Assembly (NCBI GenBank): GCA_009783205.1
Contig: WRHO01000001.1
Coordinates: 1 to 64,000, forward strand
Reading direction: 5' to 3'
DNA length: 64,000 bases
Origin: Oscillospiraceae bacterium
GTDB taxonomy: Bacteria > Bacillota > Clostridia > Oscillospirales > Ruminococcaceae
Positions 1 to 64,000 of the stretch are shown here, one piece after another; the first letter of the stretch is position 1; every line of letters begins with the position of its first letter. The notes beneath the pieces were generated by a model. It saw nothing but the letters and a program-made list of their open reading frames with translations, ran no database searches and was not told the origin of the DNA. Position numbers and translations under genes: made by a program.

Positions 1-90
1 TTATCATGTGTTGAAGATGATTTTATTTCTATTGCTATCAATCTTCAAACAGAAAAGCGAAAGAAACGAAAACCTTTGCAATTGCTTTAA
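1..90 (+). CDS. C-terminal end of an off-window gene
   Basis: Frame 1 is open from the left edge to a TAA at 88-90 and ends in a basic tail (TEKRKKRKPLQLL). Only 29 residues are visible, so no family can be named. The hairpin at 125-148 just downstream and the convergent gene at 191 fit a real gene end here. It could also be a chance open stretch. Confidence 0.35.
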   Translation, partial: LSCVEDDFISIAINLQTEKRKKRKPLQLL

Positions 91-124
91 GTTAGTGCAT
101 ATGGGACTGTGTCCCAAGCCCTCT

Positions 125-148
125 CAATCGGTGCATAAGCACCGATTG
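125..148. terminator. perfect hairpin between convergent genes
   Basis: Ten-base perfect arms (CAATCGGTGC / GCACCGATTG) flank a four-base ATAA loop. The hairpin lies between the end of the left-edge ORF (plus) and the end of the 191-3784 gene (minus), where a bidirectional terminator is expected. Neither side has a good T-tract, so strong intrinsic termination is inferred, not shown. Confidence 0.5.
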
Positions 149-190
149 TTAAGCCAATAAGTTGTCTGATGTGAGTCCTCATTATAAAGC

Positions 191-3100
191 TTATACTAAA
201 TCAACTTCAAATAAAATTTTTCCGTCAGCGTCGGACAAGTACATCCTTTCACCGAATTTGAAATTATAATTAGCTTGCATCCTTTTCATAACAACATCAA
301 CATTGTTGTCATTGCTCTTAACTCGAACCGATGACTCTTGCCTTATTATAACCGACGGCATTTGCCATTTATATAAATCATCGCTATCGTTAGAAAGGTA
401 CAACCCCTTGCAAGAAATATCATCATCGGAAGTGTTACTAATTTCAATCCACGAGTTTCCTGTAGTATTGAATGATGAAATATAAAGAGGCGGTTCGCAA
501 ATGCAGTGCTCCAAAAGTATGCCGCAGACCTCGCACTTCGCAGGTGCAGGGTTGCCGCTTGTAAACATTTCACAATCTAAATATGTTGGGATTACATTCA
601 GCGCGTTACCTACAAAACGATTAATGTCCGCATTAAGTTCGTTGTGGTCTTCAAGAAATCCACCCCACCCGATGTTTCCGTGTTCATCGCTCCATGCTAT
701 TGCGTTATCACGATTTTCAATAACCGCACCGCCAGGTTGGTTGAGGTTTCCTAAAATGGTTGCTGCGGTTTCAAATATAATCGGACCTGTTTTATTCGCT
801 ATGATTAAATTATTAAACATAGAATCCCATTCGTTATCAAAGTGAATATTCTGCTGACCTTTTCCGTTTAATATAATGGTATGTGTACCAGTTGCACGAA
901 AATTATCATGACCACTAAAGCCGGGGTCTAATTGTATAAAATCACCGCCGATTTCTAATTTTCCTGCGTTTAGATTCCCCCTATATTCGCCCGTATGATA
1001 GTTCAAGTTTCCAATGTTTGACTGCATTATAAAATCGCCTGTTACTTTCATATAGCTTGACACTTCGCACATTGTTAAAAGCCCCCAACCATAACTATAA
1101 CTGACCTCGCCGGTTTCGGCGTCTGTTTCTTTGTTCTGACTTCGATAGTCACCATTTACGATTAAGGAACCGGTGCCATTCCCAATGTATAAACCACTCC
1201 CTGTCCTTAAACCACCGAGACCGATTTGCCCCCCAATTTGTGTCAAATTACCGTTTACTAACATAACACCGGTGCTACCTCCGGTATATTCTACATCATT
1301 GTCGAGCGTTTCAGATAAACAACCGATACCAATATAATCACTTACAGACAACAAATTTCCGTTTATTTTAAGCGTACTCCCCCTATCAATAAAAACCCTT
1401 TGTGAAATTGTAACATCGCCTGTAATTTCCATGTCAAAACCATTTAAGCTAAAATTTCCTGCACCACCGGCATTACTGAGTATAACTTCATCAGACTCTA
1501 TTTTTACATCAGACATTAACTTTTTCATTTTTAATGTCCCGCTTGTCGATAAAACAGATTTCTCAGATACCTCTAAATTATTAAACCAAGCCCAACTGTA
1601 TTCATCGAAATGTACGTTTTGTCGTCCTGTTCCGTTGAAAAAGACTCTGTGTGTACCAGTTGGGTCAAACCCGGTATCAACGTGATAGGTATTTGGGGTT
1701 TCTATTAATGTAAAATCGCCTCTGAACTCCATTGTCCCCGCCAAGAGATAATGTCTCGGGTTATTAGAAGAATACGTATTTAATCTGCTTGAATAAGCAA
1801 TAAAATCACCTGCCACCCTCGCATAATCGGAATCGTCTTCCATGCGTAAAGTGGCTTTGCAATCGCCGTAAGTGACCTCACTTGTTGAAGAATCAACGGT
1901 TCTTGATTGAATTCGATAGTCGCCGCCGATATTTAATGTTCCTCCGTTGATTTTCATTATAGCAACCGTGCTACCGGTGTTCGGACTGCCTTGAATAAAA
2001 TCACCGGTGATTGTCAATGTGTGTCCGTTCAAATCAATTGTTCCGCCGGTAAAATACACATCGCTATGGTAACTCATATTCTGCGTTAATGTCATACTGC
2101 TATTTATAGTAGCCGGAAGAGCCTCCCTGTTGCCGCCTAATTTTGCTCCAATATACCGCGAATTCGACGGAGTGCTGTACCCATTTCCGTAGAAATAACT
2201 TTTATTTCGAATACAACTCGGCACAGATTTCCCGTCCTCGAAATGCCTTGCGATTCTTACGGGGCTGTTTTTCTCGTGGAATATTTCGAGCTTGCTTTCC
2301 CATTTAAGCTTGAAGAATTTCGCTTCCGCGCCGATGTCTAAGTAAAGATGCGCCGACCAATGCGAGCATACGAACGGCGATTTGTTATCGGTATATGTTT
2401 TAATTTGACATTTAAGCTTTCCGCCTATTTCCACAAAAATATTGGCACTTACTATTTTCAATAAATCAATTCCGGCTGATATTTTTAATCCGACCTTACA
2501 TTCAAGCTCTGCCGAAAGCGAGAAGCTCTGCTTTCTGAAATTCCGCACTAAACGGAATCCGTCATCCTTTGTATAATGCAGACCCGTTTCAAAATCACAA
2601 TTGTAAACTAAACTGAGTTTTCCTTTTAAAGAATACGTTAAGGAAACCTTTACCATACCTACGCCTAATATTCTTATTTGTGCTAAATCTATTGCCGTTG
2701 GGATTTCATACATCTTTAAAAGGTCAACCGCCACCGAGCTTTTAAACTCAGAGTTTCCTTTTAATATAAAATAAAACTCTTGATTAAGTGTATCAAATCT
2801 GTAATCATAAGAAAGATTGGATAATTTCACATCTACCTCAAACGACATTCCGCCGTCTCCGAGAGAAATTTTCTTTTTGACATTGATACCTTCAAGGAGT
2901 GAAGTATCAGTCGGATTTATGCCTAACGCACTGAATGCTTGTGGCTGATTTTCGCTGTAAACAGGGGTAATAATAGCATCGCCGATAGGCTCGGTTAACG
3001 ATAAATCGACTTCTGCAATTCCCTCGGCGTTAGCAGTTTTGATGATTTCATCAAGCTCTAATTCACGCGTTGAGATTGTCGTAACCGCTCCCGAAACCGA

Positions 3101-3784
3101 AACCGATTGTGCGGTGTAAGCCACAGGAAAATCATTCACAAACACAACAAAGTTATCTCCCGCCGCTAATGTTTGCGAATTGTTATAAATCGTAACCGTA
3201 TCGTTTTCGTCAACAAAAACAATAGTTCCCTGCGGAATTTCAATAACCTCGTCTGCAAACTCAAATTCATTTTCATGATTAGGGTCGATTATCGTTGAAG
3301 TCAATACAATAAGCGCATCGGTAAGCATTGTTTGCTTCTCTTGTTGTGTGATTTGCCGCTCCGGCATAAAACTTCCGCCTATTAAAGCAAACCACCCGCG
3401 CTGAACTGCGATAATCGTGTGGTCGGACACAACTTCGGGGTCTTCCGGCATAAATCCCAAGCAGAAATTCATTGTTTGAGCGGCAAAATCCCTTGTAACA
3501 GGGTCATCGGGGTTAAACGAATAACCGGGTTCAAGGTCAATCACGCCGAATTCCGTAGCCACCATAATATCTCGATAATGTATTGAATCCGTGGTTATAT
3601 CGGTGAAGTAATCGTCAGGCATATTGTCGTCTTCAACCGTCATATCAAATAATGCTACAAGCTCTCGAATCCACTCTGCTCGTGTGATTGAGCCGTCTGC
3701 GTTAGCTGTATGTACATATGCGTTAGGCGGTACAATGCTTATGAGCATTGCCGTTGTGAGCAGTATTGCTATAAACTTCTTCAT
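191..3784 (-). CDS. large secreted SLH-like wall protein with lamin-tail domain
   Basis: 1197 residues. An N-terminal signal peptide (MKKFIAILLTTAMLISIVPP) is followed at about 30-140 by an S-layer-homology-like segment (ITRAEWIRELVALF, then FNPDDPVTRDFAAQTM), which suggests non-covalent wall binding. A central beta-rich region carries two related copies of a beta-helix-like repeat set; each ends in a similar motif (GTHRVFFNGTGRQNVHFD and GTHTIILNGKGQQNIHFD, followed by FNNL). Near the C-terminus a small Cys knuckle (CEVCGILLEHCIC) leads into about 95 residues resembling a lamin-tail domain (SWIEISNTSDDDISCKGLYL). No LPXTG motif is present. The start is supported by a GGAG site and a consensus promoter. 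The role is probably surface structure or adhesion; the ligand is unknown. Confidence 0.75.
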   Translation of the reverse strand: MKKFIAILLTTAMLISIVPPNAYVHTANADGSITRAEWIRELVALFDMTVEDDNMPDDYFTDITTDSIHYRDIMVATEFGVIDLEPGYSFNPDDPVTRDFAAQTMNFCLGFMPEDPEVVSDHTIIAVQRGWFALIGGSFMPERQITQQEKQTMLTDALIVLTSTIIDPNHENEFEFADEVIEIPQGTIVFVDENDTVTIYNNSQTLAAGDNFVVFVNDFPVAYTAQSVSVSGAVTTISTRELELDEIIKTANAEGIAEVDLSLTEPIGDAIITPVYSENQPQAFSALGINPTDTSLLEGINVKKKISLGDGGMSFEVDVKLSNLSYDYRFDTLNQEFYFILKGNSEFKSSVAVDLLKMYEIPTAIDLAQIRILGVGMVKVSLTYSLKGKLSLVYNCDFETGLHYTKDDGFRLVRNFRKQSFSLSAELECKVGLKISAGIDLLKIVSANIFVEIGGKLKCQIKTYTDNKSPFVCSHWSAHLYLDIGAEAKFFKLKWESKLEIFHEKNSPVRIARHFEDGKSVPSCIRNKSYFYGNGYSTPSNSRYIGAKLGGNREALPATINSSMTLTQNMSYHSDVYFTGGTIDLNGHTLTITGDFIQGSPNTGSTVAIMKINGGTLNIGGDYRIQSRTVDSSTSEVTYGDCKATLRMEDDSDYARVAGDFIAYSSRLNTYSSNNPRHYLLAGTMEFRGDFTLIETPNTYHVDTGFDPTGTHRVFFNGTGRQNVHFDEYSWAWFNNLEVSEKSVLSTSGTLKMKKLMSDVKIESDEVILSNAGGAGNFSLNGFDMEITGDVTISQRVFIDRGSTLKINGNLLSVSDYIGIGCLSETLDNDVEYTGGSTGVMLVNGNLTQIGGQIGLGGLRTGSGLYIGNGTGSLIVNGDYRSQNKETDAETGEVSYSYGWGLLTMCEVSSYMKVTGDFIMQSNIGNLNYHTGEYRGNLNAGKLEIGGDFIQLDPGFSGHDNFRATGTHTIILNGKGQQNIHFDNEWDSMFNNLIIANKTGPIIFETAATILGNLNQPGGAVIENRDNAIAWSDEHGNIGWGGFLEDHNELNADINRFVGNALNVIPTYLDCEMFTSGNPAPAKCEVCGILLEHCICEPPLYISSFNTTGNSWIEISNTSDDDISCKGLYLSNDSDDLYKWQMPSVIIRQESSVRVKSNDNNVDVVMKRMQANYNFKFGERMYLSDADGKILFEVDLV

Positions 3785-3822
3785 TGATTTGTTTTCTCCT
3801 GCCGAAAAGGTTATTTTGGAAT

Positions 3823-3851
3823 ATTATAGCATGATATTTTACACAAGTCAA
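3823..3851 (-). promoter_or_regulatory. sigma-A promoter for the SLH-like wall protein
   Basis: On the minus strand a -35 TTGACT (3846-3851) and a -10 TATAAT (3823-3828) are separated by 17 bases. They lie about 40 bases upstream of the start codon at 3784, with GGAG in between. Confidence 0.75.
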
Positions 3852-3910
3852 GTAAAAGTTGAAAACGAATTACGATATATCCCACACAATGCGTATAGAA
3901 TTCTGTTATT

Positions 3911-3938
3911 CTTGATATACGATATTTCGTAAATCAAG
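3911..3938. promoter_or_regulatory. operator-like palindrome upstream of the XRE regulator
   Basis: Twelve-base arms (CTTGATATACGA / TCGTAAATCAAG) match as inverted repeats except for one base, with a 4-base spacer. The right arm runs into the AAGGAG ribosome site of the gene at 3952. The position fits autoregulation by that HTH protein, which is an inference. Confidence 0.5.
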
Positions 3939-3951
3939 GAGCAATATATAC

Positions 3952-4194
3952 ATGACTACAAAAAAGGCGGTCGAAAAAAGAATTATCGAGCTGTGCGAAA
4001 AATATGGAATTGCCGTTAATACACTTGCTAATTATGCAGGAGTGCCGCCGTCAACCGTGTACAGCATTTTAAACGAAAAGAGCAAGAATCCGGGCGTGGT
4101 TTCAATAAAAAAGCTGTGTGACGGGTTGGATATTACGCTTAGAGAGTTCTTTGATTGTGACATTTTTGACGATTTGGAACAAGAAATAAAGTGA
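3952..4194 (+). CDS. XRE-family (Cro/C1-type) transcriptional regulator
   Basis: 80 residues, almost entirely a lambda-repressor-like helix-turn-helix: IIELCEKYGIAVNTLANYAG, then VPPSTVYSILNEK as turn and recognition helix, then ISIKKLCDGLDITLREFFD as the last helices. There is no second domain, so it is probably a stand-alone DNA-binding dimer. AAGGAG lies about eight bases before the ATG. The inverted repeat at 3911-3938 in its leader is a likely autoregulatory site. It is divergent from the SLH-like gene and may also control it. The target is unknown. Confidence 0.85.
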   Translation: MTTKKAVEKRIIELCEKYGIAVNTLANYAGVPPSTVYSILNEKSKNPGVVSIKKLCDGLDITLREFFDCDIFDDLEQEIK

Positions 4195-4390
4195 TTTTTA
4201 GGTGTATAGGCGTATATACTTGCTCTACGTCCGTATTTACGCCGTCCGGCTCCGTTTCAAGGCAAGGGAAATTTCAAAAACGATGTTGAGTGCAAAATCA
4301 GACACGTTGTTCGATTGTACGGCAATCCGAATCACCGACAACCCAACACAGATGTGTCCGCCTGTCCGAATCCGCTCTACAAGCCAATCG

Positions 4391-4444
4391 GAAAAACAAA
4401 TACGAACACCTCGCCGACGAAAATCGGTTCGGGGTTCGTATTTG
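4391..4444 (-). terminator. intrinsic terminator downstream of tRNA-Gln
   Basis: On the minus strand a long stem (arms CAAATACGAA and TTCGTATTTG, continuing inward with small bulges to CCGA/TCGG) closes on a short loop. It is followed directly by a run of T (A at 4392-4396 on the plus strand). It lies just after the tRNA at 4455-4526. Confidence 0.75.
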
Positions 4445-4454
4445 TACAATTTGC

Positions 4455-4526
4455 TTGTGGTGGAAGGATTTGAACCCTCGAATGACGGAGTCAGAGTCCG
4501 TTGCCTTACCGCTTGGCGACACCACA
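4455..4526 (-). tRNA. tRNA-Gln (anticodon CUG)
   Basis: The minus strand folds as a standard tRNA: acceptor TGTGGTG/CACCACA, D arm GCCAAGCGGTAAGGC, anticodon stem ACGGA/TCCGT with loop CTCTGAC giving anticodon CTG, and T arm with GGTTCAAATCC. The discriminator base is A (4455) and CCA is not encoded. CTG reads CAG (glutamine); the TGTGGTGTCGCCAAGCGG start is typical of Gln tRNAs. Confidence 0.93.
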
Positions 4527-4572
4527 GTCAGGAACCGTTGATAAACAACTTAACTATTATTTACAGCTCCTT

Positions 4573-4600
4573 ATTATCTCGCGAGAACTATACCGCTCAA
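4573..4600 (-). promoter_or_regulatory. possible promoter for tRNA-Gln
   Basis: On the minus strand TTGAGC (4595-4600) and GATAAT (4573-4578) are 16 bases apart, about 47 bases before the mature tRNA start. The boxes are imperfect; read-through from the zinc-ribbon gene is an alternative. Confidence 0.35.
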
Positions 4601-4603
4601 CGC

Positions 4604-4819
4604 TTACCGCCCAAACATTGTCGAGCTTCCGCAAATATCGCAAAATTTAGCGTCATCGGGATAAATAAACTCGCTTTTATGATATTCACAACCGGAATTT
4701 GTGCAAATGTTAATATTCCGAGAGCCTTCTGCCTTTTCGGGTAATTCACTCCCGCATTTTAAGCAAAACCTTGATTCGACTCTATACGACTCGTTTCCGC
4801 AATTTGTACACGTTTTCAT
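4604..4819 (-). CDS. small double zinc-ribbon protein
   Basis: 71 residues with two zinc-ribbon-like Cys sets: CTNCGNES...FCLKCGS at the N-terminus, and CTNSGCEYHK...FCDICGS at the C-terminus. No other domain is present and no signal peptide or membrane segment is seen, so it is cytosolic. GGAGAG precedes the ATG and a fully consensus promoter lies upstream. Such small ribbons often act as metal-dependent protein- or nucleic-acid-binding modules, but no specific role can be assigned. It is divergent from the alpha/beta hydrolase operon and shares a palindrome with that promoter. Confidence 0.75.
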   Translation of the reverse strand: MKTCTNCGNESYRVESRFCLKCGSELPEKAEGSRNINICTNSGCEYHKSEFIYPDDAKFCDICGSSTMFGR

Positions 4820-4855
4820 ATTCTCTCCAATCTAAAATTATAATCTACATAAAGC

Positions 4856-4884
4856 ATTATATCAAATTTTTATCCATTTGTCAA
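4856..4884 (-). promoter_or_regulatory. consensus sigma-A promoter for the zinc-ribbon gene
   Basis: On the minus strand TTGACA (4879-4884), a 17-base spacer and TATAAT (4856-4861) give a perfect consensus promoter. The predicted start is near 4849, leaving a leader of about 30 bases with GGAGAG before the ATG at 4819. Confidence 0.85.
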
Positions 4885-4906
4885 GTATTTAAAATACTAT
4901 ACTTGA
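4881..4906. promoter_or_regulatory. palindrome covering both divergent -35 boxes
   Basis: TCAAGTAT (4881-4888) and ATACTTGA (4899-4906) form a perfect 8-base inverted repeat with a 10-base spacer. Each half overlaps the -35 hexamer of one divergent promoter. The inner TTGA of each half is the -35 itself, so part of the symmetry comes from the promoters; the extra ATAC match on both sides suggests a regulator site. Confidence 0.45.
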
Positions 4907-4931
4907 TTTTTTTTGAATAACAATGTATAAT
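4903..4931 (+). promoter_or_regulatory. sigma-A promoter of the hydrolase-MurF-Ddl operon
   Basis: TTGATT (4903-4908), a 17-base spacer and TATAAT (4926-4931). The -10 box overlaps the first possible ATG (4930), so transcription would begin at about 4938-4939, at the second ATG. This points to a leaderless message. Confidence 0.65.
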
Positions 4932-4938
4932 GAATAAT

Positions 4939-5691
4939 ATGTTTATTGAAATTAACGAAATAAAGGTCAATTATACAGATACGGGTGCGGGGAAATCGAC
5001 GGTATTGGTTCTGCACGGTTGGGGCTGTAACGCGGCAGTATATTCGTCCGTTATAACCCACCTTTCGGCACAATATCGCATAATCCTCCCCGAATTGCCG
5101 GGGTTCGGCGAAACCCCCGAGCCGCCACAGCCGTGGGGGGTGTCCGATTATGCCGATTTTATAATTTGCTTTTGCGAAGCCGCCGACATACAACCCGATA
5201 TCATATTCGCGCATAGCCTCGGTTGCAGAATTACCACAAAGCTTTTAGCGGAAAAACGCCTGTCTCCGACAAAAGTAGTATACACGGGTGCGGCGGGGAT
5301 TAAACCCAAAAGAACGGCGTTACAAAAAATAAAAACGCTAATTTTTAAAACAAAAAGAGCTTTTTTAAAGCATTTTCCGAAAGCCGTCGAAAAAATGCGA
5401 CAAAAATACGGCTCGGAGGATTATCGCGCCGCCTCGCCCGTTATGCGCGCATCGCTCGTACAAATCGTCAATGAAGATTTGACCCGGCTTTTACCGAAAA
5501 TAAGCGAAGAGGTTTTGCTTATATGGGGCGAAAATGACGCTTCGACCCCGATTTCGGACGGCAAATTAATGGAAGGCTTGATGCAAAACGCAGGGTTGGC
5601 GGTTATAAAAAACGCGGGACATTACGCCTTTTTGGAACAGTCCGCGCTTTTTACAAAAATTCTTGATTCATATTTAGGGGTGGGAAAATGA
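4939..5691 (+). CDS. alpha/beta-fold hydrolase
   Basis: About 250 residues, the usual size for a single-domain alpha/beta hydrolase. The oxyanion segment is VLVLHGWGCNA, the nucleophile elbow is AHSLG, the acid lies in WGENDASTPI and the His in NAGHYAFLE, so the Ser-Asp-His triad is complete. A lysine/arginine-rich cap lies in the middle (KIKTLIFKTKRAFLKHF). The ATG at 4930 is excluded if the promoter at 4903-4931 is real, because it sits inside the -10 box; the ATG at 4939 coincides with the predicted transcript start, and no ribosome site precedes either. Its stop overlaps the next start (ATGA). The operon suggests a wall-precursor role, but the substrate is unknown. Confidence 0.85.
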   Translation: MFIEINEIKVNYTDTGAGKSTVLVLHGWGCNAAVYSSVITHLSAQYRIILPELPGFGETPEPPQPWGVSDYADFIICFCEAADIQPDIIFAHSLGCRITTKLLAEKRLSPTKVVYTGAAGIKPKRTALQKIKTLIFKTKRAFLKHFPKAVEKMRQKYGSEDYRAASPVMRASLVQIVNEDLTRLLPKISEEVLLIWGENDASTPISDGKLMEGLMQNAGLAVIKNAGHYAFLEQSALFTKILDSYLGVGK

Positions 5692-7160
5692 CCGAAATAC
5701 TGAGATGGATTCTAAAGCTTGATGTCTATATAATAACATTTGTTACAACGCTGTTATGGCTGTCGGTCTTTGAAAGCTCGATTCATATGCTACAGTTGAA
5801 CTCATACAAAAACGACGCTCATCTTAAATGGCTGTTTAAGCCGCTGAAAAACCTTTTTAACACTTATTTTGGCGGTAAAACTAAAGCAAAAGCAAAAAAA
5901 CCGCTTGTATACACCCATAGGGTAATACGAATGACCGCAACGGGATTGGTCTTATATTTCATAACGGGGCTTTTTTTGGTGTGGTTAAAGCTCTACTTGC
6001 TGATGCCGATTTTGGTCATATTCGCGCCGCTGTTCCCGATTTTGGCTAATATAATCAACGCGCCAATCGAAAAAGCTAATAACAACCGTTATATAAAAGA
6101 CGCTAAGAGGATAATAAGCTCCCGCCCCGACCTAATCACAATCGGCGTTACCGGTAGCTACGGCAAAACATCAACAAAGTTTTACCTCAAAAAGCTTCTG
6201 TCGGCAAAGTACAACGTGCTAATGACGCCCGAAAGCTACAACACAACCCTCGGAGTCGTCAAAACCGTCCGAAACGACCTTCTCCCCACACATGAAATAT
6301 TCATATGTGAAATGGGTATGAAATGGCGGGGGGATATTGCCGAAATATGCGATATAGTCAATCCAAAACACGCTATGATTACCTCAATCGGACATCAACA
6401 CTTAGAGTCGATGAAAACCATAGAAAACATAATAGACGAAAAGTTTTCTGTTACAAATTCGATAACGGACGGCATTTGCTTCCTCAATTATGATAACGAG
6501 TATATTTGTGAGCATAGGTTGGATAAAAACACAATCCGATACGGAATATCACATTCACAGGTTGATTACGAAGCGAGAGATATTACCGTTTCGGAAAAAG
6601 GAACGGCTTTTACCGTTTATGCAAAAAACGGCGAGACCGCCGCTTTTAAAACGCAATTAATCGGCGAACATAATGTTCAAAACATATTAGGGGCTATTGC
6701 CGTTTCGCACACGCTCGGTATCGCACTTAATGAGCTAATCCTTCCCGTAAAACGCCTTGAACCCGCTCCGCACCGTCTGCAAATAAAAGCAACGGGAAAT
6801 ACAACAATAATAGACGATTCGTTTAACTCAAACCCCGCGGGTGCAAAAGCCGCGCTCGACGCATTAAAGCTATTCGACGGGGTAAAAATTTTAATCACAC
6901 CCGGAATGGTGGAGCTCGGCGAAAAGTCCGAACAATTAAATAAAGCCCTCGGCGAAAAAGCCGCCTCATCATGTGATTACGCGCTTTTAATCGGCAAGAA
7001 TCAGGCTCCCCCCATTAAAGCGGGATTGACAGAGAGAGGGTTTGACGAGAGCAAAATACACGTTTTCAATTCGTTTAACGAGGGTATGACCTTCGCAAAC
7101 GGAATAGATGCCCCCAAAAAAGTAATACTGATTGAAAACGATTTACCGGATAATTATTAA
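5688..7160 (+). CDS. membrane-anchored MurF-like Mur ligase
   Basis: 490 residues. Unlike classical MurF, the N-terminus is hydrophobic, with membrane segments near 13-30 and 78-125, in place of the usual MurF N-domain. The ligase core follows: P-loop ITIGVTGSYGKTST, then ESYNTTLGVV, the EMGMKWRGDIAEIC segment, ITSIGHQHLE, and DDSFNSNPAGAKAALD before the C-terminal domain. Known family members join D-Ala-D-Ala to the UDP-MurNAc-peptide using ATP. The adjacent ddl, which makes D-Ala-D-Ala, supports this role. The start overlaps the hydrolase stop by four bases. The membrane anchor suggests action at the cytoplasmic face next to lipid-linked wall synthesis, which is an inference. An amide ligase with another substrate is possible. 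Confidence 0.85.
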   Translation: MTEILRWILKLDVYIITFVTTLLWLSVFESSIHMLQLNSYKNDAHLKWLFKPLKNLFNTYFGGKTKAKAKKPLVYTHRVIRMTATGLVLYFITGLFLVWLKLYLLMPILVIFAPLFPILANIINAPIEKANNNRYIKDAKRIISSRPDLITIGVTGSYGKTSTKFYLKKLLSAKYNVLMTPESYNTTLGVVKTVRNDLLPTHEIFICEMGMKWRGDIAEICDIVNPKHAMITSIGHQHLESMKTIENIIDEKFSVTNSITDGICFLNYDNEYICEHRLDKNTIRYGISHSQVDYEARDITVSEKGTAFTVYAKNGETAAFKTQLIGEHNVQNILGAIAVSHTLGIALNELILPVKRLEPAPHRLQIKATGNTTIIDDSFNSNPAGAKAALDALKLFDGVKILITPGMVELGEKSEQLNKALGEKAASSCDYALLIGKNQAPPIKAGLTERGFDESKIHVFNSFNEGMTFANGIDAPKKVILIENDLPDNY

Positions 7161-7209
7161 GAAGAAAGTGTAAATGTTAAGAAGAACTGCTATAACACAG
7201 AGGTGACTT

Positions 7210-8433
7210 ATGAAAACAACAATAGGGGTATTCTTCGGCGGAAAGTCCACCGAGCATGAGGTGTCCGTTATTACGGGGCTACAGGCGTTTGCGGCAATTG
7301 ACCGTGATAAATACGATGTTGTACCTATATACATCACAAAGGAAAACGCATTTTTCACGGGTGAGAATATAGGTAAAATAGAAGAATACGCCGACATCGT
7401 AAAGCTTTTAAAAAAGAGTACACCCGTAACGCTTTTAAACGTAACGGGGCGGGTGGGATTATATCGCGTTACATCAAAGAAAATCGAACTCAAAAAGCCG
7501 TGTGCGTTTATCGACGTCGCGCTCCCCGCCGTTCACGGAACAAATGTTGAAGACGGAACGCTACAGGGGTATTTTGAAACGCTCGGGCTCGCTTATGCCG
7601 GTTGTAATATTCTAAGCTCGGCGGTCGGTATGGACAAAGGGGTAATGAAAGCCGTCTTGAACAAGGCGGGTGTTCCCGTCTTAGACTGTCTGACATTTAC
7701 GGCGAAACGCTATATTGATGATAAAGACGGGGTAACGGGCGATATTATCGAACAAATCGCGCTCCCCACAATAATCAAACCCGTCAACCTCGGCTCAAGT
7801 ATAGGCATAAGAATCGCAAAAACTAAAGACGATTTAATTCTCGCGATTGAAAACGCTTTACTTTTCGCGGACGTTGTGTTGGCGGAACCCGCAATCGTCA
7901 ACCTAAAGGAAATCAACTGTGCCGTTTTAGGCGACAAGGACGCGGCGGAGGCGGGCGAATGTGAAGAGCCGCTCGTCGGAAATGCAGACGGCAGGAACAG
8001 CGAAGACGGCGGGATTCTCAACTTTGACGACAAATACAAAAGCGGCGAAAAAAACGGCGACAATGCAAAAGCCGGCGGAATGGCGTCGCTTAAAAGGAAA
8101 ATTCCCGCCGAATTGAGCGAATTAAGGCGCGAGGAAATACGAACGCTTGCGGTAAAGGCATTTAAGGCTCTCGGTTGCGGCGGGGTTGCGCGGATTGATT
8201 TTCTTATAAATCTTGATACAGACGAGCTTTGGTTTAACGAAATCAACACAATTCCGGGGAGTTTCGCATTTTATCTGTTTGAACCGGTCGGGATAAAATA
8301 TTCCGACTTGCTCGATAAAATGGTCAAATTGGCTTTGAAACGCGAACGCGAAAAGTCTAACCTCAACTTTAGCTTTGAAAACAATATCCTTTCCGCGTTC
8401 AAGGGCGGACTCAAAAACAAGGGGAAGGGTTAG
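7210..8433 (+). CDS. ddl: D-alanine--D-alanine ligase
   Basis: 407 residues. It makes D-Ala-D-Ala for peptidoglycan using ATP. The N-terminal motif FFGGKSTEHEVSVITG, the segment HGTNVEDGTLQGYFETLG, the ATP-grasp core KPVNLGSSIGI and the metal/catalytic motif WFNEINTIPGS are all present in order. The omega-loop segment has ILNFDDKY, a D-Ala-D-Ala type loop and not the VanA type. A hydrophilic, low-complexity insertion of about 30 residues precedes that loop and a basic tail ends the protein. AGAGGTGA precedes the ATG by a few bases. The place after a MurF-like gene fits the pathway. Confidence 0.93.
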   Translation: MKTTIGVFFGGKSTEHEVSVITGLQAFAAIDRDKYDVVPIYITKENAFFTGENIGKIEEYADIVKLLKKSTPVTLLNVTGRVGLYRVTSKKIELKKPCAFIDVALPAVHGTNVEDGTLQGYFETLGLAYAGCNILSSAVGMDKGVMKAVLNKAGVPVLDCLTFTAKRYIDDKDGVTGDIIEQIALPTIIKPVNLGSSIGIRIAKTKDDLILAIENALLFADVVLAEPAIVNLKEINCAVLGDKDAAEAGECEEPLVGNADGRNSEDGGILNFDDKYKSGEKNGDNAKAGGMASLKRKIPAELSELRREEIRTLAVKAFKALGCGGVARIDFLINLDTDELWFNEINTIPGSFAFYLFEPVGIKYSDLLDKMVKLALKREREKSNLNFSFENNILSAFKGGLKNKGKG

Positions 8434-8443
8434 AGAGTATAAA

Positions 8444-9400
8444 ATGATTCTTAAACAATTCGCGGTAGGGAAAAACGACGCGGGACAAACATTAACGCGC
8501 TTTTTAACGAAACAGGGGTTGACAATCGGCGTAATAAGAAAGGCACTACGCAATAAAGACATTAAAATAAACGATAAACGCGGAAAAGCCGACGACAAAC
8601 TAATACAAAACGACAGTATAAAGGTTTTTCTCAAAGAAAACCTTTATAATGAAAAAAAAGAAGATTATAAAAGCCCAAAATTTCACGGTATATCAACGAA
8701 GCTGCAAATTATCTACGAGGACGGGAACATTCTTCTTGCGGATAAACCGGTCGGGCTTCTTTGTCACGACGGAACGGACAACCTTATAAACAGGATTAAG
8801 GCGTATCTGTACAAAAAAGGCGAGTTTAACCCCGAAAACGAAAATAGCTTTGAACCCGCCCTGTGCAATCGCATTGACCGTAACACAGGCGGCATTGTCA
8901 TAGCCGCAAAAAACGCCGAATCGTTGCGGGTTATGAACGAAAAAATAAAACAAAGGTTAATAAAAAAGCTGTATCTTTGTATTTTAACGAGCGTTCCGCA
9001 ACAAAAGGAAGCAACCCTAACCGCGTTTCTCGAAAAAGACGAAACAACAAACACGGTGAAGATTACCGCTCATAAAACGAGCGAAAATAAGACTATTGTC
9101 ACAAAATATCGTATTTTAAAAGAAAAAAACGGTTTGGCATTAGCGGAAATTGACCTTTTAACGGGGCGTACCCACCAAATCCGCGCACACATGGCTTACA
9201 TAGGTTGTCCGTTGCTCGGCGACGGAAAATACGGAAGAAATAGAATAAATAAACAATACGGGGTTACGAAACAAGCGTTGTACAGCTATAAGCTAATGTT
9301 TAGTTTTGATGACGACCAAAAAAACACCCACCTCGATTACCTGAACGGGAGGTCTTTCGAGGCGGGGGATATTTGGTTTTTAGGAATTGTCAATAAATAA
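8444..9400 (+). CDS. RluA-family 23S rRNA pseudouridine synthase
   Basis: 318 residues from the ATG at 8444, chosen because longer versions would overlap ddl. An S4-like RNA-binding segment (TLTRFLTKQGLTIGVIRKAL) is followed by the synthase domain. The catalytic Asp (about residue 145) lies in CNRIDRNTGGIVIAAK, equivalent to the HRLDxxTSG motif. The late motif LLTGRTHQIRAHMAYIGCPLLGDGKYG is intact. It probably converts uridines in 23S rRNA, but the RluC/RluD position cannot be told from sequence. It is the last gene of the operon; its final codons form one arm of a hairpin. Confidence 0.88.
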   Translation: MILKQFAVGKNDAGQTLTRFLTKQGLTIGVIRKALRNKDIKINDKRGKADDKLIQNDSIKVFLKENLYNEKKEDYKSPKFHGISTKLQIIYEDGNILLADKPVGLLCHDGTDNLINRIKAYLYKKGEFNPENENSFEPALCNRIDRNTGGIVIAAKNAESLRVMNEKIKQRLIKKLYLCILTSVPQQKEATLTAFLEKDETTNTVKITAHKTSENKTIVTKYRILKEKNGLALAEIDLLTGRTHQIRAHMAYIGCPLLGDGKYGRNRINKQYGVTKQALYSYKLMFSFDDDQKNTHLDYLNGRSFEAGDIWFLGIVNK

Positions 9401-9414
9401 AGTTGACAATTCCT
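9382..9414. terminator. hairpin between convergent rluA-type gene and purH
   Basis: Perfect 12-base arms (AGGAATTGTCAA / TTGACAATTCCT) flank a 9-base loop that holds the synthase stop codon, so one arm encodes the last residues of the protein. The hairpin sits between two convergent genes and could end both transcripts. It lacks a T-tract. Confidence 0.5.
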
Positions 9415-9423
9415 TAGAGAACA

Positions 9424-10533
9424 TTAATGATGAAAAAGACGAATCCCGGTAAACGCCATTGTCATACCGTATTTGTTACAAGCCGCTATAACATTATCGT
9501 CACGAATTGACCCGCCGGGCTGTGCAATATAAGCAACGCCGCTTCGTCGCGCACGTTCTATATTGTCGCCGAAGGGGAAAAACGCATCCGAGCCAATCGA
9601 AATACCGCTCATTGTGTCTAACCATGCGCGCTTTTCGGAATCGGTAAACGGCTCGGGCTTTTTTGTGTATAACCGCTCCCAATCGTGTTCAACCTCGCCT
9701 ATTACATAATTGTCAATCCCGTTATCAATATCTGCCGGCTTAAGTCCCGCTTTAAAGGGAAGCGAAAGAACCCTTTCGTTCTTTCGTAAGAACCAGTTGT
9801 CCGCTTTATTGCCCGCTAAACGAGTACAGTGAATCCGCGACTGTTGCCCCGCGCCGACTCCGATAACCTGTCCGTCGTAAGCATAAGCGACCGAGTTCGA
9901 TTGGGTGTATTTGAGGGTAATCAACGCGACAATTAAATCCCGCTTTGCCGAATCGGGAAGGTTTTTATTATCGGTGACAATATTCGACAGAATCGCATTG
10001 TCAATTTTTAACTCGTTGCGCCCCTGTTCAAAGGTAACGCCAAAAATCTGTCTTTGTTCAATTGCGGCGGGGATATAATCCGCGTCAATCTTTATTACAT
10101 TATACCCGCCCTTACGCTTCCCCTTGAGAATATCCAAAGCCTCGGGCGAATAGTCGGGTGCAATTACCCCGTCCGACACAAGCGGCTTTATAAATTCGGC
10201 GGTTCGAACGTCACACTTAGCGGAAAGACATATAAAATCCCCATAGCTCGACACCCTATCCGCGTCGCGCGCCTTTTCATATGCTTTAACGAGCGTTTCC
10301 GCTACTGCGGCTCCGGCGGGGGATACGTGTTTAAAGGAAGCCGCCGCCGGCATTCCACCGGTAGCCGCGCTCAGCTCCGTCACGAGTTGAATCCCGTTTA
10401 ACGCATCCATAAAATTAATATAACCGGGGTTTCCGTTTAAAACGCTAATCGGCAAATCCCCGCCTTTTTCCACGAATATACGAGAGGGCTTTTGGTTAGG
10501 GTTACACCCGTATTTTAATTGAAGCTCATTCAT
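9424..10533 (-). CDS. purH: stand-alone AICAR formyltransferase
   Basis: 369 residues. It matches only the C-terminal AICAR transformylase part of bifunctional PurH; the roughly 200-residue IMP cyclohydrolase part is absent. It transfers a formyl group from 10-formyl-THF to AICAR, the next-to-last step to IMP. Visible motifs are LKYGCNPNQKPSRIF at the N-terminus, AASFKHVSPAGAAVA with the catalytic Lys-His, YTQSNSVAYAYDGQVIGVGAGQQSRIHCTRLA, and SDAFFPFGDNIERARRSGVAYIAQPGGS. The missing step is supplied by the upstream gene at 10526-11233, whose end it overlaps by eight bases. This split is natural, not a truncation. Confidence 0.92.
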   Translation of the reverse strand: MNELQLKYGCNPNQKPSRIFVEKGGDLPISVLNGNPGYINFMDALNGIQLVTELSAATGGMPAAASFKHVSPAGAAVAETLVKAYEKARDADRVSSYGDFICLSAKCDVRTAEFIKPLVSDGVIAPDYSPEALDILKGKRKGGYNVIKIDADYIPAAIEQRQIFGVTFEQGRNELKIDNAILSNIVTDNKNLPDSAKRDLIVALITLKYTQSNSVAYAYDGQVIGVGAGQQSRIHCTRLAGNKADNWFLRKNERVLSLPFKAGLKPADIDNGIDNYVIGEVEHDWERLYTKKPEPFTDSEKRAWLDTMSGISIGSDAFFPFGDNIERARRSGVAYIAQPGGSIRDDNVIAACNKYGMTMAFTGIRLFHH

Positions 10534-11233
10534 ATTTGTTCACCACCCTGCTTTCAAATTTCCCGCTGTCTAAATCAATAAAACGGGTGAACAACGATAC
10601 TTTATTGTCGGCGTTAAGCGAAGTCCAAATATTGTTTGTTAATTCGTCAATATAATCTGTTTCGATTTCGAGCGTAACCGGCTCGCCGCAAAAACTCGGC
10701 AAGTTTTTGTCGTCGTTGCCGTAGGTGTGAATAAAATGCCCCTTCCCCGCAATCGGTGACGAATATGAATATACAAAACGACTGCACGAGTCGGGGTTGC
10801 CGCCTGCCGTTTTAGCAATTGAAAGTCTGTAATTAAATTGAACCAAATCCATAATAGCCGAAATTCTCGGGGTGTAAATCGGCGGGTCGGGTTCAAATTC
10901 AATAAACTGTAACGCCTGTTCAAAAGTTAAATGTTTTCTGTCCATTAGCTTTGCTATTCCGTCGGTCTGAACCCCGTTAGTAACAATAATCCTATAGCCG
11001 TCAACGCGGACGGGTCTGTAAATAATTAGGCTCGGGTCGCTGACCTTACTTTCGTCAAAAGCCTGTGTGCGGAGATTAACCCCGTCCTCAACGAAGATAC
11101 GGTTGCGCGAATTATCGCTCCTCCCCATTATAAAATAAGCAATGACGGCGTTATTGCCGTCGGGAGTAAGCCCCATTATAATCCCTCTGCCGGGATACGC
11201 CTGTGAAGTCAGAATGTCATTAATTTTTTCCAT
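10526..11233 (-). CDS. purO: IMP cyclohydrolase, PurO-type
   Basis: 235 residues resembling the archaeal-type IMP cyclohydrolase family and not the PurH N-domain. Features include YPGRGIIMGLTPDGNNAVIAYFIMGRS at the N-terminus and TPRISAIMDL in the middle. It closes FAICAR to IMP, the last step of purine synthesis. Its position directly before the monofunctional AICAR transformylase, with an eight-base overlap, strongly supports the role. AAGGGAG precedes the ATG. The same split arrangement occurs in other anaerobic Clostridia. Confidence 0.88.
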   Translation of the reverse strand: MEKINDILTSQAYPGRGIIMGLTPDGNNAVIAYFIMGRSDNSRNRIFVEDGVNLRTQAFDESKVSDPSLIIYRPVRVDGYRIIVTNGVQTDGIAKLMDRKHLTFEQALQFIEFEPDPPIYTPRISAIMDLVQFNYRLSIAKTAGGNPDSCSRFVYSYSSPIAGKGHFIHTYGNDDKNLPSFCGEPVTLEIETDYIDELTNNIWTSLNADNKVSLFTRFIDLDSGKFESRVVNKYE

Positions 11234-11251
11234 TTTTAATCTCCCTTTTGT

Positions 11252-11815
11252 TTATTTATTTAATAATTTAACCGCCTCGGGAAGAATCTCGCGTTCAACC
11301 GCCATTACTCTCGCTTGAAGCTTTTCCGGAGTATCGTCTTCATAAACCTCGACCGATTTTTGCATGATTATAGGGCCGCCGTCACAAACCTCGGTTACAA
11401 AATGTACCGTTGCACCCGAAACCTTAACGCCTCTTTCGAGCGCGGCCTTGTGAACCTTTATGCCGTAGAACCCCTCTCCGCAAAAGGCGGGGATTAAAGA
11501 CGGGTGTACGTTAATCATTGCGTTGGGGAACGCTTTACAGACGCAATCGGACAGTATTACCATAAACCCCGCATTGACAACAAGCTCGATATTATGAGCG
11601 GCAAGAATAGCGAGAATATCCCCGCTGAACCGCTCCCTGTCTCTATTGTATTCCGACCAATCGACTATTGCCGTTTTTATACCGTTTTCTGTGGCGCGGG
11701 TCAACGCATAGGCGTCTTTTTTTGAGGAAACGACAAGATTAATATCAATCCCCGAATCAATCAACGCTTGAAGATTTGTTCCGCCGCCCGAAACTAATAC
11801 GGCTATCTTTTTCAA
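11252..11815 (-). CDS. purN: phosphoribosylglycinamide formyltransferase
   Basis: 187 residues, normal for PurN. It transfers formate from 10-formyl-THF to GAR. It has the N-terminal phosphate loop VSGGGTNLQALID, the catalytic segment INVHPSLIPAFCGEGFYG and the following GVKVSGATVHFV with the active-site His region. The start is a TTG at 11815 after a G-rich ribosome site; no ATG keeps the N-terminal strand. It sits between purM and purO with short gaps in one operon. Confidence 0.93.
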   Translation of the reverse strand: MKKIAVLVSGGGTNLQALIDSGIDINLVVSSKKDAYALTRATENGIKTAIVDWSEYNRDRERFSGDILAILAAHNIELVVNAGFMVILSDCVCKAFPNAMINVHPSLIPAFCGEGFYGIKVHKAALERGVKVSGATVHFVTEVCDGGPIIMQKSVEVYEDDTPEKLQARVMAVEREILPEAVKLLNK

Positions 11816-11829
11816 ACTAACGCGCCCCC

Positions 11830-12870
11830 TTATACTAATACAACGCCTTCATCACCGTTGATGACCTCGCCTATAATGTGCGCTTTTACATTGTTCATTT
11901 TTAAAAGCCCGACGGCTTTATGTGCGTTTTCGGGCGCAACAGCCACAACCATGCCTATTCCCATGTTAAACGTACCGTACATATCGTTTTCGGGTATAGT
12001 CCCGCGTTCTGCAATCATGCCGAATATTTCGGGTATCTGATACGACGATTTTACAACCCGTGCGGCAACTCCGTCGGGGAGACAACGCGGAATGTTTTCA
12101 AAAAACCCGCCGCCGGTTATATGAGCGATTCCTTTTACTTCAATTTTGTCTATTAAATCTAAGACCGGCTTAACATATATTTCCGTCGGCGTTAAAAGCG
12201 TTTTTGCGAGCTTCTCGTTTAACCCCGCCCTGCTTATTATATTAAAAACCTTTCTGACTAATGAAAAGCCGTTCGAATGTACACCGCTCGAAGCGAGACC
12301 GAGTAAAGCGTCACCCGCTTTTGCTTTCTTTTCTATTAATTTAGACCTGTCGACTACGCCTACGCAAAACCCCGCCAAATCATACTCATATATGGGGCGG
12401 GATACAATTGCCGGCTCAAATACCTCCTCCATTGAGGTGGGGTGCTCCGCCGTTTCCCCGCCTACTAATGCACAGCCCGCTTCGACGCAGCCGTCGGAAA
12501 TACCTTTTACAATAGCCGCAATCATCTCGGGAATATTCTTGTCACAATGTATATAATCGAGGAAGAAGAGCGGCTTTGCCCCGCAACAGATTATATCGTT
12601 GGCACACATCGCAACGAGGTCGATTCCCACCGTATCGTGTTTATCCAACAATTGTGCGATTCTGAGCTTTGTTCCGACCCCGTCCGTTCCCGAAACGAAT
12701 ACCGGCTCCTTCATTCCCGCTAAATCGGGAATGAACAATCCGCCGAACCCCCCTATGTCTTCGGGAACACAGCTATTATGTGTTCTCCTTATATCGCCCT
12801 TCATTAGTTCTACCGCCCTGTACCCTGCGTCAATATCCACACCCGCGGCTTTATACGATTCGTTTTGCAT
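11830..12870 (-). CDS. purM: phosphoribosylformylglycinamidine cyclo-ligase (AIR synthetase)
   Basis: 346 residues, full length. It converts FGAM to AIR with ATP. Motifs include GFGGLFIPDLAGMKEPVFVS, GTDGVGTKLRIAQ, GIDLVAMCANDIICCGAKPLFFLDY, LVGGETAEHP and ITGGGFFENIPRCLP. GAGAGGAAAG precedes the ATG. It is the first purine gene after aspS, with a strong inverted repeat in the gap, and is followed by purN. Confidence 0.95.
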   Translation of the reverse strand: MQNESYKAAGVDIDAGYRAVELMKGDIRRTHNSCVPEDIGGFGGLFIPDLAGMKEPVFVSGTDGVGTKLRIAQLLDKHDTVGIDLVAMCANDIICCGAKPLFFLDYIHCDKNIPEMIAAIVKGISDGCVEAGCALVGGETAEHPTSMEEVFEPAIVSRPIYEYDLAGFCVGVVDRSKLIEKKAKAGDALLGLASSGVHSNGFSLVRKVFNIISRAGLNEKLAKTLLTPTEIYVKPVLDLIDKIEVKGIAHITGGGFFENIPRCLPDGVAARVVKSSYQIPEIFGMIAERGTIPENDMYGTFNMGIGMVVAVAPENAHKAVGLLKMNNVKAHIIGEVINGDEGVVLV

Positions 12871-12899
12871 TTGTCTTTCCTCTCTCGTTTTATTTATTT

Positions 12900-12947
12900 A
12901 TACTCCTTAACTGCAAAATCACTGCAAATTTAGCAGTTAAGGAGTAT
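12900..12947. repeat. 15-base inverted repeat spanning the aspS stop codon
   Basis: Perfect 15-base arms (ATACTCCTTAACTGC / GCAGTTAAGGAGTAT) flank an 18-base loop. The aspS stop lies in the loop and the last five aspS codons form one arm. No T-tract follows on the minus strand. It could protect or partly terminate the aspS message before purM. Confidence 0.6.
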
Positions 12948-14690
12948 AATCCCCAATTCTTCCAATTGTTTTAAATCAACCTCCGCCGGACAATCCGACA
13001 TTGGTTCGCTCGCGTCCTTCACCTTCGGAAACGCCGTTACATCGCGAAGACTTTCCGCGCCGCTTAACACCATTGCGAGCCTGTCCAAGCCGATTCCCGC
13101 GCCGCCGTGCGGCGGGCAGGCATAGCGATATGCCTCAACAAGAAAGCCGAATTTAACCCGAATTTCCTCATCGGTCAAGCCTAAAGCGGAGAACATCTTC
13201 GCCTGTAGCTCGTAATCGGTTATTCTTATTGAACCCGACAATAACTCTACGCCGTTAATAACCAAATCATACGCCTTTGCATATACCTTAGACGGGTCGT
13301 TGTCTATATATTGTAGGCTTTCATCGGTCGGACAGGTGAAGGGGTGGTGCATTGCAACAAATTCACCGTCTTCTTCTGCAAAAAACGGCATATCGGTAAT
13401 CCAGGTATAATTGTATCCGCCTTCGGGTATAATGTCAAGCTTTTCGGCTACAACCTTTCTGAGCGAGCCTAAAATCGGCAATGTCACGCTATTTTTGTCC
13501 GAAACAATAAACGCCGTATCGCCTTTTTCACAGCCGAGAGCCGCACAAAGCGCCTCTAACTCGCCGTCCTTCATAAATTTGCCGAAGGAACAAGCGGGAG
13601 AATCCGTTTCCGCCGTCCAACGAATGTACGCCAAGCCCTTACCGCCTATCCCGCGCACAAACTCGGTCAGCTTGTCTATTTCCTTACGAGTGAGCGTTCC
13701 CGCCGAATTTTTTGCGACAATTCCGCGTACAGAGCCGCCCCCCGCTTTTAAAGCCTCGCTAAACACTATAAACTCGGAATCCTTAACCGCTTCCGAAATA
13801 TCGACGATTTTCATGTCATAACGGGTGTCCGGCTTATCCGTTCCGTATAGTTCCATAGCGTTATCGTATGTCAGGCGCGGCAAAGGCAACGAAACATCAA
13901 TTCCCTTTATTTCTCGCATAATGTGTTTTATATACCCCTCAATCATTTCGAGAATATCGGGAACATCAACAAAAGACATTTCGAGGTCAATTTGGGTAAA
14001 TTCGGGTTGTCGGTCGGCGCGAAGGTCTTCGTCGCGATAACACCGCGCAAGTTGAATATACCTGTCGAAGCCGCTAATCATCAACAATTGTTTATAAATC
14101 TGCGGCGACTGTGGAAGGGCGTAGAATTTGCCGTTATGGAGGCGCGACGGTACAAGATAATCTCTCGCCCCCTCGGGTGTTGACTTAATAAGGGTAGGCG
14201 TTTCGATTTCCAAAAAACCGTTGTCATAGAAATATTCGCGGGTTGCCTTAGCGATTTCGTGTCGGGTGAGAAGATTATCCTGCAGCTCTTTTCGGCGAAG
14301 GTCAAGATACCTGTGTTTAAGGCGAAGCTCCTCCCCGACATTTGTTTTATCCGTGATTTCAAAGGGCGGGGTTTGTGCTTTAGAAAGGATTTCTATGTCG
14401 GACACAAGTATCTCGACGTTCCCCGTCGCGATTTCCTTATTCACGCTTTCCCTTTCGCGAAGCGTTCCCGCCGCCATAATGACATATTCGCTTCGTATAG
14501 CTTTTGCGGTTTGAAACAACGCGTCCGCAACGGTATCGTCAAGCACGAGTTGTACGACGCCCGTCCTGTCGCGGAGGTCGATGAATACAAGCCCGCCCTT
14601 GTCGCGGATTCGCTTTACAAATCCCCCTACCGTCACCGAGCCGCCTATTCCCTCAACCTCTCCGCAATAATGTGTTCTTTTTAACTTCAT
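12930..14690 (-). CDS. aspS: aspartyl-tRNA synthetase
   Basis: 586 residues, the bacterial-type length. An N-terminal OB-fold anticodon domain is followed by class II motifs: motif 2 in LARCYRDEDLRADRQPEFTQIDLEMSF, then the inserted GAD domain around 290-410, and motif 3 in GGAGIGLDRLAMVLSGAESLRDVTAFP. It charges tRNA-Asp, possibly also tRNA-Asn; no discrimination can be read here. The start is after an A/G-rich stretch, and a consensus promoter lies upstream. It heads the operon that continues into purM-purN-purO-purH. Confidence 0.96.
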   Translation of the reverse strand: MKLKRTHYCGEVEGIGGSVTVGGFVKRIRDKGGLVFIDLRDRTGVVQLVLDDTVADALFQTAKAIRSEYVIMAAGTLRERESVNKEIATGNVEILVSDIEILSKAQTPPFEITDKTNVGEELRLKHRYLDLRRKELQDNLLTRHEIAKATREYFYDNGFLEIETPTLIKSTPEGARDYLVPSRLHNGKFYALPQSPQIYKQLLMISGFDRYIQLARCYRDEDLRADRQPEFTQIDLEMSFVDVPDILEMIEGYIKHIMREIKGIDVSLPLPRLTYDNAMELYGTDKPDTRYDMKIVDISEAVKDSEFIVFSEALKAGGGSVRGIVAKNSAGTLTRKEIDKLTEFVRGIGGKGLAYIRWTAETDSPACSFGKFMKDGELEALCAALGCEKGDTAFIVSDKNSVTLPILGSLRKVVAEKLDIIPEGGYNYTWITDMPFFAEEDGEFVAMHHPFTCPTDESLQYIDNDPSKVYAKAYDLVINGVELLSGSIRITDYELQAKMFSALGLTDEEIRVKFGFLVEAYRYACPPHGGAGIGLDRLAMVLSGAESLRDVTAFPKVKDASEPMSDCPAEVDLKQLEELGIILLNC

Positions 14691-14731
14691 ATTACCCCTT
14701 ATAAATTAACTAAAAAATTTCGATATAATTT

Positions 14732-14760
14732 ATTCTATCATATTCCGTAAAATATTTCAA
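14732..14760 (-). promoter_or_regulatory. sigma-A promoter for aspS and the purine genes
   Basis: On the minus strand TTGAAA (14755-14760) and TAGAAT (14732-14737) are 17 bases apart, about 40 bases before the aspS ATG. It is divergent from the PilZ promoter. No purine riboswitch-like fold was seen. Confidence 0.65.
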
Positions 14761-14779
14761 GTAAAAAATTATAAATTGA

Positions 14780-14808
14780 TTGACTTTATTAAAAGTGTGT
14801 GATAAAAT
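14780..14808 (+). promoter_or_regulatory. sigma-A promoter for the PilZ gene
   Basis: TTGACT (14780-14785), a 17-base spacer and TAAAAT (14803-14808). The predicted start is near 14815, which excludes the upstream in-frame start at 14813 and supports the ATG at 14876. Confidence 0.7.
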
Positions 14809-14875
14809 ATAGGTGAAAACGAGTTTTGGTAAGTTGTTTTATGTGTTTTATATTAATTATGAGGAGGGCGGTCTC

Positions 14876-15310
14876 ATGTTAGAATTTGATAAGCGGGCAT
14901 ATAAGCGCGCAATATGTATTTGTGAAGCAGAGATAATCGGCGACAATAAAGACGAAGACAATGTAAAAATATCTGTTATTGATTTCGCGGCGGGCGGAAT
15001 AAAGTTTTTCACCGACAACTGTAAAAACGAAGAAATATATAATTCGCTCCCACCTAACGCAACACAAGAAGAAAAACCCACACCCTGTCTTACATTGGGG
15101 AGCCTCTATAAGCTCAGGCTTTTGATTAACGAGCCGGGCATTGATATAGTCGATATTGTTATAAATATAAAAATTCGTCGCGCAGATACGCGGGTCGGTG
15201 CGGACAATACGCGACATTACGGCGCGTCGTTTGAGGGGCTTACCCCGCAACAGCGTATTCACCTCGATGAAATTGTACAATATAAAAATAGGCACAAAAA
15301 CGCCGAATAG
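14876..15310 (+). CDS. PilZ-domain protein, likely c-di-GMP-binding
   Basis: 144 residues from the ATG at 14876, which has GAGGAGGGCGG before it. The start fits the PilZ pattern: an N-terminal KRAYKR arginine motif (RxxxR) followed by the DFAAGGIKF segment (D/N-x-S/A-x-x-G). A later beta strand set (LYKLRLLINEPGIDIVDI) and HYGASFEGL complete the barrel. PilZ domains bind cyclic-di-GMP and change partner activity, often in motility, adhesion or polysaccharide export. It is monocistronic with its own promoter and terminator. No partner is adjacent. Confidence 0.8.
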   Translation: MLEFDKRAYKRAICICEAEIIGDNKDEDNVKISVIDFAAGGIKFFTDNCKNEEIYNSLPPNATQEEKPTPCLTLGSLYKLRLLINEPGIDIVDIVINIKIRRADTRVGADNTRHYGASFEGLTPQQRIHLDEIVQYKNRHKNAE

Positions 15311-15331
15311 CGCGTTAATATATACTTTACT

Positions 15332-15365
15332 AAACGGGCGGGAACAATTCCGCCCGTTTTTATTT
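15332..15365 (+). terminator. intrinsic terminator after the PilZ gene
   Basis: Arms AAACGGGCGG / CCGCCCGTTT flank an 8-base loop and are followed by TTATTT. A classical Rho-independent form about 20 bases past the stop codon. Confidence 0.9.
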
Positions 15366-15374
15366 AAAAATTTT

Positions 15375-15402
15375 GGAACCTTTTACATATTAAAACGCTC
15401 TA
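15375..15402 (+). promoter_or_regulatory. possible autoregulated ECF promoter
   Basis: GGAACC (15375-15380) and CGCTCTA (15396-15402) are 15 bases apart. This resembles ECF promoters with a GGAAC -35 and CGTC-like -10. It lies about 40 bases before the ECF sigma gene, fitting self-control. Confidence 0.45.
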
Positions 15403-15444
15403 ATTAATGTAACCGGTTCAAAATACACCCGAAAGGAGGAGAGC

Positions 15445-15957
15445 ATGAATCAAAACGAATTTACAAGGCGAGTTTTAGAAGCCGAGCCCACCCTTTACCG
15501 CATATCAAAGGCTATACTTAAAAATGAGTTCGATTGTGCCGACGCGATACAGGAGGCTATTCTGAAAGCTTTTCAAAAGCTGAACTCGCTTAAGGAAGAG
15601 AAATTCTTTAAAACGTGGCTTTGCCGTATATTAATCCGCGAATGTTACCGTATTCTTAAAGCGCGCAGTGCAACGGTTCCGTTTGAGGAATATCTAAAAT
15701 CAGAGCCGACATTTGAATCGAGCGATATAGGTTTGTACAACGCAATCATGCTGCTCAACGAGAAACATCGAATTGTGGTCACGCTACACTATGTTGAGGG
15801 GTTTAAAACGACCGAGGTCGCGTCAATGTTGAAAATCCCCGAGGGGACGGTAAAAAGCAGATTATCACGCGCCAAAGCCGAACTCAAAATATTGCTTAAG
15901 GAGGAGGATTCGAATGAAAAATCAAAGATGGGACGATATATTCCCCGAAGTATCTGA
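15445..15957 (+). CDS. ECF-type RNA polymerase sigma factor
   Basis: 170 residues with sigma region 2 (LYRISKAILKNEFDCADAIQ, FKTWLCRILIRECYR) and region 4 (LLNEKHRIVVTLHYVEGFKT, then IPEGTVKSRLSRAKAELK as the -35-binding helix-turn-helix). There is no region 3, typical of ECF factors. GAAAGGAGGAGAG precedes the ATG. The anti-sigma gene overlaps its end by 44 bases, so the pair is co-translated. A GGAACC-type promoter upstream suggests autoregulation. The signal it answers to is unknown. Confidence 0.9.
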   Translation: MNQNEFTRRVLEAEPTLYRISKAILKNEFDCADAIQEAILKAFQKLNSLKEEKFFKTWLCRILIRECYRILKARSATVPFEEYLKSEPTFESSDIGLYNAIMLLNEKHRIVVTLHYVEGFKTTEVASMLKIPEGTVKSRLSRAKAELKILLKEEDSNEKSKMGRYIPRSI

Positions 15958-17155
15958 TACTTTCCACGAGCGTGTTATAAACACACTCGCGAGTCAAAAC
16001 GCAACACAACAAAAAAACATTAAGAAAGGAAATTTTAAAATTATGAAAGCAAAGACGGTAATAGCGGCGGCGGCAATTATCGCAATAATAGGCACACTTT
16101 CTGTCGGCGCGTATACTATTATAAATAACCGAAGTCCGAAATTAGCGGAGATATTTGAAGCCGACGAGCAAATGCAAGAAAAGTTAGCAGATGACGGTAT
16201 GTTACAGGAGGTCAATCTGTCGGCAACCGACAACGGCGTTACCATGGACGTTTTGCAAACGCTTGCCGACGAGAACATGGTTTATATAATGCTCAAGTTT
16301 TCGTCCGAAAACCCGCAACTGCTCGACTGCGAAAATTTCGATAATCTTTGGGAGCATATAAAAATTGAGGGATATTATAATTATGAAGAGCTTTTAAAAT
16401 TCGGTTACGACAAACGCGTTGACCTTCTCCCGGATAATGTGTTTATGAGCAGCGTCAGTTCTAATATAGTACACGATTCATATGAAACAATCACCGACGA
16501 AAACGGCAACACTATTTATCAATTCTACCACGCCATAATCATTCACAATGATTCGAGACAGGATTACAACGGCAGAGAAATTACCCTTTCCTTTGAGGAC
16601 TTAGGCGCGTGTATGAGTAAAGCCGCCGATTTTGAAACATTAATTGCGGGAAGGTGGGTTGCGTCGTGGGTTCTCGAGTATCAAGACCATACAAAAACCT
16701 TTGATAAAGGGTATCATGTTGACGTAAACGACGTTGATGTATTTGTCAAATCGGTGGAAATCTCCCCCCTTTCAATCAATATTGAAATTGACGGCGAGTC
16801 GTCAAAAACACTTCACAAGAATTTTACAGAAAGCGATACGATTGTTATTATGCCGGAGGGTGAATCTATAGCGTTAGGAAAATCTATGACGTTAGGGGAA
16901 TTTGTAGAGTCAGAAGGTTTTGAAGGCTTCGACATTATTCTGTCATATATGCACTTTATCCCCATTTTAGACAACGGCGAAGTGTTCACCTATGAAGATA
17001 TTTCCTCAATGGGTACAACTCAAATGTTCGGCGATGTTGACTTTATTTCAAAGCGAATATTGAAGACTATTCTCCCGGTTGAACGGGTTGTCGGAATCAG
17101 AGCGGAATGTCCGCTTTTCCCCGAATACAGCTTTGAATTTTCGCTTGCGGATTAG
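15914..17155 (+). CDS. DUF4179-like membrane anti-sigma factor
   Basis: 413 residues. A short cytosolic N-terminus (about 1-45) should bind the sigma factor; one membrane helix follows near 47-68 (VIAAAAIIAIIGTLSVGAYT), then a large extracellular region with DUF4179-like features (LAEIFEADEQMQEKLADDG, ATDNGVTMDVLQTLADENMV). No zinc-anti-sigma HxxxCxxC motif is seen. GGAGGA lies before the ATG, inside the sigma gene. The model is release of the sigma factor after an envelope signal acts on the outer domain; this is inferred from the family arrangement. Confidence 0.8.
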   Translation: MKNQRWDDIFPEVSDTFHERVINTLASQNATQQKNIKKGNFKIMKAKTVIAAAAIIAIIGTLSVGAYTIINNRSPKLAEIFEADEQMQEKLADDGMLQEVNLSATDNGVTMDVLQTLADENMVYIMLKFSSENPQLLDCENFDNLWEHIKIEGYYNYEELLKFGYDKRVDLLPDNVFMSSVSSNIVHDSYETITDENGNTIYQFYHAIIIHNDSRQDYNGREITLSFEDLGACMSKAADFETLIAGRWVASWVLEYQDHTKTFDKGYHVDVNDVDVFVKSVEISPLSINIEIDGESSKTLHKNFTESDTIVIMPEGESIALGKSMTLGEFVESEGFEGFDIILSYMHFIPILDNGEVFTYEDISSMGTTQMFGDVDFISKRILKTILPVERVVGIRAECPLFPEYSFEFSLAD

Positions 17156-17174
17156 ACTTTTAATGAGTATAGAT

Positions 17175-17205
17175 AAAAGCGGGAGTATAATGCTCCCGCT
17201 TTTGT
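17175..17205 (+). terminator. intrinsic terminator after the anti-sigma gene
   Basis: Arms AAAAGCGGGAG / CTCCCGCTTTT flank a 7-base loop and are followed by T-rich sequence. It separates the sigma operon from the methylase operon. Confidence 0.9.
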
Positions 17206-17241
17206 TCATAGGTGAATCGTTTGGAAACTTTTAAATAATAT

Positions 17242-17270
17242 TTGACAAGAAGAAAATTTTATGATATACT
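17242..17270 (+). promoter_or_regulatory. consensus sigma-A promoter of the methylase operon
   Basis: TTGACA (17242-17247), a 17-base spacer and TATACT (17265-17270). The -10 box is inside a long palindrome at 17262-17290. Confidence 0.85.
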
Positions 17271-17290
17271 ATATGCGGTATAGTATATCA
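17262..17290. promoter_or_regulatory. operator palindrome over the -10 and start site
   Basis: Perfect 12-base arms (TGATATACTATA / TATAGTATATCA) with a 5-base centre (TGCGG). It covers the -10 box and the predicted transcript start, so a bound protein would block polymerase. No small controller-protein gene is next to it; the regulator may be the methylase itself or be encoded elsewhere. Confidence 0.7.
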
Positions 17291-17328
17291 TTTTCACATA
17301 CAAAAATTTTTTTGAAGGAGGTATAATA

Positions 17329-18366
17329 ATGCCGAACAAACGTTTAACGGGTGCAAAAAAAGAAAAAAATGACGAATTTTATACAACACGTGAAGTTATT
17401 GATGCAGAATTGCGTCATTATATAAAACAGTTTAAGGATAAAACCGTTTTTTGTAATTGTGACGACCCATATGAAAGCAATTTTTTTAAGTATTTTGCTA
17501 TGAATTTTGAACAACTTGGTTTAAAAAAATTGATTGCAACAAGTTTTAGCGGCTCAACTATATCCGGAACACAACTCTCGTTGTTAGATGTGAAAATACA
17601 ATTACCTTCCGAAGCTTGTAAAATTGAACTCACAAATGTTAAGGATATACATACGCTTGATGATGTAAAAAATCTTGTTAAGCAAAATGTTAAAAGTCTT
17701 AACGGTAATGGTGATTTTCTTTCTGACGAATGTGTTGAGTTACTTAAAGAATCCGATATTGTTGTAACGAATCCGCCTTTTTCGCTGTTTAAAGAATTTA
17801 TTACCCAACTTTTAAAATATAATAAACAATTTTTAATTATAGGAAATAAAAATTGTTTAATTTATAAAGAAGTTTTCGCACCTATAAAAGCGGGTAAGAT
17901 GTGGCTTGGATACAGGAATATAAACTCGGATATGTGGTTTATTGTTCCGGAACATTATAAATGCGAAAAAATTATTAACGGTGTGCGTATGAAGCATATT
18001 ATGGGATGCTGGTTGACAAATTTAGATGTACTAAAACGTCATGAAGAAATGTTGTTGTATCGCACTTATGATACAGATGCTTTTCCGACCTATGATAATT
18101 ATAATGCGATTGAAGTAAATGAGGTAAAAAATATACCAAAGGATTATTATGGGTTAATGGGAGTGCCGTCAACATTTCTCGGAAATTATAACCCCGACCA
18201 ATTCGAATTGATAGGTGTTGCCAACGATAAAAGAGAGAAACATCCCGATTTTATACAGGCTAATCCTGTTTATCTTGATGACAGACATAAAAGCTTCCAA
18301 GGTTTAGTAGTAAACGGAAAAGCAACCTACGCGCGTATTGTTATAAAGAGAAAGGTAAAAAAATAA
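17329..18366 (+). CDS. EcoRI-type adenine-specific DNA methyltransferase
   Basis: 345 residues. The catalytic motif NPPF (148-151, in SDIVVTNPPFSLFKEF) marks an adenine-N6 methylase. The N-terminal ANEFYTTR-like stretch (KNDEFYTTREVIDAEL) and CNCDDPYESNFFKYF match the EcoRI-methylase family. GAAGGAGG lies before the ATG. Its stop overlaps the next start (TAATG), so the two proteins are co-translated. Codons are clearly more A/T-rich than in neighbouring genes, which suggests transfer. It probably protects host DNA from the partner nuclease; the target sequence is unknown. Confidence 0.85.
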   Translation: MPNKRLTGAKKEKNDEFYTTREVIDAELRHYIKQFKDKTVFCNCDDPYESNFFKYFAMNFEQLGLKKLIATSFSGSTISGTQLSLLDVKIQLPSEACKIELTNVKDIHTLDDVKNLVKQNVKSLNGNGDFLSDECVELLKESDIVVTNPPFSLFKEFITQLLKYNKQFLIIGNKNCLIYKEVFAPIKAGKMWLGYRNINSDMWFIVPEHYKCEKIINGVRMKHIMGCWLTNLDVLKRHEEMLLYRTYDTDAFPTYDNYNAIEVNEVKNIPKDYYGLMGVPSTFLGNYNPDQFELIGVANDKREKHPDFIQANPVYLDDRHKSFQGLVVNGKATYARIVIKRKVKK

Positions 18367-19472
18367 TGAAACTTGAAAGACTTCATTTAACGGTCGAACA
18401 AATATCTAAAGATTTCTATAATAATGACGACGGTGCGGGTGGTTTAGGCGGAAAGCTTGATATTCGCCCGTTTTATCAACGCGAATCAATTTATGATATA
18501 AAACGAAAAGAGTTAGTAATCGACTCAATAATAAACGGCTATCCGTTGAACATTATGTATTTTGCTAAAAAAACAGATGGCACTTATGAGGTATTAGACG
18601 GGCAACAAAGAATCCTAAGCTTTTGTGAATTTGTTAGCGAAGGCGGGTTTTCTGTCGAACATCGCTCATTCGGTAATTTTTATTCCGAGGAAAAAGAAAA
18701 GATACTTAATTATACACCAATGATTTATACTTGCGAAGGGACTGATACAGAAAAGCTTAACTGGTTTGAACGTATTAATGTTGCCGGACTGCCGCTAACT
18801 TCGCAAGAGTTGCGAAACGCCGTCTACTCCGGTCCTTGGGTTTCAGCCGCTAAACGATATTTTAGTAAACCAAATTGTCCTGCGGGAGGACTTGCTGATA
18901 AATATATTAAAGGCAGAGTCAGTCGTCAAGAGTTTTTAGAACGAGCAATTCAATGGCATATATGCAGTAAAGAAGATGAGAAAATTCGTGATTATATGAA
19001 TAAACACTGTAAGGAATCTAACGCCGACGAATTGCAATTATATTTTGAAGCTGTCATTGCATGGGTTAAGGCGAAATTTAAAATATACAGAAATGAAATG
19101 CAATATGTAGACTGGGGAATGCTTTATAATCGTCATAAAAACGACACGCTTGATGCAAACAAACTGGAAAAAGAAATAGAAACCCTAATGACAGACCCGG
19201 ACGTTGGAAATCGTAAAGGTATTTATGAATTTATATTAAGCAATAAATTACCTAATGATGAACGCTTATTAAATCTGCGTTTATTTGATAATGAGCAAAA
19301 ACGTCTTGTTTACGAAAAGCAAAAGGGGATTTGTACAAAGTGCGGCAAAAAATTTGAGTTAAAGCAAATGGAAGCCGACCATATTACGCCTTGGAGTCAA
19401 GGCGGTAAAACTAATATTGAAAACTGTCAAGTATTATGCAAAGACTGTAATCGGCGAAAAAGCGATTTGTAA
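18366..19472 (+). CDS. DUF262-HNH putative restriction nuclease
   Basis: 368 residues. The N-terminus is a DUF262 (ParB/GmrS-like) domain with RPFYQRESIYD and the DGQQR motif (78-82), which in related proteins binds or hydrolyses nucleotide. The last about 50 residues are a zinc-type HNH nuclease: CTKCGKKF, then ADHITPWSQGGKTNIENCQ and LCKDCNRRKSD. So it combines the DUF262 sensor/NTPase part of GmrSD-like type IV systems with an HNH in place of the usual DUF1524. Overlap with the methylase start/stop suggests a restriction-modification pair. Whether it cuts unmodified or modified DNA is not decidable here. Confidence 0.8.
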   Translation: MKLERLHLTVEQISKDFYNNDDGAGGLGGKLDIRPFYQRESIYDIKRKELVIDSIINGYPLNIMYFAKKTDGTYEVLDGQQRILSFCEFVSEGGFSVEHRSFGNFYSEEKEKILNYTPMIYTCEGTDTEKLNWFERINVAGLPLTSQELRNAVYSGPWVSAAKRYFSKPNCPAGGLADKYIKGRVSRQEFLERAIQWHICSKEDEKIRDYMNKHCKESNADELQLYFEAVIAWVKAKFKIYRNEMQYVDWGMLYNRHKNDTLDANKLEKEIETLMTDPDVGNRKGIYEFILSNKLPNDERLLNLRLFDNEQKRLVYEKQKGICTKCGKKFELKQMEADHITPWSQGGKTNIENCQVLCKDCNRRKSDL

Positions 19473-19561
19473 TGTGTAACTATAGGCAACCTTTTATAGA
19501 CTTCATTTGTGTTATGTATATATACCGCTTAACTCTTAAAAATAAAAAATGAGGAATCACC

Positions 19562-20323
19562 ATGAAAAGGTTAATCACGATTATTCTTCCGATTGCGTTG
19601 CTGTTGTCAGCTTGTAACAATCGAGACGGAAACAATCCCGAAAACGGCTCTTCGGCAGTGTCTGCTTTTAATTACAGTGAAAGCGAAATTAATCTAATCC
19701 GCAGCTTTGTAGATGACGCTTTGTTTGAAAAATACCCGATAAGCGGTATAGGAAGCGGTAACGCCGAAAATAACATCAATGTTAACTTTATGAGAACAGA
19801 CGAGCAGGTGGAGGAGCTTCGTGAGGAGGTTATGGCGTTTATTTCCGCTATCATTGAGGAAAATCCGAAGCTGTCGAAAATGAACATAGACATGGATTTA
19901 TTTTCGTTGAAGGGGAGTGGTTCTGAAGAAACCCACCCGGTAGAAGATTTGGAACCCAATTCTCTTGTACCCGATAATTCTAAAAAACTTCCGGAGCTTT
20001 TCATCGACGACATTACATCAATCGGATTGTCCTATACATTTGTGAATCAAACCGACATGGAATTTACCGACGGTGAGGATTATTCCTTATTCGTCAGAGA
20101 CGGCGATGTGTGGAGGAAATTAAACGGAGGTATGGTTGTTACATTAATCGGATACACGATTGCACCGATGTCGCAGACAATATCGCGTGAAGTCAATTGG
20201 GAATGGGTTCTTAGAGAAGAATTGCCTGTCGGTGAGTATAAATTTCAAAAGAGAATTTTGTTCGTTCGCCAACCGGGTGATTTTGACGAGCATACTTTAG
20301 AGCAGAGATTCACGATTGATTAG
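19562..20323 (+). CDS. lipoprotein with C-terminal Ig-like domain
   Basis: 253 residues. The signal peptide ends in a lipobox (LLSAC), so it should be anchored on the outer face of the membrane. After a low-complexity linker there is a charged helical segment (30-115), then a beta-rich domain of about 95 residues (IGLSYTFVNQTDMEFTDGED to YKFQKRILFVRQPGD) resembling bacterial Ig-like domains found with surface metallopeptidases and sensors. No catalytic motif is seen. A terminator follows. The role is unknown. Confidence 0.65.
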   Translation: MKRLITIILPIALLLSACNNRDGNNPENGSSAVSAFNYSESEINLIRSFVDDALFEKYPISGIGSGNAENNINVNFMRTDEQVEELREEVMAFISAIIEENPKLSKMNIDMDLFSLKGSGSEETHPVEDLEPNSLVPDNSKKLPELFIDDITSIGLSYTFVNQTDMEFTDGEDYSLFVRDGDVWRKLNGGMVVTLIGYTIAPMSQTISREVNWEWVLREELPVGEYKFQKRILFVRQPGDFDEHTLEQRFTID

Positions 20324-20361
20324 GCTCAGAATATAGTCTCGAAAAATCAATGAAATATAAT

Positions 20362-20390
20362 CGGGTATCGTAATAATGATACCCGTTTTA
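20362..20390 (+). terminator. intrinsic terminator after the lipoprotein gene
   Basis: Arms CGGGTATC / GATACCCG flank an 8-base loop and are followed by TTTTA. Confidence 0.85.
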
Positions 20391-20429
20391 CTTATAAAAA
20401 ATATATAAAACATTTACGATTTATTGCTA

Positions 20430-20457
20430 TTGCCCTTTACATTGACCGTGTTATAAT
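20430..20457 (+). promoter_or_regulatory. likely promoter of the 48-residue ORF
   Basis: A perfect -10 TATAAT (20452-20457) with a TTGCCC -35 (20430-20435) 16 bases upstream. The start would be near 20464, about 25 bases before the ATG. Confidence 0.5.
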
Positions 20458-20488
20458 GATGTCATAATAAAGAAAAGAGGTGTTCATC

Positions 20489-20635
20489 ATGAAAAGCATA
20501 GTATCAACAATAACAAATTTTTGGGGGCTTTCGTTTTTATTCAACACTAATACATCAATTGATGAAATCAGTAGGAATCAAAGACGTTTACGCGCATTAA
20601 AGTATCGTTTTATGTTAGATGAGGAAAGCAAGTAA
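20489..20635 (+). CDS. small 48-residue protein of unknown function
   Basis: A short ORF starting MKSIVSTITNFWGLSFLF, with a mildly hydrophobic N-terminal half, and ending in a basic-acidic tail (RRLRALKYRFMLDEESK). It has AGAGG before the ATG and a TATAAT promoter upstream, and a hairpin follows. These signals make translation plausible. There is no recognised family. It lies just upstream of the phosphate regulon, but no link can be shown. Confidence 0.5.
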   Translation: MKSIVSTITNFWGLSFLFNTNTSIDEISRNQRRLRALKYRFMLDEESK

Positions 20636-20659
20636 ATATCGCGCAATATCTTCGGGTCA

Positions 20660-20706
20660 TGTAGGGGTATGGTAATTGCCAAAAAAGCAATACCATTACC
20701 CCTACA
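20660..20706. repeat. long imperfect hairpin, possible terminator or small repeat element
   Basis: Arms begin TGTAGGGGTA and end TACCCCTACA, continuing inward with two single-base offsets to an A-rich loop. It follows the small ORF. The ends and size resemble small dispersed hairpin repeats, but no second copy is in this window. Confidence 0.5.
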
Positions 20707-20811
20707 AACAATTTTAAGCCTCTAAATTAATGAATACGGCTTTACAAAATCTTTGCGAATTTATTACATTTTTATGCTATTTATTTTCGTTTTTTCGTGT
20801 TAATATATGCT

Positions 20812-20829
20812 TGTAATCGGTTGATTACA
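20812..20829. promoter_or_regulatory. inverted repeat upstream of pstS
   Basis: TGTAATC and GATTACA form a perfect 7-base inverted repeat with a 4-base centre, about 35 bases before the pstS ATG. It could be an operator or a leader hairpin. No clear PhoP-type box was recognised. Confidence 0.35.
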
Positions 20830-20863
20830 TAAAAAACACTTATTTTTAAGGAGAACTAAACTA

Positions 20864-21856
20864 ATGAAAAAACTACTTGCAATTATGATTGCTGCGGCAA
20901 TGCTGCTGACCTTTGCGGCTTGTAATCCCGATGAAGACCCGGTATCCCCTCCCGCAAACGATGTCGGCAACAACGACAACAACAATAACAACAATAATAA
21001 TCAAGCTGACACCGAAGACAATACACTCGAAGTTGACGAAGAAGAGGGTGAACAAGATGCAATCACAGGCGCAATCGCGGTAATCACTCGTGAAGACGGG
21101 TCGGGAACTCGCGGCGCGTTTGTGGAATTATTCGATGTAAGAATTGAAAATGCCGAAGGCAAAAAAGTCGATGACGTAAGACCCGACGCCGATGTACAAA
21201 ATGCAACCGGAGCGGTTATAGGTGCCGTAGCGGGAAATAAACAGGCAATCGGTTATATCTCACTCGGCTCTCTTGACGACAAAGTAAAAGCATTAAAAAT
21301 TGACGGTGCCGAAGCTTCTGTTGAAAACGTCTTAAACGGCTCATATACAATTAAACGTCCGTTTAATATCGTTACGAGCGTTGACGGAATAAGCGATGCC
21401 GCACAAGATTTTATCAACTTTATCATGAGCGATGAAGGGCAAGCGGTTATCACCAACGAAAAATGTATAAGCGAAGGTTCAACCGGGCCGTTTGTCAGCA
21501 ACGGAAAAGCGGGAGCGGTCATTATCGACGGTTCGTCATCGGTAAGCCCCGTTATGACAAAGCTAAAAGAAGCATACGAAGCACTTGTTGACGGCGCGGA
21601 TATTGAAATTCAAACCACAGACTCGGGCACCGGCGTAACCTCTACAATTAACGGCGGTTGTGACATTGGTATGGTTTCCCGTGAATTAAAAGACGAAGAG
21701 CTTGAACAAGGGATTGAGGATTTAGTAATTTGTTTAGACGGTATCGCCGTAATAGTACACGTTGACAACCCGTTCAGCGACGCCACTAAAGACCAAATTA
21801 AAGCAATCTTCCAAGATGAAGGTGATATAACAAAATGGGAAGAACTTGACGGTTGA
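20864..21856 (+). CDS. pstS: circularly permuted phosphate-binding lipoprotein PstS
   Basis: 330 residues. The lipobox LTFAAC (Cys20) anchors it outside the membrane, and a poly-Asn linker follows. The order of the two PstS halves is reversed. Residues 69-210 match the normal C-terminal half (ITREDGSGTRGAF, AIGYISLGSLDDKVKAL, QDFINFIMSDEGQ). Residues 215-330 match the normal N-terminal half (IDGSSSVSPVMTKL, DSGTG, CDIGMVSRELK, ending DITKWEELDG). Both phosphate-contact motifs are kept, so binding is expected. Phosphate is delivered to PstCA. AAGGAG precedes the ATG. It is the first gene of pstS-C-A-B-phoU-RR-HK. I believe similar permuted forms exist in other gut Clostridia. Confidence 0.9.
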   Translation: MKKLLAIMIAAAMLLTFAACNPDEDPVSPPANDVGNNDNNNNNNNNQADTEDNTLEVDEEEGEQDAITGAIAVITREDGSGTRGAFVELFDVRIENAEGKKVDDVRPDADVQNATGAVIGAVAGNKQAIGYISLGSLDDKVKALKIDGAEASVENVLNGSYTIKRPFNIVTSVDGISDAAQDFINFIMSDEGQAVITNEKCISEGSTGPFVSNGKAGAVIIDGSSSVSPVMTKLKEAYEALVDGADIEIQTTDSGTGVTSTINGGCDIGMVSRELKDEELEQGIEDLVICLDGIAVIVHVDNPFSDATKDQIKAIFQDEGDITKWEELDG

Positions 21857-21880
21857 CAGTTGACAATTGACAATTAACAG
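21846..21880 (+). repeat. five tandem TTRACRR heptamers between pstS and pstC
   Basis: Consecutive 7-base units TTGACGG, TTGACAG, TTGACAA, TTGACAA and TTAACAG run through the pstS stop codon into the gap. Spacing is 7, not the roughly 11 of Gram-positive Pho boxes. They could be a small repeat or a regulator site, or contribute -35-like elements. Confidence 0.5.
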
Positions 21881-21921
21881 TTAGTTTAAGCGTTGAGTGT
21901 TATAGTAAGGAAATATATCTG

Positions 21922-22806
21922 ATGAATAATGCAAGCAACGTCAACAGAGGGAAGTTCAGAGAAGCCGCCGTTAAAGTAATGTTCTTGGCGGCGGCTTGTA
22001 TCTCTATCATAGCGGTTGCGTTAATCTGTGTGTTTATTTTCGCAAACGGATTACCCGCAATTAAAGAGATAGGGCTGAAGGAATTTCTTCTCGGTCAAAA
22101 ATGGAAACCAAACGCCGACATTTACGGAATTTTCCCTATGATAATCGGAAGCCTTTATGTAACGGCGGGGGCGATTGTCATAGGCGTTCCCGTCGGAATA
22201 CTTATGGCTGTGTTCATGGCGCGTTTTTGTCCGCAAAAGCTTTATAAGCTTTTAAAGCCTTTTGTGGAATTGCTCGCCGGGATACCGTCGGTTGTCTACG
22301 GATTTCTCGGATTACAATTATTGGTGCCTTTGATTCACGGCTTGTTCCCGGAACAACCGAGCGGCTCGGGTGTTCTTGCGGCGTCAATCATGCTCGGAAT
22401 AATGATTTTACCTACAATTATTAATGTTTCGGAGTCGGCAATAAAAGCGGTTCCGGATAATTATTACGAAGGCTCGCTTGCTCTCGGTGCAACACACGAG
22501 CGGAGTGTATTTTTTGCGGTATTACCCGCGGCTAAATCGGGGGTGTTGGCGAGCGTAATTCTCGGAGTAGGAAGGGCAATCGGCGAAACAATGGCGGTTG
22601 TATGGGTTGCGGGAAACGCACCTATTGTTCCGGACAGCATTTTGAGCAGCGTAAGAACATTAACCTCAAACGTGGTAATGGAAATGGGTTATTCAACGGG
22701 ACTTCACAGGGAAGCCCTCATAGGAACCGCAGTTGTATTGTTCGTTTTCATATTGATTATTAATCTCAGTTTTTCTGCAATAAAAAGAGGGGGTAAAAAG
22801 CAATGA
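21922..22806 (+). CDS. pstC: phosphate ABC transporter permease PstC
   Basis: 294 residues with about six membrane helices, typical for PstC. The permease loop signature (NYYEGSLALGATHERSVFFAVLPAAKSGVLASVILGVGRAIGETMAV) is clear. Before it, LLAGIPSVVYGFLGLQLLVPL is characteristic of Pst permeases. It forms the membrane channel with PstA. A weak AAGGAAAT site precedes the ATG. Its end overlaps the pstA start by four bases. Confidence 0.95.
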   Translation: MNNASNVNRGKFREAAVKVMFLAAACISIIAVALICVFIFANGLPAIKEIGLKEFLLGQKWKPNADIYGIFPMIIGSLYVTAGAIVIGVPVGILMAVFMARFCPQKLYKLLKPFVELLAGIPSVVYGFLGLQLLVPLIHGLFPEQPSGSGVLAASIMLGIMILPTIINVSESAIKAVPDNYYEGSLALGATHERSVFFAVLPAAKSGVLASVILGVGRAIGETMAVVWVAGNAPIVPDSILSSVRTLTSNVVMEMGYSTGLHREALIGTAVVLFVFILIINLSFSAIKRGGKKQ

Positions 22807-23693
22807 GCAAAAGCGAAGCCATTAATTATATCCCTTTTAAACAAAAGCTGAGGGGTTACTTAAAACATCCTATGTCATTGTTTTTGTTGATTCTTGTAAT
22901 AGGCGCGGCGGTTATCACGGTAGGGCTTGTAGCGATTCTGCTCGGACATTTACTTATCAAAGGAATACCTCACATCAAACCGCATCTTTTCGAATGGAAA
23001 TATACCACCGATAATTTGTCAATGATGCCCGCAATAATCAATACATTTATTATGGTTATATTAACCCTTTTAATTGCCGTTCCCGTCGGAATAAGCTCCG
23101 CAATTTATCTTGTGGAATATGCAAAAAGAGGAAATAAAGTTGTTTCGGTTATACGTCTTACAACCGAAACACTTGCGGGAATTCCGTCGATTGTATTCGG
23201 GCTTTTCGGGTTCATTGTGTTTAACACAATGATTTTCAAGGGTTATTCAATGATTGGCGGCGCATTAACCCTTTCTATGATGGTGTTGCCTATTATTATA
23301 AGAACAACCGAAGAGGCGTTGATATCGGTTCCCGACTTGTTCCGTGAGGGAAGCTTCGGGCTCGGAGCGGGAAAGCTCCGCACCATAACAAGAATTGTTT
23401 TACCGTATGCAATGCCCGGGATTTTAGCGGGAATAATCCTTTCAATCGGTCGTATAGTCGGCGAAACCGCGGCGTTAATCTTTACCGCCGGTACAATCCC
23501 GGGGGTTCCGAAAGCCTTAACACGCTCCGGTCGGACGCTGTCCTTACATTTGTTTGAATTGGTGCAAAACCCGCAGGCTCCGACAGACAGGTATTTTAAC
23601 GCGGCTTATGCAACGGCGGTTGTACTTTTGGCTTTGGTTGTTTTAGTCAACGCATTATCGAGTTTTATAGCAAAGAAACTAAGCTCTAAATAA
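22803..23693 (+). CDS. pstA: phosphate ABC transporter permease PstA
   Basis: 296 residues with about six membrane helices. Family segments are [19 protein letters not shown] and the coupling loop [21 protein letters not shown] followed by [16 protein letters not shown]. It pairs with PstC in the membrane. It starts inside the pstC stop codon (ATGA) with AGAGGGGG before it. Confidence 0.95.
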
Positions 23694-23743
23694 AATGTAA
23701 CAACTGCACGGGGTCACAATCTTTATTAATGAGGGAATATAGT

Positions 23744-24496
23744 ATGAACTATAAAATGGAAATAAACAATGTGAATTTGTTTTACGATAAGTTTCAAGCG
23801 TTGAAGGACGTCACGATTCCTATTGCCGAAAAACAAATAACCGCGTTTATAGGCCCGTCGGGGTGCGGTAAATCAACGCTTTTAAAATCGCTGAACCGTA
23901 TGAACGATTTGATTGAGGGTTGCCTTATAAAAGGCAAAATGCTGTTAGACGGAGAGGATATTTACGGCGGAATGAACGTCGATATTTTACGGAAAAGGGT
24001 AGGAATGGTGTTCCAAAAGCCCAACCCGTTTTCGATGAGCATTTATGACAATATAGCTTACGGCCCGCGTACCCACGGGATTCGTTCAAAAGCCGCGCTT
24101 GACGAAATTGTTGAGAAATCGCTGAAAAATGCGGCAATTTGGAACGAAACAAAGGACAGACTAAAAAAAAGCGCGCTCGGAATGTCCGGCGGTCAGCAAC
24201 AGCGGCTTTGTATCGCCCGCGCATTGTCGGTTTCCCCCGAGGTTATACTTATGGACGAACCTACATCGGCTCTTGACCCCATTTCAACGGGAAAGATTGA
24301 AGAATTAATGTCCGAGTTGAAAAAAGAATATACGGTTATAATAGTAACGCACAATATGCAACAGGCGACTCGAATTTCCGATACAACGGCGTTTTTTCTG
24401 TTAGGTGAAATGGTTGAGCATAACGTAACCCGCGAAATATTCTCAAATCCTAAAGAAAAACGCACCGAAGATTATATCACGGGAAGATTTGGGTGA
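23744..24496 (+). CDS. pstB: phosphate ABC transporter ATPase PstB
   Basis: About 250 residues. Walker A is [10 protein letters not shown], the signature is [18 protein letters not shown], Walker B is [16 protein letters not shown], and the switch His is in [11 protein letters not shown]. PstB-specific features include NRMNDLI and [22 protein letters not shown]. The ATG at 23744 is preferred over 23729 because GAGGGAA lies just before it and the earlier ATG would include the ribosome site. It powers PstCA from the cytosolic side. Confidence 0.95.
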
Positions 24497-24528
24497 TATT
24501 TAAAAATCTATTAATAAGGAGTATAATA

Positions 24529-25191
24529 ATGTCCTTCAGAACAAATTATGATAAAGATTTAAAAAGCGTTTTTGATAATCTTGTGCAGATGTGCCGTCAT
24601 ATTGAAATAGCGCTTGAAAAATGCGTAGTCGCGCTTACACAAAGGGATTTTGAACTCGCTAAGGAGGTTTATGAAGAAGAAAGAATTGTTGACAAGTTAG
24701 AACGTAAAATCGAGAAATCTTGCTTGGACATTCTTTTACTTGAACAACCCGTAGCGCGGGATTTTCGCGAGGTTTCGACGGCGTTAAAAATGATTACCGA
24801 TTTAGAAAGAATCGGAGACCAGGCGCGAGATATCGCCGAAATAACAACACAATTCGGCGAAGAAGAATACATCAAAAAGTTAGAACACATTCCGCAAATG
24901 GCGGCAATTGTTATTCAAATGGTGAAAGACGGAGTTCAAGCTTATATAGGGCGGGAAATTGAGCTTGCCCGCTCACTGAACAAGACCGACGATAAAGTAG
25001 ACGAATTGTTTGAAACGGTTGTGAATGATTTAATCTCGATTATCAAAAAGAACCCCGACAACGCTAAACAAGCGATGATGCTCATGATGATTGCAAAATA
25101 TCTTGAACGAATCGGCGACCATGCAGTAAACATCGGCGAGTCTGTCGAATACGCAATAACCGGCGTACTCCATAAAAAGAATAATCAATGA
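24529..25191 (+). CDS. phoU: phosphate regulon protein PhoU
   Basis: 220 residues from the ATG at 24529, which follows AAGGAGTATA; the longer frame from 24493 would overlap pstB and lacks such a site. Two PhoU repeats of three helices each are visible, each with an acidic/aromatic metal-site region (first: LITDLERIGDQARDIAEI-like KMITDLERIGDQARDIAE; second: KYLERIGDHAVNIGESV). PhoU links transporter state to the sensor kinase and limits uptake. The gene lies between pstB and the RR/HK pair, the classical place. Confidence 0.94.
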   Translation: MSFRTNYDKDLKSVFDNLVQMCRHIEIALEKCVVALTQRDFELAKEVYEEERIVDKLERKIEKSCLDILLLEQPVARDFREVSTALKMITDLERIGDQARDIAEITTQFGEEEYIKKLEHIPQMAAIVIQMVKDGVQAYIGREIELARSLNKTDDKVDELFETVVNDLISIIKKNPDNAKQAMMLMMIAKYLERIGDHAVNIGESVEYAITGVLHKKNNQ

Positions 25192-25231
25192 ACTGCTATA
25201 CAGGCTCTGAATAGAGAAAGAGGGTGTTTTT

Positions 25232-25930
25232 ATGAAAAGATTAATCTATGCGGTTGAAGACGATAAAGCTATTCAAGAGGTTTATAAATATTCAACAGAG
25301 AACGAGTTTGATTGTCTTTGTTTTTCCGACGGTAAATCATTTTTCGATGTACTTGATAACGCGGAATCGTCTAAACGGCTTCCCGATTTGATTTTATTAG
25401 ACATTATGCTCCCGGGTGACGATGGGTTTATGATTCTCTCACAATTGAAGTCAAACGAAAAAACCGCTCATATTCCCGTAATTATGGTGTCGGCAAAGGG
25501 AGAGGAAATATCAAAGGTTCGAGGACTTAACATGGGGGCGGACGATTATATATCTAAACCCTTCGGCGTTATGGAATTAGTCGCAAGAATCAAGGCAAAT
25601 TTGCGAAAGACGCAAAGGTTTGTATTACCCGAAAGCGAAAAAATTGTTTACAAGGATATAACAATTAATTTGTCGAAGCATCAAATTTTAGTGAAAAATA
25701 TAGTTGTACAAGTAACGCTTAAAGAGTTCAATATTCTGCACTTACTTTGTAAAAACGCAGAAAAAGTCCAAACCCGCGAATTAATATTCAGCGAAATTTG
25801 GGGCAACTCTTTTTTAGGCGAATCTCGAACGCTCGATATTCATATAAAAGAAATACGGAAGAAGCTTAACGAAGTTAAAAGCGAAGCCTCGATTCAAACA
25901 ATTAGAAGCGTGGGGTACATGATAGTATGA
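25232..25930 (+). CDS. PhoB/PhoP-type response regulator
   Basis: 232 residues. The receiver domain has the acidic pair ED/D near 9-11, the phosphoacceptor Asp57 (LILLDIMLP) and the conserved Lys in ISKPFG. The C-terminal winged helix (ITINLSKHQILV ... SRTLDIHIKEIRKKLNEV ... IQTIRSVGYMIV) is OmpR/PhoB type and binds DNA. AGAGGGTG precedes the ATG. Its stop overlaps the kinase start by four bases. Position after phoU makes it the likely regulator of this pst operon. Confidence 0.9.
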   Translation: MKRLIYAVEDDKAIQEVYKYSTENEFDCLCFSDGKSFFDVLDNAESSKRLPDLILLDIMLPGDDGFMILSQLKSNEKTAHIPVIMVSAKGEEISKVRGLNMGADDYISKPFGVMELVARIKANLRKTQRFVLPESEKIVYKDITINLSKHQILVKNIVVQVTLKEFNILHLLCKNAEKVQTRELIFSEIWGNSFLGESRTLDIHIKEIRKKLNEVKSEASIQTIRSVGYMIV

Positions 25931-27627
25931 GAAAACAACTTTTTTTATACACGATATTAATTGTATTCACGGGTTTAGTTATTTTTTTCGGGGCTTCTAT
26001 TTATATTACGCGTAATAATTACTTAAAAATTGCAAAAGATGAAGTTATCGAAACGGCACAAATTTACGCCGGCTTCTATGATGAAAAAAAGTCAATTTCC
26101 GATTTTGTTCATAATACTACGGGGCAAACGAGAATAACGGTGGTTGCACCGGACGGAACCGTTTTAGCGGACAGTCGCCCTCTTGATACCGGAACAATGG
26201 AAAATCACATATACCGCCCCGAAATTCAAAGCGCGTTAAAAGGAACGCCTCAAACTCATGTCCGATATTCCGATACTCTCGGCGTAGATTTAATTTATTA
26301 TGCCGTAAAAGTCGACATTTTCGACGATAACGAAGAAAGCTATGTATTCGTTCGTGCGTCCATACCCGTAGGACAGATTGATAAGTATTTAATCAGCACT
26401 TTGCCGTTATTAATCATAATCTTGATTCTTTTATCGGCATTGTGTTTTGTTTTTATAAGGCAAATGGCAAACCGAATCACAAGTCCGTTTAATTTAATAG
26501 AACAAAAATTGCGCTCATTAACGGATTTTAGCGGTAAATATGATGATGAACCAATCGGAGAGAGTTATGATGAAATCGACTCAATTATACGCGGTATTGA
26601 TGAAATCGCGTTAATTCTGCAAAACAGTATTGATACTATAAGCGACGAAAGGAGTAAGCTCAATTACATCTTAGATAACATTGAGGAAGGGCTTTTTACA
26701 ACTGACGAAAACGGGAACATTACATTAATAAATAAATCTGTGTTAAAAGCTTTTGACGCACCGTATGATATAATCGGGAAGGATATGATTTATCTTTCGG
26801 GCGATAAAACGCTTACCGAAGGTGTGCGAGATTGTATAATTTCCGAAACCCCCGCGGTTTTTGAGATTACCAATAACGGTAAAATTCTTCTTGTCACGGT
26901 TAAACGATTGCCTAATACCGATTTAACGATGACTGTATTATCCGATGTTACAGAAAATCGCGAAAGCTCTAAACGCAGAGAGAATTTTTTTGCTAATGCT
27001 TCACACGAATTAAAAACACCCTTGACCGCAATAAAATGTTTTAACGAATTAACCGTTATCAACAATAATGATGATAAAATAAACAAGTATGTTGACGGAA
27101 TTACTCGCGAAACAGAGCGTATGCTGTTGTTAATCGGGGATATGTTAAAATTATCCGAGCTCGATTATTCAAAAAGCGTAACGCCGTCTACGGTGTGGTT
27201 GCCGGGTGTGATTAATGAAGCGAGAGATTCTATATCTGCAATCATAGATGAGAAATCAATATTATTCGAAGCTTCCGGCGATTGTATGGTTACGGCAGAG
27301 CAAAAGCATATCTATGAGCTTGTTAAAAATTTAATTGAAAACGCAGTTCGTTATACCGACAACGGAGGCAAGGTCACGGCGAGAATAGAGAATAATCAAG
27401 ACGGGAAGCTCTTGATTATTTCTGATAACGGAATAGGAATCCCAACCGAAGACCAATCGCGAATTTTTGAGCGATTTTACAGAGTAGAAAAAAGCCGTTC
27501 GGAACAAAACGGCGGTACCGGCTTAGGGCTTTCTATTGTAAAGCATATTTGTGTTTTATATGATTGGAAGCTGTCGCTGAAAAGCAAGGTAGGTGTAGGA
27601 ACAGAGGTTACGGTGGAGTTTAGTTAG
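25927..27627 (+). CDS. PhoR-like sensor histidine kinase
   Basis: 566 residues. Two membrane helices (about 6-27 and 158-180) enclose an extracellular sensor region of about 130 residues. A HAMP-like stretch, a PAS domain (LDNIEEGLFTTDENGNITLI) and the HisKA domain with His360 (ANASHELKTPLTAIK) follow. The ATPase has N box NLIENAVRYTDNGG, G1 IISDNGIGIP and G2 NGGTGLGLSIVKH. Length and order match PhoR. It should phosphorylate the adjacent regulator under phosphate limitation, with PhoU and Pst as input. Confidence 0.9.
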   Translation: MRKQLFLYTILIVFTGLVIFFGASIYITRNNYLKIAKDEVIETAQIYAGFYDEKKSISDFVHNTTGQTRITVVAPDGTVLADSRPLDTGTMENHIYRPEIQSALKGTPQTHVRYSDTLGVDLIYYAVKVDIFDDNEESYVFVRASIPVGQIDKYLISTLPLLIIILILLSALCFVFIRQMANRITSPFNLIEQKLRSLTDFSGKYDDEPIGESYDEIDSIIRGIDEIALILQNSIDTISDERSKLNYILDNIEEGLFTTDENGNITLINKSVLKAFDAPYDIIGKDMIYLSGDKTLTEGVRDCIISETPAVFEITNNGKILLVTVKRLPNTDLTMTVLSDVTENRESSKRRENFFANASHELKTPLTAIKCFNELTVINNNDDKINKYVDGITRETERMLLLIGDMLKLSELDYSKSVTPSTVWLPGVINEARDSISAIIDEKSILFEASGDCMVTAEQKHIYELVKNLIENAVRYTDNGGKVTARIENNQDGKLLIISDNGIGIPTEDQSRIFERFYRVEKSRSEQNGGTGLGLSIVKHICVLYDWKLSLKSKVGVGTEVTVEFS

Positions 27628-27680
27628 TAATATGATGTCGGGGGAATGGCGGTGTCGGTGGTTGTGGTATAACTCCCCCC

Positions 27681-28289
27681 TCAATTCGTAAAATCATCTA
27701 AGGTTTTAAAAATAAGCTTTGTCTCCTCGCTCATCTTTTTTAAATTATTTTTTATATCGTTAATATCCTCTAATTGAAGCGAAGACATAAGCGTATGGGT
27801 GATAGAAATAAGCGGGGTGCGAACCTTATCCGCCAATTCTGCGGCGCCGTTACCCGAACCGCCGTCCCTTTCCTTGGTTTTCATCATTCTGTTAATAGAC
27901 AACAATTCTTTCTTCCGTTCAATCAAAGACAAGTGCGTGTCGATACGTTTTGTCAATAACGCGCCGACAATAGGCTTATGGATATAATCCACCGCCCCTA
28001 ATTTTAACCCCACCATTTCGCTTTCCGCGTCGTCCATTGCCGATAAAAACATTACCGGTATATTTTTATACGCGTCGTCGCTTTTTAAAAGCTTCATAGC
28101 TTCATAGCCGTTCATCTCGGGCATTTCTACATCAAGAAGGATTAAATCGGGTGTAATATGCTGTAAAATTTCGAACATTTTTGCGGCGGACGGGGTGGGG
28201 AACACCTCGTACAAATCCTTTAATGTTTTTTTACAGGTGCTTAGATTTGCGGGGTTATCGTCAACTAAAACAATCTTTTTCTTAGGCAT
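27681..28289 (-). CDS. response regulator with vestigial HisKA tail
   Basis: 202 residues. The N-terminal receiver has VLVDDNPANL, phosphoacceptor Asp53 (LILLDVEMPEMNG) and Lys in IHKPI. There is no DNA-binding or enzymatic output domain. The last 60 residues resemble the dimerisation helix of a histidine kinase (ADKVRTPLISITHTLM), but the phosphoacceptor His is replaced by Asp (154 in the usual S-H-E-I-R-T-P-L position), and no ATPase domain follows. It may be a phosphate sink or dimerisation partner for the hybrid kinase encoded 17 bases upstream. It is the last gene of the pilus transcription unit. Confidence 0.75.
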   Translation of the reverse strand: MPKKKIVLVDDNPANLSTCKKTLKDLYEVFPTPSAAKMFEILQHITPDLILLDVEMPEMNGYEAMKLLKSDDAYKNIPVMFLSAMDDAESEMVGLKLGAVDYIHKPIVGALLTKRIDTHLSLIERKKELLSINRMMKTKERDGGSGNGAAELADKVRTPLISITHTLMSSLQLEDINDIKNNLKKMSEETKLIFKTLDDFTN

Positions 28290-28306
28290 AATATACTATA
28301 CTTCCT

Positions 28307-31300
28307 TTAACCTTTCATACTGCTTAAGCGGTCTATAACGCTGTCTAAATCCATTGTATCTACCTTATCGCGCAACCACGGAACCAAATCCGGGTCGTCG
28401 TCATAGCTGTGTTCTTCTAATTCGTCCATGACTTCATCAATTCCGCTCATATCATAATTTCTGCAGCACTCGCAAAGCTTTTCCAAAAGCGCGACATCGG
28501 GTGCGTTTTTACTTTGTTTTCCGTTTTTCGCGTCATATTCATTAAGCCAGCTATTAATACGCTCTATTAACTGTTCGGTTTGTTGGATTAACGGCTGTGA
28601 CAATTCTTTAAATTTAACAAAGTCGCCCGTCCGCGAAACGGCTTCAAGAACGGCGGCGTCCGCTCTGATGTTCTCCGCGCTTATATTACTGCTGCTGCCT
28701 TTTAAACCGTGTGCATTTATGACGCCTATATCCTTAACCGTTTCTTCCGTAACGCTTCGAAGCTTGTCGAGAAGCGCGGGCGAATGAGATGCATATGAGC
28801 GTATGCTCGTAAGGAATATTTCTACGCTCCCGCCAAAAAGGGAAAGAGTTTTTGCGACGTCTATACCGGGTATAACAATTTCGTCGGTGTTTGCCTTAAC
28901 GCCGTCGGGTTCTTTTACAACCCGCTCCACTTGTTCCAAATCAACCCTCAGCCATTTCTTCATCACGGCGTCAAGTCTGTGAATATCAATCGGCTTTGTC
29001 AAGAAATCTTGAAAATCGTTGTCGAAGAAAAGCTTTTCGGTTCCGGAAATAGCGTTTGCGGTGAGGGCAATAATCGGTACATTTTTTGCATACTCGGTTC
29101 CTATAGCGCGAATGACATTAGCCGTCTCAATCCCGTCCATCTCGGGCATCATGTGGTCCATGAATATAGCGTTATACACCGGCGCGTTTTTATTCTTTAT
29201 TTTATCAATTGCCGCCCGCCCGCTCAAAACGCAGTCGATTTTCAAATTGTATTTCTTCATAAGTCCCGTGGCGACGTCGAGATTACTTTGAACGTCGTCT
29301 ACTATAAGAACTCTTGCGTGGCTTAAATCGGTGCGGACAATTTTGTGCGCCACCTGTTTATCGTCGTTAAACTTAAAGCTTTTGAGGTTTTCCGAAACGG
29401 TTTCGCCAATAACGGTATCGTTGACCAACCCTTGATAAAACTTGACCGTGAAAACGCTCCCGCTACCGTATTCGCTCTCAACGGAAATACCGCCGCCCAT
29501 CATTTCGGCTAACTGTCGCGTTATCGAAAGTCCGAGTCCCGTTCCCTCTTTTTTGCGGTTTGATTCCATGTCTACCCGCGAATACACTTCAAATAACCGC
29601 GCAACATCGTCCGGCTTGATTCCCATGCCCGTATCCTTTACGGAAATGGTCAATAACGCTTTATCTTTTACAACCCGCTCACAGCTTATGCTTAATTCCA
29701 CAACGCCCTCGTCGGTATATTTCACCGCATTAGAAAGGAGATTATTCATAATCTGTTTTATACGTATTTCGTCACCGTATAAAACGCCGGGGAGAGACGC
29801 ATTAATGTTCAGCTTAAAAACGATTGGCTTTTCGCCGATATAGGTATTAATTAATATAGACGTGTCGTTAATAATACTCGGCACATGATACTCGACGGGA
29901 ACGAGATTAAGCTTACCCGACTCTATTTTTGACATATCGAGAATATCGTTCACTATACTTAAAAGCGTGTTGCCCGAGCGACAGACGCTCTCGCAATTAT
30001 GCCTTATTTCATCGGGCAAATTCTCTTCCTCGAGCATTAACGCGGTTAAACCGATAATCGCGTTAAGCGGGGTGCGAAGCTCGTGGCTCATGTTGGCTAA
30101 GAACGCGGATTTGTACCTTGACGCCGCCTTTATTTCTTCCTCCATGTTTTTGCGAAGTGTAACGTCGTGCGCCGTGCCGAGAATACCTATCATCTCGTCT
30201 CCGAGCCATAAAGGAACCTTTGTGGTATCAAAATAGACCTCGTCGCCTTTATGATTAGGAACCAATTCTTCAACCATAACGGCGGTTTTCTCGGTTAAAA
30301 CGGTTTTGTCCGTATCGAGCATTTTCTTTAAAACGTCGGCGGGTACGCCCAATATTTCGCCGTCGCGCTTCCCTATTACATCTTTTTCGATAACATTAAA
30401 ATGCTCTTCCATCCTCTTGTTTATTTGCACATAATTGAAATCTAAATCCATACAGAACATCAAATCGGGCGACGAATCAAAAACCGATTTTAAAATTGAT
30501 GTTTGTTTTTCCCATTCCTTTGTACACTCGTCAATAATTTTTTCGAGACGGTGTTCCTCGGTGCGCTTCCTCTGAAACAAGATGAACATTAATATTATAA
30601 CACAAATGAGCAAAATACTCGCCCCGATTAACCAGGGTAATCTCGCGTGCGCCATTTTTAAGCGATAGTCATAAGTTTTATTTGTCCAATGTACGGTAAC
30701 GTCGTTGACGTCGATTAAGGACAAATACTTGTTCACGATTGAGCATAAAACTGTCTCGTTACGGTTAAAGCCCAAATAAGATTCGGCGTGTTTATCAAAA
30801 ACTAAGTTTATTTTATATCCCGACAATTCGTGATAATTGGTCATGGTCAAGAGCCAGCGTTCACTAAGCATAACCATATCAATTTCCCCGCGTTCAAATG
30901 CGGTAATTATTTCCTCATAGGTGTTATAATTTATATAGTTTTTATGGTCGGGGAACCATTCGTGGAACAATTCCGCATAGGTTGACCCCTCGGTTAATCC
31001 GACCTTTATATTATACACCTCGTTTATGCCTATATCGCGATGCTCCGACCTCGACAAAAGCGCGTATTTGTCGGTCAAAATCGGGGTGTCCGGCCATATG
31101 AAAAGCCCTTCTCTCTCCTTCGAGTGTAAAAGCTCGGTCACAAAGGAAACCTCGTCGTTTTCGAGCATTGTAAAAAGCTCATACCACGGAACACTTCGGT
31201 CGTTAATGCGTTCAAACTTTATTCCCGTCATATTATTGAGACCTTCTATAACGTCGAAAACGACCCCGTCCCACTTTTTATCGTGGGTATTATAAAAGCT

Positions 31301-32233
31301 CAAGGGATAATTATAATACTCCGCGCCGAAATACACCGTCGGCTCGCTCCAAAGATAATCGCGCTCCTCCGGCGTTAATCTCGAAAGAAGAATATGTGTC
31401 AGATACTCCGTATATCCCTCGTTATACATATCTGTTAAAAAGTCTGCCCCGTTGCTGTCGAGTGCTTTTTGCACAACGTCAATTATAGGCTTAAATTCGA
31501 CATTTTGCGCGGTAAATGAGACGGGGCTTATTACGACCGGTAAAAAATCAGAGGATACAATATCGTGATTCCCGACAAACACCGCTTCGGTATGATTCTC
31601 GTGAATATATGCGTCAATCTCGCCGTTTTTGAGCATATCGTAGACGGCGTAATAATCGTCAATCGGTATATACTCAAAATCGTCTTCTAAATTTGCCGTA
31701 ACCGATTCTGTAACGACGCTGTTCTTCAACATTCCGTATCGCGGAAGGCGCGTTTCGCGAATCTCCTTAATCGGAACGCTTTCTTCAATGCGGAAATATT
31801 TGAGCGTGCGTTCGGCAATAGGCTCTGTCATTATATATTTTTCGCGGCGTTCGGAGGTTAGGGTCATTGTGCCGGTAAAATCAATGCTCCCATCTTCGAG
31901 TCCGGTTAATATTTCGCCAAATTGATACTCCTCCAAAACGAACTCAATATCAAAAAGCTCGGTAAGCCAATTACAGAATAATACGGCGAACCCTTTTATT
32001 TCGCCGTCCTCGTTAAAAAAAGCCTCGATACTCGACGGCATTGCGTATGTAAACGAATCATATTTACGCTGTAACGCGGTAATTGCCGCTACCTCCTCGG
32101 CGGTAATTCCCGGAACGTCCAAAAACGAAGGGAATACGGAGTTTTCCCGTTCGCGTTTACAACCGGTAAAGCCAAGAAGTATAAGACAAAGCTGCGCCGA
32201 TATTACAGCAATGCAGGTAATTCGCTTTTTCAT
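28307..32233 (-). CDS. BvgS/EvgS-like hybrid histidine kinase
   Basis: 1308 residues from the ATG at 32233, chosen because AGGTGA lies five bases before it; a GTG nine bases upstream overlaps that site. Domains in order: signal with a lipobox-like LLGFTGC, two tandem periplasmic-binding (SBP_bac_3-like) domains (about 40-270 and 285-520), a membrane helix near 540-560, PAS, HisKA with His717 (ANMSHELRTPLNAIIG), ATPase (NNLLSNAVKYTDEG, GTGLGLSITRQLAE), receiver with Asp1026 (FMDHMMPEMDG) and an Hpt domain with His1175 (NAHGLKGSSSN). This is a complete multistep phosphorelay. It starts nine bases after the last pilin gene, so it is probably co-transcribed with the pilus. The ligand may be an amino acid or similar, by family. 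Confidence 0.88.
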   Translation of the reverse strand: MKKRITCIAVISAQLCLILLGFTGCKRERENSVFPSFLDVPGITAEEVAAITALQRKYDSFTYAMPSSIEAFFNEDGEIKGFAVLFCNWLTELFDIEFVLEEYQFGEILTGLEDGSIDFTGTMTLTSERREKYIMTEPIAERTLKYFRIEESVPIKEIRETRLPRYGMLKNSVVTESVTANLEDDFEYIPIDDYYAVYDMLKNGEIDAYIHENHTEAVFVGNHDIVSSDFLPVVISPVSFTAQNVEFKPIIDVVQKALDSNGADFLTDMYNEGYTEYLTHILLSRLTPEERDYLWSEPTVYFGAEYYNYPLSFYNTHDKKWDGVVFDVIEGLNNMTGIKFERINDRSVPWYELFTMLENDEVSFVTELLHSKEREGLFIWPDTPILTDKYALLSRSEHRDIGINEVYNIKVGLTEGSTYAELFHEWFPDHKNYINYNTYEEIITAFERGEIDMVMLSERWLLTMTNYHELSGYKINLVFDKHAESYLGFNRNETVLCSIVNKYLSLIDVNDVTVHWTNKTYDYRLKMAHARLPWLIGASILLICVIILMFILFQRKRTEEHRLEKIIDECTKEWEKQTSILKSVFDSSPDLMFCMDLDFNYVQINKRMEEHFNVIEKDVIGKRDGEILGVPADVLKKMLDTDKTVLTEKTAVMVEELVPNHKGDEVYFDTTKVPLWLGDEMIGILGTAHDVTLRKNMEEEIKAASRYKSAFLANMSHELRTPLNAIIGLTALMLEEENLPDEIRHNCESVCRSGNTLLSIVNDILDMSKIESGKLNLVPVEYHVPSIINDTSILINTYIGEKPIVFKLNINASLPGVLYGDEIRIKQIMNNLLSNAVKYTDEGVVELSISCERVVKDKALLTISVKDTGMGIKPDDVARLFEVYSRVDMESNRKKEGTGLGLSITRQLAEMMGGGISVESEYGSGSVFTVKFYQGLVNDTVIGETVSENLKSFKFNDDKQVAHKIVRTDLSHARVLIVDDVQSNLDVATGLMKKYNLKIDCVLSGRAAIDKIKNKNAPVYNAIFMDHMMPEMDGIETANVIRAIGTEYAKNVPIIALTANAISGTEKLFFDNDFQDFLTKPIDIHRLDAVMKKWLRVDLEQVERVVKEPDGVKANTDEIVIPGIDVAKTLSLFGGSVEIFLTSIRSYASHSPALLDKLRSVTEETVKDIGVINAHGLKGSSSNISAENIRADAAVLEAVSRTGDFVKFKELSQPLIQQTEQLIERINSWLNEYDAKNGKQSKNAPDVALLEKLCECCRNYDMSGIDEVMDELEEHSYDDDPDLVPWLRDKVDTMDLDSVIDRLSSMKG

Positions 32234-32242
32234 AAAAGTCAC

Positions 32243-33112
32243 CTATTTATTTTTCTTCTTTTTACGCAAAAAGAACAATATAATTAACACAACAAAGCTT
32301 ATTAAAACGGGCGCAATTCCCAATATAATACCGGTGAACGGAATCCTCCCGAAAAGCTTAAACGGGGTCGGCGGCGAAGGAACATTGGGGTTATAAGGTG
32401 TTTTCGGGTTGTTGGGATTATTGGGATTATCGGGGTTATCGGGGTTATCGGGATTGTTCGGGTTATTGGGGTTGTACGGATTATTAGGGTCATTAGGGTC
32501 GTTGGGATTATATGCCGGCGGGGTGGAATCTTTTGTCTCGGGGTCGTCCGGCTCGGGTTCCCAAGGCTCAATAGGTGCGCGAGGCCCCAATTCGATTTTC
32601 GGGTCTGCGTCAATTTCATAAACGGGCGTATCGTCGCCGTCGTTATAATAAGGAATATCAATTAATGCGTGCATAAACAAGTATAAATCATAAGGCGTTT
32701 TCCCCTGTGAAAGAAGGTATTTTCCGTCGGGAAGCTCGGTGAAAACCGCCGAGCCGCGTTGGTCGGTTATCTGTGTTTGAAACGGGTCTACCCCCGCCTC
32801 CTGTGTAAAATCAAAAACGGTGTCCGCTTGGTCTCGATTCTCTTCAGCAGAAGCCGAATTGAAGCTTGCTGACATCTGACTGAAATCGCCAACAAGGATA
32901 TAATTTCCGTCAACGTCTAAATTTGCGACGCGGAATAAATTTAACTCTACACCTTCGAGAGGTGTTTCTTCGTATATTAACGATACATATATCTTCCCCT
33001 TTGCGTTTTCCTCCGCGACAATACTAAAACAAGTTGATACGCCAACGCCCGATATAACGAGCATAGTCGTTAAAGCAAGAACAATAACGCGCTTTATTTG
33101 TAGCTTTTTCAT
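32243..33112 (-). CDS. minor/basal pilin with IPFTG sorting signal
   Basis: 289 residues. The signal peptide is followed by a SpaA/Cna-B-like domain (about 38-165, GKIYVSLIYEETPLEGVELN), then a Pro/Asn/Asp repeat stalk, then IPFTG, a membrane helix and a KKKKNK tail. The sorting motif is a variant of LPXTG with I and F. The small size, position after sortase C and proline-rich stalk fit a basal pilin joined to the wall. GAAAGGAG lies before the ATG. Which sortase reads IPFTG is not known. Confidence 0.75.
   Translation of the reverse strand: MKKLQIKRVIVLALTTMLVISGVGVSTCFSIVAEENAKGKIYVSLIYEETPLEGVELNLFRVANLDVDGNYILVGDFSQMSASFNSASAEENRDQADTVFDFTQEAGVDPFQTQITDQRGSAVFTELPDGKYLLSQGKTPYDLYLFMHALIDIPYYNDGDDTPVYEIDADPKIELGPRAPIEPWEPEPDDPETKDSTPPAYNPNDPNDPNNPYNPNNPNNPDNPDNPDNPNNPNNPKTPYNPNVPSPPTPFKLFGRIPFTGIILGIAPVLISFVVLIILFFLRKKKKNK
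32383..32513 (-). repeat. 9-base-type repeat encoding an Asn-Pro-rich stalk
   Basis: Consecutive codon triplets encode NNP, DNP, YNP and NDP units, a rigid extended spacer between the pilin domain and the membrane. The near-identical 9-base units (GGGGTTATC and variants on the plus strand) can change copy number by slippage. Confidence 0.8.
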
Positions 33113-33114
33113 CG

Positions 33115-33927
33115 TTACTTTTTCTCCTTTCTTTTAATGAACATAACGCAAAGTGCCATTATTGTCGCGGGAATAAGCATAATCATCATTATTTGGTTGG
33201 TACCTATCTTTTTAGCGTCGGCGTTTATATTATACACTATTTCGTCGGGATTAACGCGAACCCCGCGAACGAGAAGACGATGACTGTTTATTCCGTAGGG
33301 GGTACAGGTTAGTAGCGTGACATAATCTTTATTCGGGTCTATTCTGAGCTCGGTAAAATCCTTAGGCTCAATTACGGTAATTTGGTCAACCTGATAAGTC
33401 AAAATTTCGTTTAAAACGTATATCTCGAAAACGTCGCCCTCTCTCATGCGGTCTAAATCCGACAACAACACCGCCGACGGAAGACCGCGGTGACCGGTAA
33501 TAACCGCATGGGTTGCTTCGCCGCCTATCGGGAGCGAGGAGCCGACTAAATGCCCGAGTCCGACCTGCAAAACGCTCTCGCTCGAACCGTGATAAATAGG
33601 CAAGTCCACGTTAATTAATCCTATTTTAAGTACCCCGATTACAGAATTACCCGAAATGTTCAATAAATCGGTGTACTCCTCATCAATATTGTCTGCGCGG
33701 TCAAAACGCGCCGCGTCGCGGTACAATTCTTTATTGTATGCCTTCGCCTCGTTGAGCATTTTCGCAACATCTTCCGGATTCATTTGCTCAACAGCCATAT
33801 TATAAGACGCAACAACCTTAGATTGACTTATTGCGTGAAAATAATTGCTTATTGTGGGATATAACATCAACCCGAATCCACAAAGGAAAAAAAGGATTAC
33901 AAACGCGGTGAGAATGTGCTTTTTCAT
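33115..33927 (-). CDS. srtC: class C (pilus-assembly) sortase
   Basis: 270 residues. An N-terminal membrane helix, a second hydrophobic C-terminal segment (MMIMLIPATIMALCVMFI) and the catalytic set His146 (VITGHRGLP), Cys208 and Arg217 (TLLTCTPYGINSHRLLVRG) define a class C sortase. It joins pilin subunits by cutting LPGTG-type motifs and forming Lys isopeptide bonds. No clear DPW/DPF lid motif was seen. It lies between two pilin genes in the pilus operon. Confidence 0.93.
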   Translation of the reverse strand: MKKHILTAFVILFFLCGFGLMLYPTISNYFHAISQSKVVASYNMAVEQMNPEDVAKMLNEAKAYNKELYRDAARFDRADNIDEEYTDLLNISGNSVIGVLKIGLINVDLPIYHGSSESVLQVGLGHLVGSSLPIGGEATHAVITGHRGLPSAVLLSDLDRMREGDVFEIYVLNEILTYQVDQITVIEPKDFTELRIDPNKDYVTLLTCTPYGINSHRLLVRGVRVNPDEIVYNINADAKKIGTNQIMMIMLIPATIMALCVMFIKRKEKK

Positions 33928-33937
33928 TGAAATAAAC

Positions 33938-35437
33938 CTATTTCTTATCTACTTTTTTACTGCGAATAAACAAAACGCAAATACCGACAACAATAAGAAG
34001 CGCGCCGCCCGTATAAATCAAGGTAGTCCCGATACCGCCGGTTCCGGGTAACCAGGTCATGCGGCTGTTCTGAACATCAATTTGGGTTTTCGTCCCCTGC
34101 GGTATAGTGTCGACGGTAATTAAAAATCCGCCGTTATCATCGGTTGCCTCTATGTCAATAATAATAGGGTATTGTAAATGAGCATAACCCTGAAGCGCGG
34201 TTTCCTCCGTAAGCGAATATGTTCCCGCCTTTAAACCTCTAAAAGTGATTTTTCCGTCGTGGTCGGTACTCCATATACCGTCGCCCGGCGGGTCTAAAAT
34301 GAACTCAACCCCCCTTAACGGCGTATCGCGGTCATGACCCAATATTCCCGCGTACTTATAAATAACAAGCTCATACGTGTAAACCTTTTCGTCAATAGAC
34401 GGGGTGGTCGTCGTTTTTCTCCAATCGGCCGGGTCGTTACTGTACTCGAGTACAACCGAGTTTGTATTCGCCTGTGGCGCGATTACCGCGTCATCGTTGA
34501 GATAAGCCGAATAGGTTATTTCGATTTCGTCCCCCGCATTAAATGATAAATCGGTAAAGCTTTCAAAAGCGAGCGTGAACCCTCTGTCGGTTGATACGGG
34601 GAGGCTGTACACGCTGTTTTCAGTGTAAACGACGCCGCCGATTTTAACCTCAATATCGTTATTAAAGGTTAAGCCCGCCGACATGGTGTCGGTTATATTA
34701 AAGATAAAGCTTTCAAACCCGTCGGTATGCGGAACCGTCGTGTTTAATACAAATGTTATTTTTTCGCCGTTGATAAACTCGCTTTGTTTATCGGCGCGTT
34801 TTGTAATTGTGGGTACCTCTATTTTTGTGTTCACGTTTAAAGTCCCGTTGACCAAGCCGTTTCCGCTCATCGCTCCGTCGCCGTAATCTGTGTTCATTAG
34901 CGCGCTGAACGGCGTTGTATCGTCGGGGTCGTTATAAAGACTTATGCCCCCGTCAATATAATACAGCCCGTGAGCCTCGGGTCTCAAAATGACGCTCGCC
35001 AAAGCGTTATCGTCCGCCGTTAAATCCGAAACGACAAACTCTGTAGGCGCGATATTCTTTTCTTCTATAAATTCGGCGAGAAGATTTTTTACGCGAAGTA
35101 AAGCGTTTTCGTTGTCCGCGTTTTCATACATAAAGTCTTCAAAATCTATTGTCCCGAGCAAACCCGATGCATACGCCTGAAACCCGGAAAACTCGGAATT
35201 GAGCTTGTACGTATACCCGGCGGTTCCGTCCGCGTCGCTCAAAAGCTCAAAAATCAAATACGCTTTAATTGTTTGACCGTTAAACGAATGTGGCGTGTCC
35301 ACAAGTATCTCCAGCATAGGTAAACCCGCCCCTTGCGCGGTCACCATTTTTGAAACGGAAACGGAAACGGAAACGGACATTGTGAATAAAACGGCAAAGA
35401 CCGCTATGACGCTTATTATTTTTTTAATGTTTTTCAT
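33938..35437 (-). CDS. LPGTG isopeptide-forming pilin subunit
   Basis: 499 residues. After a signal peptide there is an N-terminal domain (about 40-190), a Cna-like middle domain (TITKRADKQSEFINGEKITFVLNTTVP...) and a C-terminal Cna-B/SpaA domain with E-box-like YSLTEETALQGY, then WLPGTGGIG, a membrane helix and a basic tail. This is the SpaH/EbpB-type pilin layout, with internal Lys-Asn isopeptide bonds expected. It is paralogous to the gene at 35535. Expression may be set by a hairpin between the two genes. Confidence 0.85.
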   Translation of the reverse strand: MKNIKKIISVIAVFAVLFTMSVSVSVSVSKMVTAQGAGLPMLEILVDTPHSFNGQTIKAYLIFELLSDADGTAGYTYKLNSEFSGFQAYASGLLGTIDFEDFMYENADNENALLRVKNLLAEFIEEKNIAPTEFVVSDLTADDNALASVILRPEAHGLYYIDGGISLYNDPDDTTPFSALMNTDYGDGAMSGNGLVNGTLNVNTKIEVPTITKRADKQSEFINGEKITFVLNTTVPHTDGFESFIFNITDTMSAGLTFNNDIEVKIGGVVYTENSVYSLPVSTDRGFTLAFESFTDLSFNAGDEIEITYSAYLNDDAVIAPQANTNSVVLEYSNDPADWRKTTTTPSIDEKVYTYELVIYKYAGILGHDRDTPLRGVEFILDPPGDGIWSTDHDGKITFRGLKAGTYSLTEETALQGYAHLQYPIIIDIEATDDNGGFLITVDTIPQGTKTQIDVQNSRMTWLPGTGGIGTTLIYTGGALLIVVGICVLFIRSKKVDKK

Positions 35438-35481
35438 AATAATTTTCCTTCAAATCGTGTTTTCATAATATAATTATGTAA

Positions 35482-35514
35482 GGAGCTGTCGGCGGCACAG
35501 CCACCGACACCTCC
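35482..35514 (-). terminator. strong intercistronic hairpin between the two pilin genes
   Basis: A 15-base stem with one mismatch and one wobble (arms ending GGC / GCC around a TGT loop). It follows the stop of the upstream pilin with no T-tract. Such stems often stabilise an upstream transcript or reduce read-through, which would make the first pilin the more abundant one. Confidence 0.55.
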
Positions 35515-35534
35515 GCTCTTGTTTGCCTCAACTA

Positions 35535-37103
35535 TCACTTACCGGATTTTTTACTGCGGACTAAGAGAAGGATTATTCCGCCGACAATGAGAACCGCGCC
35601 GCCGACATAAAGTATGGTTGTACCTACGCCACCGGTGCCGGGTAACCAGGTTGTACGCTTATTTTCAACGTCGATTTTACTGTTAGTACCTTGATTTTCG
35701 CCCGCTACATCATAGCTGTAGATATAGCCGTGTTCACCCAACGAACCCGAAATAACAATTGTAATCGGCTCGCTCAAAGGGCTGTAGCCCGAAGGGGTTG
35801 TAACCTCGTGCAGATAATAGGTTCCTATATCGAGACCCTTTATAACTGCGCGACCGCCTTCTGCGGTTACAATATCAACATAATCCGTCTCTAAATCGTC
35901 AGATGTAGCCACCCTATAAATGTTTCTCGTAGAGCCGTTAAGACCGTTGCTGTCTGTTGCGGGTGAATAGTTTACCACGTTTATTATATCCTCTTCGACG
36001 TCTAATACCATATTCTTTGATAAAACAAATTTTACGCCCGACAATAAGGTGTCGCCGCTGAACTTATTGATATCAATTTCAAAGGTATATACTACCGTTT
36101 CCTCGGGGGGCGTCGTTGTTGTATCCGAGCTGTTGTTAGGGTCGTTGCTGTATTCGAGCGTAACCGAGTTGTTGTTTCCCGGCGCGCCTATAACCGCGTC
36201 CGCGTTGAGGTCGGCGGAATAGGTAATAATTATAGGCTGCCCTTTTTGGAAGGTTAAAAACTTTGTCGAATTAAAGGTTAAAGCAAATCCGTTAATGTCG
36301 GTTGTGTCTAAGGTGTAATCGGATGCCGTACAGGTGTAATCACCTACCGTAATCGCGATATCGCCGTTAAATGTAAGTCCCGAGGACATTGTGTCGGTAA
36401 CCTTATAGATGTAAGAGTCAAACCCCGCCGTGTTGGGTACTTCCGCACTTAATGTATAGTTTACCGTTCCGCCGATAAATTCGGTTTCCTTGTCCGAGGT
36501 TTTTGTGATTGTCGGGAAATCCATTTTTACCTTTACGTCGAGGTTCCCTCTGAAATCAAACGCGGGGTCAATCTCGGCGGCTGTGCCGTAATTGGTATTC
36601 ATTAATGACATAAAAGAGTAAGGGTCGTTATCGTCATCGTTGAGGCTTACCGCGCCGGTGATGAAGTAAAGACCGTGTACGGGTGGGGCGAAGGTAACAA
36701 CATTTGAGTCCTCGTCGTCAACGGTGTCGGTAGGCAAAATGTTGTTTAATTCGATGAAATTGAGCAACTCTCTTTCGAGCCGCACCAACGCGCCTTCATC
36801 TTCTGCATTTTCGTACAAGAAATCCTCGAGGCTTATTCCCGCGAACAAAGATGAGGTAAAGCCCGAAAAAGCGGAATTCAAATCGTAGCTGTACCCGCCG
36901 CTTCCGTCGGGGTCGGTTTTTAACGTAAAGAGCAAATATGCGTCTAATGTCTGACCCTTAAAGGTATGCGGTGATTCTGCCGTTATGGTGAGTTCCGCGG
37001 CACTTCCGGGGTCTGCCGAAATTGGCATAATCGCCAAAGAAAGCGCGAAAATCATTGTGAGCGCCAAGCTCAGGATTCTTAAGGTTTTTTTCGATTTTTT
37101 CAT
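35535..37103 (-). CDS. LPGTG major pilin subunit candidate
   Basis: 522 residues from the ATG at 37103, which follows AAAGGAG; a GTG nine bases earlier lies too close to that site. The layout is the same as for its downstream paralogue: signal peptide, N-terminal domain, isopeptide-type middle domain (TITKTSDKETEFIGGTVNYT), C-terminal Cna-B domain (TYYLHEVTTPSGYSPL) and WLPGTGGVG with a membrane helix. It is the first pilin in the operon and precedes a hairpin, which favours the role of main shaft subunit. That ranking is inferred. Confidence 0.85.
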   Translation of the reverse strand: MKKSKKTLRILSLALTMIFALSLAIMPISADPGSAAELTITAESPHTFKGQTLDAYLLFTLKTDPDGSGGYSYDLNSAFSGFTSSLFAGISLEDFLYENAEDEGALVRLERELLNFIELNNILPTDTVDDEDSNVVTFAPPVHGLYFITGAVSLNDDDNDPYSFMSLMNTNYGTAAEIDPAFDFRGNLDVKVKMDFPTITKTSDKETEFIGGTVNYTLSAEVPNTAGFDSYIYKVTDTMSSGLTFNGDIAITVGDYTCTASDYTLDTTDINGFALTFNSTKFLTFQKGQPIIITYSADLNADAVIGAPGNNNSVTLEYSNDPNNSSDTTTTPPEETVVYTFEIDINKFSGDTLLSGVKFVLSKNMVLDVEEDIINVVNYSPATDSNGLNGSTRNIYRVATSDDLETDYVDIVTAEGGRAVIKGLDIGTYYLHEVTTPSGYSPLSEPITIVISGSLGEHGYIYSYDVAGENQGTNSKIDVENKRTTWLPGTGGVGTTILYVGGAVLIVGGIILLLVRSKKSGK

Positions 37104-37193
37104 AGTAAACACTCCTTTTGTTTAAAATATATTTTTAGATGCTGCCTTATATATAAAATACACTTGTGGGTGTATATGTTTTTGTCACGGTTT

Positions 37194-38132
37194 TTAACTG
37201 ATAAATCCTATTGTTTTAAAAGGCCATACTCTGAGCAATGCGCCGCCTATAACGTCCTCAACATTGACAAACCCTATTTCCTTATGTCGGCTGTCGATTG
37301 AAACCAATCGGTTATCACCCACGACAAAAAAGTGTTTATCCGGCACCTGTAACGGAAACTTCATATCGTATTCGCCGCCGTGAACCTTAATATACGGCTC
37401 TTCAAACAATGTCCCGTTAAGCAAAAGCGACCCGTCCTCGGCAATATCGACCCAGTCGCCGCCGACGCCTATTACCCGCTTTACCAAAATGTCGTTTCCG
37501 TGGTGAAACGCAACTATATCGCGATGAATTATTTTTGAGAGCGTCACAAACACAATCGTTTCCCCTTCATTAAGGGTAGGAACCATGCTGTTTCGTTCGA
37601 TTTGAAACGTGGGGAGAAGAATGTTCGCTAAAAGCATAACCGTCGTCATAAAAACGATAACGACGCCTATTGCGCGAAAAGTCCGCTTCCGCATTTTGCT
37701 CGACGGGGTATCGTCTAAGCCGCCTTCCACAATAACCTGTTCAAGCTCCTCGATTTCATCTTCCATCTTTCCTTCGATTGCTTCGACTAATTTCAAACCG
37801 CTCTCCTGCTCTTCTTCCAACCGTCCTTTTAAAACTCCGACCAATTCGTGTTCCTTAATATACTTGTCGCCCAACTCGGATTCAATTGTTCCGACTAAGT
37901 GAAGCTCGTTTTCCCGCTCCTCGACCAAACGCTCCTTGAGTATTCCCACCAATTCGTGTTCCTTGTTCAGCTTATTTTCTAACTTATTCTCCCTTTCCAT
38001 CTCGTATTTGATATTATGCTCTAACGCCTTAATTTCCGCTTCCTTAAAGCGAAGTGCGTCTAAAAGCTCTTCTTTTGAAAGATTAGATAAATCTGATATG
38101 CCGGGTGCGCCGTTGATATTATCCCTTTCCAT
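37194..38132 (-). CDS. signal peptidase I with long N-terminal coiled coil
   Basis: 312 residues. The C-terminal half is type I signal peptidase: a membrane helix (about 153-175), Ser182 in ERNSMVPTL, Lys218 in ILVKRVIGVGGD, and GDNRLVSIDSRH. The first 140 residues are unusual: acidic-basic heptad helix with a 36-residue tandem duplication (KEHELVGILKERL at 57, KEHELVGVLKGRL at 93). That part should lie in the cytosol. It overlaps the adhesin stop by 14 bases. It is probably dedicated to processing or scaffolding pilin precursors during assembly. Confidence 0.85.
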   Translation of the reverse strand: MERDNINGAPGISDLSNLSKEELLDALRFKEAEIKALEHNIKYEMERENKLENKLNKEHELVGILKERLVEERENELHLVGTIESELGDKYIKEHELVGVLKGRLEEEQESGLKLVEAIEGKMEDEIEELEQVIVEGGLDDTPSSKMRKRTFRAIGVVIVFMTTVMLLANILLPTFQIERNSMVPTLNEGETIVFVTLSKIIHRDIVAFHHGNDILVKRVIGVGGDWVDIAEDGSLLLNGTLFEEPYIKVHGGEYDMKFPLQVPDKHFFVVGDNRLVSIDSRHKEIGFVNVEDVIGGALLRVWPFKTIGFIS

Positions 38133-41100
38133 TCGACCCGCCTCTCCTTATAACTACGGCGAACGCCGCAAAAATTAATATTATAACCGATGAAACAATC
38201 CATATAATGCCTTTACTTCCCGTCTCGGGTAAAATACGGTCGTGCGGTTCAATAACCGGCTCTAATTTATTGTACACATAAAAACCTTCAGACACAAACT
38301 CAAATTCTCTCCCGTTCAGTTCGAAATCGAGTTGTTCCTCCTCCTCCTCGGACATGATGTGTATAACAAAATATTTGTCCTTTTCGTTTTGATTCGTCGG
38401 AAGAATATATCCCTCCGGCGCGTCAATTTCTCTAATCAGGTAAACCGCCTTGTATTCCGGCGCGATTAAATCGCTGTCAAAGGTTGCGATTCCGTCCGTT
38501 CCGGTTGTTTTTGTCTGTACATAATAGAATATTCTTCCCCCCGCCAAAACTGGCTCGGGACAGCCCGTCATAAGCTCATAGCCCTCATAAGCGTCGTTTG
38601 TCTCGAGGGAAACATAAAGTTCAAATTCCGCACCGGCGAGCAAAATCTCCTTCTCGTCAACATCGGCCTTATACACCTTTACGGGCTGCGGAAGCGGAAC
38701 GGGTATTTCGGGCTCGGGTTCGGTGGTTACATCGGGTTCGTCGGGTTCGGGCGGCCCGAGCTTATTGCCTATACCGATACTGTTGTGAATCCAAATAACC
38801 GGTCTTCCGTGAAAATCGTCGTCCGAGTTAAACGAGAACAATGTTATCCCGTCGCCATCTTTTTGGTATCCTTCGGGCGGACTTATTTCAACGAGCGCGA
38901 ATATCTTTTTTATATGAGAGGTCAAATCTTGATTATTAAACTCGATTTTACCCGCTTCCCCAGACACCTTGCTCTCAATTCTGTAAAATGTTTCGCCTTC
39001 TATAATTATCTCGTCGTGGTCGGAGCCGTCGGGAAGCGCGTTCATGTAGAGCGCAAATTCTGCCCCCGAAAGTAAAAGGTTTTCAACCTCCTCATCAAAT
39101 TTTGTCATTGTTACAGTCATGCGCTTACCGCCGACATACGCGCCGCTTTGGGTCACTAAGAACACGTCCTCAAAGCTTAACGACGATATACCCGCTATAT
39201 CGACTCGGTTATATACGCGGTCTTCCTCACCCGCGGTTCCGTGAACATAGGTGTCGTATTCGACTTTTATCGGAACCCCGTCCGGAACGGTAAAAATAAT
39301 CTGCGTTTCGCCGGTTTCAAAAAGCTTTGCGAAGTTCACCCCCCAAGACGGGTCAACGTCAAGAAGGCTCGTTCTGTCTACCCACTTTCCGCCGCTTATC
39401 TCATACACCTTGAGCGTATCCATAAGTATGCCCAAATTACTGCTCATTGTATCGACGATATTATAGGTCGTTTCGCCAATCGCATATTGCTTTGAATCTT
39501 GATTGACAACAATTGAAAACGCCGCCACATTGCCCGATTTTGTGGTCATATTTTTTGTAATCGGGTTACTGTGATTAAAGTTGTCTTCGGCGTAAATAAT
39601 CGTGCCGCCCGAGGTATGTGAGTAAATATAGCTGTTGTTATAAACCCTGTCCGTATACTTTCCGTCTACCCAGGCTTCGGCAACCTCGCCCGCCGTATTC
39701 TTAGTAGCAACGCCTTTCATAGTGGTCGCATAATAACCGGTGGTGTTTGAAGCCGTGCCTATTGTCGGCGCGGTGAACGGAACCAAATACGTAACCTCAA
39801 TATCGACGTCACAAGAAAACGGCCACATTACGGCGGGGGTCGCGTTGCTGTAAGTGTTTATAGAGAATTGTAACGCGTTGTTTGTATTAAGATACACCTT
39901 GTAGGAATAACCCGCCAAAACCCCGGGAAGAGCAACCTGTTGCGCGGTCGCTTTTGTAAATTCAGTCGCCCCCTGCGACGCGGGGAGAACGCCCGGCTGT
40001 GTAAAGTCGAGTAAAACCGTTCCGTCGGCGGCATTTTTAATCACAATATGAAAATCTCTCGTTTGTTCGTGAGATATAGATTGTGCCTTTGAGTTATCTT
40101 TAGTTGCGGAGGTTGTTACGTGCCGCTCTAATTTGTCAAATATACCGATGCTTTGTACGCCGCCGTACTCGCCGCTCAAGCTCCCCGTTACGGTATATTC
40201 AATATAATCCTTCCCGTCAATTTCGACATACCCGTTTTCCTTATACATTTTATCTTTATTTGTGTTGGTATCTTTTATATACGTTTTTTGCGTGAGATAG
40301 GGAATCGTTCCTATATGCAAATCGTTTCCGTAAAACCCGCTGGGTATATAGTTATCAAAATCGACCTGTGTATAATAGGTTATCGAGCAAACATTAGGCG
40401 CCCAATTCTCGTCCATTTCGGGGAACCCTTGTCTCGCGTACCAGCCGTCGTTATACGTCTGGTCAAAGGTGTAGGAAAAGCTCCCGCCCAACCCTTCTGA
40501 CGGAATTTTCACCGTAATGGGGTTATTGTTATATTTTAAGCTTACGCCGCCCTCCTCTTTGTTTATTACAACCCCGTTGGCTATAGAAAGCTCAATATCC
40601 CCATAATATTTTTGGTTGGGATATTGTCCCAAAACGTCCGTAATGGTCTTACCCGCCAACGGAACGTCCCATATGTTCAACGTCCACATAATTCGACCGT
40701 CGGGAAGGGTTGTGTAGTTTGCCATAGAATTGCTGTAGGGCGTTTTTTTCATCCATGTGGAGTAGTCAACCGACGCGGTAGCCGACGATTCAACCGGAGT
40801 TTCCTCCGCCATTGCCGAGACCCAAGCCTTGTTGCTTATTGAGAAAAGGGTACCGCTTATCGTTCCCGCGGGTGTTCCGCCCGCGGGTGCGGGGACACCG
40901 TTTGCGCCGACATATTTTGCCTCAAGATAATCGGCGTTTATTTCATAAGTAACCTCAATCGTCTCGTTCGGGCCGAGAACAATCCCCGGAAATTCATATT
41001 TAAACCCGCCCTCGGGGAGTATTGTGAGATATGCCGGGTTAATCGGAACAAAAGCCGAGTCCGACGGGCCTTTATATTGTATGTTTTCATATTTTGTTCC

Positions 41101-41901
41101 GGGAACCGCCGTTCCCGTTTGGTCGTTAGCCGTATCGGTGAATACAATATCGTAAAGCTCCGTTTCGTTTGTGCCGAGTGCTTTTATTACGGATTTATAT
41201 GTCGCTTTTTTTGTCGCGCTGTTATAATCGCCTTTTTTTGTATTGGTTATACCGGCGTTAAGCCTTTCGACCTCAAACTCCAAGGTGATGTTTTCGCCGA
41301 ATTTCAATTGTTTCGTTCCGGGAGACCCCATAAACTCCGCCTCAATACTGACTAAAAATTCGACATTGACGTAATAATCTATAAAGTTTTCACCATCCGG
41401 CGTCGGGGAGCCGTCGTTTTGAATATCGTAAAACTTAGTTTCAATGTACCATGTTGCGCCGTCGTCGTCTGTCTTTATACTGTAAGTACCTATCAAAACC
41501 CTTTCTTCGCTGTATATCGGCTTATTTGCGGACGGCGCGGGAATTTTCATTCCTTCGGGGAGGTTGTATATTAAAACGCCGTCGTCGTTATACTCAAATT
41601 GAAACCGCGGGAACTCGCTCTCCGCAAAAGCAATATTAAATATATAATGATTTCCCAAATGATACGCGCTGATTGGGTTTCCCAACGAATCGGTCACGGT
41701 TACGTCCGTAATAAATTCCGCGAGGTCGGACGAAAAACCCGACCCGCTCTCGTTTCCGTCAATTGTCTTTGCGTTTTGTATAGTAAAATACACGAACAAA
41801 ACGCCCGCTATCAAACCGATAGAAGCAAGTGTTGCGAATATTTTTCTGTTGTGTTTTCTTATGCGGTTTCTTAGCCGCTCTAAACGAGAAGAGTTTTCCA
41901 A
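38119..41901 (-). CDS. LPETG pilus-tip adhesin candidate
   Basis: 1260 residues. The N-terminus is a signal-anchor type (basic cluster, then SIGLIAGVLFVYFT). A long region of isopeptide/adhesin-like beta domains follows, and two SpaA-like Cna-B domains near the end (KFDEEVENLLLSGAEFALYM..., KADVDEKEILLAGAEFELYV...) precede LPETGSKG, a membrane helix and a basic tail. The start is a TTG at 41901 with GAGG upstream; no ATG keeps the signal. First gene of the pilus operon and by far the longest, which is typical of a tip adhesin. The receptor is unknown. Confidence 0.8.
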   Translation of the reverse strand: MENSSRLERLRNRIRKHNRKIFATLASIGLIAGVLFVYFTIQNAKTIDGNESGSGFSSDLAEFITDVTVTDSLGNPISAYHLGNHYIFNIAFAESEFPRFQFEYNDDGVLIYNLPEGMKIPAPSANKPIYSEERVLIGTYSIKTDDDGATWYIETKFYDIQNDGSPTPDGENFIDYYVNVEFLVSIEAEFMGSPGTKQLKFGENITLEFEVERLNAGITNTKKGDYNSATKKATYKSVIKALGTNETELYDIVFTDTANDQTGTAVPGTKYENIQYKGPSDSAFVPINPAYLTILPEGGFKYEFPGIVLGPNETIEVTYEINADYLEAKYVGANGVPAPAGGTPAGTISGTLFSISNKAWVSAMAEETPVESSATASVDYSTWMKKTPYSNSMANYTTLPDGRIMWTLNIWDVPLAGKTITDVLGQYPNQKYYGDIELSIANGVVINKEEGGVSLKYNNNPITVKIPSEGLGGSFSYTFDQTYNDGWYARQGFPEMDENWAPNVCSITYYTQVDFDNYIPSGFYGNDLHIGTIPYLTQKTYIKDTNTNKDKMYKENGYVEIDGKDYIEYTVTGSLSGEYGGVQSIGIFDKLERHVTTSATKDNSKAQSISHEQTRDFHIVIKNAADGTVLLDFTQPGVLPASQGATEFTKATAQQVALPGVLAGYSYKVYLNTNNALQFSINTYSNATPAVMWPFSCDVDIEVTYLVPFTAPTIGTASNTTGYYATTMKGVATKNTAGEVAEAWVDGKYTDRVYNNSYIYSHTSGGTIIYAEDNFNHSNPITKNMTTKSGNVAAFSIVVNQDSKQYAIGETTYNIVDTMSSNLGILMDTLKVYEISGGKWVDRTSLLDVDPSWGVNFAKLFETGETQIIFTVPDGVPIKVEYDTYVHGTAGEEDRVYNRVDIAGISSLSFEDVFLVTQSGAYVGGKRMTVTMTKFDEEVENLLLSGAEFALYMNALPDGSDHDEIIIEGETFYRIESKVSGEAGKIEFNNQDLTSHIKKIFALVEISPPEGYQKDGDGITLFSFNSDDDFHGRPVIWIHNSIGIGNKLGPPEPDEPDVTTEPEPEIPVPLPQPVKVYKADVDEKEILLAGAEFELYVSLETNDAYEGYELMTGCPEPVLAGGRIFYYVQTKTTGTDGIATFDSDLIAPEYKAVYLIREIDAPEGYILPTNQNEKDKYFVIHIMSEEEEEQLDFELNGREFEFVSEGFYVYNKLEPVIEPHDRILPETGSKGIIWIVSSVIILIFAAFAVVIRRGGSNGKG

Positions 41902-41996
41902 AATTCTTAATACCTCTTAATTAATACAAAACTAATAAAAAAACCTATTGATAAACCTTTGCTGTGGGTTATCATATTTATACTGTCCCACGCTCA

Positions 41997-42025
41997 AGTA
42001 TAACACACATTATATATATTTGCAA
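41997..42025 (-). promoter_or_regulatory. promoter of the pilus operon
   Basis: On the minus strand TTGCAA (42020-42025) and TATACT (41997-42002) are 17 bases apart. Transcription would begin near 41990, leaving a leader of about 90 bases that contains a GTGGG/CCCAC hairpin. Confidence 0.7.
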
Positions 42026-42098
42026 GTATTAATTGAAAAATTTTTATAAAAATTCTTTCCATTTACAAAAAAATATATGAAAATTTAACAAATTTATG

Positions 42099-42127
42099 TT
42101 GACAATATAAATTATTAATGATATACT
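42099..42127 (+). promoter_or_regulatory. promoter of the NPKTG surface protein
   Basis: TTGACA (42099-42104), a 17-base spacer and TATACT (42122-42127). It is divergent from the pilus promoter in the same AT-rich gap. Confidence 0.8.
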
Positions 42128-42173
42128 GTTAATAATTCTTAAAAAGCAAAACACGAAAGGCGGTTTAAATATT

Positions 42174-43535
42174 ATGTACAAAAGAGTTTTATCACTATTG
42201 ATTGCGGTAACTATGATTTTCTCTCTCGCTACGGTTGTTTCGGCATCGGGTTCGGAGGAGTTAGTCGAGTGGGATTTTGAGTTAGGCGATTTTAACTGGG
42301 AGCTTGAAAACGGAGTCAGGGGTTGGAGTTCAAACGGAGTTTATGGCTTTGACGGCGATTTAAAGCTAAGCACGCTTTTAGAAGCAAAAGAGTTGGTGCT
42401 TGAGCTTTCCGAGTCCCCCGAGGGAAAGGCGGCGTCCTTCTCGCTACAATGGGCCGGAGACGGCAAAGTTGGGGCCGGAGACGGCAAAGTTGCACCGGGA
42501 ACCTTTGAAGTAATTGTTGATATTGCCGACGTTTATGACGAGGACACAAAAACAATAACCATTGATTTAGCAAAAGAAATCCAGGAACACTCGTATAAAG
42601 AGTTTGAAAAAAGCGAAAAATATTTACGTCTCGGCTTAAATTACCTCCCCAACGTAGACGCGCTTAGTATCGAAAAGGCTTACTTAAACGGGAAATCAAA
42701 AGCCTGTAACACCTGTAAAAAATTCCCCTGCGAATGTGCCGAGGAAAAATACTGGAAACTTGATTTAAAAGCTTTCACATGGGACAATGACGAAGCTAAG
42801 GGGTGGTACTCCGACGGCGCGGAGGGCGAGTCTCAGGATGCCGGGCCGCATAATACCGAGCTTGAGTTTAACGTGCTTATGAACGCTTTCGGCATCATTA
42901 TCGAAACCGACGGGATAGCCGAAGAAGGGGATGATTCGATTACTCTTAGCTGGGTAGGCGACACGAGAGCGACACGTTCGGGGTTCAGTATACCTTTAAA
43001 TAATGTACATGACGTGGTGGCTAAGAAAATGACGTTTGTGTTTGAAGAAACGTGGAATAATTTCAGAAAAAACACAAAATGGGCGGGAATCGGGTTCTCC
43101 TACCGACCAAATGTCGCCGCGCTCAATATCAAAAGCGCGACCTTGTTCGGCAAAGCCTGTGACAAACCCACCTGTAAAAGCAATAACGGCGACCCGCTCC
43201 CGTGTATATGCTCGAATATTACTCCGGAAGAAACAACTGCGGAAACAACTGCGGCAACCACCGAAAACACCAATGCAACAACGACGGGGAACAACACCAC
43301 CGCTCCTACAAATAACCCCACCGTTGCGCCGAGTAAAACTACTGCGCCCGTGTCCGGAACTACTGCGGCGTCCAACACGACCGGCGCAAACAACGCGGCA
43401 ACCACAACCCGCGTAACCACCACAAGAGCCGCCTCCGCCAACGATACGAACCCAAAAACGGGTGTTGCGTTCGCGATTGTCCCCGCGCTTATTGCGGGTC
43501 TCGGTGCGGTTGTATCGGGCAAGAAGAAAAAGTGA
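42174..43535 (+). CDS. NPKTG-anchored surface protein with two related beta domains
   Basis: 453 residues. A signal peptide is followed by two related carbohydrate-binding-like domains (about 30-175 and 193-327), each ending in a match such as RLGLNYLPNVDALSIEKAYLNG and GIGFSYRPNVAALNIKSATLFG. After each domain there is a Cys knuckle (CNTCKKFPCEC; CDKPTCKSNNGDPLPCIC). A Thr/Ala/Asn-rich linker leads to NPKTG, a hydrophobic helix and KKKK. NPKTG is a variant sorting signal. A 21-base tandem duplication lies inside the first domain. The gene has AAAGGCGG before the ATG. The function is probably surface adhesion or polysaccharide binding. Confidence 0.75.
   Translation: MYKRVLSLLIAVTMIFSLATVVSASGSEELVEWDFELGDFNWELENGVRGWSSNGVYGFDGDLKLSTLLEAKELVLELSESPEGKAASFSLQWAGDGKVGAGDGKVAPGTFEVIVDIADVYDEDTKTITIDLAKEIQEHSYKEFEKSEKYLRLGLNYLPNVDALSIEKAYLNGKSKACNTCKKFPCECAEEKYWKLDLKAFTWDNDEAKGWYSDGAEGESQDAGPHNTELEFNVLMNAFGIIIETDGIAEEGDDSITLSWVGDTRATRSGFSIPLNNVHDVVAKKMTFVFEETWNNFRKNTKWAGIGFSYRPNVAALNIKSATLFGKACDKPTCKSNNGDPLPCICSNITPEETTAETTAATTENTNATTTGNNTTAPTNNPTVAPSKTTAPVSGTTAASNTTGANNAATTTRVTTTRAASANDTNPKTGVAFAIVPALIAGLGAVVSGKKKK
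42451..42492 (+). repeat. 21-base in-frame tandem duplication
   Basis: Two copies of a 21-base unit (start GGCCGGAGACGGCAAAGTTG) encode AGDGKVG twice. The copies are near identical, suggesting a recent slippage event. Confidence 0.85.
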
Positions 43536-43550
43536 TTTAGGAACAGTTGC

Positions 43551-44624
43551 TTAGGAATCTCCAAGCAATTCACCGATAATCAAATTTGAAACTAAAAAGC
43601 CTTTTTGCGTGAGCGAAAGGCTTTTTTCGTTCAGCGTGATATATTCGGCAGAAAGTGTTTTTGCGCGTTGTGTCAAAAGCGTTCGTTCATCTATTGACAA
43701 TTTATGCAATTCGATTCCCTCGCTTAACCTCAACCCCAACATTATCCGCTCCTCAAATGTTCCCGGGTTGTCCTCGGTTGTGTAGGTGTTTTGAATCGGC
43801 GCGTTTATAAAGGCGTCTGTATCCCCCTTGACCGCAACGCGCTTCCCGTTAAAATAACCGTGCGCCGCCGCGCCCAAGCCTATATACTCCTCACAACGCC
43901 AATATTTTAGATTATGGCGACAAGGGTGACCGAAATTGCTTATTTCATATTGCGCGAACCCCTTGCGTTCCAAAAACCTCGCCACATTAATGTATAACGC
44001 CGCCACATCGTCATCGTCGAGCGTTACTTCGTTTTCATAAATGTATGCGGAAATATGCGTTATGCCGGGTAACGCAGTTATTGTATCGAGTTCGCGTTCA
44101 ACGTGCGGAAAGGTCTGTCCCGGGATTCCGAGCATAATATCCGCAGAAATGCTCAAAAAGCCGCACTCATACGCCGTTTTTATGGCGCATAGTGCCGCCT
44201 CGGCATTATGCCGCCTACCGATATTTTGCAGGATAGCGTTATCCAAGCTTTGTACCCCTATTGAAATGCGATTAACGCCCGCCCGCAAAAGCGTTTTTAA
44301 CATTTGCGGGTTTACGTCGTCGGGGTTTACTTCAATTGTAATTTCGGCGTCATTAGTGCGCGGCAAAATTGTGATAATTTCCGCAATTTCGTTGTGCAAA
44401 AGCGACGGCGTTCCGCCCCCGAAAAAAACCGTATCGAACAAAAGCCCTTGTCGAATTAATTCGCGGACATTGCGAATAACGGCGGATTTGTAAGAATCCG
44501 CCGTTATTTTGCTATACTTTACAGAATAAAAACGACAATATTTACATTTTGTAATGCAAAACGGTATATGAATATACAGCCCGAGCGTTTTTTCATTATG
44601 ACTGCCGTTTGTGTTCATATTCAT
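43551..44624 (-). CDS. hemW: radical SAM heme chaperone HemW
   Basis: About 357 residues from the ATG at 44624, which overlaps the kinase-like gene stop (ATGA); the longer frame uses a TTG inside that gene. The iron-sulfur motif is C23-x3-C27-x2-C30 (CITKCKYCRF), with GGGTPS, EVNPDD and GVQSLD following. The family was long called oxygen-independent coproporphyrinogen oxidase, but HemW inserts heme into proteins and lacks CPO activity. Last gene of the tubulin/GTPase operon, so probably an unrelated passenger. Confidence 0.9.
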   Translation of the reverse strand: MNMNTNGSHNEKTLGLYIHIPFCITKCKYCRFYSVKYSKITADSYKSAVIRNVRELIRQGLLFDTVFFGGGTPSLLHNEIAEIITILPRTNDAEITIEVNPDDVNPQMLKTLLRAGVNRISIGVQSLDNAILQNIGRRHNAEAALCAIKTAYECGFLSISADIMLGIPGQTFPHVERELDTITALPGITHISAYIYENEVTLDDDDVAALYINVARFLERKGFAQYEISNFGHPCRHNLKYWRCEEYIGLGAAAHGYFNGKRVAVKGDTDAFINAPIQNTYTTEDNPGTFEERIMLGLRLSEGIELHKLSIDERTLLTQRAKTLSAEYITLNEKSLSLTQKGFLVSNLIIGELLGDS

Positions 44625-45589
44625 AACAGTGCATTTCTCCAATCGTGCGGAGTGTAGAATATCGGCGGGATTTGTCTTAGGGCATTATCTGTTTTAAAAA
44701 CCGCCGCGAACATTCCTCTGACAACGGGGTGCAATGCTAACCAGCGTTTAACGTATTTTTCGGGATATGCCTCGGTTGAGCTTATACGATTGACGTTTTC
44801 GTTTTCGTCAAAAATAAAAATTGGGTATCTGTGATATTTACGTATCCATTCCGAATGGTCTTGCTTCGTTATATTGTGAACCCCCTCGAGCAACCGCCCT
44901 TGATAAGGGAGACGCCCCGTCAAAAGTCGAAAAAGTATCACAGCCATTGAAAAATAATCGGATATAACGTCCATTTTAGTGCTTTTTATTTGATAATAGT
45001 ATACGTCGGTGTAATCGGGGTTAATTCTACTCATTGAAACCCTCGCTCCGTCCGACAAGTCGCTGTATTCATGCGCCGAGAAGCTGAAATCAAAAATAAC
45101 CTCATTATCCATGTTGTAAAACATATTGTTGAACGAAAATTCATGATAAAGATAATTCACACCGTCTAATCCGCACCATGCTTCTATTAAGCTTTTAACA
45201 AGTGCCGCATTAGCTTCTGTATCAATATCCGCGCTCGTTAAAGAGGTGTTGGTTAATGAATCGCACATGGATTCATACCCGCCCAACCCCGATTTTAAAG
45301 GCATTAAGAGCGCGTAATCTTTTTTAAAGCTGTTCCCGCTTAGGTCAATAATGTCGGCGGGCCAAAGATAACCTTTAATGTTTATCGGGTTTCGAATTAT
45401 ATTGAACCACCGTTCTTTTTCGTTGTCAAATTCGCGCAAAAACTCCGGCGGAAACGGCTTTGTGTAAAACATTTTTCCGCTTCGCGCGTTGTTCAGCTTT
45501 AACGACTTTTTTCCAAAAAGCGTGATTGTATCCCTATTCGATTCACACTCGTATACATTAAAGCTGTTTATCATACTAAAATATTTCAT
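44621..45589 (-). CDS. degenerate Ser/Thr-kinase-like protein
   Basis: 322 residues, cytosolic. A kinase fold is suggested by the order of motifs: Lys44 (MFYTK) as the possible VAIK Lys, a hinge-like segment near 91-97, a catalytic-loop equivalent YHEFSFNN at 148-155 in place of HRDLKPEN, DFS at 167-169 in place of DFG, and the helical SDYFSMAVILFRLLTGRLPY. The Gly-rich loop is poor and the catalytic Asp is replaced by Glu, so it may be a pseudokinase that binds a partner, or a divergent active kinase. It starts in the stop of the GAP1-like gene and continues the GTPase operon. Confidence 0.7.
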   Translation of the reverse strand: MKYFSMINSFNVYECESNRDTITLFGKKSLKLNNARSGKMFYTKPFPPEFLREFDNEKERWFNIIRNPINIKGYLWPADIIDLSGNSFKKDYALLMPLKSGLGGYESMCDSLTNTSLTSADIDTEANAALVKSLIEAWCGLDGVNYLYHEFSFNNMFYNMDNEVIFDFSFSAHEYSDLSDGARVSMSRINPDYTDVYYYQIKSTKMDVISDYFSMAVILFRLLTGRLPYQGRLLEGVHNITKQDHSEWIRKYHRYPIFIFDENENVNRISSTEAYPEKYVKRWLALHPVVRGMFAAVFKTDNALRQIPPIFYTPHDWRNALL

Positions 45590-46917
45590 TTTCGCGAAAA
45601 CCTTTTAATAAAGCCTTTAATCGGATTAGAGGACGGCAACTCTTCTCCGTATTCTTCATATTCGCCGTCTGTAAAATCGCCGGTTATTTCAACCGGCTGT
45701 TGCTCCGACAATTGCTCCGTTGTGATTACAAAGGTCATCTCGCCCGCCCCTTCCACAAAGCTCGTTACGCCGTCTGCGGGACAAACATTACTTGTCTTAT
45801 CTCGTATGCTCGTATAAGTGCCGAAGTCGCAAAGTGCTTTTAATAAATCGTTATCCGTTTCGCTCGACAAAAGCGCGAGTTTTCTTATCAAAATGTCGTT
45901 TAAAACATCGCACAACGGAAACTTTGTTTTTTCGGAGAGTTTAAAAATAACCTTTAAAATTTGCGCGTCCAAAAGCGTCCGATTAGGCGGGTTTATACTC
46001 AAAAGCTCGTTAAGCTTTTTCAGAATATCATCAATATCGCCCTCTAAAATTCGGTCAATATTCTCCGCTTCATAAACTAATTTATATAAATTCAGCGACG
46101 TCGACTCGGTACAGCCGTATTCCCTCAAATCGCTTTCAAAGCTTTTAAAATAGTTTAAATTAGCCATTTTCGGCGTTTCGGCTATTTCGTCAATAAACCC
46201 GTATACCGAGAATTTTCTGAGCGTTAAATCGGATATATTAGTTTCGCCCGTCGCCAAATCGAAATACTTATACCTTTTATCATCGGGGAGAGAGTCATTA
46301 ACAAATTCGGGGAGTCTTCGGTCAATAATAATTGTTTTTGGAGTGAAATTTTCGGCTTCATATGTTGAAAACGAGAGGAGTCTTCGAAAAGGCAAAAACA
46401 ATAACGAATATATAAGACTCATTGTCGCGGCAATCGCTTTTTGCGATTTATCGGGCATAACGAGGTGAAGCGTTTCCTTTGCGCGCGAGGTCATAACGCT
46501 GTAAACGCATTTGAGCAAAAGAGCGATTTTATCCGAGTCCGCAAAAACGGGACGGTTATCGAGTTCTTCTTGCTCGGGTAAAACATACCGAATCGCTTCC
46601 TCGGGGGCTTCCGCAAATTGTTTAACGTCAAAAATAAAGCTTTTCGCGAGCATACTCGGTCGCCCCTGTTCATCTGCAAAGCCGTATTTTATCCGCGAAA
46701 GGTATGTGTTGCGGTTGTCCGATTGTAATTCAATCACGGTTTTTTCATCATTGTCCTCAACATCAAAAACGGGAGCGGGGGGCGTATTTGCGTTTTGAAG
46801 CGCGGCATATTTGCTTATTATCTCGGGGGGAATTTCCGGCGGAATATCCACCGCCTGCCACCCGTCCTTAATCCCCTGCCCCCCTAATCTCGTGAACCCT
46901 ATTTTATAATAATCCAT
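45586..46917 (-). CDS. GAP1-like GTPase-associated protein
   Basis: 443 residues. It resembles the GTPase-associated protein 1 family: an N-terminal MDYYKIGFTRLGG...GWQAV-type domain, then FADEQGRPSMLAKSFIF, a helical region and LPFRRLLSFSTYEAEN, a hallmark of that family. These proteins are encoded beside TRAFAC-type (double-GTPase) GTPases in predicted conflict systems and are thought to bind or regulate them. AGGAGTATAAAAC precedes the ATG. It overlaps the kinase-like gene by four bases. The exact biochemical role is unknown. Confidence 0.8.
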   Translation of the reverse strand: MDYYKIGFTRLGGQGIKDGWQAVDIPPEIPPEIISKYAALQNANTPPAPVFDVEDNDEKTVIELQSDNRNTYLSRIKYGFADEQGRPSMLAKSFIFDVKQFAEAPEEAIRYVLPEQEELDNRPVFADSDKIALLLKCVYSVMTSRAKETLHLVMPDKSQKAIAATMSLIYSLLFLPFRRLLSFSTYEAENFTPKTIIIDRRLPEFVNDSLPDDKRYKYFDLATGETNISDLTLRKFSVYGFIDEIAETPKMANLNYFKSFESDLREYGCTESTSLNLYKLVYEAENIDRILEGDIDDILKKLNELLSINPPNRTLLDAQILKVIFKLSEKTKFPLCDVLNDILIRKLALLSSETDNDLLKALCDFGTYTSIRDKTSNVCPADGVTSFVEGAGEMTFVITTEQLSEQQPVEITGDFTDGEYEEYGEELPSSNPIKGFIKRFSRK

Positions 46918-46936
46918 GTTTTATACTCCTAATCGC

Positions 46937-48601
46937 CTAATCGCCGTTATCGGAAAACATTTCCTTGAGTCGCTTTATAATCGGCATTTTGTTACCGTCC
47001 GAATCCCTCGAACAAACGGGACAGTATTTGCTGTTAATGGGGATTTGAGCGGTTAAACATTGAGGATTAACACAAGTCCATGTTTTTTCGGGTTTGAGCG
47101 GCGGCGGGTCTTCGGGCGGGGGAATCGCCCCTTTACAATCAATATACCCGAATTGATAAAATAACCAGTATATGGGTTCCTCGATTCGTTTTGGAAAGGG
47201 GGGCGCGGCGGGGGTCATAAACACCTCGCCGCTCTCGTCTTTTATTTCCGCAACCGATGTGCCGAGTGCCGAGACGAGAAAATAATTATAGATGTCGAAA
47301 AAGTTAATTAAACAGGTTCGCAACCTGTGTTCATGGTTGCGAACAAATGTTTTCACCTCGCGTTGAACCGTGCCGTAATCCTCCGAATTAAACAAGGGGA
47401 GCGATTGTCCGCGTTGATTTTTTATAGCGACGACATTTTCAATGTTATTTTTAATAATCTGCCCCGCAACCATATCACCTTTAGAAATAGTAACGCAAAC
47501 GGGAACCTTTTTTATTTGGTCTTTCTCTTGAAAATAATTGTATATAGCGTCCATTACATTTTCGGGGGAGTTTTTATAATCGCCGTCAAACTGTTGATTA
47601 GGGTCGAGGAGAAGAATAATCGCGCCGGAGTGTTTGATAAAACACCCGAATTTTTCCATCTGTTTTTCGTCAACACAGTTTTCGCCCGAAATGTCATAAA
47701 AAACAATTGTGTTGGTTATAAGTTGATTAGATTTCCTTATGCTCAAATCAAAGCACAAGGGCTGTGATAAGCCGCCCGCCAATGTACCCTCGGGGAGCTT
47801 TTCGCCCATTTTAATGGGGTTTGCGTCGCGAAAGTCCATTGCCGCCTTGCTTGTCGGGGTTGATGTAATGCCCACCTCGCTGCAAAACTCGCTGAAATGG
47901 CGGCAAAGCTGTGAAAGATATACCGTTTTTCCCGACGCCGTAATACCTATAACCGATACTAACTTGACCTCGTTTTCGCCGTATTTTGCCGGCAAGGGAT
48001 TGTGACATTCGGGACAGATTCGCCTTGTTGTTTCGACGCCGTAAATGTCTCTCGCCGAGTAAAGTATTCCCGCCTCGCTCGTCTTTGTAAATTTGATAAG
48101 CGGGCTGTTCACGGGGAGAACGGGTCGTTTTTGCGGAGGAATCTCAATTTCGCGCCCCGCTTTATTTGTTGTGGCTTTTTCCCCGCTTCCGCCGCTGAAC
48201 CGCGCCCAAAACTTTTTGTATTTTTCGCTTTCGCCGGATAAAAAACACCGGTTTTGTTCGAATTTCTCCAAAACCGCTTTATCGCCGAGAAGCTCAATTT
48301 CCTCTTTCGTTCGCCCCAACTTATGGGGGTCACAATCCTCCTCCGATTCAAAAACCGTTTCCATACGGAACCAAACCGAGCTGTGACTGAACTCCTCAAA
48401 ACAATAAGGACACATAATAACCTTTTCGGGCTTTGCTTCGGTCGGCGGGTTGTCAGTGTGTTTAACCTTAGGGTTTACGGGATTTGGCTTTTTTACATTT
48501 TTTACCGAATCGGCAGAGTCAAATACCGGCATTGGCGGTAGGACTCTTGAAGCGGTATTGTTCATACTCCCGGTTCTTTTATTTAAATGATTTTGTTCCA
48601 T
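46937..48601 (-). CDS. zinc-ribbon TRAFAC-type GTPase
   Basis: 554 residues from the ATG at 48601 (TAGGAGCGATA before it); a longer frame would overlap the upstream gene. A zinc-ribbon CPYCFEEFSHSSVWF is followed by an inner ribbon (CPECHNPLPAKYG). The GTPase core has Walker A near 219-226 (GITASGKTVYLS), Walker B/G3 IVFYDISGEN and G4 TISKGD. A C-terminal zinc ribbon (CVNPQCLTAQIPINSKYCPVC) ends it. Matches the GTPase partnered with GAP1-like proteins in predicted conflict operons. It is probably the regulatory switch of this module. Confidence 0.82.
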   Translation of the reverse strand: MEQNHLNKRTGSMNNTASRVLPPMPVFDSADSVKNVKKPNPVNPKVKHTDNPPTEAKPEKVIMCPYCFEEFSHSSVWFRMETVFESEEDCDPHKLGRTKEEIELLGDKAVLEKFEQNRCFLSGESEKYKKFWARFSGGSGEKATTNKAGREIEIPPQKRPVLPVNSPLIKFTKTSEAGILYSARDIYGVETTRRICPECHNPLPAKYGENEVKLVSVIGITASGKTVYLSQLCRHFSEFCSEVGITSTPTSKAAMDFRDANPIKMGEKLPEGTLAGGLSQPLCFDLSIRKSNQLITNTIVFYDISGENCVDEKQMEKFGCFIKHSGAIILLLDPNQQFDGDYKNSPENVMDAIYNYFQEKDQIKKVPVCVTISKGDMVAGQIIKNNIENVVAIKNQRGQSLPLFNSEDYGTVQREVKTFVRNHEHRLRTCLINFFDIYNYFLVSALGTSVAEIKDESGEVFMTPAAPPFPKRIEEPIYWLFYQFGYIDCKGAIPPPEDPPPLKPEKTWTCVNPQCLTAQIPINSKYCPVCSRDSDGNKMPIIKRLKEMFSDNGD

Positions 48602-48620
48602 TATCGCTCCTACTAATACG

Positions 48621-49310
48621 TTATATCTGTTTAATTTCATAAGCGTCAAAAGCTAAGCTTTCAACCCTTGGCGTTTTCCCCTTGTACTCGGGAATTTGTA
48701 TCGTCTTGTTTAACATTTCTGCGGTTATCGGAAACTTAAAGGCACAGTTGTCATAGCCGTAGCATAACGAAAAAGCGGATACATTTTGTCCGCTCGAATA
48801 TCCCAATATCTCGGGCAGAGTTACGTCGTAATAAATCCGCTCCTCCTCTTCCGTTTTAAAAAGCTCTCTCGTTTTTTCAAAAAAACTCTTTTTTAAAACG
48901 GGTGCTTTTTTTACAGAAACCTCAACAATTGATGAAACCGAACATTGATAGAAACAGGCAGCAGTAGGATTATAAACGGTCAACTCTTCACCCCCGTCGC
49001 GCTCGTCGAGGCTACAGGCGAAGACGGCGTAATTTGCGGGCTTTACAGGAAAAATGTACGCATTAATGCCGAGCCGCGGAAGTATTGTATAATACATTTC
49101 CCCCTCGAGTCGCGTTTCCGTTCCCGTTTCAAATTTGCCGTTAAAACGAACGTCGATATCCTCTTGTGTAAGACTTATATCACAACCGAATTTATTTCGG
49201 ATAATCATAAAGTGCGTCGCGCCCACCGATTCCCACTTGAGCGAATCGCCCCTTTGTGTGAGATTAGTTGCATAATGTTCCGAATTAAAGTTTGTTAGTT
49301 TTATGTTCAT
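48621..49310 (-). CDS. beta-rich protein of unrecognised family
   Basis: 229 residues. No signal peptide or membrane helix is seen, so it is cytosolic. The pattern is mostly short beta strands (LKWESVGATHFMIIRNKFG, MYYTILPRLGINAYIFPV), with a second half rich in alternating hydrophobic residues, suggesting two beta-sandwich domains. There is no catalytic motif and I do not recognise the family. AAAGGAG precedes the ATG. It is encoded between the 631-residue protein and the GTPase, so it is probably an adaptor of the complex. Confidence 0.7.
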   Translation of the reverse strand: MNIKLTNFNSEHYATNLTQRGDSLKWESVGATHFMIIRNKFGCDISLTQEDIDVRFNGKFETGTETRLEGEMYYTILPRLGINAYIFPVKPANYAVFACSLDERDGGEELTVYNPTAACFYQCSVSSIVEVSVKKAPVLKKSFFEKTRELFKTEEEERIYYDVTLPEILGYSSGQNVSAFSLCYGYDNCAFKFPITAEMLNKTIQIPEYKGKTPRVESLAFDAYEIKQI

Positions 49311-49337
49311 AATCCACTCCTTTTTAGGAACATTGTC

Positions 49338-51233
49338 TTAAATCTCGGCTGATAAATCGTTCTCGCGACATTCGTAAAACCACATAGATTCTATAATATC
49401 GTTACTGTGTGTATTATAGAAGGTGCGCCCCGTATTTGGGGGGAGTTCCCTATTTTTTAATCGTTCATATAATCCGTTTTCTTCAATCGGAGAACGCGCA
49501 GACGTGTTCAAAAAATACGCTTCAAATGTTCTGTTGCTCGGGAAAACGGTTGCAGAATAAAAGCGAACCTTTTCGTCTAAGCTTTCGATAAGCTCGCCAA
49601 TAATCTGGCTCGTTGCAATATGAATATCGTTTATGCCGAGCCGCTCATACATTTCGTCAATATACGAATGACGATAAACCTCCGCGCTCGAGAAACAATC
49701 CTCCATGGCGGAGAAAAGCGCGTCGGCAACATCGTCTTCGTTATTGTGAACCGAGAAAACTTTGTTGAATATTATGCGAGAGTTTTCCGCGTTTAAAAAC
49801 CTATTTGCCTTATCGGTGTAAAATTTAACAAGGTGCATACCCGTTCCGATTTCGCGAATTGCGGGGAACATATCGACCGATTTTTTTATACGTAAAAATC
49901 CCTCAACACAATACTTTGCCCTTATCGAGAGGTCGGCAAGGGTTTCGCGAATAATACCGTTCACGGCGGAGGCGACCCCGCTTTTTAACTTGACCTTCAC
50001 CGCGTCAATTGCCGTACAATCGGCATAGGTGAGCGCGTCGAGCATGGTTGCGGCTTTATCCAAAACCGTCGATATAACCGCGTCGGGAACACCTTCATAA
50101 AGACCCGCCGCCGTTAAATATTCACAAACCCTTTTGACTAATCGCGTTCTTATTTCGTCTTTATTTTCGTTTATTTGTCTTTCGATAATCGGAAAATGAT
50201 TAGCCTCCAAAAAAGCGGTTAAACAACCATATGACGCTTTATTAACCTCGGCAAAGCTCTTTGACAAATTCGGTTTCCCCGGTAACAATTCGAGATATTC
50301 GTCAGACGGGAGATGACCGCTTATCTGTGCAAATACCCGCTCATACAATTCCGATTGCCCCTTATCAATCTCCAAAATTTTCGAAAGCTTAATCTCATCT
50401 GCCTTCTCCGCTTTATTATCGCAGAGCATTTCGAAAAGCTTTGCGATAATCGTCTTTAAGGTAATGACGGCTATATCGGAAATCGGCTTCACCGAACACG
50501 AATACGCGGCGGTCAACGCGGGGGTTCCCGCTTTATAAAGATTCTCCCGTCTTTCGTTACGGTTGGCGTTATCGTCGTTTATCGTGTTAGACAATAAAAT
50601 GATATTTGCCGATAAGTCGCCGATTGAATCGGTCGCATATGCTCCGTTGCGAAGTCTTCGCCCGAGTATAGCTACCGAGTCGTATAAGTGAGAATTATTT
50701 CGCCGCTTATATATTTCACACAACCTTTGTTTTATTATAACCGACTTTTTCTGATGATTAAGTTCATCGTTGAGGTTTATTATAAACATTGTCGTAAGCG
50801 GAGTATTGAGCATTTTCTTTACGTTCTCTACCGAAAGATACCATTTTTCAAAATCGTCGGCGGCGTTTTTTGTATCAACGCCGTCTGTGTCGAGGATACA
50901 ATATAACGAAATACCCGACGGGTTCATATAAATGTTTGAAAAGCTTAAAAGCTCGGTCATATTCTCGCCGAAGGTTTCCGCGTCGACATCTTCCCCGTTA
51001 ATATTCTTCAAAGCGTCGGGTTCGAGGATATAAAAAGGAATTTGGTTGGCGGCTCCCCCCCAACCGTGAATCAGCTTTTTTGATACGGCATCATGTTCAG
51101 ATGCAGACTCCGCGCCAAAATACATAACGCAGGTAGGGTAGTATGGCGTAGGATAAACATAGTTGTAATCGCCGCCCGTTCGACTTTTTAAAAGGTCGGA
51201 AATTTTTTCTTTTAATCCGTTTGTGTTAATCAT
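49338..51233 (-). CDS. 631-residue protein of unrecognised family, tubulin partner candidate
   Basis: The N-terminal 280 residues look alpha/beta: YNYVYPTPYYPTCVMYFGAE, a Gly-rich loop (IHGWGGAANQIPFYI) and long stretches such as TTMFIINLNDELNHQKK. The rest is mostly helical. There is no signal peptide, membrane helix or known motif. It overlaps the tubulin-like gene by four bases (ATGA), so the two are translated together, suggesting a stable partner or nucleator. I cannot name a family. Confidence 0.7.
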   Translation of the reverse strand: MINTNGLKEKISDLLKSRTGGDYNYVYPTPYYPTCVMYFGAESASEHDAVSKKLIHGWGGAANQIPFYILEPDALKNINGEDVDAETFGENMTELLSFSNIYMNPSGISLYCILDTDGVDTKNAADDFEKWYLSVENVKKMLNTPLTTMFIINLNDELNHQKKSVIIKQRLCEIYKRRNNSHLYDSVAILGRRLRNGAYATDSIGDLSANIILLSNTINDDNANRNERRENLYKAGTPALTAAYSCSVKPISDIAVITLKTIIAKLFEMLCDNKAEKADEIKLSKILEIDKGQSELYERVFAQISGHLPSDEYLELLPGKPNLSKSFAEVNKASYGCLTAFLEANHFPIIERQINENKDEIRTRLVKRVCEYLTAAGLYEGVPDAVISTVLDKAATMLDALTYADCTAIDAVKVKLKSGVASAVNGIIRETLADLSIRAKYCVEGFLRIKKSVDMFPAIREIGTGMHLVKFYTDKANRFLNAENSRIIFNKVFSVHNNEDDVADALFSAMEDCFSSAEVYRHSYIDEMYERLGINDIHIATSQIIGELIESLDEKVRFYSATVFPSNRTFEAYFLNTSARSPIEENGLYERLKNRELPPNTGRTFYNTHSNDIIESMWFYECRENDLSAEI

Positions 51234-54200
51234 AAATTTAAATAGCGGCTCATAAACGCCGATAATTTTTCAATAAACCTTTCAAAAAACTGTCTCGCCC
51301 GTCCCGTTTCTTCGGGATTTGAAGCGGTGAACGAAGCCAACCGCCTTCCTAAAACTTCCTGTGAAACTTCGCGCGCAACAACGTCACAAGCCGCGCCAAC
51401 CTTTGTCGGAATCGGGTATTCGTCCAATATTGCGGCAACCGCCGAATTCAACGCCCGTTTACTTTGAGCGTCCGCAGCTCTGTAATTTTCGAGTGCCTGA
51501 TAAAGCGGTATCGCGCCTTTTTGCATACTCGGCTTTGAGAGGAAAACATCTTCCCCGGTCAAGTCGTCGGCATATTTAATAAAGCTTCCGTCTATGACTA
51601 TAACCCCCGCAAAAATCGCATTGGTAAAATCGTCGAACTCAATATCGACTTTTGGGGCGGAAGCCTCAACCCACCTATCATATTCCGTGAGAATATCGAG
51701 TTGTTTTTGAACAATTTCCCTATATTTCGGCGCGGCGGCAAAATGGTCAATTCGCACATCGCGTTTATTGCTTTCGGGAAGCTCGGCATAACCGTCGTTT
51801 TCGATTTCGTGGCTCTCGTCGCGACTAAACTCGAGCGTTAAAGCTTTAAGAAGCTCGTGCGCCTTATACCGCTCTTCTGCCGACAAATTCGAAGCTTTCG
51901 ATTCCTCATAAAGCGTCCGCGCCCGTTTTACAAACTCGCCCGTTATAACCTTAATCCAATATGATTTTCCGTTATCCCCTTTAACAATAATCTCTCTATC
52001 TTCTGCTTTAGCATACAATTTCCGCGCTTTTTCGGCTATACTCCTAAGCTCGGAATTGTTAGAGCTGTTCATTGTACTCAATGGTGACGGCGACGGCAAA
52101 ATGTGCCAATTTCGCCCCGTTTTCGACAATTCGCCGTCTTTGAAACCCCTTCCCTCATACAAATGCTTACCTATTTTTGTGCTTTCCGCCGAACGATTTT
52201 CATACTGTAAAAGCCCCAAATACCCATACAAGGGAACCCCCACTAAACAGCGTATTACGGTTATTCTGTCCGTTATATCCGAAACGCGAACGGTCAGAGA
52301 TTCGTCTTTGTTTGAAAGAAGCTTTGCCGCTTCAATAACCTCGCTTGACTCGGACGGAGCGGAGATAAAACCGACACGCGACGCCGCGTTAATATCGTAC
52401 ATATCCGACGTCCAAAACAGAGGGGCGGATTTGCCGTCTAAATCCTGCATAATGTCCTCGCGTATCGCCTTTTTCAATTGTTCGGGGTCGGGCGTTTTAT
52501 ACTTTTCCTGTAAATACTGGGTCATTGTCTTTTTTGAATTTTCGTTGAATAGGGTGGTAAAATACTTTGTAACGAGCCGCACAATATCGTTTTCGTTTCC
52601 CGTTATCCACGCCTTTATACCTCGCGGTGAAAGCATTAACGCCATGAACTCCGACATTTTTTCGCCGACCTCCATAGCCTTAATTGTACGGTCGAGCGAA
52701 TCGCGCAAATCCTCAATTCTCGCAATAGGAAATTCATAAGCGACGCTTTTACTCGCTTCGCTCTCGAGATAATTATAGTTTGCCGAAAAGGTATTAATGA
52801 GCCTTTCTACGGTATCTCTGAACACATCGGTAAAAACATTAGCTAACTTATTGAGCTGTATTTTCAAAAGCTCCATAGCGTCAACCATTTTTGAATAAAC
52901 CGATATACGCGCCTGTAAAAGTGCGTACTCGCGGGAACAATGACAGTATGCCGCATATCGCTTTTTCCCGTTAAGCATATTTGTCGAGCCGTCGTGAAAA
53001 AGCTCGCGCGCCTCAATTCGGTCTTCCTCAAACGCTTCCTGATTAACCAATTCCTGTTGAAGTTTTATTCGCGCCTGTTCAATATGCGCGGAGAACAAAG
53101 CGATTAAATCGCCGCCTAAGGTATGCCGAAGAATCGCCGCCGCATAATACGGGCCTTTATTATAATTGAGCATTATTGTTTTTAAAACGTCGAAAACCTT
53201 TGCGGATACGGAGCGCGCGCCGCTCGTATTCCCCGCCGAACCTACCTCGGCGGCAATACTGTAATCGGTAATTTCGCGGGTGAGTACGTCAAAGTTTTGT
53301 GATAACGCTTTTTCCGCTTTTTGCAGACAATCAATATCGAAATATTCGGTGGTCAAGCCCTCGTCGGTAATGGCGTCCTGCCACCGGACATCGGGAATCG
53401 GAAACGCCATATTGACTCCCGCCTTCAATTGATTTTCGAGCGCGTTATAGCTCAACGCGTTTTTGTTGACAAAATCCTCGAACTCGTTTTTTGACGGCAG
53501 AATACTTTTTGCGCGGTCAAACTCTCTGAACATTTTTGCCGACAAATATGTTATAACCTCTTTAAAGGGTAGGGTTGCGGAGGACGCGCCTAACGCGCAA
53601 TATTCGTACATCGCGCCGTGTTTCTTATTTATTTCCTCTTTTTTTGAAACATAGTTGGATATATGGGATTTAAGCGTAAAATCCTCATTAGTTTTTGCGA
53701 CAAACTCCATAAAATAATCGGTAACGACATTCATTGCATAGTGATACGCGCCGTCTATTACGTTCCCCGACGAATCCTGTGCCGTAATTAGGTGGCATAT
53801 ATCGACGGGGGGGGCAATGCTCTCGACCGTTCCTATGCCCGGATAATACTGTGACCATTTATCGCCGTTTCGTTCAAAATTAGTACAGTAATCGAACTCC
53901 TTCATAGATGCGTAGCCGTTTACTTTAATATACGATGACGCTTCGTTATCTATTCCGGGTTTTGACAAATTCACATCGGGCAAAAAGAAATAACCGCATA
54001 TATTAGCGGAAATCCCCAAATCCTTCAAACAATGTCGAACAAGGTAAGAGGCGTCCAAAAAAATACCCGCGCCCGTTCCGCCGCTTATTCCCGAAAAAAT
54101 GTGTACATATACCTCGGGGTCGGTTAGCCCCGTCATGGCTTGTCTCACTTTAGCGCAAACCTCATCGGTAAATGCGCGAACCTTTTCCATAAAAAGGTAA

Positions 54201-54646
54201 CGCCCTAACTGTCTTACGCCGCCCGCGCCAAATGCGGCGACCTTGACCTTTATGCGGTCATGCTCCAACCATTCTTTATATGCGGGGTCATTAGAAAGGC
54301 TTTTTTTGTTCGCCTCAAAAACCTTTGTCATGTCCCCGGAATGTGAAATATCAAAAAATTCTGTATCTAAATCAATCCTGCTTATTTGCGTCGATTTATT
54401 GTTTGCATTAGTCAATCCCGTTTTATCGGTATCGACCAAAAGGAATTTAATGTGCGAGTATTCCGGGACGGTCGAATCGGGGTTGTCGGGTTTGAGTCGG
54501 TTGTATACCTTCGCCTTGAGATTTTTGAGACAGTCGACGCCCGTTCCGCCGAGTCCGATTGCTAAAACGGCGCAATTATCCTGTTCATATTGTTGTCTCG
54601 CGTCTATAATACCGCCGTCGCGGTGCAAAAGTAATTTTTCATACAT
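51230..54646 (-). CDS. tubulin-like GTPase, large cytoskeletal protein
   Basis: 1138 residues, much larger than FtsZ. The N-terminal 400 residues match the bacterial tubulin-like (Tubulin_2) family: a nucleotide loop AIGLGGTGVDCL (29-40), FLLVDTDKTGL, AFGAGGVRQLG and the tubulin signature equivalent SGISGGTGAGIFLD (186-198). The remaining 700 residues are mainly helical with coiled-coil-like parts, then a C-terminal region of unknown type. It should bind GTP and may form filaments, but the T7-loop residue needed for hydrolysis could not be placed with certainty. AGGAGTATAAAGC precedes the ATG. It follows the vWA gene by 15 bases. Confidence 0.85.
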   Translation of the reverse strand: MYEKLLLHRDGGIIDARQQYEQDNCAVLAIGLGGTGVDCLKNLKAKVYNRLKPDNPDSTVPEYSHIKFLLVDTDKTGLTNANNKSTQISRIDLDTEFFDISHSGDMTKVFEANKKSLSNDPAYKEWLEHDRIKVKVAAFGAGGVRQLGRYLFMEKVRAFTDEVCAKVRQAMTGLTDPEVYVHIFSGISGGTGAGIFLDASYLVRHCLKDLGISANICGYFFLPDVNLSKPGIDNEASSYIKVNGYASMKEFDYCTNFERNGDKWSQYYPGIGTVESIAPPVDICHLITAQDSSGNVIDGAYHYAMNVVTDYFMEFVAKTNEDFTLKSHISNYVSKKEEINKKHGAMYEYCALGASSATLPFKEVITYLSAKMFREFDRAKSILPSKNEFEDFVNKNALSYNALENQLKAGVNMAFPIPDVRWQDAITDEGLTTEYFDIDCLQKAEKALSQNFDVLTREITDYSIAAEVGSAGNTSGARSVSAKVFDVLKTIMLNYNKGPYYAAAILRHTLGGDLIALFSAHIEQARIKLQQELVNQEAFEEDRIEARELFHDGSTNMLNGKKRYAAYCHCSREYALLQARISVYSKMVDAMELLKIQLNKLANVFTDVFRDTVERLINTFSANYNYLESEASKSVAYEFPIARIEDLRDSLDRTIKAMEVGEKMSEFMALMLSPRGIKAWITGNENDIVRLVTKYFTTLFNENSKKTMTQYLQEKYKTPDPEQLKKAIREDIMQDLDGKSAPLFWTSDMYDINAASRVGFISAPSESSEVIEAAKLLSNKDESLTVRVSDITDRITVIRCLVGVPLYGYLGLLQYENRSAESTKIGKHLYEGRGFKDGELSKTGRNWHILPSPSPLSTMNSSNNSELRSIAEKARKLYAKAEDREIIVKGDNGKSYWIKVITGEFVKRARTLYEESKASNLSAEERYKAHELLKALTLEFSRDESHEIENDGYAELPESNKRDVRIDHFAAAPKYREIVQKQLDILTEYDRWVEASAPKVDIEFDDFTNAIFAGVIVIDGSFIKYADDLTGEDVFLSKPSMQKGAIPLYQALENYRAADAQSKRALNSAVAAILDEYPIPTKVGAACDVVAREVSQEVLGRRLASFTASNPEETGRARQFFERFIEKLSAFMSRYLNL

Positions 54647-54661
54647 AAAAGCTTTATACTC

Positions 54662-56692
54662 CTATCTCCTTCGACCGCTTTTTTGGCTCTCAAACCGTAC
54701 AATTATCCCCTTTGTGCTTTCGAGCCGCCTGCTTATTTGTACGGGGAAGCCCTCGCCGTCAATTCTGAACCTTTTGTCTTTCACGCCCCCGCCAAATACA
54801 TTTTCGTTAGTCTTCAGGGAAACGTGTCGCTTGCCGCTCGCTTGAAAGTAACATTTTCCTGCGTTAAAACCAATATTCGGGAGCTTACGCGCGGGCAATC
54901 TGCGCTTACCGCGTTTCGGCGCAGTAATAACAATTTCCTCGTAATATTCGTCACTTTCGTGGTTAAAAAACTGTACGTAACAGATTCCGTAGAAACGCTT
55001 ATTAAGATTGAGCCAGGCGATTGTCCCCAATACCGCCAACACAATAAAACCGCCGCCCCCCAATAAAATCAACGTCCACATTGTAACATTAACGGTTGTT
55101 ATATACACGTTAAAGCTGACGCTTCCGCCGAGCGGGTCGAGCGCGCTTATTTCAAATGAGCCTTTGCTCAAGCTGTAGGAATGTATTACTAATTCAAGGT
55201 TTTCGATATAATACTCGTTGTCGTTATATGCTGACGAGACGACGGCATATCGCAACTCCCGCCCCAACGGGTCGGTTGCGGCTGTTGAAAGGTCAATGTA
55301 AGCCGTATTGTCCGAGAAGGGCATTAGGTAGACTTTATGCTCAATGTTCTCGTTGAAAACGGGCGGGGTGTTGTCTACATCAATGGTGATACTCCCCGCG
55401 TCAAGCACATGACCCCAGCCTTCTATTTTTGCCTCGATAACATACGCTCCGCTTTCCTGCGGCTGTAATTGGTAATGGAAAACAGTACCCGGAATAAAAT
55501 CTATCCCCGCCGTAAGAAACCTCATTTCATTTTCAACACCGTTAATACTCACCGTAGCGGTAAAGCCTTCATATAACGCGTCATCTCTTACCCGTTCGCC
55601 CGCCTGTAAAAGACTAACGGTAATATCAATATAATCGTTTAACAAATATCCCGCATCTTGATTTGCTTGATTTGGCGGACTGACTTCCATATGAGCGGTC
55701 AAGTTAGTATTAAAAATCAACTCAATGCGGATTTTATCGCCCGGTACGCCGGTAATTGCATAGCTCCATTCGCCGGGTAAAGGCTCGGTGAATTTAACAA
55801 CCGAGAATGTATCGGAGCTGTAGGTCGACCGCCGAAGACTTTCTTTGGTGTGGGTCTTGCCCGTCGGGTCGGTCAATTGATAGTCTTCGGCTAACCCCGA
55901 AAGGATTAGGTTGATTTCTTCAACACCGATTGCGGGAACCTTAAATGTCCCCTCGACAACGCCCGACGACGGAAACTCGGTTAAATTTTTACTGTAATCG
56001 AGCGAGTTAAAAACAACTCGATAGAACATATCATAGACATTTTCGAGGTCGTCCGCGGTCGTTACCTCTTCAAAAAGCCCGCCCGTAGCGTTGGATATTT
56101 GCGACAATTCGTCCGGACTTGCCGTTCCGTCGGCATTAAGGCTGACGCTATGTATAGTGTACCCCGACGCGCGCGCCCTCTCAATTGCGTCGGCTTTTTG
56201 AGCCAATGAAAGCGTTTGCTCGTCGGGGGTAGGCATATCGGTATTGCCGTCGCTCAACAAGAGTATGATTGAATCCAACTCGGGGTTTTCACCTTTGTCG
56301 AGCAATGTAATCGCGGCGGTTAATGCACCGCCGATATTTGTATATCCTTGTGGTTTAATTTTGCCAATCTCGTCTACAATTTCCTTTTTTACTTCAATAC
56401 CGTTGACATCTGTGACGGGTCGTTCGAGTACAACGTCCTCGGAAAAAACAACCGTTCCGATTGTATTGCCGCGCTCCGCCAACAAAGCGACAAACTTCCC
56501 TATTGCCTCAAAGCGCAGCTCGCTCGGGTCGGTTTCCGACATTGAACCGCTCGCGTCAACCACCAACACAATGTTGTATCTGTTGTGGGTGGGCCTCGAA
56601 TCGGCAGAAAAAACGAAAACAGGTGACACTAAAGCAAAGCCGCAAAATAGCAGCAAAGCTAAAGCTATAACCCGTTTTACCCTATTATTCAT
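54662..56692 (-). CDS. exported vWA-domain protein with membrane anchor and cytosolic tail
   Basis: 676 residues. A signal peptide is followed by a vWA domain (about 38-235) with the MIDAS motif DASGS (Asp46, Ser48, Ser50) and LLLSDGNTD. Beta-rich extracellular domains follow (about 250-540), then a membrane helix (MWTLILLGGGGFIVLAVLGTIAWL) and about 110 residues in the cytosol with basic patches (APKRGKRRLPARK). This topology could carry an outside metal-dependent contact to the cytosolic tubulin-like protein encoded 15 bases downstream. AAGGAAC precedes the ATG. Confidence 0.85.
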   Translation of the reverse strand: MNNRVKRVIALALLLFCGFALVSPVFVFSADSRPTHNRYNIVLVVDASGSMSETDPSELRFEAIGKFVALLAERGNTIGTVVFSEDVVLERPVTDVNGIEVKKEIVDEIGKIKPQGYTNIGGALTAAITLLDKGENPELDSIILLLSDGNTDMPTPDEQTLSLAQKADAIERARASGYTIHSVSLNADGTASPDELSQISNATGGLFEEVTTADDLENVYDMFYRVVFNSLDYSKNLTEFPSSGVVEGTFKVPAIGVEEINLILSGLAEDYQLTDPTGKTHTKESLRRSTYSSDTFSVVKFTEPLPGEWSYAITGVPGDKIRIELIFNTNLTAHMEVSPPNQANQDAGYLLNDYIDITVSLLQAGERVRDDALYEGFTATVSINGVENEMRFLTAGIDFIPGTVFHYQLQPQESGAYVIEAKIEGWGHVLDAGSITIDVDNTPPVFNENIEHKVYLMPFSDNTAYIDLSTAATDPLGRELRYAVVSSAYNDNEYYIENLELVIHSYSLSKGSFEISALDPLGGSVSFNVYITTVNVTMWTLILLGGGGFIVLAVLGTIAWLNLNKRFYGICYVQFFNHESDEYYEEIVITAPKRGKRRLPARKLPNIGFNAGKCYFQASGKRHVSLKTNENVFGGGVKDKRFRIDGEGFPVQISRRLESTKGIIVRFESQKSGRRR

Positions 56693-56711
56693 TGTTCAAA
56701 GTTCCTTAACA

Positions 56712-57815
56712 TCAATTCAAAATAATGGTTAATAAATAATCGTTATTATCATAATCGTCTATTTGATACATAATAGTATCGGTACTACTGTAATCATATA
56801 AAAAGTCCAAATCGCTTTTATCGACCGGGAAGGTGCAAAGAACTTCATAAAATGTTTCGCCCGATACATATAACGACGAGAAAATAGCCTCGAGATTTTG
56901 TAACGACGACGCCATAATCCCTTTATATCTGAAATAATTATACTTAGATGAATTTGCCGCGGGATAGTAAGATTTTTTCCATATATGCGTTGCGGACATA
57001 ATACCGTCGCTTGTGTTAAGGTAGCGATGCGAGCGTTTTTCGCTATTGTCCTCCTGTCGGTCGTTCCAGGTTACGTCTACATGATACCATTCGGGCTTTC
57101 CGAAACCGGAATTCATATTGACGAGGTTCCATGCGTGACTGTCATCACCCGCATTCCCCGTAATAATCATGCTTTCGATTCCCGATAAATAGGCTAACAT
57201 TTGAAAAGCCTGTGAATACCCCTGACAAACCGTTTCGCCCTCGATTAACGCACCGTAAACATTAAACGCATTTTCATTGTTTGCGTAGTTATTGTCATAC
57301 ACAATGTTCTCGGTCAAATAGTTGTGGATTATTTCGACCTTTTCAAAGGTCGAACCCGAAACGCTCTTTAATATTCCCTTTGTTTTATCAAAAACCTCTT
57401 TCTCTTGCGAAGTAAGCTTGGACAAATCATCGGTTTCGTTCGCTATTATGACCTTCATGAACATTTCATACTGTGGGATTATCTCGGCGTCTAAATAACC
57501 TCTGCTCCCGGTATATTTTATTTCCATGCCCTTTATGCCGTATGAAGCTAAAATTTCGGCGTTTTCGTCATAATATTTATCTAACTCGTTCCAAACCTCA
57601 ATATCCTTTATTCGAGCTTTTGATGACATGATAAAATTATCGCTTATTAAAGCGATAATTTTATCAAGCTCATAGTGAGATTCTATTATATCCTCGCTTA
57701 TTAAATCCGGCGTGTTGATATTAAAGCTGACCTCGCCTAATCGGTCAATAAAGTCACAGCCCGCCTGAACTAAAATAAAGAATACAATTAATGAACCGGT
57801 AAATAATTTCTTCAA
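56712..57815 (-). CDS. transglutaminase-like lipoprotein
   Basis: 367 residues with a lipobox-like end (LVQAGC, Cys20), so it is on the outer membrane face. The transglutaminase-like core has Cys197 (GETVCQGYSQAF), His227 (DSHAWNLV) and Asp247 (WYHVDVTW), a complete triad. The start is a TTG at 57815 with AAAAGGGAAC upstream; no ATG keeps the signal. The family includes cysteine proteases and cross-linkers. As the first gene of the tubulin/GTPase operon it may trim or cross-link wall proteins such as the neighbouring Cys-rich products. Confidence 0.82.
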   Translation of the reverse strand: MKKLFTGSLIVFFILVQAGCDFIDRLGEVSFNINTPDLISEDIIESHYELDKIIALISDNFIMSSKARIKDIEVWNELDKYYDENAEILASYGIKGMEIKYTGSRGYLDAEIIPQYEMFMKVIIANETDDLSKLTSQEKEVFDKTKGILKSVSGSTFEKVEIIHNYLTENIVYDNNYANNENAFNVYGALIEGETVCQGYSQAFQMLAYLSGIESMIITGNAGDDSHAWNLVNMNSGFGKPEWYHVDVTWNDRQEDNSEKRSHRYLNTSDGIMSATHIWKKSYYPAANSSKYNYFRYKGIMASSLQNLEAIFSSLYVSGETFYEVLCTFPVDKSDLDFLYDYSSTDTIMYQIDDYDNNDYLLTIILN

Positions 57816-57843
57816 ATTAAAATTTCGTTCCCTTTTGTTTTAT

Positions 57844-57876
57844 GCGGCGTGGGTTTGTTTTCACAAACCCCGCCGC
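57844..57876 (-). terminator. strong hairpin after the first Cys-rich gene
   Basis: Arms GCGGCG-(T)GGGTTTG / CAAACCC-CGCCGC with a single bulge. On the minus strand it is followed by A-rich, not T-rich sequence, so it may attenuate instead of ending transcription. It separates the Cys-rich gene from the tubulin/GTPase operon. Confidence 0.5.
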
Positions 57877-57896
57877 GTAAATCTTACTATATCAAA

Positions 57897-60425
57897 CTAA
57901 CATTTGCAACAGGTGGTTGAATACGGCGGGTTGGGTATTTTACAATAGCCGCAGGTTTTGCACCAGCCCTTTGCTCTCGAACCGACAATTGTGTCTGTCT
58001 GTGAACCCGAGATACAATCGCTGTGTCTGCCGCAGCCCTTACAGACTACTATACCGTATCTTATACCCGCACAGGATATGCACATATCGAAACGCGCATT
58101 TTCTCCCGCGCACACATTACATTTAACAACATGATACGGCGTTTGACAGGTGTCTTCGTACAAGTCCTCATCTGAGAAGGCACAAGTCGCGCCGGTCTTT
58201 TCGTATGTGCCTAAGCTGTCGGCGTTTTCGCCCCACTTAAACCTCATCTTACCCGCGCCGTGTCCGCAACAAAGTCTGCACTTTGAACACTCGGTACACC
58301 AGTCGTTACGGGTTGTTCTCGATGTGGTATCTTCGTCGCCTTCTTCCGGCTCGTCTTTTTTGAGACAGATACCGCCCGCTTGACATTTACCGTGCGTACA
58401 TTGTGCCGACGCGATACAGTCGCTTCCGAAGCCGCAATCGTCACAGTGTACCGTTCCGAAATAGTACCAGTCACAGTCGCGACAGTAGGTGCATCTCGGA
58501 CATACGGGGACATTTGTTTGGCTACAGCCGGGATATTGACAATCTCTGAGGATTTCATCATTATCCGGTTTACCGTCTTGTATGCCTAAGGTTTGAATAT
58601 CCTTCGGACGAGGCATATGAACGGGACGTTGACCCATTCCCTTCAGACAGGTACAGTCAAAGTGAATACACTTTTGATTACCGCACACAACGCTTTCACA
58701 GTCGGGACAAGGAATACAAGCCGGCTCACACTCATAAGGAGTTGTGGGTTCGGGGGTTGTCGTCGTTGCCGGAGTTGTTGTCACGGTTGTAGCGATTGTT
58801 GTGGTTTCTTCCTCGGTAGTCGTGGTAACCTCCTCGGTAGTTGTGTCGCTCTCGCTTTCGCTTATTATGTCGCCCGTTTCCGAAACAAGAGAGGTTGAGG
58901 TTTCTTCATCGGTCACCGTTGTATCGTCGGGGGTCGTGGTAATTTCTTCGGTAGTTGTATCCTCCGGTGTCGTTTCCGTTTCCTCGTCTGTTGTTGTATC
59001 CTCCGGCGTCGTTTCCGTTTCTTCCTCTGTTGTTGTTATTTCCGGTGTAGTTTCCGTAGTAACGGTTGTCTCAATAGTAGTAACGGTTGTCTCAATAGTA
59101 GTTACTTCTGTTGTTGTTTCGGTTATCGGAACTTCGGTATGGTTACAAGCGTTTTGACAATCGTAAAGTATACAAGTCGGAACTCCGCCCGGGCAAACCC
59201 TCAACTCACACTTAGGCCCTTGACAGTCGAGCTTACCGCAACTGTTGTTTGCGGGGCGAGGACATACTACTTCACAAGCGGGTTCACAGCTACGTCTTTG
59301 TAACGGACAAGGAATATTGAACGCGCCGTGTGTTTCAACGGGGTGGTCGAGCATACCTATTTGGCAAATACGGAATGGACACCCCTGCCCGTAACAGAAT
59401 CTGTGCGTCGGCTTATTGAAGCATTGGTCACAGGTACAGTCGCACGCGAACATACAAGACCACGGGCCTTCACAAGTTGGCTGCGGGCAGTCCTTGACGC
59501 AAGCCGGCTGACACTGATACCTTGTACAATTGGCATTAGGGCCGTCGGGCGCGGGAACCTTACATTCTATTGCACAAGCGGGTTCACAGCCCAACTTCTT
59601 ACAATTCTCGTTTCCGCTTAAACAGTCTTGAATCGGGTCATGGTCACAAGCGTATTTTCCGCAACTGTCACACAGCGCGCACCACGGAATAAACAAGCAG
59701 GTACCCTTTGTGTTATCGCCGGGACATTCTTGCTCGGTTGTGGTTTCTTCTGTTGTTATCGTTGCCGGTTCGGTTGTCGTTTCCTCAACGGTTGTTGTCG
59801 TTTCTTCCTCCGTTGTCACGGTTGTAGCCGCAAGCGTAGTAGTAGCGATTGTGACTACGGTGGTTTCGGGAGATGTAGCAGGCTCTGCACAATCACAGTC
59901 GGGGTATTTGTCTACCGCCCCGGGGAAAGGAGTACATTCGAGACAGGCGTTACACCATTTGCACCCCTGTTGACTGTTGCATAAAAAGTCGGTCGACATT
60001 CCGACAAGAACCATAAGGATTTCGATTCCGTCGAATATAGCGGGATTTGTCGAAAGGCTCGCACCCTCTCGAGTCGCCGCCGTAAGCAATGACGCCCTTC
60101 TCGCAAATATTCGTTCATTCTCGTCGATAGATGTATCGGTGAGCTTCGAGGTCGACATTCCGACTAAATGAACTAATATTTCGATAAAGTCAAAAATAGC
60201 AATTTCTCCGTCTCCGTTTACATCGCCGCAACGGAACGAGGGCATTTCGGCATTTTTACCCGCCGTATTGCCGAAGTCGGGTCTCGAGTTACCTATTATA
60301 TTCGATACAATAGGAACATTCGGCAAAATTGTCGGGGCGAATGCGGAAACCGAAACAACCATTGCCGCCGCGAGTATAACGGCAACGAGCTTTCGGTTCA
60401 TAAGTACGCGTTTTATGTGTTTCAT
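57897..60425 (-). CDS. Cys-rich secreted dockerin-like/mucin-like protein (copy 1)
   Basis: 842 residues. Signal peptide (1-30), then a dockerin-like EF-hand with a complete loop DVNGDGEIAIFD (68-79) and a second hydrophobic helix without a Ca2+ loop. A Cys-rich block (about 240-435) carries many CxxxC and CxxC pairs, a Thr-rich mucin-like linker follows (about 436-560), then a second Cys-rich block of about 280 residues ends the protein. No LPXTG. The Thr-rich stretch is probably glycosylated. AAAGGAG precedes the ATG. It shares an operator with copy 2. The role may be surface or cellulosome-like attachment, but is unknown. Confidence 0.75.
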   Translation of the reverse strand: MKHIKRVLMNRKLVAVILAAAMVVSVSAFAPTILPNVPIVSNIIGNSRPDFGNTAGKNAEMPSFRCGDVNGDGEIAIFDFIEILVHLVGMSTSKLTDTSIDENERIFARRASLLTAATREGASLSTNPAIFDGIEILMVLVGMSTDFLCNSQQGCKWCNACLECTPFPGAVDKYPDCDCAEPATSPETTVVTIATTTLAATTVTTEEETTTTVEETTTEPATITTEETTTEQECPGDNTKGTCLFIPWCALCDSCGKYACDHDPIQDCLSGNENCKKLGCEPACAIECKVPAPDGPNANCTRYQCQPACVKDCPQPTCEGPWSCMFACDCTCDQCFNKPTHRFCYGQGCPFRICQIGMLDHPVETHGAFNIPCPLQRRSCEPACEVVCPRPANNSCGKLDCQGPKCELRVCPGGVPTCILYDCQNACNHTEVPITETTTEVTTIETTVTTIETTVTTETTPEITTTEEETETTPEDTTTDEETETTPEDTTTEEITTTPDDTTVTDEETSTSLVSETGDIISESESDTTTEEVTTTTEEETTTIATTVTTTPATTTTPEPTTPYECEPACIPCPDCESVVCGNQKCIHFDCTCLKGMGQRPVHMPRPKDIQTLGIQDGKPDNDEILRDCQYPGCSQTNVPVCPRCTYCRDCDWYYFGTVHCDDCGFGSDCIASAQCTHGKCQAGGICLKKDEPEEGDEDTTSRTTRNDWCTECSKCRLCCGHGAGKMRFKWGENADSLGTYEKTGATCAFSDEDLYEDTCQTPYHVVKCNVCAGENARFDMCISCAGIRYGIVVCKGCGRHSDCISGSQTDTIVGSRAKGWCKTCGYCKIPNPPYSTTCCKC

Positions 60426-60461
60426 GGGGGTTTCTCCTTTGAAAAATTATTACATATACAC

Positions 60462-60491
60462 ATTATAACAGTTCCACCCGACAATTGTCAA
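60462..60491 (-). promoter_or_regulatory. promoter of Cys-rich copy 1
   Basis: On the minus strand TTGACA (60486-60491) and TATAAT (60462-60467) are separated by 18 bases. The spacer and -35 lie inside the palindrome at 60468-60501. Confidence 0.75.
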
Positions 60492-60501
60492 GTGGAACTG
60501 T
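60468..60501. promoter_or_regulatory. nested palindrome over the copy 1 promoter
   Basis: Outer 10-base arms ACAGTTCCAC / GTGGAACTGT are perfect, and the centre GACAATTGTC is itself a 10-base palindrome; only the 2-base joints break the symmetry. It covers the -35 box and abuts the -10. The same element is upstream of copy 2. A repressor site is likely; the regulator is not in the window. Confidence 0.75.
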
Positions 60502-60537
60502 AATATTTTTTTAATTAAATTTTACAAATGTTACAAA

Positions 60538-62484
60538 TTAGTGATTTGTAGTACAGCAAGCACCCGCCGCGCCGTTGGGAACCTTACACATTCCGCAGGT
60601 CTCGCACCAGCCGCCGCCTCGCGCTCCGGCAAAGGATGCCGCGCCGCCCGATTGTCCCGAGGACACACAGTCGCTGTGTCGTCCGCAGCCTTTACAAACC
60701 ACTACGCCGTAGCGTATAGCGGTACAGGTTATGCACATATCGAAACGGGCATTGTCTCCCGCGCAAACATTACATTTTACAACGTCGCCCGGTGTTTTAC
60801 AAGCACCATCATGTAAAGCAACATCGGAATAGATACATTTCGCGCCGGTTTTTTGGAACGTACCCAAGCTTTCGGCGTCTTCGCCCCACTTGAATCTCAA
60901 CTTAGTCGCGCCGTGTCCGCAACAAAGTCTGCACTTTGAACACTCGGTACACCAGTCGTTACGGGTCGTTCTCGTTGTGGTGTCTTCGTCGCCGGGTTCC
61001 GGTTCGTCTTTCTTGAGACAGACGCCGCCGAGTTGACATTTACCATGGTTACACTGTGCCGATGCGATACAATCGCTTCCGAAACCGCAATCAGAACAGT
61101 TGACCGTTCCGAAATACCACCAGTCACAGTCGCGGCAGTAGGTACATCTCGGGCATACCGTTACGTTTGTCTGAGTACAGCCGGGATAAGCACAATCCTT
61201 CTTAACCTCGGGGTTTTCGGGTTGACCGTCTTGAATACCCAAGGTTTGGATATCCTTAGGACGCGGCATATGCACGGGACGTTGTCCGTTAGCATCGGGC
61301 TGTTCACATACACAGTCGGGATGCTGTCCCTCGCCCTCAACAAACCCCTTAGTACAAGAGAGATTTCCGCACACTACACTTTCACAGTTCGGACAAGGCA
61401 CACACTTAACCTCCTCGGTTGTGACGGTCTCGGTGGTCGCCGTTGACTCTTCTGTAGTCACAGTTGTCTCTTCTGTAGTCTCCGTTGCTTCGTCCGTAGT
61501 CGCCGTAGACTCTTCTGTTGTAGTCTCCGTTACCTCGTCCGTAGTCTCCGTTACTTCGTCCGTAGTCGCCGTTGACTCTTCTGTAGTCACAGTTGTCTCT
61601 TCTGTGGTGGTTGTCGCTTCTGTAGTTGTAGTTTCTTCGGTTGTTGTCGTAGCTTCCGTAGTAGTTGTAGATTCTTCGGTTGTCGTAGTTACGGGAGTCG
61701 TTGTAGTTTCCTCCGTAGTTGTGGTTGCGGGTGTGGTGTCTGATGATTCCGCAGTAGTATCCGACGAACCGTCATCAGTTGTTGTATCGGATGAAGCATC
61801 GGTCGTCGCGGTATCATCGGTCGTAGCCGAAGATTCGTCGGTTGTCGCGTCTGTTGTAGCAGGCGTGGGAACGGGTGTTGTTCCGCCGCCATTGTTGGCA
61901 GTAGTCGCAACTGTTCCGCCTCCGGCAGTAGTTCCGGAGTTGTCACAATCACAGTCGGGGTATTTGTCTACCGCTCCGGGGAACGGTGTACAAATGAGAC
62001 AGGCGTTACACCACGCACACCCCTGTAAACTGTTACACAGTAATTCGGGGGGGATTCCGACGAGAACCAAAAGAATTTCGATTCCGTCAAAAATTTGAGG
62101 ATTCGACGAAACGGTTGCTCCGCTTCTGCTCGTCGGCGTAAGTAACGTAGCTCTTCTCGCAAGCAGTCTCTCTCTTTCGCCGATTGAGGTATCAACAAGC
62201 AGAGATGTGTTCATTCCTACTAAATGTACCAAAATCTCGATGAAGTCAAAGATTGCGATTTCGCCGTTACCCATTACGTCTCCGCAACGGTATGCGGGCA
62301 TTTCGGCATTGTTCCCCGCCGCATTGCTGAAATCGGTTCCCTTTTCGCTTCCTATAAGGTTCGAAATAACGGGAACATTCGGCAAAATAACCGGGCTGAA
62401 CGCCGCCACCGAGATAACCATTGCCGCCGCAAGTATAACGGCAACGACTTTTCGGTTCATAAGTACGCGTTTTATGTGTTTCAT
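60538..62484 (-). CDS. Cys-rich secreted dockerin-like/mucin-like protein (copy 2)
   Basis: 648 residues from the ATG at 62484, after AAAGGAG; it matches copy 1's start. The EF-hand loop is degenerate (DVMGNGEIAIFD, with Asn replaced by Met and Asp by Asn), so Ca2+ binding is doubtful. The long first Cys block of copies 1 and 3 is missing; a Thr/Ser-rich linker joins a short Cys knuckle to the C-terminal Cys block (WCTECSKCRLCCGHG, MCITCTAIRYGVVVCKGCGRH). Final residues are Cys-Cys-containing. Probably secreted. Confidence 0.75.
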   Translation of the reverse strand: MKHIKRVLMNRKVVAVILAAAMVISVAAFSPVILPNVPVISNLIGSEKGTDFSNAAGNNAEMPAYRCGDVMGNGEIAIFDFIEILVHLVGMNTSLLVDTSIGERERLLARRATLLTPTSRSGATVSSNPQIFDGIEILLVLVGIPPELLCNSLQGCAWCNACLICTPFPGAVDKYPDCDCDNSGTTAGGGTVATTANNGGGTTPVPTPATTDATTDESSATTDDTATTDASSDTTTDDGSSDTTAESSDTTPATTTTEETTTTPVTTTTEESTTTTEATTTTEETTTTEATTTTEETTVTTEESTATTDEVTETTDEVTETTTEESTATTDEATETTEETTVTTEESTATTETVTTEEVKCVPCPNCESVVCGNLSCTKGFVEGEGQHPDCVCEQPDANGQRPVHMPRPKDIQTLGIQDGQPENPEVKKDCAYPGCTQTNVTVCPRCTYCRDCDWWYFGTVNCSDCGFGSDCIASAQCNHGKCQLGGVCLKKDEPEPGDEDTTTRTTRNDWCTECSKCRLCCGHGATKLRFKWGEDAESLGTFQKTGAKCIYSDVALHDGACKTPGDVVKCNVCAGDNARFDMCITCTAIRYGVVVCKGCGRHSDCVSSGQSGGAASFAGARGGGWCETCGMCKVPNGAAGACCTTNH

Positions 62485-62519
62485 GGGCTTTCTCCTTTGA
62501 AAATTTATTACATACACCT

Positions 62520-62549
62520 ATTATAACAGTTCCACCCGACGGTTGTCAA
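62520..62549 (-). promoter_or_regulatory. promoter of Cys-rich copy 2
   Basis: On the minus strand TTGACA (62544-62549) and TATAAT (62520-62525) are 18 bases apart, the same layout as copy 1. Confidence 0.75.
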
Positions 62550-62559
62550 GTGGAACTGC
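62526..62559. promoter_or_regulatory. palindrome over the copy 2 promoter
   Basis: Arms CAGTTCCAC / GTGGAACTG are the same as upstream of copy 1. The inner palindrome is changed (GACAACCGTC on the minus strand), so the outer arms are the conserved part. Confidence 0.7.
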
Positions 62560-62604
62560 AAAATATTTTTTATTTTTTTTAAATTGTCATAAAATGGGTG
62601 TAAA

Positions 62605-64000
62605 TTAATGGTAAGTTGTGCAACAAGCGCCCGCCGCTCCGTTAGGAACCTTACACATTCCGCAGGTCTCGCACCAACCGCCTCCGCGCGCTCCGTCAAA
62701 GGATTTTGCGCCGCCCGCTTGCAGCGATGATACACAGTCGCTGTGTCGGCCGCAACCCTTACAGACCACTACGCCGAATCTTATAGCCGCACAGGTGATA
62801 CACATATCGAAACGGGTGTTGTCGCCGGCGCATACGTTACAGGTAACAACATCATTCGGCGTCTTACAAGCGGTGTCATGTAACGGACCGTCCGAATAGA
62901 TACATTTCGCGTTCGATTTTTGGAACGAGCCTAAGCTTTCGGCGTCCTCGCCCCACTTGAATCTGAGCTTTGTTGCACCGTGTCCGCAGCAGAGTCTGCA
63001 CTTTGAACACTCGGTACACCAGTCGTTGCGTATAATTCTCGTTGTTGTATCGTCGTCGCCGGGTTCCGGTTCGTCCTTCTTGAGACAGACGCCGCCGATT
63101 TGACATTTACCGTGGTTACACTGTGCCGACGCGATACAATCGCTTCCGAACCCACAATCAGAACAGTTGACCGTTCCGAAATACCACCAGTCACAGTCGC
63201 GACAGTAGGTACATCTCGGACATACCGTTACGTTGGGGCGGGCGCAACCGGGATAAGCGCAGGTTTTCTTAACCTCGGGGTTATCCGGTTGACCGTCTTG
63301 AATACCCAAGGTTTGGATATCCTTAGGACGCGGTACATGGACCGGACGTTGACCGTTAGCGTCGGGGAAGACACAGACACAGTCGGGATGCTGTCCCTCG
63401 CCTTCAACGTATCCCTTAGTACATGAAAGATTTCCGCACACTACACTTTCACAGTTCGGACAAGGCTCACACTTAACCTCTTCGGTTGTAACCTCTTCGG
63501 TGGTGGTTGCCTCTTCGGTGGTTGTGGTAATCTCCTCTGTGGTTTCCGTTTCCTCGGGGGTTGTTTCTGTTTCTGATTCTGATTCTGTCTCTTCGGGGGT
63601 TGTTGTCTCTTCGGGGGTCGTAGTTTCTTCCTCTGTTGTTGTTATTTCGGGTGTAGTTTCTTCTTCTGTTGTAGTTTCTTCCGGCGTTGTAGTCTCTTCC
63701 GGAGTTGTAGTTTCCTCAAGCGTTGTAGTCGTTTCCTCTGTGGTGGTGGTTGCCGGAGGTGAAGTCTCTATATAAGGAGTATGAGTACAAGCATCTTGAC
63801 AATCGTAAAGTATACAAGTCGGAACTTCTCCCGGGCAAACCCTCAACTCACACTTAGGGCCTTGACAGTCGAGCTTACCACAACTGTTGTTTGCGGGGCG
63901 AGGACATACTACTTCACAAGCGGGTTCACAGCTACGTCTTTGTAACGGACAAGGAATATTATTCGCGCCGTGTTTTTCAACTGGGTGGTCGAGCATACCT
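62605..64000 (-). CDS. Cys-rich secreted protein (copy 3), 5' end off-window
   Basis: At least 465 residues; the frame stays open to the right edge, so the signal peptide and EF-hand are outside. The visible part starts inside the first Cys block (MLDHPVEKHG, nearly the same as in copy 1), then a Thr/Glu-rich linker and the C-terminal Cys block, which is closest to copy 2 (GGGWCETCGMCKVPNGAAGACC). It appears to be a hybrid of the two others, or the parent of both. The Met at 63996 is internal, not the start. Confidence 0.75.
   Translation of the reverse strand, partial: GMLDHPVEKHGANNIPCPLQRRSCEPACEVVCPRPANNSCGKLDCQGPKCELRVCPGEVPTCILYDCQDACTHTPYIETSPPATTTTEETTTTLEETTTPEETTTPEETTTEEETTPEITTTEEETTTPEETTTPEETESESETETTPEETETTEEITTTTEEATTTEEVTTEEVKCEPCPNCESVVCGNLSCTKGYVEGEGQHPDCVCVFPDANGQRPVHVPRPKDIQTLGIQDGQPDNPEVKKTCAYPGCARPNVTVCPRCTYCRDCDWWYFGTVNCSDCGFGSDCIASAQCNHGKCQIGGVCLKKDEPEPGDDDTTTRIIRNDWCTECSKCRLCCGHGATKLRFKWGEDAESLGSFQKSNAKCIYSDGPLHDTACKTPNDVVTCNVCAGDNTRFDMCITCAAIRFGVVVCKGCGRHSDCVSSLQAGGAKSFDGARGGGWCETCGMCKVPNGAAGACCTTYH

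Follow-up and report, generated by a model that had tools for sequence, protein, structure and literature searches.

A tubulin-like, DO-GTPase and GAP1 operon of an Oscillospiraceae bacterium and its adjoining transglutaminase-like gene

The window analysed here is a stretch of 64,000 nucleotides from contig WRHO01000001.1 of an Oscillospiraceae bacterium, in which eight minus-strand genes, called A to H in the order of transcription, run from 57815 to 44621. All eight open reading frames were confirmed at the following coordinates.

56712..57815, minus strand: A, exported transglutaminase-like protein, probable lipoprotein (Transglut_core 2.9e-10, over the cut-off)
54662..56692, minus strand: B, vWA protein with an export segment, one C-terminal helix and a basic cytosolic tail (VWA 9.2e-17)
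51230..54646, minus strand: C, Tubulin_2 (FtsZl1) protein with an SGGTGAG loop (Tubulin_2 7.9e-55)
49338..51233, minus strand: D, putative diverged second tubulin-like subunit, GTP-binding loop absent (hhalign and motif search)
48621..49310, minus strand: E, predicted all-beta protein with two FNIII-like sandwiches (structure model, moderate confidence)
46937..48649, minus strand: F, DO-GTPase2 protein with CxxC pairs flanking both sides (DO-GTPase2 1.2e-8; the ATG at 48601 is a possible alternative start)
45586..46917, minus strand: G, probable short GAP1 protein of 443 aa, directly after F (GAP1-M 1.3e-4)
44621..45589, minus strand: H, probable pseudokinase (Pkinase 0.0028, residues 154-249)

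An earlier note on this DNA had described eight genes on one strand with overlaps or gaps of at most 27 bases, and the coordinates bear this out: A and B are 19 nt apart, B and C 15 nt, D and E 27 nt, and F and G 19 nt, while C and D overlap by 4 nt, as do G and H, and E and F overlap as well (or are 19 nt apart if F starts at 48601). Against the sister species (G1231), all eight genes have a pN of 0.09-0.30 and a saturated pS of 0.73-0.82, which also speaks for more than a chance set. Promoter-like sites (31 against 27.5 in shuffled sequence) and terminator-like sites (27 against 21.7) occur near the shuffled level, so the limits of the operon are not settled by them. Directly after H lies the housekeeping gene HemW (43551-44642), which adjoins H in the window and in the sister alike. 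The host is a gut bacterium.

By its profile match, and with the Cys, His and Asp motifs all found (TVCQGYS, SHAW and VDVTW), A is placed in the transglutaminase-like superfamily, as the earlier note had it, and its predicted activity could be that of a protease, a cross-linker or another enzyme. The lipoprotein part of that claim is likely, not certain, because the lipobox is imperfect (QAGC, judged by eye), the N-terminal signal segment spanning residues 5-23 with the cysteine at 20. In B, a hydrophobic N-terminal segment (8-26) and an intact MIDAS motif (DASGS) are followed by a single helix near 534-552 and a tail of 124 residues with 25 K/R against 11 D/E, which agrees with the proposed membrane protein reaching both sides; the layout is identical in all nine B proteins tested, the window copy included. 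C scores 187 bits for Tubulin_2 against a cut-off of 27, carries a predicted GTP-binding T4-type loop (SGGTGAG at 187), and is the sole Tubulin_2 match of its genome. The tubulin-like GTPase expected here holds at the level of the profile. Searched against the PDB by sequence, C gave one chance match (E 0.62).

D by itself has no family in the domain search, the window copy has no Tubulin_2 match, its sequence found nothing in the PDB, and an AlphaFold2 model from three sequences was unusable (pLDDT 37.2). By hhalign, D matches the second tubulin-like protein of about 800 aa found in GAP1-N2 operons at 92.5-93.6% probability (E 2e-7 to 5e-7), and that family in turn matches Tubulin_2 at 9.3% with smaller alignments and at 91% with 34 Tubulin_2 rows. 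Against a loop-bearing Tubulin_2 profile, single D proteins reached 0.0068 (L065) and 0.25 (window copy), where shuffles began at 1.1 and one type II control protein stood at 0.063; against the profile of the 800-aa family they reached 3.9e-5 (L065) and 0.16 to 1.1 (the other four), with shuffles from 0.5. These single-protein searches are unconvincing, and the homology of D therefore rests on the profile-profile comparison. The GGTG loop is absent from all five D proteins tested, and D fits a homologue of the second tubulin-like protein that has diverged and lacks the GTP loop. Two other identities were ruled out by hhalign, a diverged second vWA protein (probability 0.3) and the protein of about 680 aa from the type II operons described below (0.5%). 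E likewise has no family in the domain search, and a structure model of moderate confidence suggests an all-beta protein of two FNIII-like sandwiches; as a sequence homologue of a protein of about 213 aa in f129-family operons it found no match (0.2%). The earlier note had called D and E unknowns, which stands for the domain search, yet both fit parts expected of the class, the one as a second tubulin-like protein and the other as an FNIII-like one.

F, taken beforehand for a zinc-ribbon TRAFAC GTPase, is one of the DO-GTPase2 kind (35.3 bits against a cut-off of 27), with a P-loop GITASGKT, a Walker B motif YDISGE with the conserved glutamate, a TISKGD motif and CxxC pairs that are zinc-ribbon-like as read from sequence only. 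For G, the suspected GAP1 assignment is supported: GAP1-M falls just below its 24-bit cut-off (22.6 bits), as does GAP1-N2 for the sister ortholog (9.6e-5, 22.9 bits), while the homologues in L049 (33.5 bits) and L079 (137.9 bits) exceed the GAP1-N2 cut-off and an iterated profile links G to GAP1-N2 proteins. Its orthologues measure 420-508 aa in G1233, G1234 and the sister, and 736-1147 aa in the others. H is kinase-like, as had been thought, at 17.5 bits against the 31.7-bit Pkinase cut-off, and both the HRD Asp and the Lys of active kinases are missing. In an alignment of seven orthologues, with the catalytic motif positioned by eye, the HRD Asp is replaced by Glu in six and Asn in one, and the Lys two residues further on by Ser in six and Asn in one; the catalytic-loop Asn is kept in five and the DFG Asp in all seven. 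A degenerate catalytic loop of this kind makes H a probable pseudokinase.

The gene set recurs. In the tubulin tree, the window protein belongs to a group of 8 rows with 100/100 support, all from such operons (the tree leaves out four tubulins for ORF choice, those of G089, which is a linked case, G049, G243 and G152, and that of G1234, a fragment). B, C, E, F, G and H are present in all eight genomes of this clade and D in seven, its stretch being unread in the eighth. Such recurrence argues that the adjacency of B to H is not chance, and the earlier note's worry that scattered genes had merely come to lie together here did not hold. All of B-C-D-E-F-G-H lies on a single contig in G756; G062 has the order B-C'-C-D-E-F-G-H; and the fragmented contigs of G1231-G1234 and G232 keep to this order, B being separated from C in G1231 only. 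Genomes of the f129 family carry the matching class order of vWA, tubulin 1, tubulin 2, vWA 2, a protein of about 213 aa, DO-GTPase and GAP1-N2 (3.1e-40). What follows H varies: a vWA gene does so in four of the six relatives read there (G1233, G1234, G756 and G232) and is lacking in G1232, in the stretch read of G062, and in the window and sister, where HemW stands. Across the order, the distribution is patchy (27 of 295 genomes), and DO-GTPase2 exceeds its cut-off in 5 of 295; in four of these five, one contig carries both it and Tubulin_2 (hypergeometric P 2.7e-4). Plasmid and phage records hold only distant Tubulin_2 matches (5 plasmid records and 1 phage record), which gives no sign of a mobile carrier, and a PHROGs search returned nothing useful.

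A stands outside this conserved core and is a real addition to it, so the transglutaminase that the earlier note had counted within the full set is the novelty of the locus and not one of its constant parts. A lies beside B only in the window and the sister, two of the eight clade genomes, and Transglut_core is common, with at least one gene in 38 of the 39 genomes searched; A might then be an unrelated enzyme that landed next to B, linked to it without function. We think this rather unlikely, since in the sister the A ortholog (57% identical) still adjoins B although the pair has separated from C-H, and since Transglut_core lies near Tubulin_2 more often than expected. Within 12 kb it is found in 11 of 26 genomes of the order against 1.2 expected, a limit picked after the hit list was seen, for which reason the 5-kb count is also given (4 of 26 against 0.52, P 0.0015). 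The linked cases fall in 6 of 10 families, genomes within one family not being independent. The count excludes G067 (only a 28-bit Tubulin_2 match), the short matches G280:C2, G136:C3 and G232:C57 and one G062 row with a shared frame; it scores G243 and G152, whose contigs are under 5 kb with neighbours unread, as misses, and includes as linked G187, whose transglutaminase match is below the Pfam cut-off and whose protein matches A at 7.9e-11. L055 was labelled as fused from an HAW motif alone; it carries a free-standing transglutaminase gene besides.

Type II Tubulin_2 operons of the same order, whose tubulins form a separate clade (17 rows, support 100/100), consist of a vWA protein, a tubulin, a protein of about 680 aa and a multi-helix protein of 1250-1930 aa. 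In seven of seven such long proteins, chosen for a nearby transglutaminase match and two of them cut by the end of the stretch, a transglutaminase domain lies near the C-terminus.

Two readings of the whole system may be weighed. An envelope-remodelling or surface-adhesion machine, not a defence system, in which a tubulin-like polymer shapes or positions proteins of the membrane and surface while the transglutaminase joins surface proteins by cross-links, is a serious possibility to which we give somewhat less than an even chance. Membrane remodelling has been proposed for FtsZl1/vWA operons (Makarova and Koonin, PMC2875224), hydrophobic segments make A, B and the long type II proteins partly membrane-located or external, and the neighbours look surface-like, with three secreted-looking proteins upstream, a relative of one of which also precedes A-B in the sister, and a SpaA-type protein of 1260 aa downstream. 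Neighbourhoods nevertheless vary between relatives (MinC in L003, a PucR-type regulator in L005), so no conserved partnership with the surface genes is seen, and the patchy distribution is unlike that of a core envelope function. That same patchiness, and add-on genes that vary (A here, others after H elsewhere), would suit an anti-phage or conflict system, predicted for the class by Kaur et al. (PMC7159879), in which the vWA and FNIII parts sense invaders, the GTPase and GAP1 set a threshold, and the response falls to the external enzyme together with the tubulin-like proteins. We hold this to be doubtful: in PADLOC (2023 database) H matched kinase models, D matched one model at E 0.02 and the other six genes nothing at E 1; profile search recognised none of the eight products as a toxin, a nuclease or a pore; and G is short, though GAP1 is the usual site of effector fusion in these systems (PMC7159879).

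As a mechanism we propose, tentatively, a membrane-spanning sensor/effector complex under GTP control. The outside vWA domain of B would use its metal site to bind a ligand or a protein of the envelope, and its single helix and basic tail would relay this state to a cytosolic assembly of C, as the GTP-binding partner, and D, as the partner lacking the GTP loop; F and G would set the threshold of assembly, with E and H as adaptors. That A, anchored outside beside B, is the output enzyme, cleaving or cross-linking envelope proteins, is a conjecture of the same tentative kind. More speculatively still, and on the unlikely side, Tubulin_2-vWA machines may, on several independent occasions, have taken on a transglutaminase-like enzyme that lies outside or is tethered to the membrane: here an exported protein standing alone by the vWA protein, in type II a fusion with a multi-helix membrane protein. 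They would then be inside-to-outside machines in which a GTP-dependent tubulin-like assembly in the cytosol, built here from GTP-binding and GTP-loop-less subunits, controls the covalent processing of surface proteins. No experimental test of Tubulin_2/GAP1-N2 systems was found in the literature searched; the recurrent transglutaminase-like link offers them a concrete, assayable output, the pairing of a GTP-binding tubulin-like protein with a loop-less homologue can be put to biochemistry directly, and eight genes with a single vWA protein make a compact and tractable version of the system.

Among related loci, the type II operons share with the window a vWA-membrane protein adjoining Tubulin_2 and differ in having no match to D, E, DO-GTPase, GAP1 or H in the stretches fetched. 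MoxR-vWA-transglutaminase (TgpA/DUF3488) loci also have a vWA-type gene next to a transglutaminase gene, with an AAA+ MoxR protein where the window has its tubulin and GTPase. The earlier note could not name the full set, and it can be named: the operon is very probably a lineage-specific form of the GAP1-N2-type DO-GTPase systems with a tubulin theme (the FtsZl1/Tubulin_2-vWA operon), and we hold this classification together with the gene layout, mechanism aside, with good confidence. Sequence comparison establishes the families to which A, B, C and F belong and that their motifs are intact, as well as the conserved gene order, the lack of the GTP loop in D and the degenerate catalytic loop of H. 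Tubulin, DO-GTPase, GAP1 and vWA together are a published theme of predicted conflict systems (Kaur et al. 2020, PMC7159879), to which the earlier note's lead from GAP1 and GTPase to NTP-dependent conflict systems rightly pointed, and FtsZl1 is its tubulin-like protein (Makarova and Koonin 2010, PMC2875224); such systems are spread over many phyla (PMC7159879, PMC2875224). The operons of Makarova and Koonin differ from the window, which has no OmpA-like partner among its eight genes and an inactive-looking kinase, and a term search of the main text of PMC2875224 gave no mention of transglutaminase; they share FtsZl1, vWA, protein kinase-like and diverged GTPase genes. The Firmicutes tubulin theme, as described by Kaur et al. 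(PMC7159879), carries two tubulin-domain genes and usually, though not universally, a second vWA gene. Set against the systems of that account, the window has a D without the GTP loop, a short GAP1 followed by the pseudokinase H, no second vWA gene after H (nor has the sister), and an added transglutaminase-like protein; it shares with them a DO-GTPase with zinc-ribbon-like CxxC pairs, a probable GAP1 gene directly downstream, tubulin-like protein(s), a membrane vWA protein with its vWA domain outside, and a predicted FNIII-like protein.

On the minus strand, from 57815 down to 44621, lie the eight close-packed genes claimed in an earlier note, separated by no more than 27 bases or sharing short overlaps, and directly downstream of them in the window follows the housekeeping gene HemW. 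We call the genes A to H in order of transcription. The families named in that note were recovered by Pfam over cut-off for A (Transglut_core), B (VWA), C (Tubulin_2) and F (DO-GTPase2), and only under cut-off for G (GAP1-M) and H (Pkinase). D, a putative diverged tubulin-like protein, and E, which may be FNIII-like, had no credible Pfam match, and NCBIfam and PADLOC searches gained nothing specific for the eight proteins. The operon is very probably a DO-GTPase system of the GAP1-N2 type with a tubulin theme.

Eight genomes were compared, those in the tubulin clade of the window with G1234 added: the window's own, the sister species G1231, G1232-G1234, G756, G062 and G232. B, C, E, F, G and H occur in all eight, some copies being cut by contig ends, and D in seven, its place in G1234 falling between contigs; the suggested co-occurrence extends to all of these and not to A, which is absent directly upstream of B from most relatives. 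Between window and sister, all eight genes have pN of 0.09-0.30 and pS of 0.73-0.82 (saturated), and conservation is highest in C (86% across the 821 codons read; HemW 56%). A single contig of G756 carries B-C-D-E-F-G-H, then a 343-aa protein, a multi-helix protein and a second vWA. Setting the sister aside, 5/6 relatives have a homologue of the 343-aa gene after H (G232, the remaining one, lies outside the comparison) and 4/6 have a second vWA there; HemW occupies this place in window and sister. The 343-aa-gene homologues after H, with weak Sel1, TPR or TspO-like matches, are:

L090:657-1688
L112:5416-6501
L113:3813-4844
L114:4695-5783
L089:4879-6111

The sister also has a second, distant vWA protein (L115:2169-3149, 26% to B); its gene closes a contig and is preceded by one that looks integrase-like by eye. 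One gene row of G062 (L050:3325-12450, minus strand) holds three tubulin-like members, two loop-bearing Tubulin_2 genes and D. G201 (L044:12874-17279) has 621-aa and 242-aa genes between tubulin and GTPase; they resemble D and E in position and length, but their proteins match neither the D nor the E profile.

Tubulin_2 was found by profile search in 27/295 genomes of the order. A search with an alignment of window-type tubulins gave matches at E <= 1e-10 in 9/391 class, 9/197 family and 9/398 phylum genomes, each count taking in the window's own genome and many matches being partial. The named GTDB matches number four, three of them Clostridiales MAGs and the other an Oscillospiraceae MAG, whose isolate codes we take to denote termite gut. 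DO-GTPase2 exceeds its cut-off in five of the 295 order genomes, in four on the same contig as Tubulin_2 (P 2.7e-4). A "Bacteriophage sp." record from human faeces (MT836542.1:6943-7944) has a distant Tubulin_2 match (24.7%, E 2e-7).

Single-sequence searches with D were weak and structure prediction gave no usable model; among 181 family genomes, full matches were confined to the window and G756, and G670 gave a weak one over 86 residues (E 3.5e-4). A profile of five D proteins matched, over most of D's length, the ~800-aa second tubulin-like protein of related operons in another family (probability 93.6%, E 2e-7; on repetition 92.5%, E 5e-7). When seven copies of that protein were in turn compared with a profile built from 34 loop-bearing Tubulin_2 sequences, four scored E 8.5e-7 to 3.4e-6 and the others 0.0015, 0.0055 and 1.1, shuffles giving 1.1 or worse. 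GGTG occurs nowhere in the seven ~800-aa or five D proteins, and is present in 5/6 Tubulin_2 proteins that escaped the initial loop pattern. Together these suggest, purely from profiles, that D is a tubulin-like subunit lacking the GTP loop.

Directly upstream of B, no match to A was found in L003, L005, L065, L050 or L072 (MinC stands there in L003, a PucR-type regulator in L005), and L004 has just a 96-aa partial frame in that place. In the sister, A and B lie together on contig C86 (57% and 68-69% identity to the window) and C-H on other contigs, the window order being kept down to HemW. This pairing suggests that A and B travel together and that B need not adjoin C, or the split may be an assembly error of the MAG. 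Transglut_core lies within 12 kb of Tubulin_2, a limit set after the matches were known, in 11/26 order genomes (1.2 expected), and within 5 kb in 4/26 (0.52 expected, P 0.0015). In seven of the 11 it forms part of a 1742-1930-aa protein that begins with several helices, the domain sitting close to the C-terminus (the end of the stretch truncates two of the seven). Type II operons of this order combine vWA, tubulin, a ~680-aa protein and a 1250-1930-aa multi-helix protein; since the HAW motif is missing from 7/8 long proteins encoded at other such loci, the transglutaminase is a variable part. The type II stretches L082-L088 encode 1742-1930-aa multi-helix transglutaminase proteins, of which those of L082 and L083 have weak or no Pfam matches beyond that domain. 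On a 40-row tubulin tree the linked state changes at least seven times, counted without direction, with some 'none' labels stemming from short contigs and five tubulins absent.

The single helix and basic tail first read in B are supported by a like layout in 9/9 B proteins: a hydrophobic stretch at the N-terminus, a single helix further on, and a tail of 111-138 residues in which K/R outnumber D/E and which could contact the tubulin. F keeps its P-loop, Walker B with Glu and TISKGD. G has 443 aa in the window; its length is 420-508 aa in the sister and in G1233 and G1234, and 736-1147 aa in other relatives. In seven aligned H proteins the HRD Asp is replaced by Glu (six) or Asn (one) and the Lys two residues after it by Ser or Asn, whereas five retain the catalytic-loop Asn and all retain the DFG Asp; by this motif, read by eye, H is a probable pseudokinase.

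Genes for surface-like proteins flank the operon:

57897-63999, minus strand, three secreted-looking Thr-rich proteins
38119-41901, minus strand, surface protein of 1260 aa that carries SpaA domains (9.4e-13) and, by eye, a C-terminal LPETG-type sorting motif
42174-43535, plus strand, secreted-looking 453-aa protein with a C-terminal NPKTG-like motif, no Pfam match

The two complete Thr-rich proteins are rich in Cys as well, have no Pfam match and show, by eye, a motif that resembles dockerin (RCGDVNGDGEIAIFDF). In the sister, A-B likewise has a relative of the third ahead of it (L110:1-1179), and the 453-aa protein is conserved there next to HemW (L111:4481-5833).

The reading that we favour is a GTP-controlled assembly across the membrane in which B would be the outside sensor and A the outside enzyme, and which may serve defence or envelope remodelling. 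Among the literature matches listed, with subscription papers mostly outside coverage, none examines these systems by experiment. Operons that join FtsZl1, which is Pfam Tubulin_2 (PMC9871819), to vWA, a protein kinase and a diverged GTPase were described by Makarova and Koonin 2010 (PMC2875224), who suggested a role in remodelling membranes. Kaur et al. 2020 (PMC7159879) described DO-GTPase/GAP1 systems and predicted a role in biological conflict; their GAP1-N2 type has FNIII proteins, tubulin-domain genes in about 52%, and, in Firmicutes forms, two tubulin-domain and two vWA genes. A membrane-stress role predicted for DO-GTPases is cited in PMC11237479. The main text of PMC2875224 and PMC7159879 makes no mention of transglutaminase in tubulin systems, that of Kaur et al. 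naming it once, as a rare VMAP domain. Set against this otherwise known class, the transglutaminase link and the putative loop-less tubulin-like partner are the points worth following.
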